Origin: Thermasporomyces composti
Lineage (GTDB): Bacteria; Actinomycetota; Actinomycetes; Propionibacteriales; Actinopolymorphaceae
Reading direction: 5' to 3'
DNA: 64,000 nt
Assembly (NCBI RefSeq): GCF_003386795.1
Contig: NZ_QTUC01000001.1
Coordinates: 2,666,001-2,730,000 of the forward strand
The notes below the pieces were generated by a model. That model searched no databases. It was not told the origin of the DNA and saw only the letters and a program-made list of their open reading frames with translations. The number at the start of each line of letters is the position of its first letter. Within the stretch, counting starts at the first letter, position 1. Below are positions 1-64,000 of the stretch, one piece after another. The position numbers and the translations under genes are program-made.

Positions 1-1087
1 CCCCTGGCGCGTGCTTGACGGCGTTCGTCAGCGCCTCCTGCACGATCCGGTACGCGGCCTGGTCGACGGCGGCGGGCAGCGACCCATCGGTGGACGCGGT
101 GGCGAGCACGCCCTGAGTGTGTGCGCCGTCCGGCTCAGGGTCGGGGCCCGCCACCGAGGTGGGCTCACCGCCCACGACCGGCAGGTTCGACCTGACCTCC
201 ACGCGCAGGCCGCCGGCGCGAGCCGATTCGACGAGGCGACCCACATCGCGCAGCCGCGCCGGTGCGACGAGCGAGTCCTCGTCGTCGGACCGCAGCATCC
301 GGATCATGGCGCGCATCTCGGTCAGGGAGGAGACGGCGTTCTCCCGCACGGCCTCGAGGACCTTTCGGACCGTGGCGGGGTCCTTGTCGGCCATCGACAG
401 CACCGCCTCGGACTGGATCGCGATCGCGGACAGGTGACCCGCGACCACGTCGTGCAGGTCCCGCGCCATCCGGGCCCGTTCGGCCGAGATGGCCGCGCGT
501 CGGTCGAGCTCCGCGATCCGGGCGAGCTGTTCGGACCGCTCGCGTTCGGCCGCCACCATCTCGCGGTGCTGTCGGATGTTCATCGCCCACCACACCGGGA
601 CGATGGGCAGCGCGCCGACCCCCCAGGCGAGGACCAACGCTTGGCGCCAGTCGCCTGTCAACGCGAACGTGACGACGCCCGAGCCGACGAGGATCACCGC
701 CGCGAGCACGACCATGGCCCGACTGGTTCGACGTGACCCGTAGAGGGTCGCGGCGAAGAGCTGGTCCATGACGACGAGGAGGAGGGGGACAGAACTCCCG
801 AAAGTGCCGTTGACGGACAGTGCCGCGGCGAGGGCGATGGCCGTCATGCCGATCGTGAGGGCGAGGATGGGTCGCCGTGCTCGAAGGATCGAGCCACAGC
901 ACGCGAACGCCAGGACCGACAACTGGACGCTGAGGGGAACCTCGACCTCACCGGAGACCAGCATGTCGAACCCGGCGAGGTAGAGCAGCGCCCCGCAGGT
1001 GAAGAGCGCGGCGGCGACGAGCGGATCGCGCCAAGGCTCGCGCAGCCACCACCTCAGATGCGGGCGCGGGTCGGGCACAGCGTTCAT
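1..1087 (-). CDS. Sensor histidine kinase, DesK/NarL-partner type (3' end outside window)
   Basis: The protein starts at an ATG at 1087 and runs off the window start, so the C-terminal ATPase domain is incomplete. The first ~150 residues hold four to five hydrophobic segments. They are followed by a dimerisation helix with ERARMARDLHDVV, where His212 is the expected phosphorylated residue, and by the start of the ATPase domain (IVQEALTNAVKHAPG, N-box). This is the HisKA_3 class that pairs with LuxR-type response regulators, so its partner probably lies just outside the window. It resembles the complete kinase at 50884-52155 in layout. The ligand is unknown. Confidence 0.93.
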   Translation of the reverse strand, partial: MNAVPDPRPHLRWWLREPWRDPLVAAALFTCGALLYLAGFDMLVSGEVEVPLSVQLSVLAFACCGSILRARRPILALTIGMTAIALAAALSVNGTFGSSVPLLLVVMDQLFAATLYGSRRTSRAMVVLAAVILVGSGVVTFALTGDWRQALVLAWGVGALPIVPVWWAMNIRQHREMVAAERERSEQLARIAELDRRAAISAERARMARDLHDVVAGHLSAIAIQSEAVLSMADKDPATVRKVLEAVRENAVSSLTEMRAMIRMLRSDDEDSLVAPARLRDVGRLVESARAGGLRVEVRSNLPVVGGEPTSVAGPDPEPDGAHTQGVLATASTDGSLPAAVDQAAYRIVQEALTNAVKHAPG

Positions 1088-1324
1088 CTCAGCACGGGCG
1101 ATAGGTCGGAAGCGTCCGTCGAACGCCTGATCAGGCCGCGCGAGCGTCCGACGAAAGGAGGACGCCCGGATGGTACGTCGTCCTGACGACCCGTGGACCC
1201 CTGACCCAGCACGCTGGTGGCGGCCCGGAGGCGACCCGTCCGGGCTGGGCGAGGCCAGCCGCCACCGCACCGCTCTCTCGTCTCGGCAACGCACCCGTAG
1301 GGATCCATGGAGGGGGGAAGCTCC

Positions 1325-2650
1325 GTGCCTGCCGCATCCCGGCGCCTCGACGTGCTGGACATCCTGCGTGGGCTCGCGATCGTCGGAACTTTCGGCACGA
1401 ACGTCTGGATCTTCACGAACCCGGCCGGCCCTCCGGACGCCCTCGCCAGCCTGCCGTCCCTGGATTCCCTCGCCGGGGCTGTGGAGACGGCGATCCGGTT
1501 CGTCTTCAACGGCAAGGCGCTGGCTCTGCTGACCTTGCTCTTCGGCGTGGGTCTGGAGCTGCAGTACCGGTCCGCGCGCCGCCGGGGCAACCGGTGGCCG
1601 GGCTGGTACCTGTGGCGAGCGGGTCTGCTGTTCTGCGAGGGTTTGCTGCACTACGTCCTGGTCTTCGAGTTCGACGTGCTCATGGGGTACGCGGTGGCCT
1701 CGATGGTCGTGGCGTACCTCGTGGGACGTAGCGACCGGGCGGTGCGGTGGTGGATGGTCGGCGCCGGCACGCTGCACGTCGCCTTCATCAGCCTGCTGAC
1801 CCTGGGGTTGCTGGCCACGCCGCCGGAGGTGAAGGAGCAGCCGCTCGTGGCGCCGAGTCGGCCGGACCTGTTCAGCCACGGCGGCTACGCGGAGCAGGTG
1901 GCGGACCGGCTCGCTTTGGCGCCGGCGTACCGGAGCGAGTCGGTCCTGATCATGCCGCTCTGCATCGTGCTGTTCCTCGCTGGCTCACGACTTCTGCGTG
2001 CGGGCGCGTTCGAGGACAGCACGAGGGGCGCGACGGTCCGCCGCAGGCTCATGACACTGGGCTTCGGTGTCGGGCTTCCGTTGAACGTCCTCACGACGTT
2101 CGCGGGACCGGACTGGAGTCTGGTCGACCGCTACCTGCTGCCGCCCTTGGTCGCGCTGGGTCTCCTCGGCCTGGTCACCACGGTCACCTACCGGACGCGC
2201 GACGCACGCCGGGCCGGAGGGCCGCTGCGGCGCGGCTTCATCGCGGTCGGTCGGACCTCGCTGTCCTGCTACGTCTTGCAGAACCTCGTGGCCAGCGTCC
2301 TCTGCTACGGCTGGGGCCTGGGGCTGGCGAGCCGGCTGGACGGTCTTCGGCCGTGGTGGGTGCCGGGTGCGTGGCTCGGGATCTGCGCGCTGTTCACCGT
2401 GCTCGCCACATGGTGGCTCCGACGGTTCGAGCGGGGTCCGCTGGAGCTGGTGTGGCACTGGGCGTACCAGGCGCCGCAGCGCGGCCGGGCACGCGTTGCG
2501 TCGGCGTCCGCGGTGGGCGGGACGGTCGATGAGGCGCGGGTTCAGGTTCGGGAGTCTTCCTTGGCCTCCTCGACGGTGAGCTCCGCGGCCGGATCAGCCT
2601 CGAGGCGTTCGTCTGGGATGGGCCGTCCGGAACGCACCGACCGTCCGTAA
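1325..2650 (+). CDS. DUF418-family polytopic membrane protein
   Basis: The N-terminus reads RRLDVLDILRGLAIVGTFGTN, the usual opening of DUF418 proteins. Roughly eight to ten hydrophobic segments follow, then a C-terminal DUF418 block ending near RGPLELVWHWAYQ. I prefer the GTG at 1325 because GGAGGGGG lies 7-8 bases upstream; an in-frame ATG at 1307 would sit inside that ribosome-binding site. After the usual family end (about base 2470) another ~60 low-complexity residues follow, and their DNA overlaps the convergent gene 2542-2886 by 109 bases. The original stop may therefore have been lost. Function is unknown; transport is often suggested for the family. Confidence 0.88.
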   Translation: MPAASRRLDVLDILRGLAIVGTFGTNVWIFTNPAGPPDALASLPSLDSLAGAVETAIRFVFNGKALALLTLLFGVGLELQYRSARRRGNRWPGWYLWRAGLLFCEGLLHYVLVFEFDVLMGYAVASMVVAYLVGRSDRAVRWWMVGAGTLHVAFISLLTLGLLATPPEVKEQPLVAPSRPDLFSHGGYAEQVADRLALAPAYRSESVLIMPLCIVLFLAGSRLLRAGAFEDSTRGATVRRRLMTLGFGVGLPLNVLTTFAGPDWSLVDRYLLPPLVALGLLGLVTTVTYRTRDARRAGGPLRRGFIAVGRTSLSCYVLQNLVASVLCYGWGLGLASRLDGLRPWWVPGAWLGICALFTVLATWWLRRFERGPLELVWHWAYQAPQRGRARVASASAVGGTVDEARVQVRESSLASSTVSSAAGSASRRSSGMGRPERTDRP

Positions 2651-2886
2651 GTGCCGTCGTCGAGGCGACGCAGCGCCCGGTCGATCGCGGCGAGCCGCTC
2701 GCGCAGGTGGGCGGCGATGGCGCCAGCGGTCGCCTCGGAGGTCAGCGGCTGGGCGACGTCGCCAATGTCGCCAGGGCCTTCCTGCTGGGTCTGGCTCTCC
2801 TGGCCGGCTTCCTCCGCCCGTTCGAGCATCCGCAGCAGGTCGGCTCGCTCGGCGAGCAGCCGCTCCCGTGCCCGCTTCTCGTCCAT
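2542..2886 (-). CDS. DksA/TraR-like protein lacking the zinc-finger cysteines
   Basis: The protein has 114 residues. ATG at 2886 follows a good GGGAGG site; upstream in-frame codons lack one. The N-terminal ~70 residues form a charged helical hairpin (KRARERLLAERADLLRMLERA), and the C-terminus has the DksA signature spacing DGTYGRSVRSGRPIPDERLEA. In typical members the positions around YGxCxxCG and the downstream pair are cysteines; here they are Ser, Ser, Thr and non-Cys, so zinc cannot bind in the usual way. DksA relatives act in the RNA polymerase secondary channel. Whether this one does is an open inference. It is convergent with, and overlaps, the DUF418 gene. Confidence 0.85.
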   Translation of the reverse strand: MDEKRARERLLAERADLLRMLERAEEAGQESQTQQEGPGDIGDVAQPLTSEATAGAIAAHLRERLAAIDRALRRLDDGTYGRSVRSGRPIPDERLEADPAAELTVEEAKEDSRT

Positions 2887-3134
2887 CTTGGCCTCCCAGG
2901 GTCTGTCCCGGGTCGCTCGGATCGCCCCTGCGGTGGCGGCGGTCGCCCGCGCGCGAGGACTCGGGTCACGCCGGACTGGGCGCTGCACGACCGGTGCCCG
3001 ACGAAACCCTCGTCAAACCCGGGCCGAGCCCGGCCAACCGCTGGAGGAACCCGGCCAGACACGAGCTGGCGGTGACGGAAGCGCGACGGAACGTAGGGGC
3101 AAGACACGCGATGAGGACGTACAGGACACCATCG

Positions 3135-3164
3135 TTGCAACGAGCTGGCAGGAAACCTCATAAT
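3135..3164 (+). promoter_or_regulatory. Sigma-70-like promoter for the MerR-type gene
   Basis: TTGCAA at 3135-3140, an 18-base spacer and CATAAT at 3159-3164 form a recognisable promoter. Transcription would start near 3171, which makes an in-frame TTG at 3169 an unlikely start and supports the GTG at 3202. Confidence 0.55.
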
Positions 3165-3201
3165 CCGCTTGCAACTTCCCTGCGATTGCGGCGAGACAAC
3201 C

Positions 3202-3522
3202 GTGAGGCTCCCGATCGATGACCCTCAGGCACCTGTGTTCACCATCGGCCAGGTGTCGGAGATGCTGCAGGTCAAGCAGGCGTTCCTGCGACGGCTGGAT
3301 CAAGAGGGCGTTGTGTCTCCCGCCCGTTCGGAAGGCGGGCAGCGCCGGTACAGCCGCGACCAGATCGATCAGGTCGCGCAGGTGTGCAGCCTCGTCGCGG
3401 AAGGACTCACCCTCGCCGGGGTACGCCGGGTCATCGAACTCCAGACGCGAGTCGCTGCGCTTGAGGCCGAGCTCGCGCGGGAGCGTGCACGTCACACCCA
3501 GGGCCGCTCAAGCGGGGAGTGA
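3202..3522 (+). CDS. MerR-type transcriptional regulator (HspR-like size)
   Basis: A small one-domain regulator of about 106 residues. A winged-helix MerR domain opens with FTIGQVSEMLQVKQAFLRRL and the wing SEGGQRRYSRDQIDQV, followed by a short coiled-coil tail rich in Glu, Ala and Arg. No effector domain or metal-binding cysteines are visible, so it resembles the HspR/GlnR-like small MerR class. The GTG at 3202 is chosen because the promoter just upstream places the RNA start near 3171. The following GT4 gene starts 83 bases downstream and may be co-transcribed. Confidence 0.85.
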   Translation: MRLPIDDPQAPVFTIGQVSEMLQVKQAFLRRLDQEGVVSPARSEGGQRRYSRDQIDQVAQVCSLVAEGLTLAGVRRVIELQTRVAALEAELARERARHTQGRSSGE

Positions 3523-3605
3523 CGACCCGAGGACGTGGCGCACCCCGCGTCGCAGCTCTCGGGTCGGATGGACCGTTCACGTGTGACCCGGGAGGACGAC
3601 ACGCT

Positions 3606-4892
3606 ATGGCCCTCGAGCACCCCATAGTGTCCACCGCCGGGTGGACGACCAGACGACCCCTGCGCATCGCGATGGTGGCACCGCCGTGGTTCGAGCTCCC
3701 ACCCGTCGGCTATGGCGGTATCGAATCGGTGGTCGCCGACCTGGTCGACGCGCTGGTGGCGCGTGGACACGAGATCACGCTCGTAGGGTCGGGCCGGAAC
3801 GGGACCAAGGCTCAGCGTTTCGTCCAGGTCTTCCCCGAGCCGCCGTTCCAGCGGTTGGGCGAGGCGATGCCGGAGGTGGTACACGCGGCCGCCGCGGCCG
3901 AGGCCCTCGAAGGCCTCGACGTCGACCTGGTTCACGACCACTGCTGCGCTGGGCCGTTGCTCGCTCGGGGTCGCCGGATCCCGACCGTGGTCACGGCGCA
4001 TGGTCCGGTGACGGGTGAGCCGGGCGACTACTTCCGCTACCTCGGTGACTCGATCGAGCTCGTCGCCATCTCCGACGCGCAGCGGCGGCTCAACCCTGCC
4101 CTCAACTGGGTCGGTCGCGTCCACAACGCGATCGACGTCGACACCTTTCCCTTCGCGGAGACCAAGGACGACTACGTGCTCTTCCTTGGTCGCTTCAACC
4201 CGGACAAGGGCGCGCACCTGGCGATCGACGCGGCCCGGCGTGCTGGGCGCCGCATCATCCTGGCCGGCAAGTGCAACGAGGCCCTGGAGAAGGCCTACTT
4301 CGAAGCCGAGATCAAGCCTCGGCTCGGCCCTGGCGTGGAGTACGTCGGTGAAGCGGACGCCACGATGAAGCGTGAGCTGTTCGCCGGCGCACGGTGCCTG
4401 GTCTTCCCCATTCAGTGGGACGAGCCGTTCGGCATGGTGATGATCGAGGCGATGGCCTGTGGGACGCCAGTCGTCGCGACCCGTCGCGGCAGCGTTCCTG
4501 AGGTGGTCGCCGACGGTGTCACCGGCCACATCATCGACGACCTCGACGACCTCCCGGCCGCGATCGTCGCCGCTGAGGAGCTGTCGCCGACCGCGTGTCG
4601 CCGACACGTCCGTGCCAAGTTCGACTTGCCGGTGATGGCCGAGGGTTACGAGCGCGTCTACCGCACGCTGGTCGAGGGCCGCGAGCTGCTGGAGGAGCTT
4701 CCGGAGGCGTCGGCTCGCCGACGCATGCCGGCCATGCGGCCGCCGACCGAGGTGGCCGCGGCCGCCGCGTCCACGGCGTCGACCACACCGTCAACCACCA
4801 CCAGGCCGCTGCCAACGGCGATCACCGAGGCTGGTGAGGTGGTCCGGCAGGCCGACATTGACGATCTGCCAGACCAGCGGAGGCGGCGCTAG
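3606..4892 (+). CDS. Glycosyltransferase family 4
   Basis: A 428-residue GT-B glycosyltransferase. The N-terminal Rossmann half opens with RIAMVAPPWFELPPVGYGG, the acceptor-side glycine-rich loop. The C-terminal half carries VLFLGRFNPDKG and the EPFGMVMIEAMACGTPVVA block with the E-x7-E donor-sugar motif. The last ~50 residues are Ala/Thr-rich and probably disordered. GGGAGG lies 12 bases before the ATG. The donor and acceptor are unknown. It stands apart from the glycan operon that starts at 6651 but could feed the same surface polymer. Confidence 0.9.
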   Translation: MALEHPIVSTAGWTTRRPLRIAMVAPPWFELPPVGYGGIESVVADLVDALVARGHEITLVGSGRNGTKAQRFVQVFPEPPFQRLGEAMPEVVHAAAAAEALEGLDVDLVHDHCCAGPLLARGRRIPTVVTAHGPVTGEPGDYFRYLGDSIELVAISDAQRRLNPALNWVGRVHNAIDVDTFPFAETKDDYVLFLGRFNPDKGAHLAIDAARRAGRRIILAGKCNEALEKAYFEAEIKPRLGPGVEYVGEADATMKRELFAGARCLVFPIQWDEPFGMVMIEAMACGTPVVATRRGSVPEVVADGVTGHIIDDLDDLPAAIVAAEELSPTACRRHVRAKFDLPVMAEGYERVYRTLVEGRELLEELPEASARRRMPAMRPPTEVAAAAASTASTTPSTTTRPLPTAITEAGEVVRQADIDDLPDQRRRR

Positions 4893-4939
4893 TCGCACGG
4901 CGCCACCTTCGGGACGAGCGTCGAGAGCAGGAAGGAAGA

Positions 4940-4984
4940 CGAGGGGCGGACCGGTCACGCCTCCGGCGTGTCGTCCGCCCCTCG
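4940..4984. terminator. Bidirectional hairpin terminator
   Basis: A perfect 12-base stem (CGAGGGGCGGAC at 4940-4951 with its complement at 4973-4984) and a 21-base loop lie between the convergent GT4 gene and the small minus-strand gene. The stem overlaps the last codons of the minus-strand gene. No U-tract follows, as is usual in actinobacteria. Confidence 0.65.
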
Positions 4985-5272
4985 CGCAGCCTGTGACCCC
5001 GGCGGTGACGCGTGCTCGTCCGCTCGCTGACGGGCCGCGGTGGCCCGCCGCTCAGCGCCGGTCTCCCCGGCGTCGGACTCATCGCCCGCCACCCGACCGA
5101 CGAACATCTCGCTGGGGCCAGTCCCCGTCGTCGTTGCGTTCTCCGAACCGGCCACACCACCTGTCGCCCGGGTCCGGGCCGTCCCCATGTCAGCGGGCGC
5201 GTCCTGTTCGCCGAGCTTGCGCGCGACAGCCCGGTCTCGTAGCCGCTGCAACAGCCGCGACCAGATCGACAT
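4955..5272 (-). CDS. Small hypothetical protein
   Basis: A 105-residue protein from ATG 5272, preceded by GAGG at a 6-base spacing. It opens with MSIWSRLLQRLRDRAVARKL, a basic amphipathic helix, and the rest is Ala/Gly/Glu-rich with low complexity. I do not recognise a family and see no signal peptide or membrane segment. The clean ribosome-binding site and the terminator at its end support a real gene. Confidence 0.6.
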   Translation of the reverse strand: MSIWSRLLQRLRDRAVARKLGEQDAPADMGTARTRATGGVAGSENATTTGTGPSEMFVGRVAGDESDAGETGAERRATAARQRADEHASPPGSQAARGADDTPEA

Positions 5273-5755
5273 GGTGGTCCTCGAGGATTCCTGGCCTTGG
5301 GGAGCCTTGGGGAAAGGCGTCTGTGACCCCACTCCCTACCCTCCACTTTGCCGCGCATGCGTCGCGACTCCCGTGCGCGAGGTGGGCGCGAGACGCCGGC
5401 TGATGAGTCCTGACCGGGCGGCCCGCGACAGGACACCGGCCGCGTCGAGCGAGGCTTCCTCACACCGCGCGCCCATCCGCGCCGCTCAGCTCGTCGCCGC
5501 TCGTCGCCCAGGCCTGCTCGGCGAGGAGGCTCGCGGCTCTTCTCGCGGTGACGGGACGCGTCCGAACCCTGATCCCTTGCGTCCGCGGGCCGCACGCGCG
5601 CTGAGGAGCGCTGGACGAGGGCACGCCCGTGCAGCTCACCTCGCCATCGGAACAGCCGGCGTCGCGATGGGTCGGATCGCCGGAGCCGACGAGCGCGCCG
5701 GCATGATCTCCCGGGCCGCGGGTACGGGTTTCTGACCGGCAGAAGGAGGTGCGTG
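5273..5755. other. Intergenic stretch without recognised gene
   Basis: 483 bases between the divergent small gene and the CBS gene. Open frames exist, but their codon third positions lack the strong G/C bias of neighbouring genes and no family is recognisable. Only the AAGGAGGT ribosome-binding site at 5743-5750 is assigned. Confidence 0.5.
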
Positions 5756-6121
5756 ATGACCCTGGTGCGAGAGGTGATGACGGCGGGTCCGATCGGCTTG
5801 CCCGAGGATGCGACGTTGACGGACGCGGCTCGAGAGATGCGCTCCAAGAACGTGGGTGCCCTCTTCACGTTCTCCGATACCGGTGTGCGTGGAATGGTCA
5901 CCGACCGCGACATCGTGGTGCGCGGCCTCGCGGAGGGTGCGGATCCGGACACGACGCCGGTCCAGGACGTCGCGAGCGAGTCGCTGGTGACCGTGCAAGC
6001 GTCATCGTCGACGGACGAAGCCGCACGACTCATGCAGGAGCAGGGCGTTCGGCGGTTGCCGGTGGTCGATGGCGACGAGGTCGTGGGTCTGGTCTCCTTG
6101 GAGGATCTCGCCGCCAGGTAG
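5756..6121 (+). CDS. CBS-pair domain protein
   Basis: A 121-residue stand-alone protein made of two CBS motifs, about residues 8-60 (VREVMTAGPIGLPEDATL through RGMVTDRDIVVRGLA) and 68-120 (VTVQASSSTDEAARLM through RRLPVVDGDEVVGLVSLED). Such pairs bind adenine nucleotides and act as energy or stress sensors. The ATG at 5756 is preferred over a GTG at 5753 because AAGGAGGT at 5743-5750 is then spaced by 5 bases. No partner enzyme is adjacent. Confidence 0.93.
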   Translation: MTLVREVMTAGPIGLPEDATLTDAAREMRSKNVGALFTFSDTGVRGMVTDRDIVVRGLAEGADPDTTPVQDVASESLVTVQASSSTDEAARLMQEQGVRRLPVVDGDEVVGLVSLEDLAAR

Positions 6122-6478
6122 TTCATCGCCAGACGTTCTTCCTTCCAGGCACGCGGTCGGGCGTCGCCCACGTGTGGACTGTCGCCATTGGCCCCGTCGA
6201 GGACCTCGTGCCACGCCGCGCTCGCACGACCGTCAGCCGGCCATGGAGCCCAGCGCCGCCGGGGACCCTCGGCGGTCGTGAGTCCGTGGCTGCCGCAGCT
6301 CGTCGACTCAGAAGCCGACCCGGAAGTCGATCCAAGAGGTCGACCCAGGACGTCGACCCAGCAGGCGACGAGTCGTCACCTTCTCCACCGCGAGGGTCCG
6401 CGTTCCACCGGGCTGCTCGAGGCCACCGCGCCCATGTTTCGCTGACAGCCGACCGGCGTGAGTGCACTGTGGCGCGAC

Positions 6479-6510
6479 GGCGTGGCGAATCTCTTATCAT
6501 TCGCCGCGCC
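6479..6510. promoter_or_regulatory. Inverted repeat upstream of glycan operon
   Basis: GGCGTGGCGAAT at 6479-6490 pairs with ATTCGCCGCGCC at 6499-6510 (11 of 12 pairs, one G-U in RNA) around the AT-rich loop CTCTTATC. It could be an operator or an RNA hairpin in the leader. Confidence 0.4.
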
Positions 6511-6562
6511 ATTGATTCGGTCCGTGGTCGGTGCCCTCGTTTTCGGCGACTATTCCGCATTG

Positions 6563-6578
6563 CCGAGTACGTACTCGG
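6563..6578. promoter_or_regulatory. Perfect 16-base palindrome, putative operator
   Basis: CCGAGTACGTACTCGG reads the same on both strands and sits 73 bases before the first gene of the glycan operon. A perfect dyad with no loop is more typical of a dimeric repressor site than of a terminator. The cognate regulator is unknown. Confidence 0.5.
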
Positions 6579-6650
6579 TGATGTTTGCCTCGCGAATACC
6601 CAGGGTAGGCGGGCAGAAGTTATGAGCGTCTGCCATGGGGCGGGGAAGCA

Positions 6651-7688
6651 GTGCGGAGAAACTTTCGACGAGCGGTGATAACCGGCGGCGCCGGTTTCCT
6701 CGGTTCCCACCTATGCGAATACCTTCTCGAGCATGGGACCGAGGTGGTCTGTGTTGACAACTTCGCGACCGGTGACGCCCGGAATGTCGCCTCGCTGCTC
6801 GACCACGACGGTTTCCAGCTCGTGGTCGGTGATGCCTGCGATCCGCGCCATGTCAGAGCTCTCCCCGGTCCGGTCGACCTCGTGCTCCACCTCGCGTCGT
6901 TGGCCTCGCCGGCGTTCTACCTGCGGCGACCACTGGAGACGCTGTGGGTGGGCGCGGTGGGGACCGCGCACGCGTTGGAGCTGGCGCGGGCAAAAGGCGC
7001 ACGGTTCGTCCTCGCCTCGACAAGTGAAATCTACGGCGATCCGTTGGTGCACCCGCAGACCGAAAGCTACTGGGGAAACGTGAATTCCGTGGGCCCGCGC
7101 AGCGTCTACGACGAAAGCAAGCGGTACGCCGAGGCGTTGACGATGGCTTATCGTCGGGTTTACCGGCTGTCGACGGCGATCGTGCGCATCTTCAACACCT
7201 ATGGACCGAGAATGCGGCCTGACGACGGCCGAATGATTCCGACGTTCATCCGTCAGTCGTTGTCGAAGGAACCGTTGACCGTCGCGGGTGACGGTCTCCA
7301 GACGCGCTCGGTGTGCTACGTCAGCGACACCACACGCGGAATCATGGCGCTCGCCCACAGCGACGTCGCTGGCCCAGTGAACATCGGTAACCCTGAGGAG
7401 CGGACGGTACGCGAGATCGCGGAGAAGGTGGGGCAGCTCACGGGGCAACCGGTCCACCTACGCCACGTGGAGCGTCCCGTCGACGACCCGCGACGGCGAT
7501 GCCCGGACATCTCACTGGCGACGTCGCTGCTCGGCTGGCGACCGCACGTCGGCCTGGAGGAAGGGCTCCGGCACACGATCGACTGGTTCGCCCGCGAGAT
7601 GGGGCACGAGCAGGGGCAGAGGAGCCGCGACGAGGACCGCGCCGACCGAGGTCCACCGCCGGTACGGAGCCCGCTGTGGCACGGCTGA
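6651..7688 (+). CDS. NAD-dependent epimerase/dehydratase, UDP-xylose synthase-like
   Basis: An extended SDR of 345 residues. It has the NAD loop TGGAGFLGSHL near residue 10, the TSEIYGDP segment, the catalytic YDESK (Tyr-x3-Lys) and NTYGPRMRPDDGR, the pattern of UDP-glucuronate decarboxylase (UXS) and close dTDP-glucose 4,6-dehydratase relatives. UXS turns UDP-glucuronate into UDP-xylose. The operon also encodes the UDP-glucose dehydrogenase (17614-18912) that would make the substrate, which favours this reading. Start is GTG 6651 after a GGGGAAG site. The last ~30 residues are polar and nonconserved. Related decarboxylase/4-epimerase activities cannot be excluded. Confidence 0.85.
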   Translation: MRRNFRRAVITGGAGFLGSHLCEYLLEHGTEVVCVDNFATGDARNVASLLDHDGFQLVVGDACDPRHVRALPGPVDLVLHLASLASPAFYLRRPLETLWVGAVGTAHALELARAKGARFVLASTSEIYGDPLVHPQTESYWGNVNSVGPRSVYDESKRYAEALTMAYRRVYRLSTAIVRIFNTYGPRMRPDDGRMIPTFIRQSLSKEPLTVAGDGLQTRSVCYVSDTTRGIMALAHSDVAGPVNIGNPEERTVREIAEKVGQLTGQPVHLRHVERPVDDPRRRCPDISLATSLLGWRPHVGLEEGLRHTIDWFAREMGHEQGQRSRDEDRADRGPPPVRSPLWHG

Positions 7689-7750
7689 GCGGACGCTCTG
7701 GCAAGGCTCGCGGAGCGCCGGACCGACCAGCGAGAGACCTGGGGGGCTTC

Positions 7751-9403
7751 ATGCGGATCCTTGGCATCAACGCGATCTTCCACGATCCGGCGGCGGCTCT
7801 CGTCGTCGATGGACGGCTCGTCGCGGCGGCGGAGGAGGAGCGATTCAACCGGCGCAAGCACGGCAAGCGGCCCGTGCCGTTCTCCGCCTGGGAGCTTCCG
7901 GAGCAAGCGGCTCGCTGGTGCCTGGAGGCGGGGAAGCTGGAGCCGTCCGACCTCGACGCGGTGGCCTACTCCTATGACCCGTCGCTGGTGGAGCCAGGGC
8001 AACCCGGACTTGACGAGCCCTGGGAAGAGCTTCGCACCACCTACGCCCGCCGGGCGCCCCACTTCCTCGCCACCGCGCTCCCCGGTCTGGACCCGGCCAT
8101 CGTGCGGTTCGTGCCACACCACGTGGCGCACGCCGCCTCCGCCGGGCTGGCGGCACCCTTCGACGACTCGGCGGTGCTCGTGGCCGACGGACGCGGTGAG
8201 TGCGCCTCCTATCTCGCGGGCCTCTACCAGGGCACCGAGCTGACGACGCTCGCCACGCAGCGACTCCCGCACTCGCTGGGCCTGATGTACGAGGAGGTGA
8301 CGCAGCACCTGGGGTTCACGCGGTCCAGCGACGAGTACAAGGTCATGGCGCTCGCCTCCTACGGCAAGCCGCGCTTCCTCGACCTGATGCGCGAGGCGGT
8401 CCAGACGACCGGCGAGGGAGGCTTCATCGTCGAGCCCATCGACTGGGGTCAGCTGGCCGAGCCTCGACCCCCGGGCGGCGAGCTGCGCGCCGAGCACGCC
8501 GAGCTGGCGGCGAGCGTGCAGGCCCGCCTGGAGGAGGTGCTGCTGGAGCTGGTCGGCTGGCTCCACGAGCGAACCGGCGCCACGGCGCTGACCATGGCGG
8601 GTGGCGTCGCCCTCAACTGTGTGGCCAACACGCGCATCCTGGCCGAGGGCCCGTTCGAACGAATGTGGGTGCAGCCTGCGGCCGGCGACGCGGGCACCGC
8701 GCTCGGCGCGGCGCTGCACGTGGCCGCGATCGAGGGGGAGCGGCCCGAGCCCATGCGGACCGCCGCGTTGGGTCGGAGCTGGAGCGACGAGGAGCTCGCC
8801 GCCTGGCTGGACGCCGCCGCCGTTGCCTACGAGCGGCCTCCGGACGTCGCGGTGGCGGTCGCGGACGCGTTGGCCGCCAACCTGACCGTGGCGTGGTTCC
8901 AAGGTCGGAGCGAGTACGGGCCTCGGGCGCTCGGCCACCGGTCGCTGCTCGCGCACCCGGGTCGAGCCGAGAACCTCGACCGGCTCAACGCTGTCAAAGG
9001 TCGCGAACGGTTCCGGCCGATCGCGCCCATGGTGCTGGAGGAGCGCGCGGGGGAGCTGTTCGAGCGCGGGCCGATCCCGAGCCCGTACATGCTGTTCGTC
9101 CACGACGTCCGCCGGGAGTGGCGGGAGCGCATCCCCGCGGTCACGCACGTCGACGGGACGGCCCGCATCCAGACCGTCGACCGGGTGAGCGAGCCACTCC
9201 TGGCCCGGATGCTGGACCGCTTCGCCGAGCGGACCGGCCTTCCCGTCGTGGTCAACACCAGCCTCAACACGGCGGGACGGCCCATGGTGGACGATCCCCG
9301 GGACGCGCTGGAGTGCTTCGGCTCCGCGCCGGTCGACCTCCTGGCGATCGGGCCGTACCTGGTCCGCAGGTCCGGCGTCGCGGCGTCGGGGAGGGCGGCA
9401 TGA
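7751..9403 (+). CDS. NodU/CmcH-family O-carbamoyltransferase
   Basis: A 550-residue enzyme that moves a carbamoyl group from carbamoyl phosphate, via carbamoyl-AMP, to a hydroxyl of a sugar or natural product. Visible blocks are LGINAIFHDPAAALVVDG at the N-terminus, the His cluster PHHVAHAAS, YKVMALASYGKP, MAGGVALNCVAN, and in the YrdC-like C-terminal part GRSEYGPRALGHRSLL, KGRERFRPIAP and NTSLNTAGRPMVDDP. Full family length. The ATG at 7751 begins the conserved N-terminus 62 bases after the epimerase gene. Its place among glycosyltransferases points to carbamoylation of a surface glycan rather than an antibiotic. Confidence 0.94.
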   Translation: MRILGINAIFHDPAAALVVDGRLVAAAEEERFNRRKHGKRPVPFSAWELPEQAARWCLEAGKLEPSDLDAVAYSYDPSLVEPGQPGLDEPWEELRTTYARRAPHFLATALPGLDPAIVRFVPHHVAHAASAGLAAPFDDSAVLVADGRGECASYLAGLYQGTELTTLATQRLPHSLGLMYEEVTQHLGFTRSSDEYKVMALASYGKPRFLDLMREAVQTTGEGGFIVEPIDWGQLAEPRPPGGELRAEHAELAASVQARLEEVLLELVGWLHERTGATALTMAGGVALNCVANTRILAEGPFERMWVQPAAGDAGTALGAALHVAAIEGERPEPMRTAALGRSWSDEELAAWLDAAAVAYERPPDVAVAVADALAANLTVAWFQGRSEYGPRALGHRSLLAHPGRAENLDRLNAVKGRERFRPIAPMVLEERAGELFERGPIPSPYMLFVHDVRREWRERIPAVTHVDGTARIQTVDRVSEPLLARMLDRFAERTGLPVVVNTSLNTAGRPMVDDPRDALECFGSAPVDLLAIGPYLVRRSGVAASGRAA

Positions 9404-10515
9404 GACCCCCGGCGTCGTGGTCGCGCCCGGATCCGCGGGCCGCCTGGGGCTCCAGTCCGGTGACCAGCGAACCGAGACCCGCGGATGGCGCGAACCGTTC
9501 GTCCAGGCGGGCCTCCTATTCGGTGGTCGTGCCCACGGTCGGCCGCACCAGCCTGGTCCGCTGCCTGGTCGCCCTCGATACGTCGCGCGGTCCCGCGCCG
9601 GAGGCGGTGTTCGTGGTCGACGACCGGCGATACCCCGATCCGCCACTCGTGTTGCCGCCGACGTCGGTCCCGGTCAAGGTCTTGCTCTCCGGTGGGCGGG
9701 GTCCGGCGGCGGCGCGCAACGTCGGGTGGCGGGCAGCCGCCTCGACGTGGGTGGCGTTCCTCGACGACGACGTCGTGCCGGGGCCGACGTGGCTGGAGCA
9801 GCTCAACGACGACGTGCGCGACCTGCCGGACCACGTCGCGGGGAGCCAGGGACGGGTGCGGGTTCCGCTGCCGCCGGAGCGGCGTCCCACCGACGCCGAG
9901 CGTGGAACCGCCGCTCTGGCGCACGCTCGCTGGATCACCGCCGACATGGCGTACCGGACGGATGTCCTCGCCGAGGTGGGCGGGTTCGACGAGCGGTTCC
10001 GGCGCGCCTATCGCGAGGACTCCGACCTGGCGCTGCGCGTCTGCGGCGCGGGCTACGAGCTGGTCGCGGGTGACCGCGAGGTCCTCCATCCCGTCCGGCC
10101 GTCGGGGTTCTTCGCCAGCGTGCGCGCCCAGGCCGGCAACGCCGACGACGCGCTGATGCGGCGGCGGCACGGACGGACGTGGCGCCGCCGGGCCGGCGCG
10201 TCCCCCGGACGCCTGCGCCTGCACGCGGTGACGACGGCCGCCGGCGCCACCGCGCTCGGTCTGGCGGCGCGGCGCCGGCGGATCGCCGCGCTCGTCGCCG
10301 GAGCGGTGTGGGCGGGCCTGACGGGCGAGTTCGCGGCGCGACGCATCGTGGCAGGTCCACGCACCCCGACCGAGGTCGCCCGGATGGCGGTCACGAGTGT
10401 GCTCATCCCGCCCGTCGCGTGCGCGTACCGGGTGCTGGGGGCGATCCGACACGCTCGGGTGCGGCCGTACTCGCCGACGCGCGACCACCGAGGTCCTCGG
10501 GGGTGGACGAGGTGA
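9400..10515 (+). CDS. Glycosyltransferase family 2
   Basis: A 371-residue GT-A transferase whose ATG overlaps the carbamoyltransferase stop (ATGA). After ~35 polar residues come SVVVPTVGRTSLVRCL, the nucleotide-binding start, then GPAAARNVGWRAA and the FLDDDVVPGP Asp motif that binds metal and sugar nucleotide, and GGFDERFRRAYREDSDLALR with the ED pair of the catalytic base region. The last ~100 residues are basic, with two weak hydrophobic segments that may hold it at the membrane. Donor and acceptor unknown. Confidence 0.92.
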   Translation: MRPPASWSRPDPRAAWGSSPVTSEPRPADGANRSSRRASYSVVVPTVGRTSLVRCLVALDTSRGPAPEAVFVVDDRRYPDPPLVLPPTSVPVKVLLSGGRGPAAARNVGWRAAASTWVAFLDDDVVPGPTWLEQLNDDVRDLPDHVAGSQGRVRVPLPPERRPTDAERGTAALAHARWITADMAYRTDVLAEVGGFDERFRRAYREDSDLALRVCGAGYELVAGDREVLHPVRPSGFFASVRAQAGNADDALMRRRHGRTWRRRAGASPGRLRLHAVTTAAGATALGLAARRRRIAALVAGAVWAGLTGEFAARRIVAGPRTPTEVARMAVTSVLIPPVACAYRVLGAIRHARVRPYSPTRDHRGPRGWTR

Positions 10516-11528
10516 CCGGTCGGATCCTCGTCGCGCGCCTGGACAACATCGGGGACGTCCTGCTGGCAGGCCCCGCGGTCCGGGCGGTGGCCGCGCACGC
10601 CGACTCGGTGGTCTTCTTGGCCGGCCCGCGCGGTCGGGACGCCGCGGACTTGCTGCCCGGCGTCAGCCAGGTGCTGGAGTGGTGCGCGCCGTGGATCGAC
10701 CCGGAGCCGCAGCCGGTCACCGAGACCGAGGTCGCTCTCCTGCACAAGCAGGTGCGTGCCGCCGCTCCGGACGCGGCGCTCATCCTCACCTCGTTCCACC
10801 AGTCGCCGCTGCCGTTGGCGCTGCTGCTCCGACTGGCGGGCGTGGACTGGATCGGCGCCATCAGCGAGGACTACCCGGGATCGCTGCTCGACCTGCGGCA
10901 CCGGGTCGACGGCGATCCGCCGGAGGCGGAGCGCGCGCTCTCCCTGGCGCGAGCGGCCGGTTTCGACCTGCCGGACGGCGACGACGGCAGGCTCGCTGTT
11001 CGACGACCTCTCCCGGACGTGTCCGACCTCGTCGGCCGAGAACCGTACGTCGTCGTCCATCCCGGCGTCTCCGCGCCGGCCCGAGCATGGCTGCCCGACC
11101 GCTACGCGGCGACGGTGCGTCGCCTGCACGAGGTGGGCTACCGCGTCGTGGTGACCGGGTCGGCGAGCGAGCGGGAGCTGGCGGCCACCGTCGCCGGTGA
11201 CGTGGGTCTCGACCTCGCGGGGATGACCAACCTGCCCACGTTGGCGGCCGTCCTCGAGGGCGCGCGGGTGGTCGTGGCGCCCAACACCGGCCCAGCCCAC
11301 TTGGCGGCGGCGGTGGGAACGCCGGTGGTGTCGCTGTTCGCGCCGGTCGTGCCGGCGGCCCGCTGGGCGCCCTATGGGGTGCCGAGCGTCGTTCTCGGCG
11401 ACCAGGCCGCGCCCTGTCGCGACACCCGTGCCCGGACGTGCCCGGTCGCGGGACATCCCTGCCTCGCCGGCGTGACGGTCGAGGAGGTCGTGCACGCGGT
11501 GCGGCACCTGGCGGAGGTGTCGCGATGA
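10512..11528 (+). CDS. Glycosyltransferase family 9 (heptosyltransferase-like)
   Basis: A 338-residue GT-B protein. It opens with RILVARLDNIGDVLLAGPAVRA, the GT9 N-terminal signature, and ends with VVVAPNTGPAHLAAAVGTPV, the donor-binding loop shared with WaaC/WaaF ADP-heptose transferases. GTG at 10512 overlaps the previous stop (GTGA); a second GTG at 10503 is possible. Together with gmhA and hldE downstream this suggests transfer of a nucleotide-activated heptose, but sugar specificity cannot be read directly. Confidence 0.92.
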   Translation: MTGRILVARLDNIGDVLLAGPAVRAVAAHADSVVFLAGPRGRDAADLLPGVSQVLEWCAPWIDPEPQPVTETEVALLHKQVRAAAPDAALILTSFHQSPLPLALLLRLAGVDWIGAISEDYPGSLLDLRHRVDGDPPEAERALSLARAAGFDLPDGDDGRLAVRRPLPDVSDLVGREPYVVVHPGVSAPARAWLPDRYAATVRRLHEVGYRVVVTGSASERELAATVAGDVGLDLAGMTNLPTLAAVLEGARVVVAPNTGPAHLAAAVGTPVVSLFAPVVPAARWAPYGVPSVVLGDQAAPCRDTRARTCPVAGHPCLAGVTVEEVVHAVRHLAEVSR

Positions 11529-12490
11529 GGATCCTGCACTGGCACGTCCACGGCGCGTGGAGCACGGCGTTCGTCCACGGGCCCCACACCTACCTGGTGC
11601 CGGTGACTCGGGACCGAGGGCCGGACGGGCGAGGCCGAGCGCGGACCTACCGCTGGCCCGCCAACGCGGTCGAGGTGACTCCGCGGGAGCTGCGTCAAGC
11701 GGATGTTGACGTCGTGGTGCTGCAGCGGACGAGCGAGCTGCGGCTCGCGGAGCGGTGGCTCGGCCGTCGTCCCGGCCGAGATGTTCCCGCCGTCTACGTC
11801 GAGCACAACACCCCACGCGAGCGGGTGCCCGACGGCCGCCACCCGTTGGCGGAGCAGTCGGCGATCCCGATCGTCCACGTCACGCACTTCAACCAGCTGT
11901 TCTGGGACTGCGGTCGCGCTCCGACGACCGTCGTCGAGCACGGCATCGTGGACCCCGGCTACCGGTACGAGGGTGACCGGCCTCGCGCCGGTGTGGTCAT
12001 CAACGAGCCGATACGACGCTGGCGGGTCACCGGCACCGACCTGCTCGCGACCTTCAGCCGCACCAGCCCGCTCGACGTGTTCGGCATGGGGGTGCGCGAC
12101 CTGCCCACCCACGTGGGGGTCGACGACGGTCGCGTCGCCACCTTCGAGGACCTGCCGCAGCGCCGCATGCACGAGGAGCTGGCCCGCCGTCGGGTCTACC
12201 TGCACCCATTCCGGTGGACGTCGCTCGGCCTGGCCTTGGTGGAAGCCATGCACCTCGGCATGCCGGTCGTCAGCTTGGCCACCACGGAGGCGGTGGACGC
12301 CGTTCCGTCCGACGCGGGCGTGGTGTCGAACCGACCAGAGGTGCTGACTGACGCGCTGCGCGGCTTCCTCGCCGATCCGGAACGTGCCCGGGAGGCCGGC
12401 GCCGCCGCCCGGGCCGCGGCGACGAAGCGGTACTCCCTGGACCGGTTCCTCGCGGCGTGGGACCGGGTCTTCGAGGAGGTGACTCGATGA
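11525..12490 (+). CDS. Glycosyltransferase family 4-like
   Basis: A 321-residue protein starting MRILHWHVHGAWSTAF, with an ATGA overlap to the GT9 gene. The N-terminal half is short for GT4. The C-terminal half has YVEHNTPRERVPD, HEELARRRVYLHPFRWTSLGL and ALVEAMHLGMPVV, the E-x7-E-like region of GT4 enzymes. The product is probably a retaining GT-B sugar transferase of the same glycan. Substrates unknown. Confidence 0.85.
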   Translation: MRILHWHVHGAWSTAFVHGPHTYLVPVTRDRGPDGRGRARTYRWPANAVEVTPRELRQADVDVVVLQRTSELRLAERWLGRRPGRDVPAVYVEHNTPRERVPDGRHPLAEQSAIPIVHVTHFNQLFWDCGRAPTTVVEHGIVDPGYRYEGDRPRAGVVINEPIRRWRVTGTDLLATFSRTSPLDVFGMGVRDLPTHVGVDDGRVATFEDLPQRRMHEELARRRVYLHPFRWTSLGLALVEAMHLGMPVVSLATTEAVDAVPSDAGVVSNRPEVLTDALRGFLADPERAREAGAAARAAATKRYSLDRFLAAWDRVFEEVTR

Positions 12491-12533
12491 GCGCACGTCT
12501 GAGGTGACCCGCCGACGAGGAAGGAGGTGACCG

Positions 12534-13757
12534 ATGAGGATCGGCATGGTCTCCGAGCACGCCAGTCCGCTGGCACCGCTGGGTGGTGCCGACGCCGGAG
12601 GTCAGAACGTCCACGTGGCGGAGCTGTCCCGGGCGCTGGTGCGGCTCGGTCACGAGGTCGTCGTCTACACCCGCCGGGACGCGCGTGCGCTGCCGCCGCG
12701 GGTGCCCACGGCCGACGGGGTCGTCGTCGAGCATGTGCCGGCTGGACCGCCGACCGCGATCAGCAAGGACGACTTGCTGCCGTACATGGGCGAGTTCGGC
12801 TCCTACCTGGCCCGGCGGTGGTCGGTCTGGCGGCCGGACGTCGTCCACGCCCACTTCTGGCTCAGCGGCCTGGCCACCCGCTACGCCGCGGCAGCCGTGG
12901 GTGTTCCATGGGCGCAGACCTTCCACGCGTTGGGCAGCGTCAAGCGGCGCCACCAGGGCGCGAAGGACCCGAGCCCGCCGAGCCGACTGCGGCTCGAGGC
13001 GGAGCTCGTGCGTGCCGCCGACCTCGTGGTCGCCACCTGTGCGGAGGAGGTGGCGGAGCTGCGGGCGATGGGCATGCCCGAGGGCCGCGCCGTGGTCGTG
13101 CCCTGCGGCGTGGACCTCACCACCTTCACCCCCGACGGGCCGGTCGCGCCGCGTTCCGCGCGTCCCCGAATCCTGAGCATCGGGCGGCTCGTCGAGCGCA
13201 AGGGTGTCGACACGGTGATCCGCGCCCTCGCCGCCGTCCCGGCCGCCGAGCTGGTCGTCGCCGGCGGACCGGCTCCGTCGAGGCTCGAGGCCGACCCGGA
13301 GGTGCGACGGCTGCGCACGGTCGCCGCCGAGTGTGGGGTCGCCGACCGGGTGCGCTTCATCGGTCGGGTCGCCCGGGACGCCGTTCCCGCCCTCTATCGG
13401 TCGGCGGACGTCGTCGTCAGCGTGCCGTGGTACGAGCCGTTCGGCATGGTGCCGCTGGAGGCGATGGCCTGCGGAGTTCCTCCCGTCGTCACCGCGGTCG
13501 GCGGCCACCTCGACACCGTGGTCGAGCAGGTGACCGGGCGGTTCGTCCCACCTCGAGACAGCGAGCGGCTCGGCCGGGTGCTGGCGGAGCTCCTCGACGA
13601 CGGCGCGTTGCGCGCCAAGCTCGGCGCGGCGGGAGCGGACCGCGCTCGTGCGGCGTACGGCTGGGACAGCGTGGCGGCGCAGACGCAGGCGCACTACGCG
13701 CGGCTGTGTGCGGTCGACCCGACGTCCAGCGCGACAGCGGCGGGAGGTGAGCCGTGA
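12534..13757 (+). CDS. Glycosyltransferase family 4 (MshA/sucrose-phosphate-synthase-like)
   Basis: A 407-residue GT-B enzyme preceded by a strong AAGGAGGT site. It opens with MRIGMVSEHASPLAPLGGAD and GGQNVHVAELSRALVRLGHEV, the pattern of MshA and sucrose-phosphate synthase relatives. The C-terminal half holds SIGRLVERKGVDTVIRAL and EPFGMVPLEAMACGVPPVVTA with E-x7-E. The next gene, gmhA, starts inside its stop codon. It is likely a core transferase of the glycan; mycothiol synthesis is less likely given the neighbours. Confidence 0.92.
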   Translation: MRIGMVSEHASPLAPLGGADAGGQNVHVAELSRALVRLGHEVVVYTRRDARALPPRVPTADGVVVEHVPAGPPTAISKDDLLPYMGEFGSYLARRWSVWRPDVVHAHFWLSGLATRYAAAAVGVPWAQTFHALGSVKRRHQGAKDPSPPSRLRLEAELVRAADLVVATCAEEVAELRAMGMPEGRAVVVPCGVDLTTFTPDGPVAPRSARPRILSIGRLVERKGVDTVIRALAAVPAAELVVAGGPAPSRLEADPEVRRLRTVAAECGVADRVRFIGRVARDAVPALYRSADVVVSVPWYEPFGMVPLEAMACGVPPVVTAVGGHLDTVVEQVTGRFVPPRDSERLGRVLAELLDDGALRAKLGAAGADRARAAYGWDSVAAQTQAHYARLCAVDPTSSATAAGGEP

Positions 13758-14350
13758 TCGAGGAGCACTTCGCCGCCCTGCGCCGCACGGTCGGCAGGAT
13801 GGAGACCGACCGGGCGGTCATGGCGACGCTGCGGCGCTGGGGATCGCACCTGGCCGGCGTCCTGCAGACCGGTGGCCGACTTCTCGCTTGCGGCAATGGC
13901 GGCAGCGCGGCCGAAGCGCAGCACCTGACCAGCGAAGTGACCGGCCGGTTCCGGAGGGACCGACCGCCCTACGCGGCGCTCGCGTTGCATGCCGACACCT
14001 CGGCTATCACGGCGATCCTCAACGACTACGGACCCGACGAGGTCTTCGCCCGTCAGGTGCGGGCGCATGGTCGCCCGGGCGACGTGCTGGTGGCCCTGTC
14101 GACGAGCGGGCGCAGCGCGAACGTCCTCGCCGCCGCGGCGAACGCGCACGCGATGGGTCTGACGACCTGGGCGCTCACCGGCCCTCAGCCGAACCAGCTC
14201 GCGTCGATCTGCGACGACGGGATCTGCGTCCCGGCGGACGAGGTCGCGACCGTGCAGGAGGTCCACCTGCTGCTCATCCACGCCTTGTGCGAGGTCCTCG
14301 ACGAGGCGTTGCGGGCGAGGCGGCCGTTGGGCGAGGAGGAACCGGCATGA
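13754..14350 (+). CDS. gmhA: Phosphoheptose isomerase (SIS domain)
   Basis: A 198-residue SIS-domain enzyme matching GmhA, which converts sedoheptulose 7-phosphate to D-glycero-D-manno-heptose 7-phosphate. Visible blocks are LLACGNGGSAAEAQHLTSE (phosphate loop and catalytic Glu region), ILNDYGPDEVFARQV, ALSTSGRSANVLAAA (SIS Ser/Thr loop) and EVATVQEVHLLLIHALCE with the C-terminal catalytic His. Length is normal for the family. GTG at 13754 overlaps the GT4 stop, and its own stop overlaps hldE, so coupling is tight. DiaA-type non-enzymatic relatives exist, but the context favours the isomerase. Confidence 0.92.
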   Translation: MIEEHFAALRRTVGRMETDRAVMATLRRWGSHLAGVLQTGGRLLACGNGGSAAEAQHLTSEVTGRFRRDRPPYAALALHADTSAITAILNDYGPDEVFARQVRAHGRPGDVLVALSTSGRSANVLAAAANAHAMGLTTWALTGPQPNQLASICDDGICVPADEVATVQEVHLLLIHALCEVLDEALRARRPLGEEEPA

Positions 14351-15816
14351 GCGGAGAGCTCGTCATCGTCGGCGACACACTCCTCGACGTCGACATCGAG
14401 GGCACCACCGAGCGGCTGTGTCCGGACACACCCGCGCCCGTGGTCGATGTCGAGTGCGAGCGGTCGCGCCCAGGCGGGGCGGGGCTGGCCGCGCTGCTCG
14501 CCGCCCGGTCCGGCCACCGCGTGGTGCTGGTCAGTGCGTTCGGCGACGACCCGGCCGCCCAGCAGCTGCACGCCATGCTGGGCGGCGAGGTGGAGGTCGT
14601 CGGCCTGCCGCTGCGCGGCCGGACCGTGCGCAAGACCCGGGTGCGGGCCGCCGGGCAGGTGCTCGTGCGCCTCGACGACGGAGACGGGCAGGCAGCCCAC
14701 GAGATCCCGAGCGAGCGGGCGCTGACCGTCCTGCGCCACGCCGGCGCGGTGCTCGTGGCCGACTACGGGCGAGGCGTCGCGGGGGTCTCGGCGCTTCGCC
14801 GGGAGCTGGCCCGAGTCGCGTCCCGCGTCCCTGTCGTGTGGGACCCGCACCCGCGCGGCTCGACTCCCGTCGCCGGCCTGTGCCTGGCCACACCGAACCA
14901 GGACGAGGCCGAGACCTTCGCGGCCGCCCTCGTGGCGGAGTCGAACGGCTTCGGCGTGACGGTCACGCCGAACGGTGACGCGCTCAACGGTCGGCGGGCC
15001 ACGGACGGCCAGGCCACCATCGGCAGCGTCGACGCGTTCCGTGCCGCGGCGGCGCTGCGTCAGACGTGGGGCACGCAGGCTGTCGTCGTCACACTCGGGG
15101 CGCGCGGGGCCGCGTTCGTCGGAGCGGCGGACACCGCGGTCGACGGCGTGAGCCGGATCCCGTCGCCCGACGACATTGTCGTGCCACCAGGCGCCGACAC
15201 CTGCGGCGCGGGGGACAGCTTCGCGGTCGCCGCGGCTGGGGCGCTGCTCGCCGGCGCGTCGCCCCGGGACGCCGCGCGGGCCGCGGTACGGGAGGCGACG
15301 GCGTTCGTCGCGGCCGGCGGGGCGAGCGCGGTGACCGTGGCGCCGGAACCACGCCGTCCGGCCGTCGTGACGGACGCGTTCGACCTGGCTGACGTGGTGC
15401 GCCGGCGAGGCGGGCGGGTGGTCGCCGCCGGCGGCTGCTTCGACCTGCTCCACCCGGGGCACGTGAGCTTGCTGCGCCGGGCGCGGGAGCTCGGTGACGT
15501 CCTCATCGTCTGCGTCAACTCCGACGAGTCCGTCCGGCGGCTCAAGGGGCCAGGTCGACCCATCATGACCGCGCGCGACCGGGTGGGGATGCTGCGTGCG
15601 CTCGACTGCGTCGACGCCGCCGTCGTCTTCGACGAGACCGCGCCCCTCGACCTGCTGGAGCGACTCCGCCCCGACGTGTGGGTGAAGGGCGGCGACTACG
15701 CCGACACCGAGCTGCCCGAAGCGGAGGTCGTCCGCCGGCACGGCGGCGAGGTCGTCCTCATCCCCACGGTTGCGGGCTACTCGACCACTCGCTTGGTGAG
15801 CGGCGTTCGCGGCTGA
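14347..15816 (+). CDS. hldE: Bifunctional heptose-7-phosphate kinase / heptose-1-phosphate nucleotidyltransferase
   Basis: A 489-residue fusion like HldE/RfaE. Residues ~1-345 form a PfkB/ribokinase kinase with an early Gly-rich RPGGAG motif, DPHPRGS and the catalytic DTCGAGDSFA. Residues ~355-489 form a nucleotidyltransferase with GGCFDLLHPGHVSLL (GxFDxxHxGH), KGPGRPIMTARDRV and WVKGGDYADTELPE. It would phosphorylate heptose 7-phosphate and then activate heptose 1-phosphate. The intermediate 7-phosphatase GmhB and, for an ADP-L-heptose end product, epimerase HldD are not in the window. ATGA overlap with gmhA. Confidence 0.93.
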   Translation: MSGELVIVGDTLLDVDIEGTTERLCPDTPAPVVDVECERSRPGGAGLAALLAARSGHRVVLVSAFGDDPAAQQLHAMLGGEVEVVGLPLRGRTVRKTRVRAAGQVLVRLDDGDGQAAHEIPSERALTVLRHAGAVLVADYGRGVAGVSALRRELARVASRVPVVWDPHPRGSTPVAGLCLATPNQDEAETFAAALVAESNGFGVTVTPNGDALNGRRATDGQATIGSVDAFRAAAALRQTWGTQAVVVTLGARGAAFVGAADTAVDGVSRIPSPDDIVVPPGADTCGAGDSFAVAAAGALLAGASPRDAARAAVREATAFVAAGGASAVTVAPEPRRPAVVTDAFDLADVVRRRGGRVVAAGGCFDLLHPGHVSLLRRARELGDVLIVCVNSDESVRRLKGPGRPIMTARDRVGMLRALDCVDAAVVFDETAPLDLLERLRPDVWVKGGDYADTELPEAEVVRRHGGEVVLIPTVAGYSTTRLVSGVRG

Positions 15817-15833
15817 GTTCCCGCGCCGTGTCG

Positions 15834-15905
15834 GACACGAACACGGGGTCTGGCACGAGCACGGGGCCTGACAAGAACACGGGGCCTGACAAGAACACGG
15901 GGAAG
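15834..15905. repeat. Tandem 18-base repeat, about four copies
   Basis: Units start at 15834, 15852, 15870 and 15888 (consensus GACAAGAACACGGGGCCT; the last is partial and merges into the ribosome-binding site of the next gene). The array fills most of the 99-base spacer between hldE and the SDR gene. There are no spacers between units. Confidence 0.8.
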
Positions 15906-15915
15906 GAGCGAGCCG

Positions 15916-16605
15916 ATGAGATCACCCGGGAACGTCCTCGTCACCGGCGGCGCCTCAGGGCTGGGCGCGGCCACCGTCGAGGCGGTGGTGGCGCACGGAG
16001 GAACCGCGTTGGTCATCGACCGGGCGACCCCTCAGGGGCCCGCGAAGTTCGTCCGGGCCGACCTGGCCGACCGGGAGGCGACCGAACGCGCGGTGCGTGA
16101 GCTGGTCGACGACGTCGGGGGACGCCTCGACGGCGTGTTCACCGCGGCCGGCGTCGACTCCTGCGGCCGGCTTGACGAGGTCCCCGCCGACGACTGGGAA
16201 CGGGTGATCCAGGTCAACCTGATCGGCACCGCCACGGTCGCCCGGGCCGCCCTGCCCTACCTCGAGCGCTCTCGCGGGAGGCTCGTGACCTGCGCGTCCA
16301 CGCTCGGGCTCAAGGCGGTGAGCGACGCCACGGCGTACTGCGCTTCGAAGTTCGGGGTCGTCGGCTTCACTCGCGCGCTGGCCGCCGAGACGGCCGGCCG
16401 GATCGGCGTCACCCTGCTCGTGCCCGGTGGCATGCGCACACCGTTCTTCGACGGTCGGGACGAGCAGTACAAGCCGCCGCCGGGTGCCAGCCTCAACGAC
16501 CCCCGGGACGTGGCGGCCATGGTGCTCGTCGCGCTGACCCAGCCGCCGGGCTGTGAGGTGCGGGAGATGGTGATCTGCCCGTCGGAGGAGACCTCATGGC
16601 CCTGA
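15916..16605 (+). CDS. Short-chain dehydrogenase/reductase
   Basis: A classical SDR of 229 residues: VLVTGGASGLGAATVEAV (TGxxxGxG cofactor loop), FTAAGVDSCG (NAG-like motif region), Ser in TCASTLGLKAVSDATAYCASK and the catalytic Tyr-x3-Lys (YCASK). It is an oxidoreductase of a sugar or lipid hydroxyl/ketone, probably making a glycan building block. It is not the extended-SDR type expected for HldD. AAGGAG lies 9 bases before the ATG, at the end of the tandem repeat. It overlaps the next GT9 gene by 10 bases. Confidence 0.9.
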   Translation: MRSPGNVLVTGGASGLGAATVEAVVAHGGTALVIDRATPQGPAKFVRADLADREATERAVRELVDDVGGRLDGVFTAAGVDSCGRLDEVPADDWERVIQVNLIGTATVARAALPYLERSRGRLVTCASTLGLKAVSDATAYCASKFGVVGFTRALAAETAGRIGVTLLVPGGMRTPFFDGRDEQYKPPPGASLNDPRDVAAMVLVALTQPPGCEVREMVICPSEETSWP

Positions 16606-17621
16606 GCCGGCGCACGATCGTGGTGCTGCGGGCGCTCGGGCTGGGTGACCTGCTCACCGCCGTCCCGGCGGTACGTGCGCTGCGACGGGCGTATCCCGAC
16701 GACCGGCTCGTGCTCGCCACCCCGGCCGCGCTGGCTGCTGTCGTGTCGCTCGTCGGCGGGGTGGACGACATCGCACCGACCACGCACCCCGCGTCCGTGC
16801 CGTGGCGGGAGGCGCCGCCGGACCTGGCGGTGAACCTGCACGGCATGGGACCGCAGAGCATCCGCGGTCTGCTGGCTCTCACGCCGCGTCGACTCCTCAG
16901 CCACGCCCATCCGGATTTCCCCGACGTGGACGGTCCGGCGTGGGTGGAGGATCTCCACGAGATCGACCGGTGGTGTCGTCTCGTCGAGTACGCCGGTGTC
17001 CCCGCCGACCTTGCGGACCTCGCCCTGGCACGGCCGGCGGTGCCCAGCCCAGCGCCGGGTGCGGTGGTCATCCATCCGGGCGCGAGTCACGCCGCGCGTC
17101 GCTGGCCGAGTGAGCGGTACGCGCGGGTGGCGCGAGAGCTCGCCAAGGCCGGGCACCTCGTCGTCGTCACCGGCAGCCAGGCCGAGTACACCCTCGCGGA
17201 GCGAGTGGTGGCGGCGGCCGGGCTTCCGGGCGACGCGCTGCTGGCGGGCCGGACCCGGCTCGTCGACCTCGCCGCGCTCGTCGCCGACGCGGCGCTCGTG
17301 GTGTGCGGCGACACCGGCGTCGGCCACCTGGCCACGGCCTATGGGACGCCGTCGGTGCTGCTGTTCGGGCCGGTCTCGCCTCACACGTGGGGGCCGCCGC
17401 GTGACCGGCCGCAGCACGTCGCGTTGTGGGCGGGCCGGCTCGGTGACACGTTCGCCGACACGCCGGACCCGGGCCTGCTGCGGGTGTCGGACGCCGACGT
17501 GCTGCACGAGGCGCGTCGCCTCCTCGCCGGCGGGACCACTCCGAAGCCCTCGACGACCGAACCCCTGGCGGAACGGCTTCTCTCGAGAGAGTCCTTGGCG
17601 AAGGAACACGGTCATGGGTAG
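16596..17621 (+). CDS. Glycosyltransferase family 9 (heptosyltransferase-like)
   Basis: A second GT9 enzyme, 341 residues, with TIVVLRALGLGDLLTAVPAV at the N-terminus and, in the donor domain, VVIHPGASHAARRWPSERYA and VVCGDTGVGHLATAYGTPS. The GDxxTAVP loop and the GDTGxGHLA motif are the family hallmarks. It is diverged from the first GT9 (10512-11528), so the two probably add successive residues. The C-terminal ~40 residues are polar. Its end overlaps ugd by 8 bases. Confidence 0.92.
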   Translation: MALSRRTIVVLRALGLGDLLTAVPAVRALRRAYPDDRLVLATPAALAAVVSLVGGVDDIAPTTHPASVPWREAPPDLAVNLHGMGPQSIRGLLALTPRRLLSHAHPDFPDVDGPAWVEDLHEIDRWCRLVEYAGVPADLADLALARPAVPSPAPGAVVIHPGASHAARRWPSERYARVARELAKAGHLVVVTGSQAEYTLAERVVAAAGLPGDALLAGRTRLVDLAALVADAALVVCGDTGVGHLATAYGTPSVLLFGPVSPHTWGPPRDRPQHVALWAGRLGDTFADTPDPGLLRVSDADVLHEARRLLAGGTTPKPSTTEPLAERLLSRESLAKEHGHG

Positions 17622-18912
17622 CTGCCGGGTGACCGTGGTCGGTGCCGGTTACGTGGGCCTCACCAGCGCCACGTGCCTGGCCCGGCTCGGCCACCGCGTC
17701 GTGTGCGTCGACAACGACACGGCCAAGGTCGCGAGCCTGTGCGAGGGGCGGGTTCCGTTCTACGAGCCGGACCTGGACAAGCTGCTGCGGGAGGGATTGG
17801 CGTCCGAACGGCTGCGGGTGACGACCGCGCTCCCGGAAGCCGTCCGCGACGCCGACCTGGTCCTGCTGTGCGTGCCCACGCCGATGGGCGACGACGGTGG
17901 CGCTGACCTCGGCGCGGTACGGACCGTCCTCGCCAAGATGCGGACCTCCCTGCCGTCCGGTTGTGTCGTCGTCACCAAGTCCACCGTGCCCGTCGGCACG
18001 TCCCATCGGATCCGCGAGCTTCTCCGACGACCGGACGTCTCGGTCGCCAGCAACCCGGAGTTTCTTCGCGAGGGCACGGCCGTTCGCGACTTCTTCTCAC
18101 CCGACCGCATCGTCATCGGCGTCGACGACCCGCACGCGCGTGACAGACTCAGCGAGCTGTACGAGGCGATCCCAGCGCCACGGGTCTGGACCGACCCGGT
18201 CAGTGCGGAACTGACGAAGTACGCCGCCAACGCCATGCTGGCGCTGCGGGTCTCCTACGCCAACGTTCTCGCCGAGCTGTGCGAGAAGGTCGGCGCGGAC
18301 ATCCGCGATGTCATCGAGGCGATGGGGTACGACGAGCGAATCGGACCCGCCTTCCTCCGGCCGGGCCCCGGGTGGGGTGGCTCGTGCCTCCCCAAGGACG
18401 CCCACGAGTTGGTGCGCGCGGCGGCGTCCGTCGGGGTTGACGCGGGCATGGTGCGGGAGGCGCTGGCCATCAACGACCGTCAGGCGCGCCGAGTGGTCGC
18501 GCGGACGCGCCGCCTGGCGACCGGCTCGGCCGACGGATCCCTGCGCGGGGTCCGGGTCGGTCTGCTCGGCCTGGCGTTCAAGGCCGGCACGGATGACCTG
18601 CGCGACTCGCCCGCGTTGACGGTCGCTCGGCTGCTTGGGGAGGACGGCGCGGACCTCACGGCGTACGACCCGGGTGTGAGGGCGGAGCGTGCGGATGTGG
18701 TGCCGGCCGTGGTCGTCGACGATCCGTACCGGGTCGCGAAGGGCGCCTCCGTGCTCGTGGTGCTCACGGAGTGGCCGGAGTTCCAGCACCTCGACTGGGG
18801 ACGGCTGGCAGACCTCATGGTGCGGCCAGTCGTGCTCGACACCCGCAACCACCTGCCCGCGGACGACGTTCGCGCCGCCGGCCTGGAGTGGCACGGACTC
18901 GGCATCGGCTGA
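17614..18912 (+). CDS. ugd: UDP-glucose 6-dehydrogenase
   Basis: A 432-residue NAD enzyme oxidising UDP-glucose to UDP-glucuronate. Visible are the Rossmann loop VTVVGAGYVGLTSATCLA, LCVPTPMGDDGG, SNPEFLREGTAVRDFFSPDR, and the active-site loop GPGWGGSCLPKDAHEL containing the catalytic Cys, followed by the C-terminal UDP-binding domain (LGLAFKAGTDDLRDSP). Length and motifs are complete. It is the last gene of the operon, while the first gene is a UXS-like enzyme, so UDP-glucuronate and UDP-xylose can be made in situ. GDP-mannose dehydrogenase is an alternative but less likely. Confidence 0.94.
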   Translation: MGSCRVTVVGAGYVGLTSATCLARLGHRVVCVDNDTAKVASLCEGRVPFYEPDLDKLLREGLASERLRVTTALPEAVRDADLVLLCVPTPMGDDGGADLGAVRTVLAKMRTSLPSGCVVVTKSTVPVGTSHRIRELLRRPDVSVASNPEFLREGTAVRDFFSPDRIVIGVDDPHARDRLSELYEAIPAPRVWTDPVSAELTKYAANAMLALRVSYANVLAELCEKVGADIRDVIEAMGYDERIGPAFLRPGPGWGGSCLPKDAHELVRAAASVGVDAGMVREALAINDRQARRVVARTRRLATGSADGSLRGVRVGLLGLAFKAGTDDLRDSPALTVARLLGEDGADLTAYDPGVRAERADVVPAVVVDDPYRVAKGASVLVVLTEWPEFQHLDWGRLADLMVRPVVLDTRNHLPADDVRAAGLEWHGLGIG

Positions 18913-19070
18913 CGCCTTCACCTGTTGCGCGTCCGGACGCCGTGACGTGGCTCGCCTCGTGAGATGACATCGGCGTCCGACTCCGGTACGCGCACTCGCG
19001 TGGTCGTGGATCGGACCTACCCTGCGTGCACCGCCGCGACTCTGGCCACCGACTGCCTGAGGAGACCGTC

Positions 19071-20504
19071 ATGCCCAACGAGCGTGCCCAGGACAGCTCT
19101 TCGTCCGGTGCGATGGGCGGCTGGCAGACGAACCGGCGCCATCTGCTGCGGCTGGGCGCACTCGGGACCGGCCTCCTCATGGCGTCGTCGCTGGGATCGG
19201 GCGGTCGTACCGCCCACGCCACGACCAAGGCGTCCGTCAACCGCCCACGAATCCTCGACGGCGACCGGTATCCCATCGGGTTGTGGGTCGCGCCACCGCC
19301 ATCGGAGACAACGGTCGAGCGGTACGCCGAGATCGCCGCCGCCGGCTTCACGTTCGTCATCGGCATCGACGGGTGCGGAGGTTTCTGCGCGCCCGGCGAG
19401 ACGACGACGGCCGAGAACGCCGCGATGCTGAACGCCGCCTGGGCCAACGACTTGTTGGCCATCGTGTTCGACACCCGGATCAGCAACGTCCACGTCCATC
19501 CGCGTGACCAGTGGCGGCAGGTCATCGCGGACGTCCTGCGAGAGTACGAGGCCTATCCGGCGTTCGCGGGCTTCGACCTCCGGGACGAGCCGCACGCCAG
19601 CCTGTTCCCTCAGCTGGGCGGCATCAACGACATCGTGCGCGAGCTCGACCCGAGTGTGCTGGGCTACGTCAACCTGTTCCCCACCTACGCCAGTCCGGAA
19701 CAGCTCGGCACCAGCACCTACCAGGAACACCTGGACCGGTACGTCACCGAAGCGCACCCTGACTTCATCTCGTTCGACCACTACCCGCTCCTCGGGCCCA
19801 GCCCGACGATCCGGGGGGACTACTTCCACAACTGGGTTCTCGTCCGCGACCGAGCTTTGCGGAGCGGTCTGCCCACGTGGGTGTTCATCCTCGCCTGCGA
19901 GCACTACGGCTACCGCCTGCCCACGGAGGCGGAGCTGCTCTGGCAGGTGAACGTCAGCCTGGCGTACGGCTGTAAGGGGATTCAGTACTTCACCTACTGG
20001 ACTCCGCCGTTGCCGGGCTTCTACCAGGCACTGGTGACGGTCGATGGGCAGCTCACGCCGCTGTACTACGCCGCTCAGCGGGTCAACAACGACCATCTCC
20101 AACCGGTGGGTCGCCAGCTCTTGCCACTGACCTCGGAGTCCGTCACCCATGCCGGCGAGACGTCCCCGCCGATGGGTGTGGAGGTCTTCACCGGTGACGA
20201 CTGGGTGGCCTCCACCTCGGGAAGTCCCGTGATTCTCGGGCGCTTCCACGATGGGAAGCACCAGAACCTGCGGTGGCTGCTGGTCACGAACCGGGCGTTC
20301 GACGCGGCGGCGACGACCACGCTGTCGCTGCGGCCCAGGGTCAGCGCTGTGTTCGAGTTCGACCCGGCGCGCGAGCGCTTCGTCCCCGTGCGAACGGTAG
20401 GCGGGCCCGAGGACAGGAGCTTCACCGTCGACCTCGCTCCTGGGGCGGCCCGTCTCTACCGTCTGCACACCAACCAACGTGACGCCCACCACGTTGGCGC
20501 GTGA
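19071..20504 (+). CDS. Tat-exported TIM-barrel glycosidase-like protein
   Basis: A 477-residue protein with a twin-arginine signal (TNRRHLLRLGALGTGLLMA, residues ~22-40). The body looks like a (beta/alpha)8 glycosidase: YPIGLWVAPPPSETTVERYA, FAGFDLRDEPHASL with a candidate acid/base Glu near residue 172, FISFDHYPLL, and FILACEHYGYR with a candidate nucleophile Glu near 272. A beta-rich tail follows. I cannot assign a GH family with confidence. ATG 19071 has GAGGAG upstream. It begins 158 bases after the glycan operon, so it may trim or degrade surface or environmental glycan. Confidence 0.75.
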   Translation: MPNERAQDSSSSGAMGGWQTNRRHLLRLGALGTGLLMASSLGSGGRTAHATTKASVNRPRILDGDRYPIGLWVAPPPSETTVERYAEIAAAGFTFVIGIDGCGGFCAPGETTTAENAAMLNAAWANDLLAIVFDTRISNVHVHPRDQWRQVIADVLREYEAYPAFAGFDLRDEPHASLFPQLGGINDIVRELDPSVLGYVNLFPTYASPEQLGTSTYQEHLDRYVTEAHPDFISFDHYPLLGPSPTIRGDYFHNWVLVRDRALRSGLPTWVFILACEHYGYRLPTEAELLWQVNVSLAYGCKGIQYFTYWTPPLPGFYQALVTVDGQLTPLYYAAQRVNNDHLQPVGRQLLPLTSESVTHAGETSPPMGVEVFTGDDWVASTSGSPVILGRFHDGKHQNLRWLLVTNRAFDAAATTTLSLRPRVSAVFEFDPARERFVPVRTVGGPEDRSFTVDLAPGAARLYRLHTNQRDAHHVGA

Positions 20505-20602
20505 CAACGCGACCCTGCCGCCGTGATGTGAGTCGCTCTCCGGACACACGGGCCGAGCCGGCGCGTACGCTCTGGCCGTAGGTGCATCGGAGACGGAGGG
20601 TG

Positions 20603-21010
20603 ATGAAGGACATGAGCGTGCCGCGCTGGCTGCTGCTCATCGCCCTCGTCTTCGGCATCGCGGGTATGCACACTCTGGGGCACCCTGAACCGGCGCATGG
20701 TCACGACGGTGGGGTCGTCGCAGGCTCCGATCATTCCCGGAGCGGTCTGACGATCGTGCCGCCGCGCGACGGAGATCACTCCGCCGTGCAGACCTCGGAC
20801 GAGAGCCTCCCGAACTTGGACCCGCTGGCGGTCTGCCTGGCGATTCTGGCCCCGCTCACACTCCTGGCCTTGTCCTTGTGCGGGTTGCGGGTCCGGCACA
20901 GGGCCGTGGCAGGGCCGTCCGCACGCGGTGGCCGGGGCCTGAGCTTCGCCCGGCCGCCGCCGAGAAGTACCGCCGTACGTCTGGCACTCCTCTCGGTTCT
21001 GCGCACGTAG
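20603..21010 (+). CDS. DUF6153-like small membrane protein
   Basis: A ~135-residue protein with a hydrophobic N-terminal segment (WLLLIALVFGIAGMHTLGH), a His/Asp-rich extracytoplasmic loop, a second membrane segment (AVCLAILAPLTLLALSLCGL) and a basic tail. This layout matches DUF6153 proteins, which in actinobacteria often sit directly before DUF305 genes, as here. The His-rich loop suggests metal (possibly copper) handling, as inference. ATG 20603 follows CGGAGGG. Confidence 0.75.
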   Translation: MKDMSVPRWLLLIALVFGIAGMHTLGHPEPAHGHDGGVVAGSDHSRSGLTIVPPRDGDHSAVQTSDESLPNLDPLAVCLAILAPLTLLALSLCGLRVRHRAVAGPSARGGRGLSFARPPPRSTAVRLALLSVLRT

Positions 21011-21096
21011 GCCGACCACCTCCCGGGCGGCCCGTCGTGGGCTGCCCACATCACCAGGTCGGCAGTGAATCCAGAACCAGAGGGAGTCAATCGACC

Positions 21097-21720
21097 ATGC
21101 GTATCAACCGAGCCGTTCTCCGCAAGCTCGCACTGTCCACGGCTGCCGGGACCGGGGCCTTCGTCCTGCTCACCGCATGCGGCGGGACCACCGCTGGCTC
21201 CGGCAACGAAGGCGCGTCCCCCACTCCGCCCACCACCGCGAGCGCCAGCGCGCGAGCCACGTTCAACCCGGCGGACGTCATGTTCGCGCAGATGATGATC
21301 CCCCACCACCAGCAGGCTGTGGAGATGGCCGAACTCGCCGAGACTCGCGCGGCCGACCCTGAGATCAAGGAGCTCGCGCAGAAGATCAAGGCGGCTCAGG
21401 ACCCGGAGATCGCCACGATGCGCGGCTGGCTCAGGGCTTGGGGTGCCCCCGAGAGGCTCATGGGAGAGGAGCACAGCGGCCATGGCATGCCCGGGATGAT
21501 GACCGAGGAGGACATGGCCGAGCTCGAGGCGTCCGAGGGCGGCACGTTCGACCGCATGTTCGCCGAGATGATGATCGAGCACCACGACGGGGCCATCGAG
21601 ATGGCGAAGACCGAGCTGTCGCGGGGCACCAATCCCGAAGCCAAGGATCTCGCCGAGACGATCATCGCCACGCAGCAGGCGGAGATCGATCAGATGAAGA
21701 AGATCCTCGAGCGTCTTTGA
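21097..21720 (+). CDS. DUF305-family lipoprotein
   Basis: A 207-residue secreted lipoprotein: basic N-terminus, hydrophobic stretch and lipobox LTAC at about residue 28. The mature part has two copies of the DUF305 motif, FAQMMIPHHQQAVEMAELA and FAEMMIEHHDGAIEMAKTE, with His-His pairs and Met residues likely to bind metal, plus a Met/His-rich loop (HSGHGMPGMM). The family is often linked to copper stress but its reaction is not established. It is probably co-transcribed with the DUF6153 gene 86 bases upstream, and a strong hairpin follows. Confidence 0.92.
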   Translation: MRINRAVLRKLALSTAAGTGAFVLLTACGGTTAGSGNEGASPTPPTTASASARATFNPADVMFAQMMIPHHQQAVEMAELAETRAADPEIKELAQKIKAAQDPEIATMRGWLRAWGAPERLMGEEHSGHGMPGMMTEEDMAELEASEGGTFDRMFAEMMIEHHDGAIEMAKTELSRGTNPEAKDLAETIIATQQAEIDQMKKILERL

Positions 21721-21726
21721 CGAGGT

Positions 21727-21766
21727 GGGGATCGTGCTCGGCATGAAGCGTGCCGGCACGATCCCC
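21727..21766 (+). terminator. Hairpin terminator after DUF305 gene
   Basis: GGGGATCGTGC at 21727-21737 pairs perfectly with 21756-21766, and the interior CGGCA/TGCCG extends the stem after a one-base bulge. It lies 6 bases after the stop codon, with no U-tract. Confidence 0.75.
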
Positions 21767-21915
21767 GAGGGGAGAGCCCTCAGCGGCTCGATCACCGCGC
21801 CGGTCTAGCGGCGGCTCACCGAACTCACACCAACCAACGCGACGCTCACGACGAGGGCCCTGTCAGGACACGCCTGTTCGTGGATGCTGCGGACAAGAGG
21901 AGAAGGGATCGCACC

Positions 21916-22115
21916 ATGACCCCACCCGAGTTCACTGGCTGGAGGAAGGCCAGCTACAGCGCGAACGGCAACAACTGCGTCGAGGTCGCGGCCGCTCCTG
22001 GCGTCGTCGGTGTCCGGGACCCCAAGCTGGGCGAGGACTCGCCCATCGTGGCGATCTCCCGGGCGGAAGGGGCACCTTCGTGAGCGCCGTCAAGGGCGGT
22101 CTCTTCGACCTCTGA
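21916..22115 (+). pseudogene. Frameshifted DUF397 gene
   Basis: The first 50 codons encode a normal DUF397 start (FTGWRKASYSANGNNCVEVA, VGVRDPKLGEDSPIVA). After GCGGAA at 22063-22068 the frame is lost and hits TGA at 22081-22083. In the +2 frame the expected end TFVSAVKGGLFDL continues to TGA 22113-22115. One missing base, for example a T giving GAATGGGGC (Glu-Trp-Gly as in relatives), would restore the gene. Either a recent deletion or a sequencing error. No XRE partner lies directly upstream, unlike the copy at 24022. Confidence 0.8.
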
Positions 22116-22425
22116 CGCGACCACCACAGTCACCTCGGCGGCGCCTCGGCCTGGGGCGCCGTTCCTTGTGCGGCCGACGTGTCGTTCTCACCCGCGGCAC
22201 GGCGTGGTCCTTGGTGACCTGACGCCTGACGAGCCACGAGGGCAAGGCTCGAAGCGGCTGCCTATGGCGAGCGGTCTGGCGTTTCGACGAGCCAGGGGTG
22301 GGGCGGGGCCGGTCGGAGGAGGTAGGAGATCGACCGGCCCCGCGCCCGGGTGCGCGCCAGGGCGCCCCTGTGGCGGAGGGCAAGGGGTGGGATGGGGCAG
22401 GCCCCCTGGGCGCTGGTCAGGCTGG

Positions 22426-22659
22426 TCACACGTGGTCGGGCCTGGCGTCCGCTGGTGGGGTGGCCTGTGTTGTGATGGCGTGGCGGCGGGGTTGGTGCTG
22501 GTCGTCCATGCGCAGGATCTCCTCCCCGGAGCCGCGCCGGACGCAGCGGTGGCCGGGTGGGGCGTGGCAGGTGGGGCAGGGGTGCAGCAGGATGCGGGCG
22601 AACCTGTGCCGGTCGGCGGTGCCGAGCCCGTCCAGGTCGGGCCGGGAGGTGTCGAACAC
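22426..22659 (-). CDS. Small zinc-finger-like protein, possible element remnant
   Basis: From GTG 22659 this encodes 77 residues including HRFARILLHPCPTCHAPPGHRC, a CxxC-x7-C pattern like the small zinc-finger proteins found on actinobacterial phages, plasmids and integrative elements. The same frame stays open upstream (reading LDLIDSGIVDWVF), so translation may begin earlier from a non-standard codon or by coupling to the small membrane gene whose stop is at 22695-22697. Family assignment is by pattern only. Confidence 0.42.
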   Translation of the reverse strand: MFDTSRPDLDGLGTADRHRFARILLHPCPTCHAPPGHRCVRRGSGEEILRMDDQHQPRRHAITTQATPPADARPDHV

Positions 22660-22694
22660 CCAGTCGACGATCCCGCTGTCAATCAGATCGAGGT

Positions 22695-22817
22695 CTAGCG
22701 GGTTGTGACCGCCGCCAGCACCAGTCCGATCACCGCCGACACCACGAATGTGGCCGCCTTCCATATCACCGCGTGTGTCGTGAGGCGTCCTGTCGCCAGG
22801 CCACGTCGCCATGCCAC
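22695..22817 (-). CDS. 40-residue membrane peptide
   Basis: GTG at 22817 is preceded by GGGAGG at a 5-base spacing. The product is a basic N-terminus (VAWRRGLATGRL) followed by one membrane helix (IWKAATFVVSAVIGLVLAAV) and TTR. It lies just upstream of the zinc-finger-like frame on the same strand. The good ribosome-binding site and clean membrane helix support a real small gene. Function unknown. Confidence 0.42.
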   Translation of the reverse strand: MAWRRGLATGRLTTHAVIWKAATFVVSAVIGLVLAAVTTR

Positions 22818-23158
22818 CCTCGCCTCCCGTGTGTGGCAGGTGCGGCGGCCACCCACACCCGTGGGGGCCGGAGCAGCACGTGGCCGCCGCACTCGGCTGA
22901 AGAGGCGCGGTAGCCGGGACCACCCATCCCACGACCCCGACCACCGGCTCGAGGCCCCGAAACAGCGAGGTCAACCAACCACCGCGCCAGCTTGTGTCAC
23001 GCACTGAAGTGAGAAACCCACTCCAACGTGTGGTACGTACTGTCGCATCTCCCTACAGTCATTGCAAGACTTTCCACGAAAAGTCGGACACATCCTTTGC
23101 CGTCCTGTCTGAGTAGGATGTGCGCCATGTCGAGGGCCCACGAAGGGCGGGGTGACCT

Positions 23159-24025
23159 GTGATCTCTCCGTACGTGAGACGTCTCCGCCTCGCCCGCGAG
23201 CTCACGGCGCTCCGCAAGGCCGCGAACCTCACGATCGAGGAGCTGGCCAAGCTGATCGGCGAGTCCCGGTCCAAGGTCCAGCGGCTGGAGGGAGGGACTG
23301 TTCGGCCCAAGGAGGCCGACGTCCTCAAGATCCTGGACGCGCTCCAGGTGTCCGACGAGAAGTGGGCACAGATCTACGAGATCGCGCGGGAGGCCGCTGA
23401 ACGAGGCTGGTGGGCGCCGACCGCGGCGCAGATGGGGGAACGGCAGGCGCTGTTCGCGAACCTCGAGGCGGGCGCTGCCACCATCCGGGAGTACATGCCC
23501 GTCGTACCAGGGCTGCTTCAGACCGAGGAGTACATCCGCGCGATCAGCCAGTACGACGATCTCACGTGGATGCCTAGCGCATCGCTAGAACCCGAGGCGA
23601 TGGTCCGTGGCCGGATCAATCGCCAGCGCATGCTCCGCAGGCCCAACGGTCCGACCTACGAGGTGGTCCTTGACGAGCTGGCCATCACGAGGCCCATAGT
23701 GCCAGCTTCTGTGCTGGCGTCCCAGCTCCGCAGACTAGCCAAGCCGGAGGACAGGGTCAGGGTTTTCGTCCTACCGATCCGAGCACAGATCGAGGCGTTC
23801 AGCGTGCCGAAGAGCCCGTTCTCGATCTACACCTATCCCGATCCAGACGATGGGACCGTGGTCGCCGTGGACAACGTGACCGCGGACTTGGTTCTCACCG
23901 ATGAGGAACAAGTACAGCGGTACGAGCTCCTTTACGAACGACTGCGGAAGGCCGCGCTGCCGCCTGATGACAGCGCGCGCCTGCTCACGGAAACCGCTGA
24001 CGAAATCGAAAGGGCTACATCATGA
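23159..24025 (+). CDS. XRE-family regulator with DUF5753 domain
   Basis: A 288-residue DNA-binding protein. Residues ~12-65 are an XRE helix-turn-helix (LTALRKAANLTIEELAKLIG, SRSKVQRLEGG), and the rest is the DUF5753 effector domain (REYMPVVPGLLQTEEYIRAI, VLDELAITRPIV). Such proteins form pairs with a downstream DUF397 gene and regulate development or secondary metabolism in actinobacteria. Here the DUF397 start overlaps the stop by 4 bases (ATGA). GTG 23159 is chosen as the codon that begins the conserved N-terminus. Confidence 0.94.
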   Translation: MISPYVRRLRLARELTALRKAANLTIEELAKLIGESRSKVQRLEGGTVRPKEADVLKILDALQVSDEKWAQIYEIAREAAERGWWAPTAAQMGERQALFANLEAGAATIREYMPVVPGLLQTEEYIRAISQYDDLTWMPSASLEPEAMVRGRINRQRMLRRPNGPTYEVVLDELAITRPIVPASVLASQLRRLAKPEDRVRVFVLPIRAQIEAFSVPKSPFSIYTYPDPDDGTVVAVDNVTADLVLTDEEQVQRYELLYERLRKAALPPDDSARLLTETADEIERATS

Positions 24026-24222
24026 TCGCACCGCAGTTCAGTTGCTGGAGGAAATCCAGCTACAGCACGAACGGCGCCGGTTGTGTCGAGGTCGCGGTCG
24101 CGCCCGGCGCTGTCGGTATCCGGGACTCCAAGCTGGGTGAGGACTCGCCGATCCTGGCGGTGACCCCGGCCAACTGGAGCACCTTCGTCAGCGCCGTCAA
24201 GGCTGGCCAGTTCGACCTCTGA
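24022..24222 (+). CDS. DUF397 protein
   Basis: A 66-residue intact DUF397 protein: FSCWRKSSYSTNGAGCVEVA, VGIRDSKLGEDSPILAV and the C-terminal WSTFVSAVKAGQFDL. It is translationally coupled to the XRE regulator and probably acts as its partner or antagonist, as known for similar pairs. It is the intact relative of the frameshifted copy at 21916 and of the solo copy at 48726. Confidence 0.95.
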   Translation: MIAPQFSCWRKSSYSTNGAGCVEVAVAPGAVGIRDSKLGEDSPILAVTPANWSTFVSAVKAGQFDL

Positions 24223-24243
24223 CGCGCCACCACACCGAACGAC

Positions 24244-24275
24244 GCGGTGCCCCGGGCGGGCTCCCGGGGCACCGC
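24244..24275 (+). terminator. Strong hairpin terminator
   Basis: A perfect 13-base stem (GCGGTGCCCCGGG at 24244-24256 with 24263-24275) and a 6-base loop lie 22 bases after the DUF397 stop, followed by CTTCTC and a short T-rich stretch. Confidence 0.8.
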
Positions 24276-24299
24276 CTTCTCAGGCGGTGTTTTCGTTGA

Positions 24300-24310
24300 T
24301 CAAACGTTGA
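24300..24310. promoter_or_regulatory. LacI-type operator candidate upstream of glycosidase
   Basis: TCAAACGTTGA has TCAA/TTGA arms around ACG and contains the AACGTT core common in LacI-family operators. It lies 99 bases before the start codon at 24409. The same half-site TCAAACG recurs upstream of the transporter (34254-34269) and of the binding protein (47376-47391). Confidence 0.45.
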
Positions 24311-24408
24311 AGAAAAGCTTCTGTCAAGCCGTCGTACGGAACAACTCTTTACAAGCACGAGCTCGGTGAGTAGGTAAGGGGTCACGCCGTGCGGGAAGGA
24401 GTGGCCGG

Positions 24409-26355
24409 ATGCCTCGCCGCCGTGCTCGCGAACGTGAACTCGGCCGAGCGACCCTCGCCGTCGTCGCCGCGCTCCTCGTGAGCGGACCGGCCTCGCCCGT
24501 CCAAGCCGGGCAGCCTGCGGAAGGCCTCGAGGCGAGCGGTGAGGTGAGCGTCGTGGCCGAGCGCGTGGCGTCGGCGACGGTGAGCGTGGACGCCACCCGC
24601 GACGTGGGCCGCGTCGACCCGCGGCTGCGCGGTGTCCATGTGCCGGCGTGGAACGAGACCGCGTTCGTCAACGGCTCACTCGACCCGCGACTGCTGCGCG
24701 CCATGAAGCGCTTCAACGTCGACTTCCTCGTGTTCCCCGGCGGCGCCTTCGGCCTGGACTGGGTGTGGAACAAGCCGAACTCGCCCAACGAGATCACCAC
24801 GGACCAGTTCCTCGACCTCGCTCGCGAGCTCGGCGCCACCACGAAGATCTCGGTCAACCCCTACCAACCGCCGAAGCTCGCGGCCGACTGGATCCGGTAC
24901 ACCAACCGCGTCCGCCACGCTGACGTGCGGTACTGGGAGGTCGTCGACGAGCCGTACCTCCACATGAGCGCGGACGAGTTCATCGCGACCATGCGAGAGT
25001 TCGTCCCGGTCATGAAGCGGGCCGACCCCTCGATCCGCATCGTCACCAACATCACCGCGGAGAATCCGGAGTTCTCGCGGAAGGTCATCGCGGAGGTCGG
25101 CCACTTGACCGACGTCTGGTCCATCCACTTCTTCCCGTTGCCGCCGTCGAGCACGATCGACCCCAGCTCGCCGTACAGCCCCGACGACAAGGGCGCCTTC
25201 TACCGCGACCTGCTGGCGAGCCCACGCACGCTCGCCGAGCAGGTCGAGCGGGTGCGGTCGTGGGTGCGGGAGGAGCACCCCGACCGGTCCTTCGAGTACC
25301 ACCTCGGGTCCTGGGCCCCGGTGTGGTGGGGCCCAGAGGACTGGACGGTGAACGCGCTCCCCGACGGCCTCTGGGCGGTCGACGTCCTCGGGACGCTCGC
25401 CACCTCCCGCGTCGACGCCGCGGCGAACTGGGCCCTGATGAACCCCTACCCGCCCGGGCGTGGTGACTTCGGTCTGGTCGACCCCGAGAAGCGGCCGTAC
25501 GTCATCGGCGACGCGCTCGACCTGTGGGCGAACCACTTCGGCACGCGCCTGGTGCGGGCGACCTCCAACGACCCGCTGCTGTCGGCGTACGCCAGCCTGT
25601 CCACCGACCGGCGCACGCTCCACGTTCTCCTCGTGAACAAGCGGCCCGACGGGGACGTCGAGGTGTCGTTCGACGTCGTCGGCGTTCGGCCGCGCGGTCC
25701 GGCCGCCGCGTGGATCCTCGACGGGCCGACCAACCCCGACCACCCCGGCGACTACGGCCTGCGCCGCGTCGCGGTCCCGACCGTGGACGCGCGGTTCAGC
25801 TGGACGGTGCCGTCGTACGCCGCCGTCGCGTTGGAGATCCCCCTGACCCGTGACGCGACGCTCGCACCACCGCCGAACCTCGCGCGAGACAAGCACGCGT
25901 ACGCCTCCTCGGAGGCGTTCAACACCGATGGCGGCGGCATGTGGCAGACCCGGGACTTCGTCGCCGACCGCGCGGTCGACGGGGATCCCACCACCCGCTG
26001 GGCGGCAGAGTTCTTCGTCAAGGAGCCGCAGTGGTTCGCGGTCGACCTGGGCCAGCCACAGGCGTTCGACCGCCTCGACCTCGACTGGGAGTACTGGTCG
26101 ACGGAGTACACCGTCGAGGTCTCCGACGACGGTCGGAGCTGGCGACGGGTCGCGGACTCGACGGACGCCGTCCGGATCGAGCCCGAGCCGCAGCCGTTCG
26201 AGCGCATCACGCTGTCCGAACCCGTGGTGGCCCGCCACGTCCGGGTGACCATGACGGGCCGGCCGCCGACCTCCGGGGCCAAGGCGGGCTCGTCGACCTG
26301 GACGCCGGACGCCTTCTCCCTGTGGGAGATCGGCGTCTACCTCACCGGTCGCTGA
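24409..26355 (+). CDS. Secreted arabinofuranosidase/xylosidase-like glycosidase with F5/8C domain
   Basis: A 648-residue protein with a short signal peptide (LAVVAALLVSGPASPVQA). Residues ~55-380 look like a GH39/GH51-type TIM barrel: FLVFPGGAFGLDWVW, ATTKISVNPYQPP, and RYWEVVDEPYL, where the usual Asn before the acid/base Glu (NEP) is Asp; FEYHLGSWAP is a candidate nucleophile strand. A beta-sandwich follows, then residues ~495-645 form an F5/8 type C (CBM32-like) domain with RDFVADRAVDGDPTTRW and WFAVDLGQPQAFDRL. It probably cleaves arabinose- or xylose-containing plant polysaccharide outside the cell. AAGGAG precedes the ATG. Confidence 0.82.
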   Translation: MPRRRARERELGRATLAVVAALLVSGPASPVQAGQPAEGLEASGEVSVVAERVASATVSVDATRDVGRVDPRLRGVHVPAWNETAFVNGSLDPRLLRAMKRFNVDFLVFPGGAFGLDWVWNKPNSPNEITTDQFLDLARELGATTKISVNPYQPPKLAADWIRYTNRVRHADVRYWEVVDEPYLHMSADEFIATMREFVPVMKRADPSIRIVTNITAENPEFSRKVIAEVGHLTDVWSIHFFPLPPSSTIDPSSPYSPDDKGAFYRDLLASPRTLAEQVERVRSWVREEHPDRSFEYHLGSWAPVWWGPEDWTVNALPDGLWAVDVLGTLATSRVDAAANWALMNPYPPGRGDFGLVDPEKRPYVIGDALDLWANHFGTRLVRATSNDPLLSAYASLSTDRRTLHVLLVNKRPDGDVEVSFDVVGVRPRGPAAAWILDGPTNPDHPGDYGLRRVAVPTVDARFSWTVPSYAAVALEIPLTRDATLAPPPNLARDKHAYASSEAFNTDGGGMWQTRDFVADRAVDGDPTTRWAAEFFVKEPQWFAVDLGQPQAFDRLDLDWEYWSTEYTVEVSDDGRSWRRVADSTDAVRIEPEPQPFERITLSEPVVARHVRVTMTGRPPTSGAKAGSSTWTPDAFSLWEIGVYLTGR

Positions 26356-26356
26356 T

Positions 26357-26384
26357 TCGTCAGGCTGGGCTCGTCAGGCTGGGC
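26357..26384. repeat. 14-base direct repeat, two copies
   Basis: TCGTCAGGCTGGGC occurs twice in tandem (26357-26370, 26371-26384) in the gap between the convergent glycosidase and ACBP genes. The second copy overlaps the ACBP stop codon. Confidence 0.85.
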
Positions 26385-26637
26385 TCGGGAGCTGGCTCGC
26401 CAGCTCGACGTAGGCCCGCTTCGCCTCGTCGCTCGACATGCCCCGCACCGACGCCCAGGCGTCGTACTTGGCTCGGCCCACGACGTTCGTGATCCCGGGT
26501 CGGCGACCGCTGACGTCGCCGAGCGTGGCCTGCTTGTAGAGCGCGTACAGCCGCAGCTTGACGTCGTTGCCGGGGTCGGCGGTCTGGGCGTTCACGGCCG
26601 CCACCGCGGCCTGGAACTGGGCGTCGAGGTCGCTCAC
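26374..26637 (-). CDS. Acyl-CoA-binding protein
   Basis: An 87-residue four-helix ACBP that binds long-chain acyl-CoA esters in the cytosol. Signature positions are visible: LRLYALYKQATLGDVSGRRPG (Tyr and Lys contacting the CoA and acyl head) and GRAKYDAWASVRGMSSDEAK. Full length for the family. It is convergent with the glycosidase gene and 39 bases downstream of the membrane-protein gene on the same strand. Confidence 0.95.
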   Translation of the reverse strand: MSDLDAQFQAAVAAVNAQTADPGNDVKLRLYALYKQATLGDVSGRRPGITNVVGRAKYDAWASVRGMSSDEAKRAYVELASQLPSPA

Positions 26638-26676
26638 GTCGTTCTCCGAAGGATGTGGGTCTGGGTACGTGCGCGA

Positions 26677-27726
26677 TCAGCTCTGTTCCCGCCCAGACGG
26701 GACCTGACACCCAACGCCTGCGGCGCCGCGGTGCGAGGACCCGGCCGCCCCCGCATCCGTCCCGTTGCCCCCCGCTGTCCGTTTGGCCATCCACACGATC
26801 AGCCCAACCGCCATGAGGGCGAACAGCCCGTTGCCGAACCAGGCGATCCGGTCGTCCGGCCACAGTAGGTAGGTCACGACGAACCCGGTCCAGGCGTACG
26901 TCAGCATCGCGCCGGACACAAGCGCCGCCCGATGTCGGGCTGACCACCAGGACGCTCGAGACAGGCGACGCACGAACCACCATGCCGCGAGGAGCAGGGC
27001 CGGTCCGACGACCAATCCCACGGCGTTCTCCGGTCGGGCCACGAATCCGCTGGAGACGACGAACGCGCCCGCTCCTACGATCCATGGCTTGACTTCCCGG
27101 CCGGCGGGCTTGACCCCGGTCTCGAGATCTCCGCGGATCACGAACGCGGCGACCGTCAGCGCGACCGCGGCGACGGCTGCCCCGAGAAGTTGGACGGGCG
27201 ACGCCACGAAATGATATTCCGCGTAAATGAACGAGAAGACGATGACGCCGCCGACGGCGTACAACAAGGCCGTTGTCGCGAGCCCGAGCCTGCCAAGCCA
27301 GGGTGTGGTGTCTCTGTCCCGCGTCAGCAGCTCGACCACGGCGATCGGAACCGTGATGCTCCAGATGGCGTGACCCGCGACGTATCCGAGGGCGTTGTTG
27401 GCGGAGAGGACCAGGGAGGGCGCGCCAAGCGTCCCGTTGTCCGGCTCCAGAAAAGCGGGATTGAACATGGACTGGTCCAAGAGCCCTGCCTCGATGACTC
27501 CGTAGGCGGCTCCGAGCAAGACGATGGTCGGATAGCCTCGCCCGAGTCGTCTCGTGACCTCGCGGATCAGCAAAGCGCCCCCGCCATACAGCGGAAGAAG
27601 GAGCACGAGCGCGGCGGGCGCGTGCTGGATCGGGCTGCTGCCCAGCAGGAACTCACCCACCCACGGAGCCAAGAAAAGAAGCCCGATCGCCGGCGCCAGC
27701 CGACGAGTCCGCTTCCGTCGGGCCAT
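26677..27726 (-). CDS. Polytopic membrane protein, unknown
   Basis: About 349 residues with roughly nine to ten hydrophobic segments (for example IGLLFLAPWVGEFLLG, IWSITVPIAVVELL, WFGNGLFALMAVGLIVWM). I do not recognise a family. ATG 27726 begins the basic N-terminus MARRKRTRRLAP; two in-frame GTG codons just upstream (27738, 27741) are possible starts because the GGGGAG before 27726 is very close. A dyad at 27751-27762 lies in its upstream region. Confidence 0.75.
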   Translation of the reverse strand: MARRKRTRRLAPAIGLLFLAPWVGEFLLGSSPIQHAPAALVLLLPLYGGGALLIREVTRRLGRGYPTIVLLGAAYGVIEAGLLDQSMFNPAFLEPDNGTLGAPSLVLSANNALGYVAGHAIWSITVPIAVVELLTRDRDTTPWLGRLGLATTALLYAVGGVIVFSFIYAEYHFVASPVQLLGAAVAAVALTVAAFVIRGDLETGVKPAGREVKPWIVGAGAFVVSSGFVARPENAVGLVVGPALLLAAWWFVRRLSRASWWSARHRAALVSGAMLTYAWTGFVVTYLLWPDDRIAWFGNGLFALMAVGLIVWMAKRTAGGNGTDAGAAGSSHRGAAGVGCQVPSGREQS

Positions 27727-27750
27727 GTCTCCCCGCACCACATTGATAAA

Positions 27751-27762
27751 CCGAGCACTCGG
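27751..27762. promoter_or_regulatory. Short dyad CCGAG-N2-CTCGG upstream of membrane protein
   Basis: CCGAGCACTCGG at 27751-27762 has the same CCGAG/CTCGG arms as the outer arms of the 16-base palindrome at 6563, with a different centre and spacing. On the minus strand TAAAAT, a possible -10 element, lies just upstream. The operator role is tentative. Confidence 0.3.
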
Positions 27763-27920
27763 TCGAATTTTACAGTGTGGCCAAGACTTGCCACGGGAAG
27801 CGCTTGCCAGAAGCTAGGCCTCTCCCTGATTCTGTGATCCACATCACGGCGTGGCCGTGCGCGTCCTGGGTCGCGACGTACCGGTGAGGTGCGCGACCCC
27901 CGGCACTCAGGGAGCGTGCG

Positions 27921-29908
27921 ATGGGCGGTAGGCGCGACGACCAGTGGTCCCTCACGCGGCGCGGGTTCATGTGGGGCGGAGCCGTCTTGGCGACGTACTC
28001 CCTCTCCGGTTGCCGGTTCCTCTCCACCGATCCCGACAACCGATCCCGGCGTGACGACGCCCAGAGAACCCCGGACCGCAAGGGCAAGGAGGCGCCGAGC
28101 CTGGCTCGGCTGGTGGAGGCGGGCGAGCTACCGCCGGTCGAGGAGCGACTGCCGAAGGAACCCCTGGTCGTCGAGCCAGTCGAGCGGATCGGCACCTACG
28201 GCGGCACCTGGCGCACGGCGATCCTCGGGCCGGCGGACGCGGCCTGGATCGAGCGGACGATCGGCTACGACAACCTCGTCCGGTGGGACCCGGACTTCAC
28301 CGAGGTGATCCCCAACCTCGCGCGCGCCATCGAGACCAGCCCTGACGGCCGGGTCTACACCATCCAGCTGCGGGAGGGCGTCCGCTGGTCGGACGGCGAG
28401 CCGTTCACCGCCGACGATCTCGTCTTCGCCAACGAGGACGTCGTCAAGAACGAGAAGCTCAGCCCGGTGCCCCCGGAGAACCCCGCGACGTTCGAGAAGC
28501 TCGACGACTACACCGTCCGGATCACCTTCGAGCGTCCCAACGGGCTCTTCCTCAGCACCAGGCGCAGCCCGGTGGCGCGGGACTCGTCACCAAGCCGTTC
28601 CACTACCTCAAGCAGTTCCACGAGAAGTACAACCCTGACATCCAGTCGCTCGTCGAAAGCGAGGGCGTGGCGGACTGGGTCGAGCTGTTCAACCGGAAGG
28701 GCGGCAGCATCGAAGGGACGCCCTACAGCGCCCGCTGGATGAACCCAGACCTGCCGACACTGTGCCCCTGGAAGGTCGACGCGCCGCTCGGCGAGGGCAC
28801 CCGCCTGGTCGCCAGCCGGAACCCCTACTACTGGAAAGTCGACCCGGAAGGAAGCCAGCTTCCCTACCTCGACCGGGTGGAGTTCACGATCATCGCGGAC
28901 CCCGAGGTCATGCTACTGCGGGCCAGCAACGGTGAGATCGACATGCACGCCCGTCACTTCACCGAGCCGCGCAACAAGCCGGTCCTGGCGCGCAACCGGG
29001 AGAAAGGCGGCTACCGCTTCTTCGACACCGTGCCCGCCAGCATGAATAACCTCATGATCGCGCTCAACCTCACCCACCCGGACCCGGTCAAGCGGCAGAT
29101 CTTCCAGAACAAGGACTTCCGGATCGGCCTGTCGTACGCGATCAACCGCGAGGAGCTGATCCAAGCGGTGTTCCAAGGGCAGGGCGAGCCCTGGCAAGCG
29201 GCACCTCGCCGGGAGTCCGACTACTACCTGGAGGAACTGGCGAAGCAGTACACCGAGTTCGACCTCGACCTGGCGAACAGGCACCTGGACCAGGCGGGCT
29301 TCGCCGAGCGGGACGGCGAGGGGCGGCGGCTCGGCCCCGACGGCAAGCCGATCGAGTTCACCATCGAGGTCGCCAGCGGTATCTCGACGCAGTGGATCGA
29401 CGGTCTCGAGCTCATCCGCGGCTACTGGCGCGAGGTCGGCGTCGTCATGCGGGTCAAGACCGAGGACCGCGCGCTCTTCTACACCCGCAAGGAGGCCAAC
29501 CAGCCCGACGGCACGGTGTGGGGCGGGGACGGCGGTCTCAACGACGCCCTGTTGGACCCGCGGTGGTACTTCCCGTTCAGCAACGAGTCCAACTACGCGA
29601 TCCCCTGGGCGCGTTGGTACAACCGACAGAAACCCAACATGGAGCCGCCGCCGGCGACACGTCGGCAGATGGAGCTCTACGACGAGGTCAAGGCCAACCC
29701 CGACGAGGAGGAGCGCCACGAGCTCTTCATGGAGATCCTCCGGATCGCCCAGCAGGAGTTCTACGCGATCGGGACGGTCCTGCCGGCGGCTGGGTACGGC
29801 ATCGTGAAGAACAACTTCCACAACGTGCCGAAGTCCATGCCCAACGCCTACGTCTACCCGAACCCCGGGCCGACGAATCCCGAGCAGTACTTCGTCAGCG
29901 AGTCCTGA
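27921..29908 (+). pseudogene. Family 5 (peptide-type) ABC solute-binding lipoprotein, frameshifted
   Basis: Codons from ATG 27921 encode a Tat lipoprotein signal (SLTRRGFMWGGAVLATYSLSGC) and an SBP_bac_5 N-terminal domain (REGVRWSDGEPFTADDLVFA). After LFLST the frame breaks near 28556-28560. Dropping back one base resumes a coding frame, QAQPGGAGLVTKPFHYLKQF, and continues intact to the stop at 29908 (YLDRVEFTIIADPEV, FRIGLSYAINREEL). A single missing base explains this. The relative at 45349-47310 is intact and colinear. No permease or ATPase lies next to it. Both halves look unscarred elsewhere, so the break is recent or an assembly error. Confidence 0.85.
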
Positions 29909-30032
29909 CCTCGGCTGGGCAGCTCGCGACGTGAGACGGCCGACGTGGTGAACACGCCTTGACAACTCACGCGACCGATACGCAGCGTGTGGCCAAGGAC
30001 CAACTCCTCGAGCCCGGGATGAGGCGAGAAGG

Positions 30033-30821
30033 ATGCTGACGCAGGAACAGGTCGCGAGCTTCCACGCCGATGGATTCGTCAAGGGGAGTCGTGTGCTCTC
30101 CGACGAGGAGGTCGACGAGCTACGGGCCGAACTGGAGCGCGTGATCGCGCAACGAGACCGTGACGACCAGCCACAGCCGGTGCACGTGGCGAACCTCGGT
30201 GACGAGACGCGGCCGATCTGGCAGATCGTGAACATCTGGCAGGCGAGCAAGGCCTTCGAGCGGCTCGTCACCCACCCGGTGATCGCTGAGGAGCTCGCTC
30301 AGCTCACCGGAGCGAAGGAGCTGCGTATCTGGCACGACCAGATCCAGTACAAGCCCGCTGAGCAGGGCGGATTGCTGCACTGGCACCAGGACGCCCCCCT
30401 GTGGCCGATCCTCACGCCGATGACCCAGGTGACGGCGTGGGTCGCGCTGGACGACGTCGACGAGTCGAACGGCTGCATGCGCATGGTGCGCGGCTCCCAC
30501 AGGTGGGGCGACCAGATGGAGTTCCTGCGCACCACCGAGACCAACCCGACACTGCCGGAGACGTACCAGGGTCATCCCGTGGAGGTGGTGCTCCGGCCGG
30601 TCGCGAAGGGAGAGGTCCACTACCACCACGCCCTGACCTGGCACGGCTCCGGCCACAACACGAGCAAGCGGCCACGTCGTGCGATCGCCATCCACGTCAT
30701 GGGTGACGACACCCGCTACGTGGCGAGTGGCGAGCACGTGATGAAGCGGTTCGTCACCGTCGCCGACGGGGAGCCGATGACCGACGAGGTGTTCCGCGTC
30801 ATCTACCGGCGCGCCGCCTGA
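30033..30821 (+). CDS. Phytanoyl-CoA dioxygenase (PhyH) family protein
   Basis: A 262-residue Fe(II)/2-oxoglutarate oxygenase. The metal triad is visible as LHWHQDAPLW (His-x-Asp) and the distal His in LTWHGSGHN, with the 2-oxoglutarate-binding Arg probably in the following KRPRRAIAIHVM. Length is typical. The substrate is unknown; PhyH members hydroxylate many small molecules, and this one faces a sugar ABC transporter operon, so a sugar- or cyclitol-derived substrate is possible. GAGAAGG precedes the ATG. Confidence 0.92.
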   Translation: MLTQEQVASFHADGFVKGSRVLSDEEVDELRAELERVIAQRDRDDQPQPVHVANLGDETRPIWQIVNIWQASKAFERLVTHPVIAEELAQLTGAKELRIWHDQIQYKPAEQGGLLHWHQDAPLWPILTPMTQVTAWVALDDVDESNGCMRMVRGSHRWGDQMEFLRTTETNPTLPETYQGHPVEVVLRPVAKGEVHYHHALTWHGSGHNTSKRPRRAIAIHVMGDDTRYVASGEHVMKRFVTVADGEPMTDEVFRVIYRRAA

Positions 30822-30840
30822 CCCGCGCGTCAGAAACGAG

Positions 30841-30887
30841 CCGCGGCTGACCCGGTCCACCGGTGCCGGTGTCCGGGCCAGCCGCGG
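30841..30887. terminator. Shared hairpin terminator between convergent genes
   Basis: CCGCGGCTGACCCGG at 30841-30855 pairs with 30873-30887 with one mismatch in 15. It sits between the convergent PhyH gene and the sugar-binding-protein operon. Confidence 0.7.
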
Positions 30888-30937
30888 TCTGCTTCTCAGA
30901 GCCTGGTACCCGCCACGACCCCAGGCGGGGATCCTGA

Positions 30938-32254
30938 CTAGAGGTACCGAGCCTCGTAGGTCTCGCGGATCAGATCCGCCTTGCGCTGGAGCTGCTTGTC
31001 GAGCCGGCCGAACACGTCACGGACCGACTCGTTGGAGGAGTACAGCTTCTGCAGGGCGGTGTCCATCATCTCGCCCGCGCTCGGCACGATCGGGCGGATG
31101 AGGTCCTGCGGCTTGGTCTTCGGGAGCTGGTTCAACGCGGTTCGGTAGTTGGGGTTCTTCTCCGCGGTCTCGATGAGCGCCTGCTCCTGCTGCGCCGCCT
31201 TGACCACCGGCATGTAGCCCGTCTCGATCGTCCACTGCGCCGACTTCGCCGGTTGGGACAGCCAGCGGATGAACTCCATCGCCGCCTGCTTGCGTTCGGG
31301 CGCGGCGTCCCGCATGACGCCGATACCCGAGCCGCCCGTCGGACACCCGAAACCGTCGTACTCGGGCAGGAAGGTCGTCCCGACGTTAAACTTCGCGCCC
31401 TCCGACACCGCCGCCAAGTTGCCGGTCGAGAGCATCGTGCACGCCGCCACCCCGTTCATGAAGTCGACCGAGGCGTCGGGGGAGAGGTAGGCGGCCTTGT
31501 CCTTCCGCACGAAGTCGACCATCCACTGGCCGGCCTCGAGCGCCTTCTCCTCTTCCAAGGTGACGTCGAGCCCGTCGGAGTAGCGGCCACCCCACTGCCA
31601 GACGTTGCCCTGGAAGTACCAGCTGGCGTATCCGCCGGCGAGGGCGAGGGTGTAACGGGCGTGTTCCTGCAGGGCGGGCGCCCACTCCTTCAGCTCCCGC
31701 CAGTTCTTCGGCCCCTCGGTGGGCAGGCCGGCCTTCTCGAAGACGTCCCTGTTGAAGTAGAACAGCGGCGTGCTCCGAGCGAAGGGGATCCACCAGACGG
31801 TGTCCTTGACGGTGCCCTCGTTGATGAAGTTCTCGAGGTAGATGTCCGGGGTGAAGTCGCCCTCGAAGTAGTCGTTGAGCGGCTCCAGCCGGTCGGCCAG
31901 GTGCATCTTCCGCCAGGTGACCTCCGACAGGATGACCAGGTCGGGGATCTGGTGGGCGATGATCGCGGCCGACAGCTTCTGGACGGAGGCCTCGTAGGAG
32001 CCCTGGAACTGGCCCTCGACGTAGATGTCGGACTGGCTCTCGTTGAACTCGTTGATCAACGCGGTGAGGGCCTCACCGGGCTTGGACCCGAACGAATGCC
32101 AGAAGACCAGATGCAGTCGCTTGCGGTACTGCCTCGGCACGCTTCCCGCCGCCTGCACGTACTGCTCACTGCCACAACCGGCCGCGAGGGCCGCCATCGT
32201 GCCACCAGCGGCGGCCAGGAAGCCGCGGCGGGTGAGGGCGGATCGTGGCTTCAT
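30938..32254 (-). CDS. Sugar ABC transporter solute-binding lipoprotein (family 1)
   Basis: A 438-residue extracellular binding protein with a Tat lipoprotein signal (ALTRRGFLAAAGGTMAALAAGC). The fold matches UgpB/MalE-type SBP_bac_1: LVFWHSFGSKPGEALTALI, IPDLVILSEVTWRKM, PLFYFNRDVFEKAGLP, MLSTGNLAAVSEGAKF and GGSGIGVMRDAAPERKQAA. It is third in a minus-strand operon after two permeases; the ATPase is missing, as is usual where a shared MsiK-type ATPase serves many transporters. ATG 32254 follows GAGAGGAAA; an ATG at 32272 overlaps that site and is less likely. Confidence 0.94.
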   Translation of the reverse strand: MKPRSALTRRGFLAAAGGTMAALAAGCGSEQYVQAAGSVPRQYRKRLHLVFWHSFGSKPGEALTALINEFNESQSDIYVEGQFQGSYEASVQKLSAAIIAHQIPDLVILSEVTWRKMHLADRLEPLNDYFEGDFTPDIYLENFINEGTVKDTVWWIPFARSTPLFYFNRDVFEKAGLPTEGPKNWRELKEWAPALQEHARYTLALAGGYASWYFQGNVWQWGGRYSDGLDVTLEEEKALEAGQWMVDFVRKDKAAYLSPDASVDFMNGVAACTMLSTGNLAAVSEGAKFNVGTTFLPEYDGFGCPTGGSGIGVMRDAAPERKQAAMEFIRWLSQPAKSAQWTIETGYMPVVKAAQQEQALIETAEKNPNYRTALNQLPKTKPQDLIRPIVPSAGEMMDTALQKLYSSNESVRDVFGRLDKQLQRKADLIRETYEARYL

Positions 32255-32276
32255 CGCGTGGTTTCCTCTCATGAGG

Positions 32277-33173
32277 TCAGCCCTTCGTCGCGCCCGCGGT
32301 GAGACCGGCGATGATCTGCCGCTGGGCGAGGAAGAAGACGACGAGCACGGGGACGACGACGAAGACCGAGGCGGCCATGACGACGCCGTAGTTGACGTAG
32401 CCCTCGTCGCTCTTGAGCATCAGCAGACCCACGGGGAGCGTCCGCATCGTGTCCGTCGTCGTCACGATCAACGGCCAGATGAACTCGTTCCACCTCTGGA
32501 CCAGAGAGATGATGACGACGGTCGCGACCATCGGCCGCGACATCGGCAGGATGACGCTCCACAGGATGCGCAGGTGCCCCGCTCCGTCGACCTTCGCGGC
32601 CTCGGTCACCTCGACGGGAAGCGTGAGCATGTGCTGGCGGAGCAGGAACATCGCGAACACGCTCCCCAGCCCGGGGACGATCAGTCCCGCGTAGCTGTTG
32701 ACCCAGCCCAGGCTCGCGACCGTGAGGTAGTTCGGCATGAGGACGACGGTGCCCGGCACCATCATCGCGCCGAGAAACACCATAAACACGACATTCTTCG
32801 CGGGGAACCGCAGGAACGCGAAGGCGTAGGCGGACAGGATGGCGACGGCGATCTCGCCCGCCGTGCCGACCACCGCGAAGACGATCGAGTTGATGTAGAG
32901 GCGACCGAACGGCGCCGCGTTCCACGCCTCGACGTAGTTGCGGAGCTCCCACGTCCACGGCATGGGGAACCAGTTCGGCGGGAACTGGTGGACGTCGCCC
33001 GACTGCTTCACCGAGCTGCTGATCAGCCAGTACACGGGCAGGATCGCCACGACGGCGACGAGGACCAGCAGCAGGTACAGCACGACCCTGCCGAGAACGT
33101 GGCCGGCGGTCGGCTTGCGCTCGGCGGGAGCGGCCGTCGTGGGGCTGGTGCTGACAGTGGTGGCGGTGCTCAT
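32277..33173 (-). CDS. Sugar ABC transporter permease (MalG-type)
   Basis: A 298-residue inner-membrane permease with six predicted helices. The EAA loop is EVTEAAKVDGAGHLRILWSV, which docks the ATPase. The N-terminal helix reads VVLYLLLVLVAVVAILPVYW. ATG 33173 overlaps the stop of the upstream permease (ATGA), so the two subunits are translated together. It belongs to the CUT1 family for oligosaccharides or glycerol-phosphate-like substrates. Confidence 0.95.
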   Translation of the reverse strand: MSTATTVSTSPTTAAPAERKPTAGHVLGRVVLYLLLVLVAVVAILPVYWLISSSVKQSGDVHQFPPNWFPMPWTWELRNYVEAWNAAPFGRLYINSIVFAVVGTAGEIAVAILSAYAFAFLRFPAKNVVFMVFLGAMMVPGTVVLMPNYLTVASLGWVNSYAGLIVPGLGSVFAMFLLRQHMLTLPVEVTEAAKVDGAGHLRILWSVILPMSRPMVATVVIISLVQRWNEFIWPLIVTTTDTMRTLPVGLLMLKSDEGYVNYGVVMAASVFVVVPVLVVFFLAQRQIIAGLTAGATKG

Positions 33174-34111
33174 CGGTAGTGCACCCTCCGCTCCATGAAT
33201 CGGGTCTGCGCCGCGGTGATGAGCAGCAGGATGACGAACATGATGATCGCCGCCGCGCCCGCGCGACCGGCGTCGAACGCCTGGAAGGCCTCCTGGTAGA
33301 TGAACCACGACAAGGTGGTGGTCGCGTCACCCGGACCGCCACCGGTCATGATCGCGATGATGTCGAAGGCCTGGAACGACCCGATCACGGTGACGACCGC
33401 GACGAAGAACGTCACCGGCGACAGCAGGGGGAGTGTGATCCGGCGGAACAAGGTCCACGCGCTCGCCCCGTCGATCTTCGCGGCCTCGTACAGGTCCGCC
33501 GGCATGCTCTGCAGGCCGGCGAGGTAGATGACCGCGACGAACCCGAGGTTCTTCCACACGTAGACGATGATCAGGCCGGGCAACGCCCACGCGGAGTCGG
33601 ACATCCAGGCCGGCGATGTCAACCCGACGATGCCGAGCAGCTGCTTCATCAGCCCGAACTCGGGGTGGAAGATGTAGAGCCAGACGGTACCGACCGCCGC
33701 GCCCGTGACGATGTAGGGAGCGAACGCCGTCGTCCGAACCAGGTTGCGGCCCACCAGCTTCTGGTTGAGCAGCACCGCGACGGCCATGCCTCCCACCATG
33801 CTGATGACCGTGATGCCGCCGGAGAAGACGACCGTGCGCAGGAGCACGCCGAGGAAGTCCGGGTCGGACAGCATGTCGACATAGTTGGCCAGTCCTACGA
33901 ACGGCTTGAATTCCGACAGCAGGTCCCAGCTTGTCAGGCTCAGGTAACCGTTGTAGACCACAGGCCAGTACGAGAAGACGGCCAGCAGGAGAACATTCGG
34001 TGCGACGAAGGCGAGGAACAGTAAGTACTCGCGGCGTCGCGCCGCGGCGCGCGCGGCCGCGCCACCGTCGTCGCGACCGGTTGCCGCGTCGGGATGCGTG
34101 GTAGTGGTCAA
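33170..34111 (-). CDS. Sugar ABC transporter permease (MalF-type)
   Basis: A 313-residue permease with six to seven helices and the EAA loop DLYEAAKIDGASAWTLFRRI, plus GSFQAFDIIAIMTGGGPG, typical of CUT1 MalF partners. I place the start at TTG 34111 because GAGGGAGGAAGG lies immediately upstream at proper spacing; an upstream GTG at 34162 has no such site. First gene of the operon permease-permease-binding protein. Confidence 0.93.
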   Translation of the reverse strand: MTTTTHPDAATGRDDGGAAARAAARRREYLLFLAFVAPNVLLLAVFSYWPVVYNGYLSLTSWDLLSEFKPFVGLANYVDMLSDPDFLGVLLRTVVFSGGITVISMVGGMAVAVLLNQKLVGRNLVRTTAFAPYIVTGAAVGTVWLYIFHPEFGLMKQLLGIVGLTSPAWMSDSAWALPGLIIVYVWKNLGFVAVIYLAGLQSMPADLYEAAKIDGASAWTLFRRITLPLLSPVTFFVAVVTVIGSFQAFDIIAIMTGGGPGDATTTLSWFIYQEAFQAFDAGRAGAAAIIMFVILLLITAAQTRFMERRVHYR

Positions 34112-34185
34112 GGGGGACTTCCTTCCTCCCTCTGAGGCGGCATTGATGCGTGCCGCTGTCACACACGGGCTGCTATGACGGCCGA

Positions 34186-34214
34186 AAGGTAGAGCCCCGG
34201 GCGAGGGAACGCAA
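34186..34214 (-). promoter_or_regulatory. Promoter of the sugar transporter operon
   Basis: On the minus strand TTGCGT (34214-34209), a 17-base spacer and TACCTT (34191-34186) form a sigma-70-like promoter about 75-100 bases before the TTG start. Confidence 0.45.
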
Positions 34215-34253
34215 CAGCGTGAGACCCTTTCGTGTCCTGAGAAGGCCTGGTTG

Positions 34254-34269
34254 GACTAAAACGTTTGAG
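34254..34269. promoter_or_regulatory. LacI-type operator candidate upstream of sugar transporter
   Basis: On the minus strand the site reads CTCAAACGTTTTAGTC and contains the perfect palindrome AAACGTTT (34259-34266). It shares TCAAACG with the sites at 24300 and 47376. It lies about 40 bases upstream of the proposed -35, unusual for a simple repressor. An overlapping dyad TTGAGG-TAC-CCTCAA (34265-34279) adjoins it. Confidence 0.45.
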
Positions 34270-34283
34270 GTACCCTCAAGGGT

Positions 34284-34338
34284 GAGCCTGCTCCTGAGCC
34301 TCGGAACCGACGATGATCCGGGGTCCTGGAGCAGGCTC
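34284..34338 (+). promoter_or_regulatory. Long-range stem in the leader of the PiT gene
   Basis: GAGCCTGCTCC at 34284-34294 pairs perfectly with GGAGCAGGCTC at 34328-34338, enclosing 33 bases. It lies 92 bases before the phosphate permease start and could be a structured 5' leader. It is too far from any upstream plus-strand gene to be its terminator. Confidence 0.4.
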
Positions 34339-34429
34339 TGAGGTTGCGGCCCAAGACTCCGCGACACGAGGAGGTCCCTGTTCCTGTGATCGACGGCAGA
34401 CTTCTCGTTCCCGCCGTCCGTGTGACGCC

Positions 34430-35398
34430 ATGACGGGCGAGACGGCGGGGCTGCTCGCCGTCGCCGGAGCGTTCGCCGCACTCAACGGAGCCAACGACGG
34501 TGGTGCGCTGACCTCGGTCGGGCTCGGCGTGCGTGGCATCCGACCGCTCGCCGCGATCGCCGCGCTCGGTCTGGCGATGGTCGCCGCGCCACTGGTGTTC
34601 GGGACAGCCGTGGCTACCACGCTGACGAACCGACTCGTCAACTTCCAGGACCAGGCTGGTCGGCTGCCGTTGGTCGCGGCGCTCCTGGCGGCGGTGCTGG
34701 TGACGCTGGTCCTGTCCGCGCAGGGCCTGCCCACGAGCATCACGCTCGCCTTGGTCGGTGGGATCACCGGCGCCGGCCTGGGCTCCTCCCTCCCCGTCTC
34801 GTGGGGCGCGGTCGGCGCGGTTCTCGTCGCGGCGGCGCTCGCTCCGGTCGCTGGGATGGTGACCGGACGCCTTCTGGGCGTCCTCATGCGCCGCGTCCGA
34901 GCCAGGGGAGGCCTCTACGGCCGGGTGCGAAGCCTGCACGCGCTCGGCTTCACCGGCGTGTGCCTGGCCTACGGCGCCAACGACGGGCAGAAGGTGCTCG
35001 CCGTCTTCGCCTTGCTGCTCGGCATGGACGACGAGGTCGTTCAGCCGAAGCTGGTGCCCCTGCTGGCCGGCGCGGCACTGTTCGTCCTCGGCGCGATCCT
35101 CGGGGTGCGGAGGTTTCGCGCTACGGTCGGGGGCGGCGTCGCGGCCGTGCGTCCGGACCAGACGGTGACCACCGAGCTGTCCGCGACGGCGGTGGTGCTG
35201 TCGACGGCGGCGGTGGGCGCCCCGGTCAGCATGTCCCAGTCGGTCTCGGGCGCGTTGATCGGGGCGGCGTGGGACAGCGGCACCCGGCGGGTCCGGTGGC
35301 GGGTCGCGGTGCGCATGGTGCTGGCGTGGCTGGTCACGTTCCCGACCGCGCTCGCGGCCGCGGCCGTGGCCGCCTTGGCGGCTGGAGCGATTGCATGA
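34430..35398 (+). CDS. PiT-family inorganic phosphate permease
   Basis: A 322-residue polytopic protein with the two inverted PiT signatures GANDGGALTSVGLGV near the N-terminus and GANDGQKVLAVFALLLGM in the second half, where the usual GANDxAN is slightly altered. The family couples phosphate uptake to H+ or Na+. It ends in ATGA overlap with a DUF47 gene, the usual partner. ATG 34430 starts the hydrophobic N-terminus, though no strong ribosome-binding site precedes it. Confidence 0.9.
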   Translation: MTGETAGLLAVAGAFAALNGANDGGALTSVGLGVRGIRPLAAIAALGLAMVAAPLVFGTAVATTLTNRLVNFQDQAGRLPLVAALLAAVLVTLVLSAQGLPTSITLALVGGITGAGLGSSLPVSWGAVGAVLVAAALAPVAGMVTGRLLGVLMRRVRARGGLYGRVRSLHALGFTGVCLAYGANDGQKVLAVFALLLGMDDEVVQPKLVPLLAGAALFVLGAILGVRRFRATVGGGVAAVRPDQTVTTELSATAVVLSTAAVGAPVSMSQSVSGALIGAAWDSGTRRVRWRVAVRMVLAWLVTFPTALAAAAVAALAAGAIA

Positions 35399-36033
35399 GG
35401 CTACGACGCGTACGTCGGTTGTTTCGTGACCTGTCCGGCAGGACCGACCACGACGTGGTCCGTCTCGTCCGCCGGCAGCTCGAGGCGGTTCTCGCCGGTC
35501 TGGAGCTCACGCTCGCCGTGGTGCGGGGAGAGCTGCCACCGGCGGAGGCGCGGGCCCGCATGCGGGAGATCGAGCACGACGGCGACCAACGACGTGCCGA
35601 GCTGGTGGTCCTGTTGCGCAGCACGATCGCCGCGCCCATGGACCGGGAGGACCTCTACCGGGTCTCCCGGTCCGCTGACGACATCCTCGACCACCTGCGC
35701 GACCTCGTCCGCGAGTTCGATCTGCTCGGAGTGCGGGCCGAACCGCTCCTCGGCCCGCCGCTGGCCGCCGTGGAGTCCGGAGTGCACGCTCTGCACGAGG
35801 CCATCGGGCACCTCGTGGACCGTCCGTCCGACGTCGGGCGCGCCGCGCTCCTCGCCCGCAAGGCGAGTGTGCGGGAGGAGTGCCAGCATGCCCTCGCCGA
35901 CCTGCTGTCCGGCGACCTCGACGTCGACATGCTGAAACGCCGCGAGCTCCTGCTCCGGGTGGACGCCGTGGGAATGCGGCTGGGAGAGGCGGCCGACGCG
36001 CTCTCCGACGGTGCCATCAAGCGGTACTACTGA
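35395..36033 (+). CDS. DUF47/PhoU-like protein
   Basis: A 212-residue all-helical protein of the DUF47 (TIGR00153, PhoU-like) family, thought to control the adjacent PiT transporter. Seen: LRLRRVRRLFRDLSGRTDHD, ARMREIEHDGDQRRAELVVL with the EHDGD metal-binding motif, and REDLYRVSRSADDILDHL. The gene order permease then DUF47 is the reverse of many genomes. It ends 36 bases before the convergent LacI gene. Confidence 0.92.
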   Translation: MRLRRVRRLFRDLSGRTDHDVVRLVRRQLEAVLAGLELTLAVVRGELPPAEARARMREIEHDGDQRRAELVVLLRSTIAAPMDREDLYRVSRSADDILDHLRDLVREFDLLGVRAEPLLGPPLAAVESGVHALHEAIGHLVDRPSDVGRAALLARKASVREECQHALADLLSGDLDVDMLKRRELLLRVDAVGMRLGEAADALSDGAIKRYY

Positions 36034-36069
36034 GCCCGGCTTCGCCCTGACCTGCCTCGACCGCTGGTC

Positions 36070-37161
36070 CTAGGCGCGGTTGCGGGTCGAGCGGTTCGAC
36101 GCCGTACGGAACGGAAGGGGACCCCTGCCACGTGCCGCGCGTCGGGATCGGCGACGTCCCCTGGGCGGACAGGTCGACTCCCGGACGATGAGCTCGACCG
36201 GCTCTCGGTGGTCGGTCGCGGTCTCGTGGTTCAGCAACGCGCGCACGAGCGCGCGTCCGATCGCCCGGGCGTCGACGCGCACGCTGGTCAACGGCCGGTC
36301 GAGCAGCTCCGACGTCGGCAGGTCGTCATGCCCCACGACCGACAGGTCCCTGCCCACGCGGAGACCGCGGTCGCGAGCGGCCTTGTAGACCGCGTGGGCG
36401 GTGTAGTCGGAGTTCGTGATGATCGCGGTCGGCGGCCGCTCATCGAGCAAGGCGAGGACACGGCGGTGGACCGCCACCAGGTTGAGCGGTGTCTCGACCG
36501 GCCGAGGCTTGATGCCCAGCGCCGCGCACTCGGCGTAGAAGGCGATGAGCCGGTCGTGGTCGGCCATGACCCGGCGCGGCGCGGTGAGGAAGGCGATCTC
36601 CTCGTGGCCGAGCTCCGCCAGGTGGCGGACCGCCAGCTCGACAGCCCGCTGATTGTCCGGACCCACCCGGGCCACCGCATCGGCGGCGCGGGCCGTGGCG
36701 TTGAGCACGACAACGGGTGAGCCGGGCCGGAGCTCACGCCAGAGCCGGACCGAACGGCCGGTGCCCACCGGGGCGATCGCGAGACCCTCGACCCGTTGCG
36801 CCGCCAGGCGGCGCAGGTGGTCCTGCTCGCGCTTAGGGGAGTAGTCGGCGTCGGCGACCAGGACGGTCCGGCCGTGCCGGGCCGCGGCTTCCTGGGCACC
36901 GGTGATGACGTCGAGGAAGTAGGGGTTGGAGAGGTTTCGGACGACCAGCCCCAACGCCTCACTGGATCCTCGGCGCAGCGCGCGGGCCTGCGGGTCGGCG
37001 TGGTAGCCCACCTGGTCCGCGACGGCCAAGATGCGCGCCTTGGTGGTGGGTGAGACGCCCTCGCGGTTGTTCAGCGCGAGGCTGACCAACGAGACCGAGA
37101 CGCCCGCAAGCCGGGCGACGTCGGCGATGGTGGGGCGCCCGCCGGCACGGGTTCGCTCCAT
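36070..37161 (-). CDS. LacI-family transcriptional regulator
   Basis: A 363-residue repressor: residues ~8-60 hold the helix-turn-helix and hinge (RPTIADVARLAGVSVSLVSL, NNREGVSPTTKARILAVA), and the rest is the periplasmic-binding-like sugar sensor (LGLVVRNLSNPYFLDVITGA, TAIITNSDYTAHAVYKAA, SVVGHDDLPTSELLDRPLTS). The last ~25 residues are Arg-rich and atypical. ATG 37161 follows GGAGGG by 5 bases. It is the best local candidate to bind the TCAAACG-type sites near three sugar-related operons. Confidence 0.94.
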   Translation of the reverse strand: MERTRAGGRPTIADVARLAGVSVSLVSLALNNREGVSPTTKARILAVADQVGYHADPQARALRRGSSEALGLVVRNLSNPYFLDVITGAQEAAARHGRTVLVADADYSPKREQDHLRRLAAQRVEGLAIAPVGTGRSVRLWRELRPGSPVVVLNATARAADAVARVGPDNQRAVELAVRHLAELGHEEIAFLTAPRRVMADHDRLIAFYAECAALGIKPRPVETPLNLVAVHRRVLALLDERPPTAIITNSDYTAHAVYKAARDRGLRVGRDLSVVGHDDLPTSELLDRPLTSVRVDARAIGRALVRALLNHETATDHREPVELIVRESTCPPRGRRRSRRAARGRGPLPFRTASNRSTRNRA

Positions 37162-37411
37162 GTCCACCCTCCACCTGCGCGGTGACGACGGTTCGGGAGG
37201 CGGGTCGGCGCCTGCGAAGGGCACCGTACTGACTCCTCGGTAGGCAGACCATCGCGGAGGAAGGCCAATCGCGGTGCGAGCGTCGTGGTCGCCGCCCTGC
37301 GCTCAGCCGGACGAGGCAGCCTCGCGTGCGCCGGCAGGAGCCGGACGGCGGTGGGTCCGTCGCCCCGGCCCCTTCCGGGTGCGCACCGTTCGTGCACCGT
37401 GGAGGCGCGGC

Positions 37412-37819
37412 TCACGAGGACGGGATCGCCGACTGGTCCATGTAGAAGACTTCCCACAGGTGGCCATCGGGGTCGGCGAACCTGCGCAGGTACATCGGCC
37501 CCTCGTCCATCGCGTCGCCCGACGGCGACGCGCCCGCGGCGAAGGCGGCGTCGACGAGCTCGTCGACCCGGTCCCGGCTCTCGACGCCGAGCGCCAGGAT
37601 CGCCTCCGTGGTGGTCGCGGTGTCCGCGATGCTCTTGCTCGTGAAGTTCTTGAAGAAGGGCTCCACGAGCAGCATGGCGTAGATGTGCTCGCTGATCACC
37701 AGGCAGGCGGCGTTGTCGTCGGTGAACACGGGGTCGAACGAGTAGCCGAGCTTGGTCCAGAACCGCTTCGACCGCTCCAGGTCCTTGACCGGCAGGTTTA
37801 CGAAGATCGTGGTCGACAC
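37412..37819 (-). CDS. VOC/glyoxalase-fold protein
   Basis: A 135-residue vicinal-oxygen-chelate protein: TIFVNLPVKDLERSKRFWTKLG, CLVISEHIYAMLLV and RRFADPDGHLWEVFYMDQS with the closing Glu metal-ligand region. Members include glyoxalases, dioxygenases and antibiotic-binding proteins; this subgroup is usually annotated as lactoylglutathione-lyase-like without proof. GTG start. It is divergent from an ECF sigma factor gene, a common pairing that hints at control by that factor. Confidence 0.92.
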   Translation of the reverse strand: MSTTIFVNLPVKDLERSKRFWTKLGYSFDPVFTDDNAACLVISEHIYAMLLVEPFFKNFTSKSIADTATTTEAILALGVESRDRVDELVDAAFAAGASPSGDAMDEGPMYLRRFADPDGHLWEVFYMDQSAIPSS

Positions 37820-38043
37820 GGGGGTCGTCGCCTTTCGTCATCGTGTCCACAGTGGCTCGGATGGCCGCCACGCTCGACGCCATCCGCGTGTACAGACGAC
37901 GCGCGCGACCGAAACTCATCGGCCGTCCGACTGGTCATTGACGTGGCGTCCAAAACCACCCAAAGCGTCCGTCACGCTCACGCCTCGGACGTTGGGGGTG
38001 TCCTGCTGTAGCGTCAAAGCCAGTCGACGCAGGGAGAGCCGTG

Positions 38044-39060
38044 ATGAGCGATCTTGTCACCGACGACCCGAGCCGAACCGCGCCCGCTGGTGACGCGGCC
38101 GAGGCTACGCGGGAGCTCGAGGGCTACCGGCGTGAGCTGACCGGTTACTGCTACCGCATGCTCGGGTCGGCGTTCGAGGCGGAGGACGCTGTCCAGGAGA
38201 CGATGGTCCGCGCCTGGCGGAACCTCGACCGCTTCGAGGGTCGCGCGTCGCTACGGTCGTGGCTGTACCGCATCGCCACGAACGTGTGTTTGGACATGAC
38301 CTCCGGGAGCCAGCGTCGCGCCCGTCCCATGGACCTCACCTCGTCGGCCACGGCCGACACGCCGCTGGGTGACGCGCTGCCGGAGGCGACGTGGATCACG
38401 CCGATCCCGGACGGGAGGGTGGTGCCGGAGGACGGTGACCCGGCCGAGGTGGCGGTGGGCAGGGAGAGCGTTCGCCTCGCGTTCGTCGCCGCTCTGCAAC
38501 AGCTCCCGCCCAAGCAGCGGGCGGTGCTCATCCTGCGTGAGGTCCTGGCCTGGCAGGCGAGCGAGGTCGCCGAGCTCTTGGGCACGACGGTGGCCTCCGT
38601 CAGCAGCGCCTTGCAGCGGGCTCGGGCCACCCTGGCCTCCTACGACCCAGCCGCCACCGAGGTGGCCAAGCCGCTCGACGAGGAGCAGCGCGCGCTGCTG
38701 GCGCGCTACCTCGACGCGTTCGAGCGCTACGACATGGACGCGCTCGCCGCGTTGCTGCATGAGGACGCGACGCTGTCCATGCCGCCGTTCGCACTGTGGC
38801 TGCGCGGCATCGACCAGGTGCGCGCTTGGATGCTCGGTCCGGGGCACGGGTGCCGAGGCTCTCGCCTCGTTCCCGTCACGGCCAACGGCACGCCGGCGTT
38901 CGGGCAGTACCGCCGCGATCCTGCCGGTGGGCACCGGGCGTGGGCGCTCCAGGTCATCGAGATCGTGGACGGCCGCATCAGCGGCATCACCTCGTTCCTC
39001 GACACGGCGTCCCTGTTCCCGTTGTTCGGTCTGCCGCTTCGCCTGGAGGAGGGCGCCTGA
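38044..39060 (+). CDS. ECF sigma factor with C-terminal SnoaL-like domain
   Basis: A 338-residue sigma factor of the SigG/TIGR02960-like group. Sigma-2 ([38 protein letters not shown]) and sigma-4 ([38 protein letters not shown]) precede a SnoaL_2-like domain ([20 protein letters not shown]) that in related factors controls activity instead of an anti-sigma protein. No anti-sigma gene is adjacent. ATG 38044 follows GGAGAG; a GTG one codon earlier is possible. Confidence 0.92.
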
Positions 39061-39079
39061 CCCGAGTCCGCTCCCTCGG

Positions 39080-39400
39080 TCACGGGGGCTTCGACGGGAT
39101 GACCTCCGACAGTCCGGCCAGCTCGAGGAGCGCCCGCAGCCGTGGGTGGGGGTGGTGGAGCCACAGTCGGCAACCGAGACGACGGGCGGTGAGCTGGAGC
39201 CGTGCCAGGGCGTCGAGGGTCGTGGTCGACGGATGGGTGAGCCTCCGGACGTCACAGATCACCTGGACGGCGTCGGTCTCCACGAGCCGGCGACGAAGGT
39301 GCGCGCACAGCGCGGGCAGGTCGAGCGGCTCGTCGAGGACCATGACGAGCGCCGGTTTCCCGGCGTGAGCCTCGGACCGCTCGGTTGGGTCGGCGGGCAC
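39080..39400 (-). CDS. STAS-domain protein
   Basis: A 106-residue single-domain protein resembling anti-sigma-factor antagonists: PALVMVLDEPLDLPALCAHL, VQVICDVRRLTHPSTTTLDALARL, LGCRLWLHHPHPRLRALLEL. The usual Ser/Thr phosphorylation site falls in the HPSTTTLD segment. Excellent AGGAGG site before the GTG at 39400. No kinase partner is next to it. It lies convergent to the ECF gene. Confidence 0.85.
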   Translation of the reverse strand: MPADPTERSEAHAGKPALVMVLDEPLDLPALCAHLRRRLVETDAVQVICDVRRLTHPSTTTLDALARLQLTARRLGCRLWLHHPHPRLRALLELAGLSEVIPSKPP

Positions 39401-39517
39401 GGTCGACCTCCTGTCAGGCGGCGTCGACTACACGACGGGTCCCGCGGCCGAAACTCATCGGGCCGCCACGCCGTCGACAGTGCCCCCGGCGTGTGAGTGT
39501 CCTCGCTGATCGAGGTC

Positions 39518-40369
39518 TCACCCGGTCCGGCGGACGAACCTCAGGCGCCACACGTCCGGCCCGCGGGTCACGTACTCCACGTCGAAGGTGTCTGGCTGTC
39601 GCTGCTCCAGCTGGGCGAGCAGGGGCTTCGGGTCGTGGGACGCGACGAGGACCATGCCGCGGCCGGGTCGGACGGCGTCGAGCGCGCCGAAGACGGCCGC
39701 GTGGCGGAGCGCGTGAGGGATGACCCGCGTGTCGAGCTCAGGATCGTCGAGTTCGTCATGCTCGCCGCAGGCGCAGCGGTGGGCGGTCGAACGTGCCGCG
39801 GCCGGCTGGTCGTCGTGGGCGTCCGGACGCTCGCCGTTGTCGCGACTCGGGTCGCTGGAGTCCTCCGGTTCGGGGTGCTCGTGTCCGCCGATGAGCTCGT
39901 GCATGCCCTGAAGCAGCTCCGCGAGGGAGACGTCGGGGTCGCCGACGAGCAACGGCACGAGCAGCTCGTTCTCCTTGGTCAGGTGGTTCTCGACGGTGAC
40001 GCGCAAAGCCGCGGCCGCCGTGGCCGCGTGCACCGGACTGGTGGCGGTGGCGACCGCGTCGACCAGGCTCGCGATGACCTTGTGCTCGCCGAGCATCCCT
40101 TCGACGAGGAGCCGGCCTTCGGTCTTGGCGTGGGCGACGGGATAGAGGGCCTTCTCCTCGGCGACGGCGTGCGGGAGGAGCTCCTGGCGCGACCAGGCGA
40201 CCAGCTCGTCCATGGCTGCGTGCGCTTCGGTCTCCTGGCCGCGCGCGGCCGCGCGGACGAGCGTGTCCGTCAAAGCCGACAAGGCGGCCGCGAGGTGTCG
40301 ATGGTGCTCCTCGACCTGGGCGGCGGCACGCGCGTCGGCCTGGTCCGAGGCGAGAACGACGTGGTTCAT
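39518..40369 (-). CDS. Hemerythrin HHE domain plus DUF2249 protein
   Basis: A 283-residue protein. Residues ~15-150 are a four-helix hemerythrin-like di-iron domain (EEHHRHLAAALSALTDTL, LLPHAVAEEKALYPVAHA, MLGEHKVIASLV, VENHLTKENELLVPLL). After a Glu/Asp-rich linker with an HRCACGEHDELD segment comes a DUF2249 domain (LDTRVIPHALRHAAVFGALD). Such fusions are linked to nitric oxide or oxygen handling and iron-sulfur repair. ATG 40369 follows AAGGA. It is divergent from the HTH regulator, sharing an AT-rich promoter. Confidence 0.9.
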   Translation of the reverse strand: MNHVVLASDQADARAAAQVEEHHRHLAAALSALTDTLVRAAARGQETEAHAAMDELVAWSRQELLPHAVAEEKALYPVAHAKTEGRLLVEGMLGEHKVIASLVDAVATATSPVHAATAAAALRVTVENHLTKENELLVPLLVGDPDVSLAELLQGMHELIGGHEHPEPEDSSDPSRDNGERPDAHDDQPAAARSTAHRCACGEHDELDDPELDTRVIPHALRHAAVFGALDAVRPGRGMVLVASHDPKPLLAQLEQRQPDTFDVEYVTRGPDVWRLRFVRRTG

Positions 40370-40399
40370 GTGAGGTCCTTCACGAGACGCTGCTCCGCG

Positions 40400-40435
40400 G
40401 AGCCTGACGCCGACGATTTTATTACACTCATAGCC
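40400..40435. promoter_or_regulatory. AT-rich divergent promoter region
   Basis: The segment ATTTTATTACACTCATA (40416-40432) is strikingly AT-rich for this genome and lies between the divergent hemerythrin and regulator genes. On the plus strand a -10-like TACACT ends 7 bases before the GTG at 40436, implying a leaderless regulator mRNA. On the minus strand TAATAAAAT provides a -10. Confidence 0.45.
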
Positions 40436-41182
40436 GTGAAAAATCGCTCGCCGACAGGAGCACCACGAGCGGGCTATGGGCCACTGCCGACTCGGCCAAG
40501 GCCAGCGCTGTCGCCGGCTCGTGCCACGGTCCTCGCGGCGCTCCGCCGTCAGCCTGGACCGATCACGCTCGCCGACCTCTCTGACGCGACGGGCCTGCAT
40601 GTCAACACGCTCCGTGAGCACATCGACGCGCTGATCGAGGTGGGCCTGGTCGAGCGTCGGCGGGCCGAGCCGAGCGGGCGTGGCCGGCCCGCCTGGCTCT
40701 ACGAAGCAGTGGACGGCCCGGACGAACCGGAGTCCACCTATGGCGGGCTCGCGGCCGCCCTCGCCACCGTGATCCAGCGCACCAGCACCTCGCCGCGCGA
40801 CGACGCGATCCGCGCTGGCACGACGTGGGGCCGCGAGTTGGCCAAGAAGCGACCGGCCGTCGATCGAAGGAGGCGGGGAGCGGAGCGTCAGGCCGCCGCA
40901 GTACGCCGAGTCGTGGAGCTGTTCCGGCAGCTCGGCTTCGCGCCGGAGACCGACGACCGTCGCGGTGTCGTCCGGCTCACCCGCTGCCCGCTGCTCGACA
41001 CCGCCAAGCGTTACCCGGACGTCGTGTGCGGCGTCCACCTCGGCATCGTCCGAGGGGCGATCGAGGAGTACGGCGGCGACCCCACGGGCTCCGACCTCCA
41101 ACCGTTCTCCGAGCCCGGTGCCTGCCGGCTCGACCTTCCGCTCCCATCACGTCGGGTCCGAGCCGATCGGGACGAACCATGA
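40436..41182 (+). CDS. HTH regulator with cysteine-containing C-terminus (SufR-like)
   Basis: A 248-residue protein. Residues ~25-85 form a winged helix (VLAALRRQPGPITLADLSDA, LHVNTLREHIDALIEVGLVE). The C-terminal domain carries LTRCPLLDTAKRYPDVVCGV and EPGACRLDLPLP, three cysteines spaced as in SufR-type iron-sulfur-sensing regulators. This suggests a redox- or NO-sensing repressor of the island. The GTG at 40436 appears leaderless. It overlaps the next gene by ATGA, so regulator and membrane gene are coupled. Confidence 0.8.
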   Translation: MKNRSPTGAPRAGYGPLPTRPRPALSPARATVLAALRRQPGPITLADLSDATGLHVNTLREHIDALIEVGLVERRRAEPSGRGRPAWLYEAVDGPDEPESTYGGLAAALATVIQRTSTSPRDDAIRAGTTWGRELAKKRPAVDRRRRGAERQAAAVRRVVELFRQLGFAPETDDRRGVVRLTRCPLLDTAKRYPDVVCGVHLGIVRGAIEEYGGDPTGSDLQPFSEPGACRLDLPLPSRRVRADRDEP

Positions 41183-42339
41183 CCAGCGCGCCGCGAATCG
41201 ACACCGCCGACACCGTGAGGCGGGCGAACGCGGCTCGACCTCAGCGGAGGTCCTCGCGAGCGTCCGCGCTCCTCGCCCTGCCGGGAGCGGTCGCGCTACT
41301 CGCCGGCCTGGACGCCGCTCTCCTGCTCCTCGACCTCCCGGCGCCAGTGACCGCCGCGCGTCTGCGTGACGTCCATGGCGTGCTGCTCGTCCTCGGCTTC
41401 GTGGGCTGCGTCGTCGCCCTCGAGCGCGCCGTGGCGCTCAGAGCCGCACCAGGATTCGTCGCGCCCGGCCTCCTCGGACTGGGTGCGGTGGCGCTCGTCA
41501 CGCCGCTCCCTGGCACGCTCGGCGGCACGGCGCTGCTGCTCGGCACGCTGGCGCTCGTCGCCGTCTATGTCCCGCTTTGGCGGCGGCAACGCGGGGACGT
41601 CGTCCTCGTCCAGATCCTGGGTGCCGTGCTCGCCGCCGGCGCGGCCACGCTGTGGCTGGGTGGTGTGCCCGTTCCCCACCTCATCCCGTGGCTCGCCGGC
41701 TTCGTCGTCCTCACCGTCGCCGCCGAACGGGTGGAGCTCGCCCGCATCGCCGTCCCGGCGAGCACCGAACGCGGCGTCCTGCTCGCCTCCGGCGCGGTGA
41801 CCGTCGCGACCGTCGCGGCACTGCTCTGGCCCCGCGTCGGCTATCCCGCCCTCGGGCTCGCGGTTCTCGGCCTCACTGGTTGGCTCGCCAGCCACGACGT
41901 CGCCCGCCGGACGCTACGTGGCCACGGGCTCGCGAGGTTCACGGCGGGGTGTGTGCTGGAGGCCTACGCCTGGCTGGCGGTCGCCGCGGTCAGCTGGCTG
42001 GTCGGCGGGCCGGTCTTCGACGGCGAGCGGTACGACGCGGTGGTGCACGCGGTGTTCCTGGGCTTCACGATCTCGATGATCATGGCGCACGCACCGATGG
42101 TTCTTCCGGCTGTGCTCCGGATACCGCTGACGTTTCACCCAGTGCTCGCGGCGCCCGCCGCGCTGCTGCACCTCTCCCTCGTCCTGCGGCTGTGGGTGGG
42201 CGACGCGCTCCACGTGACCGCGGCGTGGCGGGTCGGGGGTGCGCTCAACATCGTCGCGGTGCTCGCGTTCGCCGTCCTCATGGCCTGGTCGGCCGTGACC
42301 ACCAGCCAGTCGAGTCAGTCGAAGAGGAGCGCGCGATGA
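41179..42339 (+). CDS. NnrS-like polytopic membrane protein
   Basis: A 386-residue protein with about eleven to twelve hydrophobic segments and the motif HAVFLGFTISMIMAHAPMVL, resembling NnrS-type heme/copper membrane proteins associated with nitric oxide metabolism. His and Met residues in the helices could bind metal. It is coupled by ATGA overlaps to the regulator upstream and to the copper fusion protein downstream. Exact function is unproven. Confidence 0.75.
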   Translation: MTSAPRIDTADTVRRANAARPQRRSSRASALLALPGAVALLAGLDAALLLLDLPAPVTAARLRDVHGVLLVLGFVGCVVALERAVALRAAPGFVAPGLLGLGAVALVTPLPGTLGGTALLLGTLALVAVYVPLWRRQRGDVVLVQILGAVLAAGAATLWLGGVPVPHLIPWLAGFVVLTVAAERVELARIAVPASTERGVLLASGAVTVATVAALLWPRVGYPALGLAVLGLTGWLASHDVARRTLRGHGLARFTAGCVLEAYAWLAVAAVSWLVGGPVFDGERYDAVVHAVFLGFTISMIMAHAPMVLPAVLRIPLTFHPVLAAPAALLHLSLVLRLWVGDALHVTAAWRVGGALNIVAVLAFAVLMAWSAVTTSQSSQSKRSAR

Positions 42340-44993
42340 GCCACCCAAGCCGCCAGCCGGGGCCGGCCCGAGGCTTCCGGCCGCTGCGCGACCTCCCCGT
42401 CGTCGGTTGGCTCGGGGCGCTCGTCGTGGTCGTCGTCGCGCACCCGTTCCTGCCGGCGCCGAGATGGCTCATGGTCCATCTCCTTCTCCTCGGCGCGGTG
42501 AGCCACGCGATCCTGGTGTGGAGCCGGCACTTCGCCGAGACTCTCCTGCGGACGGTGTCGGCCGACCGCACGGCTGAGTCGATCCGGCTCGGGTCGCTCA
42601 ACGCCGGCGCGGTCCTCGTCGTCCTCGGGGTCGTGACCGAGCGCTGGCCGCTCACCGTCGCCGGCGCCACCGCCGTCGTCACCGCCGTGCTCTGGCACGG
42701 CGCCGCGCTCGTCGTCGCGCTCCGCAAAGCTCTGCCGTCGCGGTTCGACGTCACCGTGCGGTCCTACGTGACGGCCGCTTGCTTCCTCCCGGTCGGCGCG
42801 CTGCTGGGAACCCTCCTGGCCCGGGGGTTGCCTGACCTGTGGCACGAGCGGGTGAAGCTCGCGCACGCCATGGTGAACCTCCTGGGCTGGGTCGGCCTCA
42901 CCGTGGTCGGCACGCTGCTCACGTTGTGGCCGACGATGTTGCGGACCCGTCTGCCGGACGGCGCAGAACAGGCGACGAGGCGAGCGCTCCCGCTGCTCGC
43001 GGGAAGCGTCCTCGTCGCGGCGGGTGGCGCGGTCGTCGGGACCCGGGTGCTCGTCGCGCTCGGCCTCGCCGGCTACCTCGCCGGGCTGGGCGTGGTCGCC
43101 CTTCCGATGGTGAAGGCCGCTCGGGGAAAGCCGCCGTCCTCGTACGCCACGTGGTCGGTTCTCGCGGGCATGGTGTGGCTCGTCTGCTCCCTCGCCTCGC
43201 TCGCGGTCACGGTGGTGGCATCGCCCTCGTGGCGAGTGGTCGACGATCGGTTCAGCGCGCTCACCCCGCTCCTGTCGGCTGGCTTCGGGGCCCAGGTGCT
43301 GCTCGGCGCGCTGTCGTACCTTGTGCCGGTCGCCCTGGGTGGCGGGCCGGGCGCGGTGCGCGCGGCGACGAGCGCGCTCGACCGCGCCGCCGCGTTCCGC
43401 GTCGTGCTCGTCAACGCCGGTTTGCTGGTGGCGGTCCTCCCAGTGCCCAGCGTGGTGCGTGTGCTGTGCTCCATGCTCGCCTTCGGCGGGATGGCGGCGT
43501 TCCTCCCGCTGCTGGTCGTCGCGATCCGACGGTCGCGTCAGGTGCGGCGGCACGTGTCCGACACGCCGGTGGAGGCGACCGCGCCGGGCGAGGCCGCGTC
43601 GGCGCGGGCGCGCCTTGAGGAACCGCGACGGTCGGCGTCGGGACTGGCCGTGGCCGGGCTCGCCGCGGTCGTCCTCGCGGTCGCGGCTGGTGTCGCGGTC
43701 GACCCCGGGGCTGTCGCCACGGCGCGCTCGGCGACGGAGGACCGGAGCCAGGTCCCCGCCACCGGGCGGACCGTCACCGCCACCGTGGTGGCGAGAGACA
43801 TGCGCTTCTCGCCGTCCACCCTCAAGGTCGCGGCCGGCGACCGGCTGGTGATTCGGCTCGTCAACGCCGACGACGACACCGTCCACGACCTGGTCCTCGA
43901 CACGGGGCAGGACAGTGGTCGGCTGTCGCCCGGAGAGTCGACCCGGCTCGACGTCGGCGTGGTCGAGCGGAGCATCGACGGCTGGTGCTCCGTCCTGGGG
44001 CACCGGCAGATGGGCATGGTGCTGCGCATTCGAGTGACCGACGACCCGGGGGCTCCAGTTCACGGCGATCATCACGGCACGTCGACGACCGGTTCGTCCA
44101 CGCACGTCGAGGACGCCGCGGAGCGACTGGACTTCACCGCTCGCCCCGGACGTGACTTCGTGCCGTACGACCCGGTGCTGCCGGCGGTGAGCGAGCGACG
44201 GGTCCACCGGCACACGTTCCGGGTCCGCGAGATCGAGCGCGAGGTGGCGCCGGGAGTCACCCAGCGGCTGTGGACCTTCAACGGCCGGATGCCGGGGCCC
44301 GTCCTGCACGGAAAGGTGGGAGACGTCTTCGAGATCACGCTCGTCAACGATGGCACGATCGGGCACTCGATCGACTTCCACGCCGGCTCGCTCGCGCCCG
44401 ACAAGCCCATGCGGACGATCCCGCCTGGGGAGTCCCTCGTCTACCGGTTCCGGGCGACGAAGGCCGGGGTGTGGATGTATCACTGCGCGACCATGCCGAT
44501 GTCCGCCCACATCGCGAACGGACTCTTCGGGGCGGTCGTCATCGAGCCGGACGACCTCCCTCCGGTCGACCGGAGCTTCCTGCTCGTCCAGTCCGAGCTC
44601 TACCTCGGCCCGCCCGGCGGTGAGGTGGACGTGGCGAAGCTGCGCGCGGAGCGCCCGGACGCGGTCGTCTTCAACGGCTACGTCAACCAGTACGACGCGC
44701 GGCCGCTGCGCGTCCGAGCGGGCGAGAGAGTCCGCGTGTGGGTCCTCGACGCCGGTCCGAACCGGGCGACGTCGTTCCACGTCGTCGGCGGGCAGTTCGA
44801 CACGGTCTACGCCGAGGGTGCCTACCTGCTGCGCTCGCCGAGCGACGGAGGAAGCCAGAGCCTGGCGCTCGCGCCAGCGCAGGGCGGCTTCGTCGAGCTG
44901 ATCTTCCCCGAGCCCGGCCACTATCCGTTCGTCTCCCACGTGATGGTTGACGCGGAACGCGGCGCGCATGGGGTGTTCGAGGTGGCGCGCTGA
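42336..44993 (+). CDS. Membrane-cupredoxin-NirK-like multicopper fusion protein
   Basis: An 885-residue three-part protein. Residues 1-~450 form a multi-helix membrane domain (LAHAMVNLLGWVGLTVVG). Residues ~478-570 are a blue-copper cupredoxin with ligands His517, Cys551, His556 and Met561 (GWCSVLGHRQMGM). Residues ~600-885 resemble copper nitrite reductase NirK: GHSIDFHAG (His677, Asp680, His682), MYHC (His716, Cys717), SAHIANGL (His725), FHVVGG (His815) and FVSHVM (His868). At the NirK type-1 axial Met position there is Leu730. It may pass electrons from the quinone pool via the cupredoxin to nitrite, or act as another oxidase. GAGGAG site; ATGA overlap. Confidence 0.85.
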   Translation: MSHPSRQPGPARGFRPLRDLPVVGWLGALVVVVVAHPFLPAPRWLMVHLLLLGAVSHAILVWSRHFAETLLRTVSADRTAESIRLGSLNAGAVLVVLGVVTERWPLTVAGATAVVTAVLWHGAALVVALRKALPSRFDVTVRSYVTAACFLPVGALLGTLLARGLPDLWHERVKLAHAMVNLLGWVGLTVVGTLLTLWPTMLRTRLPDGAEQATRRALPLLAGSVLVAAGGAVVGTRVLVALGLAGYLAGLGVVALPMVKAARGKPPSSYATWSVLAGMVWLVCSLASLAVTVVASPSWRVVDDRFSALTPLLSAGFGAQVLLGALSYLVPVALGGGPGAVRAATSALDRAAAFRVVLVNAGLLVAVLPVPSVVRVLCSMLAFGGMAAFLPLLVVAIRRSRQVRRHVSDTPVEATAPGEAASARARLEEPRRSASGLAVAGLAAVVLAVAAGVAVDPGAVATARSATEDRSQVPATGRTVTATVVARDMRFSPSTLKVAAGDRLVIRLVNADDDTVHDLVLDTGQDSGRLSPGESTRLDVGVVERSIDGWCSVLGHRQMGMVLRIRVTDDPGAPVHGDHHGTSTTGSSTHVEDAAERLDFTARPGRDFVPYDPVLPAVSERRVHRHTFRVREIEREVAPGVTQRLWTFNGRMPGPVLHGKVGDVFEITLVNDGTIGHSIDFHAGSLAPDKPMRTIPPGESLVYRFRATKAGVWMYHCATMPMSAHIANGLFGAVVIEPDDLPPVDRSFLLVQSELYLGPPGGEVDVAKLRAERPDAVVFNGYVNQYDARPLRVRAGERVRVWVLDAGPNRATSFHVVGGQFDTVYAEGAYLLRSPSDGGSQSLALAPAQGGFVELIFPEPGHYPFVSHVMVDAERGAHGVFEVAR

Positions 44994-45348
44994 CAGACCG
45001 AAAGCCACGTCCCGGGCCGGCTGACTGACACCGGACGCGTACGGACCAAGGGGCACGCGAGCGGGCGCCGCGGGCCAGTCCGGAGGGCTCGTGCATGACA
45101 CAAGAGCGCAACGCGTCCTTGGCGGTTTCTCCGCTCGACGGTCGGGGAAACGGCGGGTGGGTCGCTCGGGTGCGCGGAGGGTGCGGAGGCCAGGCGCCCG
45201 AGCGACCCCACCGTGGCGATCCGAAGTGAGTGGGGCTTCCTCCGACGATTCGGAGGTTAGACACACACTCGAGGTGCGGACGCCGCTTTGCGTAATCGAA
45301 ACAACCGTACGTCGCACAGGGCACCCGCTGTCAACGGTGTGTCGCGAC
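44994..45348. other. Intergenic region with one hairpin
   Basis: 355 bases between convergent genes. Only a CCTCCGA/TCGGAGG stem (45239-45245 with 45250-45256, loop CGAT) stands out, which could terminate either strand. No gene is supported. Confidence 0.5.
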
Positions 45349-47310
45349 CTAGTCCTTGATGAAGTACTGGCAGGGGTTCGTCGGAGCGACCGGGCAGTAG
45401 ACCCAGGCGCCCTGCGTCGTGAACTTCGGCCAGTTTCCGATTCGGTTCGTCACCGTGCCGTATTCGTCCTGCAGAATGCTGATGCCGATCGCGTGGAACT
45501 GCTCCTTGGCGATCCGCAGGACCTCCTTCATCAACCGGACCTGGGTGTCGGGATCGGCCGTGGCGCGCACCTGGTCGTACAGCTCCATCTGCCTGCGTAC
45601 CGGAGGGGGTGGGGTCTCTCCCTCCTTTCCGTCGCTCTGGTACCACTCGACCCACCGCACGGCGAAGTAGGAGTAGGGGTTGAGAAGCGGTAGGTAGTTG
45701 TAGGGATTGAGCAGGATGACGGCGTCCAGGCCGCCCTCGCCCGCCCAGACCGACACGTCGTGCTTGTTGGCCTGGCCGCGTTCGACGATCAGCTCCGGAT
45801 TGGCCGTGTTGAGCCTGGCGTCGATGCCGACGGCACGCCAGTACCGAGCGACCAGGTTCATGATGTCCGGCCACGTGGGGATGATGTTGGCGACGTCGAT
45901 GATCAGGGAGATGGGCTTGCCGTCCGGACCCAGCCGGATGCCGTCCCTGTCCTTGTCGGGGAAGGCGCGATCGAGGAACTCGTTCGCCCGGTCGACGTCG
46001 TACTCGACGTACTGCGTGGCCATCTCCTCGTCGAAGAACGTCGACTCGCGGCGGGGTGCGACCTGCCAGGCTTGACCTTGGCGCTGGAACACCGCGTCAA
46101 TGATCTCTTGGCGGTTGATGGCGTGCGACAAGCCGATGCGGACGTTTTTGTTCGACAGAATCTGCCGCTTGACCGGGTCCTCGTGGGTGAGGTTGGGGTA
46201 GATGCACACGACGTTCATGGCCTCCGGAACGACGTCGAACAGCCGATAGTCGCCGCGTTCACGGTTCCGGGCTACGACGGGCTTGTCCTTCAGCTGGTGA
46301 GTGGCCCAGTCAATCTCGCCGTTGAGGATCTTGAGCAGCGCCGCTTCGTCCTCCTTGATGACCTCGTAGTCGAGGCGGTCGACGTAGGGCAGTTGGCTCC
46401 CTTCGGGGTCAACCTTCCAGTAGTACGGGTTGCGTTCGAGGACCACGCGGGTGGCGTTGTCCGAGGCGGTGGTAAGCAGCCACGGGTTGAGTGTCGGCTT
46501 GCCGACCGTCCGCCCGAAGCTCCAGGAGCTGCTGATGTCGTGAAAGACGGCCGTCCACTCGTCGAAGCCGGCCTCCCGAGCCGCCGTCGCGTGGTCAGGG
46601 TTGTAGCGGGGGTGGAAGCGCGACAGGTAGTGCTTCGGGTAGTCGGTGAACCAGGAGCCTTGGCGGGTGGCGAGGTAGTGGAGGAAGAGTCCGTATGGTT
46701 CGGCGAAGGTGAGGACCACCGTGTGCTCGTCGGGTGCCTCGGCACGCATCCTCCCGAACGGTGGTGACGGGTGGAGCTCCTCGTTCATCATGACGTCCTC
46801 GACGGCGAAGACGATGTCCTCGGCCGTGAACGGCTCTCCGTCGGACCACCGGATGCCCTCGCGTAGCACGAACGTGTACTCGGTGCTGTCGGCGCTGGCC
46901 CGGTACTCTCGGGCTAGGTTCGGGATGATCTCCTTGAACTCCACGTCCCAGCGGACCAAGTGCTCGTAGCCGGCGGTGGAGTAGATGGCTGCGGCGTTGC
47001 TGTAGGCATCGCCGGGGAGACGAAGACGCAGTGCGCCGCCGTAGACGCCGACCGTCTCGTTGGGCTGGACGACGTAGGGGTCCTTGGGCACTCGCTCCTC
47101 GACTGGGGGCAGCTCGCCGGCCTTGACCTTGGCGGCCAGCATGGGGGCTTCTTTGCCTTTGGGACCGCGTGGCGCGCGTGACGATGGCCTCCCCGCGGGC
47201 TCGGTCGAGAGGAGCTCGCAGCCGGTCATGGCACCGCTGGCCATGAGGGCGAGGCCGCTGGCGAGCAGGAGGTCCCTCCTGGTGACGTGGTGAGGACGCG
47301 ATCGGGGCAT
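45349..47310 (-). CDS. Family 5 (peptide-type) ABC solute-binding lipoprotein
   Basis: A 653-residue Tat lipoprotein (HVTRRDLLLASGLALMASGA, then MTGC). SBP_bac_5 features: LREGIRWSDGEPFTAEDIVF, NPYYWKVDPEGSQLPYVDRL, VRIGLSHAINRQEIIDAVF. It is colinear with the frameshifted protein at 27921-29908. No permease or ATPase is adjacent, so it is an orphan that may serve a distant transporter. In actinobacteria this long subgroup is often found beside plant-polysaccharide genes, so the ligand may be an oligosaccharide. GGAGGTGA precedes the ATG. A LacI-type operator overlaps its promoter. Confidence 0.94.
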   Translation of the reverse strand: MPRSRPHHVTRRDLLLASGLALMASGAMTGCELLSTEPAGRPSSRAPRGPKGKEAPMLAAKVKAGELPPVEERVPKDPYVVQPNETVGVYGGALRLRLPGDAYSNAAAIYSTAGYEHLVRWDVEFKEIIPNLAREYRASADSTEYTFVLREGIRWSDGEPFTAEDIVFAVEDVMMNEELHPSPPFGRMRAEAPDEHTVVLTFAEPYGLFLHYLATRQGSWFTDYPKHYLSRFHPRYNPDHATAAREAGFDEWTAVFHDISSSWSFGRTVGKPTLNPWLLTTASDNATRVVLERNPYYWKVDPEGSQLPYVDRLDYEVIKEDEAALLKILNGEIDWATHQLKDKPVVARNRERGDYRLFDVVPEAMNVVCIYPNLTHEDPVKRQILSNKNVRIGLSHAINRQEIIDAVFQRQGQAWQVAPRRESTFFDEEMATQYVEYDVDRANEFLDRAFPDKDRDGIRLGPDGKPISLIIDVANIIPTWPDIMNLVARYWRAVGIDARLNTANPELIVERGQANKHDVSVWAGEGGLDAVILLNPYNYLPLLNPYSYFAVRWVEWYQSDGKEGETPPPPVRRQMELYDQVRATADPDTQVRLMKEVLRIAKEQFHAIGISILQDEYGTVTNRIGNWPKFTTQGAWVYCPVAPTNPCQYFIKD

Positions 47311-47352
47311 GGCTCACCTCCATTCGGGGGGTCGCGCCGCGGTGGGGACCTC

Positions 47353-47391
47353 TGGGTAACAAGGAGACCGTGTTTGGTCAATCGTTTGACC
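47353..47391 (-). promoter_or_regulatory. Promoter with overlapping LacI-type operator
   Basis: On the minus strand TTGACC (47381-47376), a 17-base spacer and TACCCA (47358-47353) form a promoter 43 bases before the binding-protein ATG. The palindrome GGTCAA-TCGT-TTGACC (47376-47391) covers the -35 element and reads TCAAACGATTGA on the minus strand, matching the sites at 24300 and 34254. Confidence 0.55.
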
Positions 47392-47413
47392 GTCGCTGGC
47401 CAGCCACCCCGAC

Positions 47414-47875
47414 TCAGGCGTCGTCCACGTCCCGGTCGTCCGGTTCGAGCACCTCGTTCCCGAGCTCCTCGTCCTCGTTCTCCTCGTCGGTGTACGCCTC
47501 GCCCAGGTCTCCTTCGTCAAGGCTTTCGGTTGCCGAGTCCCGAAACGCCGGGTCGTCAAGGTCTTCTTGAGAGCCGCTCTCCTCTCGGCTGAGTGGGCTC
47601 GGCTCGTCTGGCGGCTCCCACTCCACCGACTCCGACTCCGGTAGCAGCTCGTCGGTGTAGAGCTCTTCGCCCTCGTGAACGTCCATCTGGTCGATGGCCT
47701 GGTCGATGTCCGGCTCCAGAATGATGTCCGGTCCTAGGTCGTCAGTACCTGGTGTCTGTGTCTCCGGCGTCTCGGGGATCTCGGAGTCGGGCAGGTCGGG
47801 TCCGCCGTCCTCGGGTGGGCGGAAGTCCGGCTCTGGGATGTCCGGGCCTGGGTCAGGCGCGTCAGGACCGCTCAT
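47414..47875 (-). CDS. Highly acidic, proline-rich hypothetical protein
   Basis: A 153-residue protein made mostly of Asp, Glu, Pro and Ser (for example EPDFRPPEDGGPDLPDSEIP and TDEENEDEELGNEVLEPDD), with no Cys and no Lys. It is probably disordered. There is no signal peptide or membrane helix. A perfect GGGAGGG site precedes ATG 47875, and codon third positions are G/C-rich, so it is likely expressed. Family not recognised. Confidence 0.7.
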   Translation of the reverse strand: MSGPDAPDPGPDIPEPDFRPPEDGGPDLPDSEIPETPETQTPGTDDLGPDIILEPDIDQAIDQMDVHEGEELYTDELLPESESVEWEPPDEPSPLSREESGSQEDLDDPAFRDSATESLDEGDLGEAYTDEENEDEELGNEVLEPDDRDVDDA

Positions 47876-48150
47876 GTGGCCCTCCCTCGTCGGTCGGCGC
47901 CGTGGCTCCTGTCACCTTCATCCTGACGCGGCTTCTGGCGCACGCGGTGGGCGCGAGGACAGGGTTCGGTGGAGCGCGACCTTCCTGTGACGGGTGCTGT
48001 CGCGGTATGTCCGGGTGCGTGTGGCGCAAGGGTCGAGCGCGGCGCCCGCGTCGACCTGTCCCGAGGGTCGTCATCGGGCTGCACGTGGAGATTCATCCGC
48101 AGGTGGGTGCTGCCGTGCGGGCGAGGCCGGGTGGTGTAGACCTGGGGCTC

Positions 48151-48558
48151 GTGGTGGAGGCGTTGTCGCGTCCAGTCGTGGTGGGGGCGGCCATCGTCCG
48201 AGGCGGGCGTCTGCTCGCCCAGCAGCGGGCATACCCCGACCACCTCGCCGGCCAATGGGAGCTTCCCGGTGGGCGGGTGGAGCCCGGCGAGACCGAGGTC
48301 GACGCGCTCGTGCGCGAGTGCGTGGAGGAGCTGGGGGTCCAGGTTCGGGTCGGTGGCCGGGTCGGCCCGGACGTCCCCTTGCCGGAGGCGGGTGCCATCC
48401 TGCGGGTCTACGCTGCGACCCTCGTCCAGGACGGCATCGACCCGATCCCCAGGGAGCACCGGACCGTGCGGTGGGTCGCCAAGGAGGAGGTCGCCGCGCT
48501 CGACTGGTTGCGGCCCGACCGCCTGTTGGTTCCACATCTGCGCGACCTGTTGAGCTGA
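48151..48558 (+). CDS. NUDIX hydrolase (MutT-like)
   Basis: A ~135-residue pyrophosphohydrolase. The NUDIX box GGRVEPGETEVDALVRECVEELGV is complete (G-x5-E-x7-RE-x2-EE-x-G, given over positions ~40-62), preceded by GAAIVRGGRLLAQQRAYPDH. It resembles MutT/8-oxo-dGTPase and CTP-pyrophosphohydrolase types. The start is uncertain: GTG 48151 is used, but in-frame GTG codons at 48085 and 48109 would add residues of no clear conservation. Confidence 0.82.
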   Translation: MVEALSRPVVVGAAIVRGGRLLAQQRAYPDHLAGQWELPGGRVEPGETEVDALVRECVEELGVQVRVGGRVGPDVPLPEAGAILRVYAATLVQDGIDPIPREHRTVRWVAKEEVAALDWLRPDRLLVPHLRDLLS

Positions 48559-48658
48559 CCCGGCCGTCAACCTCGCGATGTCAGGTCCGAGACGAAGGCA
48601 CGACGAAAGACACGACAAAAAAGGGAAGAGCTGTGATGCCGCGCGCTCATCAGGCGCG

Positions 48659-48700
48659 AACGCCCGCCCTCCGACCGCGCTGTCGAGGAGGGCGGGCGTT
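48659..48700. terminator. Hairpin terminator between NUDIX and DUF397 genes
   Basis: AACGCCCGCCCTCC at 48659-48672 pairs perfectly with GGAGGGCGGGCGTT at 48687-48700 around a 14-base loop. It lies 26 bases past the DUF397 stop on the minus strand and 100 bases past the NUDIX stop, so it can serve both convergent genes. Confidence 0.75.
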
Positions 48701-48725
48701 GGTCTGACGATTGACAGCTTCTCGG

Positions 48726-48905
48726 TTACAGCTTGTCGGCTGTCACGGCGGCCAGGAACTCACGCCACGCGGCCATGCTGAACACGAGCACCGGCGACGC
48801 CTCACCGAGCTTCGTGTCACGGACGCCAACGTGGGTGCCATCAGTGCCGACCTCGACACACGACCCGTTGGCGCAGCTGTAACTCGACTTCCGCCAGTTG
48901 CGCAT
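48726..48905 (-). CDS. Solo DUF397 protein
   Basis: A 59-residue DUF397 protein on the minus strand: MRNWRKSSYSCANGSCVEVG, VGVRDTKLGEASPVLVF and WREFLAAVTADKL. ATG 48905 follows AAGGGG. There is no XRE/DUF5753 gene next to it; instead a 102-residue protein of unknown family lies 77 bases upstream on the same strand. It is shorter than the copy at 24022 but intact. Confidence 0.9.
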   Translation of the reverse strand: MRNWRKSSYSCANGSCVEVGTDGTHVGVRDTKLGEASPVLVFSMAAWREFLAAVTADKL

Positions 48906-48982
48906 CGTGACCCCTTCTGTCAGACGAAACGAACTCGTGGTGTGCGGTCAGGGTGGTCACCACCCCGCAGGAAAGCGTGTGC

Positions 48983-49291
48983 TTACGCCGCTCCGATCCA
49001 GCGCTGGATGAACGACAGAACGCCGTCGAGGTCGTCGGCGGGGAGACGAGGGAGGGTGGAGACCCACTCCCATGCCGCACGTCCGTCCGCGATGACGCAC
49101 CAGAGGGTCATCCAGAGTCGCGCGTCGCGAGGGTCGTAGACCTTGACTGCCCAGCCCCGGCCAGCCTCCTCGAACGACTCGACCCGGTATCCCTCGCGAA
49201 GGAGACGTTGCTCGAGCGCGGTCGCGTGGTGGTGACCGGTTGCCCGTCGCTCGGTCAGCCACCGCTCCGCCGCCGCTGCCACCGCATCCAT
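48983..49291 (-). CDS. Small hypothetical protein upstream of DUF397
   Basis: A 102-residue protein from ATG 49291, which follows AAGGAG by 7 bases. The sequence (AAAERWLTERRATGHHHATA, LREGYRVESFEEAGRGWAVK, WMTLWCVIADGRAAWEWVST) looks like a compact alpha/beta domain without signal or membrane segments. I do not recognise the family. It may form an operon with the DUF397 gene. Confidence 0.7.
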   Translation of the reverse strand: MDAVAAAAERWLTERRATGHHHATALEQRLLREGYRVESFEEAGRGWAVKVYDPRDARLWMTLWCVIADGRAAWEWVSTLPRLPADDLDGVLSFIQRWIGAA

Positions 49292-49637
49292 CCCAGCTCC
49301 TTCGTGGTTCGGACCGAGATCGACGTCACGAACTGCACGTGCAGCACTACGAGTTGTGCTCACCCTGCCATCGTTCAAACCTCGCATCAAGGGTGAAATG
49401 GGACCACTTCGGACAGTGTCCTTCGACACTCAGCTGCGCTCGACCCACAGGCCCGCGACGACCTGCTCGCGTCCAAGGCCCGACTGGACGTGAGCGATCT
49501 CATCGGTGTCGGAGGTCGACGCGTCTTCGATGCCGTACAAGCGCGATGGGGCAGCGAGCGAAGGCCTCGCCTCCTGACCGGGTGCCGGGTAGGCAGGCCG
49601 ACAGGCCTGGTGTCACTCCGTGAGTAGAGTGAGCCCC
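49292..49637. other. Intergenic region with a coding-like fragment
   Basis: 346 bases without a recognised gene. From about 49432 to 49626 a plus-strand frame reads LDPQARDDLLASKARLDVSD and FDAVQARWGSERRP with plausible codon use but no start or known family. It may be a gene remnant. A weak -10-like TAGAGT lies just before the YbaK gene. Confidence 0.35.
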
Positions 49638-50114
49638 ATGTCGGACAAGCTCCACCCGAACGCGCAGCGGGTCGCCGACGAGCTGCGGCGGCTCGGCGCG
49701 AAGGGCGAGGTCATCGTCCTCCCCGAGCCTGCTCCGACGGCGGCGGCCGCGGCGGCGCAGCTCGGCTGCGAGGTGGCCGCGATCGCCAACAGCCTCGTGT
49801 TCGACGCCGACGGCGCCCCGCTGCTCGTCCTCACCAGTGGTGCGCACCGGGTCGACGTCGACCTCGTCGCGCGCACGATCGGGGCGCGGAAGGTTCGACG
49901 GGCGAGTCCGGAGTTTGTCCGTGAGGCGACCGGACAGCCGATCGGCGGCGTGGCACCAGTGGGGCACCCGGCGCCGATCCGCACCTTGGTCGACGTCTGG
50001 CTCAAGAAGCATGAGGTGGTCTGGGCCGCGGCGGGCCACCCGCACACCGTCTTCCCCACCTCCTTCGACGAGCTGGTTCGCATCACCGGGGGCGCGCCCG
50101 CAGACGTGGAGTAG
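49638..50114 (+). CDS. YbaK/EbsC-family aminoacyl-tRNA deacylase
   Basis: A 158-residue free-standing editing domain: PEPAPTAAAAAAQLGCEVAA, IANSLVFDADGAPLLVLTSG, KVRRASPEFVREATGQPIGG and VAPVGHPAPIRTLVD. These match YbaK-type hydrolases that clear mischarged tRNAs such as Cys-tRNA(Pro). ATG 49638 starts the conserved region only a few bases after a possible -10, so the mRNA may be leaderless. Full family length. Confidence 0.93.
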   Translation: MSDKLHPNAQRVADELRRLGAKGEVIVLPEPAPTAAAAAAQLGCEVAAIANSLVFDADGAPLLVLTSGAHRVDVDLVARTIGARKVRRASPEFVREATGQPIGGVAPVGHPAPIRTLVDVWLKKHEVVWAAAGHPHTVFPTSFDELVRITGGAPADVE

Positions 50115-50167
50115 CGTGCGCCGTCCAGGAGTCACCGCCGCGCTGTGACGCCCGCGGACGTGGAGTG
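50096..50167. repeat. Duplicated end of the YbaK gene
   Basis: The last 18 bases of the gene region (50096-50113) recur with two mismatches at 50150-50167, 36 bases after the first copy ends. It looks like a small local duplication and encodes nothing of its own. Confidence 0.6.
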
Positions 50168-50227
50168 ACACGCCTGGGTCGCACACGGTCGGCGCGGCCA
50201 CACGCGGTCGCTGCGGATCCGGTCGTC

Positions 50228-50887
50228 TCAGTCGGGACATGTCAAGCCGGACTGGACGGCGAAGACGACGAGCTGGGCACGGTCGCGGGCGCCGAGCTTC
50301 ACCATGGCGCGGCTGACGTGGGTGCGCACCGTCGCCGGGCTCACCACCAGCTCCGCCGCGATCTCGTCGTTGGAACGGCCGGTGGCGACCCAGCTGAGGA
50401 TCTCCCGCTCGCGTTCGGTCAGGCGGCCGATGTCCGGGTGCGGCGCCGCGGCGGCCGGACGACGCGCGGCGAACTCCTCGATGACCCGGCGGGTCACCGA
50501 CGGGGAGAGCAGCGATCCTCCCTCGGCCACGACGCGGATCGCTCGCAGCAGCTCGGTCGGCTCAGCATCCTTGAGCAGGAAGCCGCTCGCGCCCAACCGG
50601 AGCGCCTCGAAGACGTACTCGTCGAGCTCGAACGTCGTGAGCATGATGACTCGGACACCCGCCAGCGCCGGCTCGGCCACGATCCGTCGGAGCGCCTCCA
50701 ACCCGTCGAGCCCGGGCATCCGGATGTCCATGAGGACGACGTCGGGCACGGTGCGGCGAATCAGCTCGACCGCCTCCTGGCCGTCGGCCGCCTCACCGAC
50801 CAGCTCCATGTCGTCCTCGGCGTCGAGCAACGTGTGCAGCCCCATCCGCACGAGGGCCTGGTCGTCGACCACCACGACGCGGATCAT
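50228..50887 (-). CDS. LuxR/NarL-type response regulator
   Basis: A 219-residue regulator: receiver domain with VVVVDDQALVRMGLHTLL, the phospho-acceptor Asp in DVVLMDIRMPGLDGLEAL near residue 54, the Lys in GASGFLLKDAEP, and a C-terminal LuxR helix-turn-helix (LTEREREILSWVATGRSNDE, SPATVRTHVSRAMVKLGARD). It overlaps the kinase gene by 4 bases and is clearly its partner. The adjacent divergent ABC exporter (52291-54041) is a likely target. Confidence 0.96.
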   Translation of the reverse strand: MIRVVVVDDQALVRMGLHTLLDAEDDMELVGEAADGQEAVELIRRTVPDVVLMDIRMPGLDGLEALRRIVAEPALAGVRVIMLTTFELDEYVFEALRLGASGFLLKDAEPTELLRAIRVVAEGGSLLSPSVTRRVIEEFAARRPAAAAPHPDIGRLTEREREILSWVATGRSNDEIAAELVVSPATVRTHVSRAMVKLGARDRAQLVVFAVQSGLTCPD

Positions 50888-52155
50888 GCCGTCGGTCCTT
50901 TCAGTGGGAGGTGGGCGCGGACCACATAGCCGCCGCCCGGCCGCGGTCCGGCCTCCAGCGTGCCTCCCAGAGCCTCGGCCCGCCGCCGCATCCCTTCGAT
51001 GCCGTGTCCGCGACCCGGGCGGGCCGTCTCGCCACGGCCGGAATGGACCGTCTCGCCACGGCCGGTGTCGCTGATCTCGACGAGCAGCTCGTCCGCCGTC
51101 CGTCGCACCCGCACGTGCGCCGTGGCCTGCGGTCCCGCGTGGCGGAGCACGTTCGTCAAGGACTCCTGGACGATCCGGTACGCCGCCAGGTCGACGGACG
51201 TCGGGAGACGAACGTGGTGGGCCCCCGCGCCGTGGGAGTCCGTGCGCCCGGGGGAGCCCGTGCGCTCGGAGGAGCCCGTGCGCTCGGAGGAGCGGGTACC
51301 CGTGGACGCCGGGTCGGGTACGACCGACGGGTCCAGGTCGAGTGTGACCGGCAACCCGGTGGACCGCATCCGCTCCACGAGTGCGGGGACGTCGGCCAGC
51401 CCAACCGTGGGCCGGCGCGCGGCGTCGGCGTGGCCGCGCAGGGCGTCCAGCTCCGACCGCAGCCCGTCCAGCGCCTCCTTGCTCGTCGACCGGATCGCCT
51501 CCAGCGACTCCCTGGCCTTGGCGGGATCCCGGTCGAGGACGTGCAGGGCGACACCGGCTTGCATCGCGATCACCGCCAGCCCATGGCCGACGACGTCGTG
51601 AACCTCCTGGGCGATCGCCAGCCGTTCCTCGGACAGCACCCGGCGCACCTGCTCCTCTCGGACGCCGGCCTCGAACTCGTGCCGGGCCCGCACCGTCACG
51701 CCGACCGCCGCGGGAACGACGACCCAGGCAGCGGTGCTGCTGAGGAGGTGGTCCCACGCGGTGTCGGCGGCCATGACGCTCCGTACCCCCGCCACGACCG
51801 CGGCTCCCGCGAGCAACGCGGTGACTGCCGACAGCGCCGTGCGTGGCGGGCACCGTGAGGCCACGGCGTACACCGCGAGGACGCCCGCGAAGAGGATCGG
51901 ACCAAAGGCGTAACCAAGCCCCAGGTAGGTCAGGATGGCAAGGCCGGTGACCGCGAGGACCGGCAGGGGGTGGCGGCGCCGGAGCGCCAGGGGGACGCAG
52001 GCGGCGAGGACGAGGCCGTACGCCGGAGGGTCGGGCCACGGCAGGCCCTGGTTCAACGCGGCCGGGCCGGACCCGACGATGCCGATGGCCGACACGAGCG
52101 CCGCGACCACGAGGTCGACCCACAAGAGGAGACGGCGCGGTTCGGCGGGCGGCAT
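50884..52155 (-). CDS. Sensor histidine kinase, DesK/NarL-partner type
   Basis: A 423-residue kinase with four to five N-terminal membrane helices, the dimerisation His in AIAQEVHDVVGHGLAVIAMQ, N-box QESLTNVLRHAG and G-box GRGHGIEGMRRRAEALGG. Between the dimerisation helices and the ATPase domain, DNA around 51244-51300 encodes a Ser-Glu-Arg-Thr-Gly tandem (SSERTGSSERTGSPGRTDS), and a second short repeat (GRGETVHSGRGETARPGRG) interrupts the ATP lid. The response regulator is coupled downstream. Confidence 0.95.
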   Translation of the reverse strand: MPPAEPRRLLLWVDLVVAALVSAIGIVGSGPAALNQGLPWPDPPAYGLVLAACVPLALRRRHPLPVLAVTGLAILTYLGLGYAFGPILFAGVLAVYAVASRCPPRTALSAVTALLAGAAVVAGVRSVMAADTAWDHLLSSTAAWVVVPAAVGVTVRARHEFEAGVREEQVRRVLSEERLAIAQEVHDVVGHGLAVIAMQAGVALHVLDRDPAKARESLEAIRSTSKEALDGLRSELDALRGHADAARRPTVGLADVPALVERMRSTGLPVTLDLDPSVVPDPASTGTRSSERTGSSERTGSPGRTDSHGAGAHHVRLPTSVDLAAYRIVQESLTNVLRHAGPQATAHVRVRRTADELLVEISDTGRGETVHSGRGETARPGRGHGIEGMRRRAEALGGTLEAGPRPGGGYVVRAHLPLKGPTA

Positions 52156-52290
52156 GCGTCGATGCTAGGTCGGCAGGGCCCGGCCGGTCGTCAGCGCGAC
52201 GACGTACGTCGCCTACGCGGCTCGGCGTAGCTCACATGTCGCTCGCCGGAGGACGACTCGCGACGCCTCGGGCTGCGAGGCTCGCCAGCC

Positions 52291-53196
52291 ATGAGCGAAC
52301 ACATCCTGGAGACCGACCGCCTGACGAGGCGGTATGGGGACCGGCTCGCCGTGGACGCGGTGAGCATGGCGGTCCGACCTAGGGAGGTGTACGGCTTCCT
52401 CGGACCCAACGGCGCGGGCAAGACGACGATGCTGCGCATGCTGCTCGGCCTGGTCCGTCCGACCAGCGGCCGGGCGTCGGTGCTGGGCCATCCTCCGGGC
52501 TCGCCCGCCGCGTTGGCGGGGGTGGGCGCCCTGGTCGAGAGTCCCGGCTTCTTCCCCTACCTGTCCGGCCGGGACAACTTGCGGGTGCTCGCCCGCCACG
52601 CCCGGCTCGACGACGTGGCCGTGGAGGCGGCGCTCGAGCAGGTCGACCTCACCGACCGGGCGTCAGAACCCTTCCGGTCGTACTCCCTGGGCATGAAGCA
52701 GCGGCTGGGGGTGGCCGCGGCGCTGCTCGGCAACCCGCGGTTGCTGATCCTCGACGAGCCCACCAACGGCCTGGACCCGGCGGGGATGGCGGACATGCGC
52801 GAGCTCATCCGTGCCCTCGCCGACGCCGGGCAGACCGTCCTGCTCTCCAGCCACCTGCTGGGTGAGGTGCAGCAGGTCTGCGACCGCGTGGGGGTCATCT
52901 CCCGCGGCCGGCTGCTGGCGGAGCGGACGCTCGCCGAGCTGCGCGAGACCGCCGGCCTCCTCGTGCGCGCCGAGCCGCTGTCGCGGGCGGCGGAGGTAGC
53001 GAGCCGGATGGTCGGCGGCGCGAACGTCGCCCGGGTCGACGGTGCGCTACGGCTCGGCGTGGACCCGGCCGCCGCCCCGAACCTCGTCCGCGCCCTCGTG
53101 CGCGCCGACGTCGACGTGACGGAGGTCCGGCCGGTGGAGCGGACGCTGGAGCACATCTTCTTCGAGCTGACGACACCCGAGGAGGTCACGCCATGA
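52291..53196 (+). CDS. ABC-2 type transporter ATP-binding protein
   Basis: A 301-residue ATPase: Walker A FLGPNGAGKTTMLRML, signature SYSLGMKQRLGVAAALLG, Walker B LLILDEPTNGLDPAG, and the switch His in LLSSHLLGEVQQVCD. The C-terminal ~90 residues resemble the DUF4162-type regulatory tail of drug and antibiotic exporters. It is coupled to the permease by ATGA and divergent from the histidine kinase, the classic layout of an inducible self-protection exporter. Substrate unknown. Confidence 0.95.
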   Translation: MSEHILETDRLTRRYGDRLAVDAVSMAVRPREVYGFLGPNGAGKTTMLRMLLGLVRPTSGRASVLGHPPGSPAALAGVGALVESPGFFPYLSGRDNLRVLARHARLDDVAVEAALEQVDLTDRASEPFRSYSLGMKQRLGVAAALLGNPRLLILDEPTNGLDPAGMADMRELIRALADAGQTVLLSSHLLGEVQQVCDRVGVISRGRLLAERTLAELRETAGLLVRAEPLSRAAEVASRMVGGANVARVDGALRLGVDPAAAPNLVRALVRADVDVTEVRPVERTLEHIFFELTTPEEVTP

Positions 53197-54041
53197 TCGC
53201 GAGCGTCCGGGCCGAGCTGCTCCGGTTGTCGAAGTGGCCGGCCACCTGGATCATCCTGGGGACCTGGTTCGCCCTCAGCCTGGCGTTCGGCTACCTGTTC
53301 GACTACCTCGTCTACCGACGGGAGGTCGAAGGTCCGCGCGCCGAGGCATCCGGACGGGCGGCTGAGCTGCTCGCGTCCCTGCTGCCCGAGCAGGCGCCGA
53401 CCGTGCTCGTCCAAGGGCTGCCGATGTTCGGGGGTGCGCTCGTCCTGATCTTTGGCGCTCTCGCGGTGGGGAACGGCTACACGTGGGGTACGTGGAAGAC
53501 CGTGTTCACCACGGGCCCGCGGCGGCTCACGGTCTGGGGCGGGACGCTGGGCGCGCTCGGTGTCGTCCTGATGGGTCTCGTCCTCGGGACGCTCGCGCTC
53601 GACCTTGTGGCCGCGCTCGCGGTCGCCTGGGCGGAGTCGCAACCGGTGACCTGGCCCGGCGTCATCGACGTTCTCGAGGCGTTCGGCTCGGCGTTGCTCA
53701 TCACGGGCATGTGGCTGGCCGCGGGCGTGCTGCTCGGGACTCTCACCCGCGGGCCGCTGGCCACCGGACTCGGCCTGGTGTGGGTTCTGGTCGTCGAGAA
53801 CCTGCTGCGTGGGGTCGGTGGTGCCCTCGACGCGGTCGCGAGGGTGAGCGACCTCCTGCCGGGGACGGCGGCCGGTTCGCTCGCCGGAGCGCTGGGCGCG
53901 GCGGCCGCCGGTGAGCCGGACGGGACGCCCGGTGTCCTCACGGTGTGGGACGGCGGGATGGCGACGCTCCTGCTCGGCGGTTACCTGCTCCTGTTCCTGG
54001 TTCTGGCTGCCACGCTCACCGTCCGCCGCGACGTCCCATAA
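53193..54041 (+). CDS. ABC-2 type transporter permease
   Basis: A 282-residue membrane protein with six hydrophobic segments, including WPATWIILGTWFALSLAFGY and MATLLLGGYLLLFLVLAATL, and a periplasmic loop after helix one. It partners the upstream ATPase (ATGA overlap). The family exports drugs, peptides or lipids; specificity is not visible. Confidence 0.92.
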   Translation: MIASVRAELLRLSKWPATWIILGTWFALSLAFGYLFDYLVYRREVEGPRAEASGRAAELLASLLPEQAPTVLVQGLPMFGGALVLIFGALAVGNGYTWGTWKTVFTTGPRRLTVWGGTLGALGVVLMGLVLGTLALDLVAALAVAWAESQPVTWPGVIDVLEAFGSALLITGMWLAAGVLLGTLTRGPLATGLGLVWVLVVENLLRGVGGALDAVARVSDLLPGTAAGSLAGALGAAAAGEPDGTPGVLTVWDGGMATLLLGGYLLLFLVLAATLTVRRDVP

Positions 54042-54222
54042 GTGCGGCGCGGCGTCGTCGTCGGCCGAGCCATCCCAGTTCACCGGTGCGGCGCCTCGCC
54101 CACCACGACGTCGCCGGGAAGCTGCCGCAGTGAAGTCGGTGCAGTGAAGCCGTCGCAGTGAACTGGTGCCGGCTGCCTCGACTGCCTGGTCCGCCGCGGC
54201 GTGCCGTCGTGCCGGCAATCTC

Positions 54223-54251
54223 TTGACGGCGGTCAGCCGGTCCACCATCAT
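54223..54251 (+). promoter_or_regulatory. Promoter of the GntR-transporter operon
   Basis: TTGACG at 54223-54228, a 17-base spacer and CATCAT at 54246-54251 form a promoter with a good -35 and weak -10. The predicted RNA start near 54258 lies directly before the GntR-type operator. Confidence 0.5.
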
Positions 54252-54263
54252 GGCGCGTCAACA

Positions 54264-54297
54264 AGTCATTAGATGACTAGATGACGCGATGGTCATC
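54264..54297. promoter_or_regulatory. GntR/FadR-type operator pair
   Basis: AGTCATTAGATGACT (54264-54278) has perfect 6-base arms around TAG. A second dyad, GATGAC-GCGATG-GTCATC, spans 54280-54297. Both share GTCAT/ATGAC half-sites and lie just after the promoter and 37-56 bases before the regulator start, as expected for autoregulation. Confidence 0.55.
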
Positions 54298-54333
54298 ACG
54301 TCGACTCGCGTGACCATCGAAGGACCGTGTGAC

Positions 54334-55062
54334 GTGAAGGAAGGCAAGGGGCGGGCACGCCTGACGCGGCGCACCCTGCTGGACGAGCTCACCGCCGGTC
54401 TGGTGGCGCTCATCGAGGAGGGGGGCTACCAGATCGGCGACCGGCTGCCGTCGATGTCGGCCCTGGCGGCGCACTTCGGTGTCGCCACGCCGACGTTGCG
54501 GGAGGCGGCGAGACGGTTGGAGGCAGCCGGCACCATCACCTTCCGGCACGGGTCCGGCATCTTCGTGACCGGTGACAGTCGCCGCTTGGTCATCGCCAAC
54601 CCGGCGCGGACCGAGCTGGGCGACCAGACGACGCTCGATGTGCTCGACACCCGACTGCTCATCGAGCCCGAGCTCGCCCGACGTGCCGCCGAACGCGCGA
54701 CCCACGAGCAGCTGGCCGCCATTGGAGGCCTTCTCGACGAGGCCCGTCAGGCGATCGAGGCCGCCGACGAGCAGAGCCTCACCCCACTGAACATGCGTTT
54801 CCACGTCGCGATCGCCCGAGCCGCGGGCAACCAAGTCCTGACGGAGGCGCTCCAGTCGGTGGTCGAGCTGTACGAGCCGCAGCAGAGCGTCATCGGGCAG
54901 ATCTACGCCGATCCCTGGCGAGACCACAACGAACACCGCGACATCTACGACGCCCTCGTTCGCAAGGACGCCACGGCGGCACACGACCTGATGCGCCGGC
55001 ACCTGGAGGGCGTGCTCGCGGTCGTCAGCGCCACGCTCCGTCGTGAGAAGGAGAGGGACTGA
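54334..55062 (+). CDS. GntR-family regulator, FadR subfamily
   Basis: A 242-residue regulator: N-terminal winged helix (YQIGDRLPSMSALAAHFGVA, TLREAARRLEAAGTITFRHG) and an all-helical FCD ligand domain (VLDTRLLIEPELARRAAERA, MRFHVAIARAAGNQVLTEAL, HRDIYDALVRKDATAAHDLM) with the metal-binding Asp/His pattern. FCD members sense small organic acids, which fits the enolase-superfamily acid-sugar dehydratase in the same operon. GTG 54334 follows GAAGGA by 9 bases; an ATG at 54289 lies inside the operator and is less likely. Confidence 0.93.
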   Translation: MKEGKGRARLTRRTLLDELTAGLVALIEEGGYQIGDRLPSMSALAAHFGVATPTLREAARRLEAAGTITFRHGSGIFVTGDSRRLVIANPARTELGDQTTLDVLDTRLLIEPELARRAAERATHEQLAAIGGLLDEARQAIEAADEQSLTPLNMRFHVAIARAAGNQVLTEALQSVVELYEPQQSVIGQIYADPWRDHNEHRDIYDALVRKDATAAHDLMRRHLEGVLAVVSATLRREKERD

Positions 55063-55086
55063 CCTCCGAGCCCGGGGAGTACGACC

Positions 55087-56370
55087 ATGATGTACCGACG
55101 GACTTTCCTGGCGTCGGCTTTGGCCGGCGCCGTCGCGCTGGCCGGATGCGCTCGGGGCACCGAGACCGGCGGCAACGACGCGACTGACAACACCACCCTG
55201 ACGTTGAATGGGGACCGAGCTGACTTCGTCGAAGGCTACGAGGCGGCGGGCAAGGAGCTGGCCAAGCTCACGGGCTACGACATCAAGGCGCGCAACGTTC
55301 CCACCACGGAGAACTACCAACAGGTCATCCGTTCGTCCCTGCGGTCGAGCAGCACCACCGACATCATCAAGTGGTGGAGCGGGTACCGGTTGCAAGACCT
55401 CGCCCAGTCTGGGGGTCTGGAAGACCTCACCGCCCAGTGGGACAAGGCCGTGGAGAACGGCTGGGTCAACCCCGACACCCGGCCGAGCTTCTCCTACGAC
55501 GGCAAGGTCTACGGCATGCCCATGTACAAGTCGTACTGGGTGCTCTACTACAACAAGAAGGTCTTCGCGGACCTAAACCTCGAGGTGCCCACGACGTGGG
55601 AGGAGTTGCTCGGCAACGCTGAGAAGATCAAGGCGGCCGGCGTCACGCCGTTCTTCGCCACCCAGGAGGCCGGCTGGACGTCGTTCATCTGGTTCGGTGA
55701 GATCCTCAGCAAGCTGGACCCGGACTTCTACGTCCAGCTCATGAACGGTGAGGCCAGCTACACCGACCCGACCGTCCGTGAGGCGATGCGGATCTGGGCG
55801 GACATGTACGCCAAGGGCTACTTCACCCCGCCGGACACCGCGTGGGACAACGAGCCGGCGCTGTTCCAGCAAGGCAAGGTCGCCATGGTTCCCATGGGCA
55901 CCTGGCGGAACGCGATCTTCGTCGAGAACGGGATGACCCGGGACGACTACGGCGCGTTCATCATGCCGGTGGTGAAGGAAGGCGCCAAGCCGTCGGTCAT
56001 CGTCGAGAGCGGCGTCTTCGCGGTGCCGTCGAAGGCACCGAACAAGGAGGCGGCCAAGAAGGCGTTGGGGGAGTGGCTCAACCCGACGGTCCAGAAGGTC
56101 TGGGTGAGCTACCTCAACGACCTGTCCGCCAACCCCGAGGTCACCACCGCCAACCCTGTCTTGACGTCGGTGCTCGAGCAGGTCGAGCAGCTAGAGCCGA
56201 TCGAGCTGGAGCGCTACTGGGAGGCCAGTCCGCCCGACCTCATCGAAGGCAACGTTCAGGACTTGGCCGCCTTCATGGCTGACCCCAAGCCCGCGAACAT
56301 CGACTCGACACTGGCGAAGATGCAGCAGCGTGCCGAGGCCGAGTGGGCGAAGTGGAAGAGCCGGGAGTAG
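55087..56370 (+). CDS. Sugar ABC transporter solute-binding lipoprotein (family 1)
   Basis: A 427-residue lipoprotein (MMYRRTFLASALAGAVALAGC) of the SBP_bac_1 family: DIIKWWSGYRLQDLAQSGGL, YWVLYYNKKVFADLNLEVP, EPALFQQGKVAMVPMGTWRN, ESGVFAVPSKAPNKEAAKKA. It starts 24 bases after the GntR gene and precedes two permeases. Like the other CUT1 system here it lacks its own ATPase. The ligand may be a uronic-acid-containing or aldonic sugar, inferred from the dehydratase downstream. Confidence 0.95.
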   Translation: MMYRRTFLASALAGAVALAGCARGTETGGNDATDNTTLTLNGDRADFVEGYEAAGKELAKLTGYDIKARNVPTTENYQQVIRSSLRSSSTTDIIKWWSGYRLQDLAQSGGLEDLTAQWDKAVENGWVNPDTRPSFSYDGKVYGMPMYKSYWVLYYNKKVFADLNLEVPTTWEELLGNAEKIKAAGVTPFFATQEAGWTSFIWFGEILSKLDPDFYVQLMNGEASYTDPTVREAMRIWADMYAKGYFTPPDTAWDNEPALFQQGKVAMVPMGTWRNAIFVENGMTRDDYGAFIMPVVKEGAKPSVIVESGVFAVPSKAPNKEAAKKALGEWLNPTVQKVWVSYLNDLSANPEVTTANPVLTSVLEQVEQLEPIELERYWEASPPDLIEGNVQDLAAFMADPKPANIDSTLAKMQQRAEAEWAKWKSRE

Positions 56371-56374
56371 GCAG

Positions 56375-57328
56375 ATGCCGGCACCGACAACGGTTCACCC
56401 GGAGCCGGTGACCGGGTCGGCGCGGGGCGGGCGGGCACCCGCTCCGCGCCGGCGTTCGGTGAGCCGGGACGGAGCGGCCCGGGCAGCTGGCGTGTTGTTC
56501 CTCTCTCCAGCAGTGACGCTGGTGGGAGTGCTGCTCCTCGTCCCCTTCCTCGCGACGGTGTACCAGAGCCTCACCGACGACGACGGTGTGGGGACGGCGC
56601 GGTTCGTCGGACTCGACAACTACGTCGCGCTCGTCAACGACCCGGCGTTCCTGCGGTCGTTGCTCAACACGCTCATGTGGACGGTCGGCACGCTCGTGCT
56701 CCCCGTGGTGCTCGGGCTGCTCATCGCCGTCCTCACCAACACCACAGGTTGGCCGTCCTGGGTGCGTTACGCGTTCGTCCTGCCGTACGCCATCTCGGGG
56801 ACCGCCACGGCGGTGATCTGGGGCTTCGTCCTCCGCAGTGACGGCGCGCTCAACCAGGCGTTGGGCTTCCTCGGTCTCGAGAGTCTGCAGACGTCCTGGC
56901 TGCTGTCGTGGCCGACGAACACGGTCGTGATGATCGTGGCCAACACCTGGCAGGCGGTGGGCGTGGCGGTCATCCTCTTCCTCGTCGGTCTGCAGACAGT
57001 GCCGCCGGAGACGGTCGAGGCCGGCACCCTCGACGGCGCCACCGGCTTCCAGCTCTTCCGCGCCATCGTCTTCCCTCAACTTCGGCCGGTGACCGTCGTG
57101 GTCGTCGGCATCTCGATCACCAACAGCCTGCGTGTCTTCGACCTGATCTGGCTGCTGACGGGAGGCGGTCCGGGACAGGTGTCGGAGACCCTCGCGGTCA
57201 CGATGTACCGCCAGACCTTCGTCACGAGCGACTACGGGTTCGGCGCCGCCGTGGCGGTGGTGCTCGCCGTGATCGTGGTCGCCGCGTCGTGGGCGTACCT
57301 TCGCCGGCAGATGCCCAAGCACCCCTAG
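56375..57328 (+). CDS. Sugar ABC transporter permease (MalF-type)
   Basis: A 317-residue permease with six to seven helices. The EAA loop is ETVEAGTLDGATGFQLFRAI, and the MalF-like block SLRVFDLIWLLTGGGPGQVS is present. The first ~35 residues are polar and basic. ATG 56375 follows GGGAG in the 4-base gap after the binding-protein gene. Confidence 0.95.
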   Translation: MPAPTTVHPEPVTGSARGGRAPAPRRRSVSRDGAARAAGVLFLSPAVTLVGVLLLVPFLATVYQSLTDDDGVGTARFVGLDNYVALVNDPAFLRSLLNTLMWTVGTLVLPVVLGLLIAVLTNTTGWPSWVRYAFVLPYAISGTATAVIWGFVLRSDGALNQALGFLGLESLQTSWLLSWPTNTVVMIVANTWQAVGVAVILFLVGLQTVPPETVEAGTLDGATGFQLFRAIVFPQLRPVTVVVVGISITNSLRVFDLIWLLTGGGPGQVSETLAVTMYRQTFVTSDYGFGAAVAVVLAVIVVAASWAYLRRQMPKHP

Positions 57329-57337
57329 AGGTTGGCC

Positions 57338-58147
57338 ATGACTCGGCTCCTGCGCAACGTCGTCCTCGTCGCCCTCGCCCTCGTGTGGCTCATCCCGACG
57401 TACTTGCTGGTCGTCAACGCGCTGACACCTGCCGAGGAGTACACGGGCAGCCCGGTGTGGATCCCTGTCGGATTCGGTTTCGTCGACAACCTGGCCGAGG
57501 CGTGGGCGTCCGCTGACCTCGGCCTCGGCATCGCCAACAGCCTGCTCTACGCCACGATGTCGGCGGCGATCGCGGTGCTCGCCGCGGCGCTGGCGTCGTT
57601 CGCCGTCGTCGTCATGCCGATTCGCCGGCGGGGCCTGTGGTTCTGGCTCATCTACACCGGCACGCTGCTCCCGCTCCAGATCTTCCTCGCGCCCTTGTTC
57701 AAGGCCTACGTCGGCGTCCAGATCTACGACACGCAGATCGGGCTGGTGCTCATCTACTCGGCGGTGTGTGTGCCGTTCGCCTTCTTCGTCGTCCGCAACT
57801 ACCTGACGACCGTTCCGGTCGAGATCACCGAGGCGGCGCAGCTGGACGGGGCGGGTTGGTTCCGCTTGTTCTGGCTGATCCACCTGCCGCTCGCTCGATC
57901 GTCGTTGCTGGCGGCGTTCATCTTCCAGTTCACCTGGGTGTGGAACGACCTGCTGTTCGGCATCACCTTGTCGACGAGCCCCAACATTCGACCGGTCATG
58001 GCGGCACTCGCCGAGCTGAACGACGGCTACGCGAGCCTCGGCCCGCCCGTCGTCCTCGCCGCCGCACTGGCCGTCTCCGTGCCCACCGTCGTCCTGTTCC
58101 TCGCCTTCCAGCGCTTCTTCGTGTCCAGTCTCAAGCCCGTCGGCTGA
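57338..58147 (+). CDS. Sugar ABC transporter permease (MalG-type)
   Basis: A 269-residue permease with six helices (NVVLVALALVWLIPTYLLVV at the N-terminus) and the EAA loop EITEAAQLDGAGWFRLFWLI. It starts 9 bases after its partner. Shorter than many MalG proteins but complete. Confidence 0.95.
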   Translation: MTRLLRNVVLVALALVWLIPTYLLVVNALTPAEEYTGSPVWIPVGFGFVDNLAEAWASADLGLGIANSLLYATMSAAIAVLAAALASFAVVVMPIRRRGLWFWLIYTGTLLPLQIFLAPLFKAYVGVQIYDTQIGLVLIYSAVCVPFAFFVVRNYLTTVPVEITEAAQLDGAGWFRLFWLIHLPLARSSLLAAFIFQFTWVWNDLLFGITLSTSPNIRPVMAALAELNDGYASLGPPVVLAAALAVSVPTVVLFLAFQRFFVSSLKPVG

Positions 58148-58219
58148 GGAAGCGGTGGAAGTCCAACCTTGCTTGGTCCCAGGTCCTCCTGCCACGTTCG
58201 TCGCACCGAGTAGGAACCG

Positions 58220-59461
58220 ATGAAGATCACCGACATCCGAGCCACGACCGTCGCCGTTCCCCTCCAGGCTCCACTGCTGCACTCCAACGGGGCGCACTGG
58301 GGTCGGTTCGTTCGCACGATCGTCGAGATCGAGACCGACAACGGACTCGTCGGTCTGGGCGAGTTGGGTGGCGGTGGCGAGAGCGCGGAGGCCGCCATCG
58401 TCGCGCTCAAGCGGTACCTCGTCGGACACGACCCACGTCAGCTCAACGCTCTACCGTTCATGATCGCCAATCCCACGGCGAGCCTGTACAACAACCGCAC
58501 TCAGCTCCTCGCGGCCATCGAGTTCGCCTGCCTGGACCTGGTGGGCCAAGACCTCGGTGTCTCCGTGTCGGAGCTGCTCGGTGGGCGGCTACGTGACCGC
58601 GTGCCGTTCGCGTCGTACCTGTTCTTCCGGTACGCCGACCCGCGCACCGGCGAGGGGGAGATCCGAGACCCTGACCAGCTCGTCGCGGAGGCGTTGCGAC
58701 TGAAGCGGCAGTACGGCTTCCGCGTCCACAAGCTCAAAGGTGGCGTCTTCCCTCCCGACTACGAGCTGGAGTGCTACCGCGCTCTCGCCGCCGCGACCGA
58801 CGGAGACCTGCTGCGGTACGACCCCAACGCCGCTCTCTCGGTGAGCGAAGCGCTGCGGTTCGGCAAGGCCATCCAGGACTTGCCGAACGACTACTACGAG
58901 GACCCGACGTGGGGATTGAACGGGCTGCGGCAGCTCCGCGGCCTCGGGTTGCCGCTCGCCACCAACACGGTGGTCATCAACCCCGAGCAGCTCGCCGCGA
59001 ACGTCCTGAACCCGGCCGTCGACGTGATCCTGCTCGACACGACCTTCTGGGGTGGGATCCGGGCCTGTGTCAAAGCGGCCGCGGTGTGCGAGACCTTCCA
59101 GCTGGGGGTCGCGGTCCACTCCTCAGGGGAACTCGGCATCCAGCTCGCCACGATGCTGCACCTGGGCGCCGTCCTGCCCAACCTCGACCATGCCGCCGAC
59201 GCCCACTACCACCACCTCGTCGACGACATCATCGTCGGCGGCCCGTTCGAGTACGTCGACGGCGCGATCGCCGTTCCGGAGGGGCCAGGGCTGGGCGTAC
59301 GGCTGGACTACGAGAAGGTCGCGCGTTACGCCGAGTACTACCGCGAGGTCGGCGGCTACCCCTATGACCGGGACCCAGGCCGCCCGGGCTGGTATCCCCT
59401 CATCCCCAACGATCGGTGGGCGGACCCCACGGCGCCGCAACCGGACACCTTGACGTGGTGA
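58220..59461 (+). CDS. Enolase-superfamily sugar-acid dehydratase (glucarate dehydratase-like)
   Basis: A 413-residue mandelate racemase/muconate lactonising type enzyme. The N-terminal cap opens with [20 protein letters not shown]. Barrel motifs fit the glucarate dehydratase subgroup: KLKGG (catalytic Lys), DPNAALS and YEDPT (metal ligands), TNTVVI, and [10 protein letters not shown] with the catalytic His. It would dehydrate an acid sugar imported by the adjacent transporter. Substrate choice among glucarate, galactarate or related acids cannot be read. It follows the permease by 72 bases. Confidence 0.9.
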
Positions 59462-59550
59462 CGACGTCGACGTCAGGCGCGACCTGCTTGGCAGGTACGC
59501 CGACGACGAACCGACGCCGCGCGTTCGGGCGGTCACGGTAGCGTCAGCGC

Positions 59551-60288
59551 GTGCCGACGGACCCCGAGCCGACCGACCTGCCCGACCTCACCCTGCACTA
59601 CGCCGCGCACGCCGACGGGGTGGTGGACCTCCACGTGCCGACGGCGAGCGACGCCACCCGAGTGGTGGTGTTGCTGTACAGCGGCTTCTGGACGACCCCG
59701 GCTCACCGCGAGCACGTCCGCCCGCTGGCACGCGCGCTGGCGCGGGACGGGTTCGTCGTGGCGAGCCCGGGGTACCGGCGGGTCGGCCCGGGCGAGGGCG
59801 GAAGCTGGCGGAGAACCGGTCAGGACGTCGTGAACGCGATCACCGCGCTGCCTGGCCTGCTCGGCGAGATCGGGCTGAGACCGGTATGGATCGACGTGGT
59901 CGGGCACTCCGCCGCCGGTCACCTGGCGCTGTGGCTGGCGACCGCCGCTCCGCTCGACCGGGTGGTCGCGCTGGCTCCCGTGTGCGATCTACGCGAGGTG
60001 GTCCGGCGTGGGCTGGGCAGCGACACCGCTCGAGCCTTCTTCGGTGAGATCGACGTGGACGCGGTTGACCCGATGCGGCTGCTCGACAGGCGGCCCGCGA
60101 CCGCGATCACGGTGCTGCACGGCACCCGGGACGGCATCGTGCCGATCGACCTCGCCCGGGGGTTGGTGGCGCGGCACCCGTGGATCGAGCTGGTCGAGGT
60201 GGACGCCGACCACGACGAGGTGGGCGAGCCGCACGGACCCGCATACTCCGCGCTCGTCGCCGCGCTCCTCGGGACGCCATCGAACTGA
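59551..60288 (+). CDS. Alpha/beta hydrolase
   Basis: A 245-residue hydrolase without signal peptide. The nucleophile elbow is GHSAAGHLALWLA with Ser near residue 117; the oxyanion region is LYSGFWTTPAHREHV; catalytic Asp is likely in LHGTRDGIVPID and His in DADHDEVGEPHGPA. It looks like the BAAT/esterase-lipase or formamidase-like group. GTG 59551 is the start. Position after the dehydratase suggests a lactonase or esterase step, but that is inference. Confidence 0.88.
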   Translation: MPTDPEPTDLPDLTLHYAAHADGVVDLHVPTASDATRVVVLLYSGFWTTPAHREHVRPLARALARDGFVVASPGYRRVGPGEGGSWRRTGQDVVNAITALPGLLGEIGLRPVWIDVVGHSAAGHLALWLATAAPLDRVVALAPVCDLREVVRRGLGSDTARAFFGEIDVDAVDPMRLLDRRPATAITVLHGTRDGIVPIDLARGLVARHPWIELVEVDADHDEVGEPHGPAYSALVAALLGTPSN

Positions 60289-60315
60289 CGTCTGCGGCGA
60301 GTCGAGGGCCTGGGC

Positions 60316-60431
60316 GCCCCTCCCGTCGGGCCAAGACTGGGCGTGCGGCTGGACGACGAGAGGCTGGCCAGCTAAGCCGAGTATGACCGCTCGTTCGGGG
60401 CTACCTGCATGACCGCGAGACGGCCGTCTGA
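60316..60431 (+). pseudogene. Decayed 3' end of a second enolase-superfamily gene
   Basis: Codons from 60316 read PPVGPRLGVRLDDERLAS, a stop at 60373-60375, then AEYDRSFG, and after a frameshift YLHDRETAV and a stop at 60429-60431. This matches the C-terminus of the intact dehydratase ([30 protein letters not shown] at 59281-59380) in order and spacing. The rest of the gene is gone. It is a remnant of a diverged paralogue, left between the hydrolase and the GH92 gene. Confidence 0.75.
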
Positions 60432-60456
60432 CCGGGTGGCGAACCGAGGTGACGCG

Positions 60457-63400
60457 ATGCGGTCGACAACGCTGGCGAAGGGGCGAGGCATGAGTCCGGA
60501 ACGCGTGCGACACCTGGCCCGCCTCGTCGTGACGTTCGTCGCGGGGGTGGCCCTCCTGCTCGTTGGCAACGTCGGCGCTTCGGCGACGCAGGTCGAGGCC
60601 AAGGAACAGACGCGCGACTACGTGAGCCTGGTCAACCCGTGGGTGGAGGCCGACATCGCGCGGTGGTTCTTCTTCCAGTCGGCGAGCAACCCGTTCGGAT
60701 TCGTCAAGCTCCGGCCTGACACGGGCACCCACTCCAGCGGCGGGACCGGTTACCGGACCACCGAGCACTACGTGAAGGGCTTCAGCCACATCCACGAGTG
60801 GAACTTCTCCGGCGTGCAGGTGATGCCGACGAGTGGGAAGAGCGTCCCGAAGACCCAAGGCGACTCGGGGTGGCACTCCTACACCAAGCATGACGAGTCG
60901 GAGGTGGTGGAGCCCGGCTACCACAAGCTTCATTTGGACCGCTACGACATCACCGCCGAGCTGACCGTGACTGACCGGGTCGGCATGCACCGCTACACCT
61001 ACGGCACCGCGGGTCCCAGCGAGATCATCATCAATCTCGGTGGACAGCTCGGCGAGGCGATCATGAAGGACGCCTACGTCACCAAGGTGAGTGACACGGA
61101 GCTGGAAGGGTACGTCAACCAACGGGGTGCCGCCTACCCCGACTTCGATACCCGACTGTTCTTCAACATTCGTTTCGACAAGCCCTTCGACTCCCTCCAC
61201 GGGTGGTCCGACGGCCGACTGGCACGGGGTGGCGCTCCGATCGAGGAGCTCGCCGGCGACAACATGGGTGTGTACGTCCGTTACGAGCACCTCGACGCGG
61301 GCGAGGTCGTCCAGATGAAGGTGGGTCTCTCGCTGACTGGAACCGACGGCGCCCGCAAGAACCTTCTGGCGGAGCTCCCGGGCTGGTCGTTCGACGACGT
61401 GCGGGCGGCGTCGCGGGCCCGCTGGAACGAGATGCTCGGCCGCATCGACGTGCGTGGCGGGACCGAGCAGCAGCAGATCAAGTTCTACACCGACCTGTTC
61501 CATGTGCTGTGCGGCCGGAGCGTGGTCTCTGACGTCGACGGCAAGTACCTGGACGACACCTGGAACGCCGGTCGAGTTCGCCAGATCCCACTGGACAAGC
61601 ACGGCAAGCCGACGTTCGCGATGTACAACTACGACGCGCTCTGGCTCACCCAGTGGAACCTCAACTCGATCCTGGGTCTGGCGTACCCGGAGATCTACAG
61701 CAGCTTCGTCAAGTCCCAGCTGCAGATGTACAAGGACGGCGGTCTGCTGCCGCGCGGCCCGGTCGCCGGAAACTACTCACTCATCATGACCGGCTCGCCG
61801 GTCACCTCGTTCATCGCCGGCGCGTGGAACAAGGGCATCCGGGACTTCGACATCGATCTCGCCTTCGAGGCGATGCTGGACGCCCACTCGGTGGGTGGGC
61901 TGTTCGACAAGGGTGCCCTGGAGTACCGAACGTGGACCGGGGCTGGCGGCATCCGGGACTATCTCGACAACGGATGGGTCGGTTACCGGCCCGGCGCTGG
62001 GCTCAACGGCGGTGCCGGTCAGACGCTGGAGTACGCCTTCCAAGACTGGACGCTCGCGCAGCTCGCCAAGCAGCTCGGCAAGAAGGGCCTCAATATCACC
62101 CAGTTCGCCGAGGTCACTGTGTCGTCGCAAGTGGCTGGACCATCGGTGGGGGAGCGCGCGATCGACGGGCGCCCCATGCGCTCGGCGGTAGATCCGAACG
62201 AGAGCACCGAATGGAGGTCCGACGGTGAGCGTCATCCCTGGATCGAGCTGCGCTGGGACGAGCCGCGGACCGTGCGGAAGGTCGTCCTGTCCGACCGCCC
62301 GGACCCCGACAGCAACGTCAACGCGGGCCGTCTGACGTTCAGCGACGGCAGCTCGGTCCTGGTGACCGACATCCCCGTCGATGGGACGAACAAGGTCGTC
62401 GACGTGGGCACGAAGAAGGCGATCACGTGGGTCCGGTTCGAGGTGACCGGTGGCAGCGGCACGGACGTGGGCCTCGACGAAATCGAAGTTTGGGACGACA
62501 CCGACCTCGGCGAGTACCTGCTCGAGCGGTCGCGGAACTGGCGCAACCTCTACGACCTGTCGACGGGGTTCATCCGACCACGAGCCGCCGACGGCACCTG
62601 GTTGGAGGACTTCGACCCACTCAGCCCAAGCGACTTCGTCGAGGCCAACTCGTGGCAGGCGACGTGGTTCACCTCCCACGACGTCATGGGGCTGGCCAAC
62701 CTCATGGGAGGTGAGGCGGCGTACGCGGACAAGCTCAACTACGCCTTCCGACGTGCCGAGGACTCGAACTTCATCGGCGCCTACGGCCAGGGCTACGTCA
62801 GCTACGGCAACCAGCCGGGACTCCAGGTTGCGCACCTGTTCAACTACGTCGGCTACCCGTGGTTGACGCAGTACTGGGTGCGGCAGGTCAAGGACAAGAC
62901 GTACGGGTCGATCTCCACGACCGACGGCTACGGACACCACGACGAAGACCAAGGCCAGATGGGCGCGATCAGCGCGCTGATGGCGATCGGGCTGTTCGAG
63001 GTGACAGGTGGTGGTCACAGCCGTCCGGTGTACGACATCACCTCACCGGTCTTCGATGAGATCACGATCAAGCTGCACCCGAACTACTACAAGGGCGGGA
63101 CGTTCCGGATCGTCACGCACGACAACTCCGCGGAGAACATGTACATCCAGCGCGCCAAACTCGACGGGCGTCTCTGGCGGCAAGCGTGGTTCCACCACGA
63201 CCAGCTCGTCGACGGCGGCACGTTGGAGCTGTGGCTCGGACCGGAGCCCAACACCAGGTGGGGCGTGTCGCCGCTGCCGCCGTCGGAGTCACCGTCGGAG
63301 AGGAAGGAGCCCGTCTACGCGACGGATCTGGAGATCGTCGGGCCCGACCGTGTGGCCGAGCCGTACAGCACTGTCCGCTTCGAGGCGCGGTTCGATCCCG

Positions 63401-64000
63401 CGTCGACGACGTGGCAGCGGGCGTTCTGGTCGGTGACCGAACCGGATGGATCGCCAACCGACAAGGCGATCATCGACGACGACGGCAACCTCACCGTCAA
63501 CCGTCGCGACGGCCAGGTACTGGTCACCGCCATCAACTCAGACAGCGGACCGCGCGTGACGGCGAGGAAGCTCGTCACGCTGGACCTGGACGTCGGCCTG
63601 CTGCGCGGCAACGCCGCCCGCTGGCCCGGCGTGACGGCGACCGCGTCGTCGGAGTACAGCGACGGCTACCGGGCGGACAAGGTGCACGACGGCGTCATCG
63701 GCTCCAAGGACGCCGGAGACTGGGCGTCGCGGGGAGAGCGCGAGCCGTGGGTCCAGCTCGACTGGGAGAACCCGATCCAGGCCGACCGGGTCGTCCTCTA
63801 TGACCGGCCGGGCGACGACGACGCCAATGGCGGGACGCTGCACTTCAGCGACGGCAGCACGGTCGAGGTGACCGACCTGCCCCGGAACGGTGGACCGAAG
63901 ACGGTGACGTTCCCCTTGAAAACGTTCACGTGGATGCGCTTCCAGATCGAGGGCGGCACGGGTCTCAATCCCGGCATGTCCGAGATCGAGGTGTACGCCA
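60457..64000 (+). CDS. Secreted GH92-like alpha-mannosidase with galactose-binding-like domains (3' end outside window)
   Basis: At least 1181 residues, still open at the window end. A signal peptide (VVTFVAGVALLLVGNVGASA) precedes a GH92 N-terminal beta-sandwich (YVSLVNPWVEADIARWFFFQ, HYVKGFSHIHEWNFSG) and an (alpha/alpha)6 barrel (YNYDALWLTQWNLNSILGLA, GYGHHDEDQGQMGAISALMA). Residues ~548-683 are an inserted galactose-binding-like domain, ~945-1050 look Ig-like, and ~1051 onward is a second galactose-binding-like domain similar to the first. GH92 enzymes remove terminal alpha-mannose with calcium. ATG 60457 follows GAGGTGA; ATG 60490 is an alternative. Confidence 0.88.
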   Translation, partial: MRSTTLAKGRGMSPERVRHLARLVVTFVAGVALLLVGNVGASATQVEAKEQTRDYVSLVNPWVEADIARWFFFQSASNPFGFVKLRPDTGTHSSGGTGYRTTEHYVKGFSHIHEWNFSGVQVMPTSGKSVPKTQGDSGWHSYTKHDESEVVEPGYHKLHLDRYDITAELTVTDRVGMHRYTYGTAGPSEIIINLGGQLGEAIMKDAYVTKVSDTELEGYVNQRGAAYPDFDTRLFFNIRFDKPFDSLHGWSDGRLARGGAPIEELAGDNMGVYVRYEHLDAGEVVQMKVGLSLTGTDGARKNLLAELPGWSFDDVRAASRARWNEMLGRIDVRGGTEQQQIKFYTDLFHVLCGRSVVSDVDGKYLDDTWNAGRVRQIPLDKHGKPTFAMYNYDALWLTQWNLNSILGLAYPEIYSSFVKSQLQMYKDGGLLPRGPVAGNYSLIMTGSPVTSFIAGAWNKGIRDFDIDLAFEAMLDAHSVGGLFDKGALEYRTWTGAGGIRDYLDNGWVGYRPGAGLNGGAGQTLEYAFQDWTLAQLAKQLGKKGLNITQFAEVTVSSQVAGPSVGERAIDGRPMRSAVDPNESTEWRSDGERHPWIELRWDEPRTVRKVVLSDRPDPDSNVNAGRLTFSDGSSVLVTDIPVDGTNKVVDVGTKKAITWVRFEVTGGSGTDVGLDEIEVWDDTDLGEYLLERSRNWRNLYDLSTGFIRPRAADGTWLEDFDPLSPSDFVEANSWQATWFTSHDVMGLANLMGGEAAYADKLNYAFRRAEDSNFIGAYGQGYVSYGNQPGLQVAHLFNYVGYPWLTQYWVRQVKDKTYGSISTTDGYGHHDEDQGQMGAISALMAIGLFEVTGGGHSRPVYDITSPVFDEITIKLHPNYYKGGTFRIVTHDNSAENMYIQRAKLDGRLWRQAWFHHDQLVDGGTLELWLGPEPNTRWGVSPLPPSESPSERKEPVYATDLEIVGPDRVAEPYSTVRFEARFDPASTTWQRAFWSVTEPDGSPTDKAIIDDDGNLTVNRRDGQVLVTAINSDSGPRVTARKLVTLDLDVGLLRGNAARWPGVTATASSEYSDGYRADKVHDGVIGSKDAGDWASRGEREPWVQLDWENPIQADRVVLYDRPGDDDANGGTLHFSDGSTVEVTDLPRNGGPKTVTFPLKTFTWMRFQIEGGTGLNPGMSEIEVYA

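Follow-up and report, generated by a model that had tools for sequence, protein, structure and literature searches.

The locus examined here raises the question of why an actinobacterium would carry genes of the ADP-heptose pathway, and what product these genes might furnish. The window analysed is a stretch of 64,000 nt from the single-contig genome of Thermasporomyces composti (contig NZ_QTUC01000001.1, positions 2,666,001–2,730,000 of the forward strand).

Operon layout and predicted enzymes

Eleven genes, all intact and all on the plus strand, occupy positions 6651–18912 of the window in the order given below, with products as predicted from their sequences and the principal evidence in brackets.

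6651..7688, plus strand: UXS, UDP-xylose synthase (UDP-glucuronate decarboxylase) (PDB relatives, catalytic segments)
7751..9403, plus strand: CT, O-carbamoyltransferase of the NodU/TobZ type (PF02543, PF16861, PDB)
9400..10515, plus strand: GT2 glycosyltransferase (PF00535, 44 bits; alignment with relatives)
10512..11528, plus strand: GT9a, heptosyltransferase-family glycosyltransferase (PF01075, 101 bits, over cut-off)
11525..12490, plus strand: GT4a, GT4-type glycosyltransferase (PF00534, 37 bits, over cut-off)
12534..13757, plus strand: GT4b, GT4-type glycosyltransferase (PF00534, 133 bits)
13754..14350, plus strand: GmhA, sedoheptulose-7-phosphate isomerase (PDB phosphoheptose isomerases)
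14347..15816, plus strand: HldE, heptose-7-phosphate kinase fused to heptose-1-phosphate adenylyltransferase (TIGR02199, PDB)
15916..16605, plus strand: classical SDR oxidoreductase between HldE and GT9b (PF00106, 134 bits)
16596..17621, plus strand: GT9b, second heptosyltransferase-family glycosyltransferase (PF01075, 103 bits, over cut-off)
17614..18912, plus strand: UGD, nucleotide-sugar (probably UDP-glucose) 6-dehydrogenase (TIGR03026, PF03721, PF00984, PF03720)

All genes named in the initial annotation were found intact and co-directional where it had placed them, while its inventory overlooked the SDR at 15916–16605. The overlaps of mostly 4–10 bases that it described occur at seven of the ten junctions, being of 4 bases at CT/GT2, GT2/GT9a, GT9a/GT4a, GT4b/GmhA and GmhA/HldE, of 8 bases at GT9b/UGD and of 10 bases at SDR/GT9b; the remaining three junctions have gaps of 62 (UXS/CT), 43 (GT4a/GT4b) and 99 bases (HldE/SDR).

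Among extended SDRs, the UXS product lies closest to UDP-xylose synthases, its best PDB matches being 4gll, 2b69, 4m55 and 4lk3 (UDP-glucuronate decarboxylase 1, which we take to be the human enzyme; E 1e-96 to 2e-95) and the next-best family being far weaker (6e-39). It reaches no NCBIfam cut-off, and its catalytic segments TSE, YDESK and GPRM-DGR are kept and align with solved relatives. The CT protein exceeds the cut-offs of both its Pfam families and matches 7xb6 and 9s2t (decarbamoylnovobiocin carbamoyltransferase), TobZ and GdmN (E 1.5e-93 to 5e-81). UGD scores 435 bits against TIGR03026 (cut-off 190), with the UDP-glucose equivalogs TuaD and AglM ranking next, both under their cut-offs. 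The nearest model to GT4b is MshA (TIGR03449, 231 bits, below the cut-off of 462), and the SDR translation contains TGGASGLG and YCASK.

Concerning the heptose enzymes, GmhA matches the phosphoheptose isomerases 5i01, 1tk9 and 1x92 (E 2e-45 to 8e-43) and aligns with solved isomerases across the active-site segments GNGGSA, SEVTGRF and QEVH, while scoring 170 bits against TIGR00441 (cut-off 209). The adenylyltransferase half of HldE lies above its cut-off (TIGR02199, 182.3 against 181.5 bits; PDB match 5x9q) and the kinase half far below (TIGR02198, 107 against 345 bits; PDB match 4e84). The kinase half reads PGGAG where 4e84 shows LGGAAN, a variant present in 65 of the 71 called HldE proteins, and the C-terminal motif TVAGYSTT has Tyr instead of Arg at the presumed published specificity position. 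GT9a and GT9b are members of PF01075 with putative use of an ADP-heptose donor, and both fall under the equivalog cut-offs for LPS heptosyltransferases I, II and III. Of the ADP-heptose pathway, GmhA and the kinase and adenylyltransferase of HldE are represented, and GmhB and HldD are not.

Conservation of the set and the missing phosphatase

The initial annotation noted that GmhA, HldE and GT9 are classically known from Gram-negative LPS core synthesis and some S-layer glycans; by neighbourhood comparison the locus is no unusual intrusion of LPS genes into a Gram-positive organism but an operon conserved among actinobacteria, in line with the one called cwg in Streptomyces coelicolor. For that operon and the sigma-E regulon, Hong et al. 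2002 is reportedly the work to be cited. Pseudonocardiaceae, Nocardia, Mycobacterium and Streptosporangiaceae also carry the genes of the window operon around their HldE, which itself occurs in 39 of 115 sampled genera. In 80 named loci, which are those kept from one scan and in which contig ends and flanks limit the gene counts, HldE is accompanied by GmhA (79), SDR (77), GT9b (76), GT9a (71), UXS (68), GT4b (68), CT (67), GT4a (63), GT2 (62), GmhB (62) and UGD (43). Since most of the set recurs in this manner, the operon is not a chance assembly. Three streptomycete-like stretches read UXS-CT-GT2-GmhB-GT9a-GT4a-GT4b-GmhA-HldE; two of them reach beyond HldE, and in these GT9b comes next and no SDR was found. 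HldE also matched 33 plasmid records; the one examined (H1, from Embleya) is unannotated and carries only GmhA and HldE of the 11 genes, with an 87-bit match to the GmhB profile adjoining.

The absence of GmhB and HldD from the window, as initially annotated, is correct and extends by profile searches to the whole genome, so that the suggestion of a GmhB gene lying elsewhere did not hold. TIGR00213 found no match genome-wide, and TIGR01656 and a GmhB profile built from relatives returned weak, partial matches of generic HAD type (best 4.0e-7). Because no heptose-1,7-bisphosphate phosphatase was identified in the genome, the heptose pathway has a gap. Such a lack is unusual, as HldE-bearing relatives nearly always retain GmhB, often fused to GT2: among 296 genomes of the class, 66 of 69 HldE-positive genomes matched GmhB strongly, with at least 200 bits, as against 2 of 227 others. 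By a frame-checked count, the GmhB-type phosphatase is fused in frame to GT2 in 38 of the 80 named loci, and other relatives have it as a separate gene; its Cys-His-Cys-Cys loop is invariant. In an alignment with 16 relatives, of which 11 have the fusion, the window GT2, for which GTG at 9460 is an alternative start, ends at the boundary where the fused GmhB domain begins. Sequence comparison shows the identities of the genes, the conservation of the set, and a GmhB that relatives possess but of which no copy could be detected in T. composti.

The notion that a locus without GmhB implies a genome without it was rejected, as all seven genomes tested (L026, L032, L041, L079, L033, L016 and L070, from 18 named loci without GmhB) have a strong match outside the locus stretch; L088, tested alongside, gave a weaker, partial match (controls in the same search, L012 and L036). 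Two other sampled HldE-positive genomes are without GmhB, namely G252, which has a cwg operon, and G200, in which GmhA is instead fused to HldE and no cwg set surrounds the gene.

HldD, the 6-epimerase, is required only where the heptose is made in its L,D form. It scored above its cut-off in none of the 296 class genomes, and therefore the donor is likely ADP-D-glycero-D-manno-heptose, which supports a possibility already raised for this locus. That an HldD might be hidden among the extended SDRs of the T. composti genome was rejected, as all seven matches are weak and below cut-off.

Proposed product and alternative explanations

The product is very probably a surface sugar containing heptose and xylose. 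The initially proposed pathway for a glycan with heptose, xylose/uronate and carbamoyl groups is supported by family membership, by the PDB matches of UXS, CT, GmhA and HldE, and also by the fact that, across the class, HldE and a GmhB-type phosphatase occur together almost without exception. We infer all reactions, the sugar order and the envelope location. The kinase half of HldE would form the 1,7-bisphosphate, from which the 7-phosphate would be removed by a GT2-fused or separate GmhB in relatives and by some other phosphatase in T. composti. UGD and UXS would provide UDP-glucuronate and UDP-xylose for the GT2 and GT4 enzymes, the carbamoyltransferase would cap a hydroxyl with carbamate, and the SDR probably acts on an intermediate that contains heptose, oxidising or reducing it. 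Export machinery encoded outside the operon would then bring the oligosaccharide to the cell envelope.

In the tree the window groups with L055, L076, L051 and L063 (SH-aLRT 99), all four of which have a GT2-fused GmhB, and HldE was matched in none of seven genomes of the same family. The tree suggests that the operon may have been transferred from a Pseudonocardiales-like donor bearing GmhB on its GT2, the domain being deleted afterwards. Taken as a whole, we consider it probable that this is a cwg-type glycan operon making an envelope glycan, transferred and subsequently deprived of GmhB. Weighing against this reading are the scores below equivalog cut-offs of the HldE kinase half, GmhA and both GT9 proteins, the gap at the phosphatase step, the lack of a polymerase, flippase or exporter among the 11 genes, and the failure to find a sigma-E-like promoter upstream.

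A transferred cluster now in degeneration, making no heptose for want of GmhB, is a rather unlikely alternative. The undetected GmhB, the lack of an HldE match in the seven same-family genomes and the GC content (73.0% in the operon, 69.0% elsewhere in the window) are consistent with decay, but all 11 frames are intact, the overlaps are tight, and GC3 bias is strong across the operon genes (0.80–0.91). G252 likewise keeps the cwg set with no detectable GmhB, and in E. coli, according to the part of PMC9302095 drawn on here, GmhB is only partly needed, an unidentified phosphatase partly substituting for it and mutants retaining some full-length LPS.

It is quite unlikely that the operon directs synthesis of a heptose-containing small molecule, antibiotic-like in the manner of septacidin or hygromycin B, in place of an envelope glycan. 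Heptose pathways are reported for the antibiotics septacidin and spicamycin (in the text available from PMC10948575; PMC11461863), the GmhB-less G200 has its fusion outside a cwg set, and NCBIfam and Pfam profiles found no polymerase, flippase or exporter among the 11 genes; against this, the operon combines five glycosyltransferases and UXS/UGD with no other scaffold-building enzyme, similar sets occur in many genera, and vancomycin induces cwg within the cell-envelope regulon of S. coelicolor (in the portion consulted of PMC6767563). That GmhA and HldE act on another sugar phosphate, with the GT9 proteins using another donor, is highly improbable, for the low kinase score and the PGGAG variant of HldE are outweighed by an adenylyltransferase half exceeding its equivalog cut-off, by a GmhA that aligns across its active-site segments and by the closely linked genes, namely two of the GT9 family and one for a GmhB-type phosphatase whose Cys-His-Cys-Cys loop is invariant.

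With the cwg-type envelope glycan as the preferred reading, a wider proposal may be put forward tentatively. Many actinobacteria would have in common an envelope glycan of D,D-heptose and xylose, carbamoylated and made by cwg operons, that corresponds in Gram-positives to the inner core of LPS; the GT2-GmhB fusion would couple heptose-bisphosphate dephosphorylation to glycan assembly, the T. composti lineage would have dropped the fusion and rely on a phosphatase so far unrecognised, and the SDR linked to HldE would make an undescribed heptose derivative in place of HldD. The D,D-heptose reading (GmhA, HldE, a GmhB often fused to GT2, and no HldD) offers a concrete, testable chemistry for cwg, which would extend to relatives including mycobacteria and Nocardia, and cwg genomes with no detectable GmhB (T. 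composti and G252) are natural places to seek a substitute phosphatase. NDP-heptoses are, moreover, reported as innate immune agonists (PMC11461863).

Comparison with cwg and other heptose systems

Literature searches returned nothing joining cwg with heptose, or heptose with S. coelicolor and carbamoyltransferase, and no paper on phosphoheptose isomerase with mycobacterium; three papers on actinobacterial surface glycans (PMC13390465, PMC13274773 and PMC11481543) mention neither 'heptose' nor 'cwg', and in a Rhodococcus review a gmhD knock-out is the only mention (PMC12786566).

The cwg operon (SCO6179-6190) is described, in the section of Tran et al. 2019 (PMC6767563) used here, as a sigma-E-controlled, putative cell wall glycan operon; like the window set it is a single operon, and the glycan is a prediction in the corresponding parts of both PMC5839063 and PMC6767563. 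The product names printed in the former, in a portion that does not list cwgF, are transferases for cwgB, C, E, G and J, a dehydratase for D, a phosphoheptose isomerase for H and a bifunctional synthase/transferase for I. These fit, in order, CT, GT2, a GmhB-like protein, GT9a, GT4b, GmhA, HldE and GT9b, a match made through the printed names and presumed streptomycete stretches rather than S. coelicolor sequence. The window has the gene order of the two longer streptomycete-like stretches, minus GmhB and plus SDR. It differs from cwg in having SDR and UGD within the run, in the missing GmhB-type gene and in the lack of a sigma-E-like promoter just upstream: the pattern AAC-N16/18-GTC, which recognised four of four published sites, was not found in the 450 bases upstream of 6651, and among 188 upstream regions 15 contained one against 9.7 expected. 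We treat this promoter as a regulatory trait of the S. coelicolor copy, not as defining for the cwg gene set.

With the Gram-negative ADP-heptose pathway of the LPS inner core (GmhA, HldE, GmhB and HldD) the window shares GmhA, a fused HldE and GT9 proteins, and it departs from it in that no GmhB was found in the genome, that none of the 296 class genomes has an HldD above cut-off and that several proteins fall below equivalog cut-offs. The NDP-heptose pathways of septacidin, spicamycin and hygromycin B likewise employ enzymes leading from sedoheptulose-7-phosphate to NDP-heptose (as outlined in the available part of PMC10948575), but these are metabolite clusters, whereas the window holds a GT9/GT4/UXS glycan operon whose HldE has two domains, unlike the isomerase-kinase-transferase fusion seen in G200. 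Judged by gene content and order, the operon is not new and is an actinobacterial version of the cwg cluster.

Gene content and enzyme assignments

The operon at 6651-18912 comprises 11 intact plus-strand genes in the order UDP-xylose synthase (UXS), O-carbamoyltransferase (CT), GT2, GT9a, GT4a, GT4b (glycosyltransferases designated by family), sedoheptulose-7-phosphate isomerase (GmhA), heptose-7-phosphate kinase/heptose-1-phosphate adenylyltransferase (HldE), short-chain dehydrogenase (SDR), GT9b and nucleotide-sugar 6-dehydrogenase (UGD), with 4-10 base overlaps at seven of its ten gene junctions. Each of the 11 gene names was backed by family scans, including all those proposed in the initial annotation, which had omitted one gene:

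15916-16605, plus strand: SDR, identified by family scan

The window corresponds to positions 2666001-2730000 of the genome, which consists of one contig of 4.37 Mb and is 97.6% complete. Upstream of the operon lie a MerR-type regulator (3202-3522) and, beside it, an additional GT4-type glycosyltransferase (3606-4892), the latter being outside the conserved set counted below. Elsewhere in the window, one long open frame contains multicopper oxidase and cupredoxin domains (42225-44993), and a glycoside hydrolase of family GH92 (60409-64000; Glyco_hydro_92, 438 bits), which also has F5/8 type C and DUF7402 domains, continues past the window end.

The closest solved protein to UXS (6651-7688) is, by a wide margin, UDP-glucuronate decarboxylase 1, and CT matches the O-carbamoyltransferases TobZ, GdmN and those of the novobiocin type. 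The active-site segments of GmhA align with solved phosphoheptose isomerases. At 182.3 bits, the adenylyltransferase half of HldE clears its equivalog cut-off of 181.5 bits; the kinase half, GmhA, GT9a and GT9b fall below theirs and are thus divergent members. In the available part of PMC11461863, Arg at position 5 of the (F/L)XXGXSTT motif is tied to CTP/UTP use, with one exception named. By our own reading of this motif the window HldE has TVAGYSTT, and since Tyr rather than Arg occupies that position, the sequence would favour ADP-heptose.

Distribution of the gene set and of GmhB

A scan of genome contigs matched at least 592 stretches, of which at least 500 encode an HldE relative; the best 80 of these, all actinobacterial by title, are referred to as the named loci. 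Within the limits of contig ends and a 10 kb flank, HldE in these 80 loci is accompanied by GmhA (79), SDR (77), GT9b (76), GT9a (71), UXS and GT4b (68 each), CT (67), GT4a (63), GT2 and the 7-phosphatase GmhB (62 each) and UGD (43), the two GT9 genes occurring together in 68. The initial suggestion that such an operon is unusual in a Gram-positive bacterium is not borne out, this being a known operon type. In an even sample of the class, HldE was found at E <= 1e-40 in 69 of 296 genomes and 39 of 115 genera, five first-look candidates being scored per genome shown. The operon is split in four Amycolatopsis loci (L025, L030, L031 and L043), with the GT2 and GT9a pair approximately 1.5-4.5 kb downstream of UGD.

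The HAD domain of the relatives has a DRDxT start and a Cys-His-Cys-Cys loop, both invariant across 17 rows, the loop having a zinc role in GmhB; a profile of this domain retrieves the solved GmhB enzymes 4pnh, 3l8e and 2gmw. In 38 of the 80 named loci it forms a C-terminal, in-frame extension of the GT2 of the cell wall glycan (cwg) set, in 24 it is separate from GT2 (including L014, at a contig edge) and in 18 it is absent from the stretch examined. In Streptosporangiaceae and kin (19 loci) GmhB is a separate gene, mostly divergent and just upstream of CT. Seven of the 18 loci without a local GmhB were checked genome-wide, and GmhB was present in all seven genomes.

When up to 12 candidates were scored per class-sample genome shown, GmhB-profile matches of at least 200 bits were obtained in 68 genomes (weakest 205 bits, E 3e-60), representing 66 of 69 HldE genomes versus two of 227 others (G208 and G310); 20 further genomes, all without HldE, gave only weaker matches at E <= 1e-15. 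GmhB was found at E <= 1e-69 in 10 of 10 same-order genomes with HldE that were tested, while of two same-family genomes without HldE one (G001) gave a 100-bit match and the other (G002) none above 33 bits. The GT2-GmhB fusion is not stated in the available parts of the cited literature; this fusion in relatives, its loss in the window and the lack of HldD (the 6-epimerase) in the class sample are the points added here.

Absence of GmhB and origin of the operon

The HldE-positive genomes of the class sample without a GmhB match of at least 200 bits are that of the window, G200 and G252, as upheld by fuller scoring (121 of 121, 150 of 196 and 150 of 151 candidates, respectively). HldE of G200 is a GmhA-HldE fusion that is not in a cwg set, while the draft genome G252 possesses a cwg set without GmhB. 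The G200 fusion protein (L139, 9088-11127), encoded outside a cwg set, is possibly a tridomain heptose synthetase. The window GT2 can be aligned to its relatives as far as the linker, after which it ends with approximately 17 residues that are unlike any of these sequences. According to the available part of PMC9302095, E. coli depends on GmhB only in part, an unidentified enzyme being believed to take its place, so that loss of GmhB would be survivable.

A tree built by a quick method from seven concatenated proteins (38 rows) places the window in one group (SH-aLRT 99) with Saccharopolyspora, Halopolyspora and two Pseudonocardiales MAGs, and all four loci sister to it carry the GT2-GmhB fusion. 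Three same-order genomes (L122, L125 and L126) are placed apart from the window and a fourth (L123) falls in another group. None of seven same-family genomes gave an HldE match at E <= 0.001 among the 27 of 29-44 candidates scored in each. The GC content of the operon is 73.0% versus 69.0% for the remainder of the window; GC3 is 0.80 in UXS versus 0.87-0.91 in the other ten genes, and UXS may be of separate origin. Differential loss instead of transfer is possible; the simplest reading is that the operon was transferred and that the GmhB domain was then lost.

The probable heptose donor and the Streptomyces cwg operon

HldD exceeded its cut-off in none of the 296 class genomes (seven candidates scored per genome shown), while the 14 controls of this search, from E. 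coli, Caulobacter and Haloferax, all gave a signal, which was above the cut-off for two. The donor is consequently likely to be the D,D form, provided that neither the SDR nor some other enzyme acts upon it. Although present in 77 of the 80 named loci, the SDR was found in neither of the two streptomycete-like operons readable beyond HldE and is therefore probably dispensable for ADP-heptose itself.

The cwg operon of Streptomyces coelicolor (SCO6179-6190) is described, in the available part of Tran et al. 2019 (PMC6767563), as a 12-gene sigma-E target with a predicted role in cell wall glycan synthesis. The products printed in PMC5839063, as far as available, are transferase, transferase, dehydratase and transferase for cwgB-E, and transferase, phosphoheptose isomerase, bifunctional synthase/transferase and transferase for cwgG-J. 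Three streptomycete-like genomes of one group have the order UXS-CT-GT2-GmhB-GT9a-GT4a-GT4b-GmhA-HldE, followed directly by GT9b in two, the third stretch stopping there at a contig end. We infer that these three are streptomycetes and that their order would fit the printed one if the cwgD "dehydratase" is a GmhB/HisB-type phosphatase. The word "heptose" is absent from the available text of PMC6767563 and PMC13011467, and a literature search yielded no paper linking cwg to heptose in the Streptomyces cell wall, although PMC5839063 does print a phosphoheptose isomerase. The heptose pathway originally proposed for the window is probably correct. The operon is genuine and intact and belongs to a known type, the product of which is only predicted in the cited papers as available, and it differs from the streptomycete-like cwg run in lacking GmhB and in the addition of SDR and UGD, the gene order being otherwise identical.
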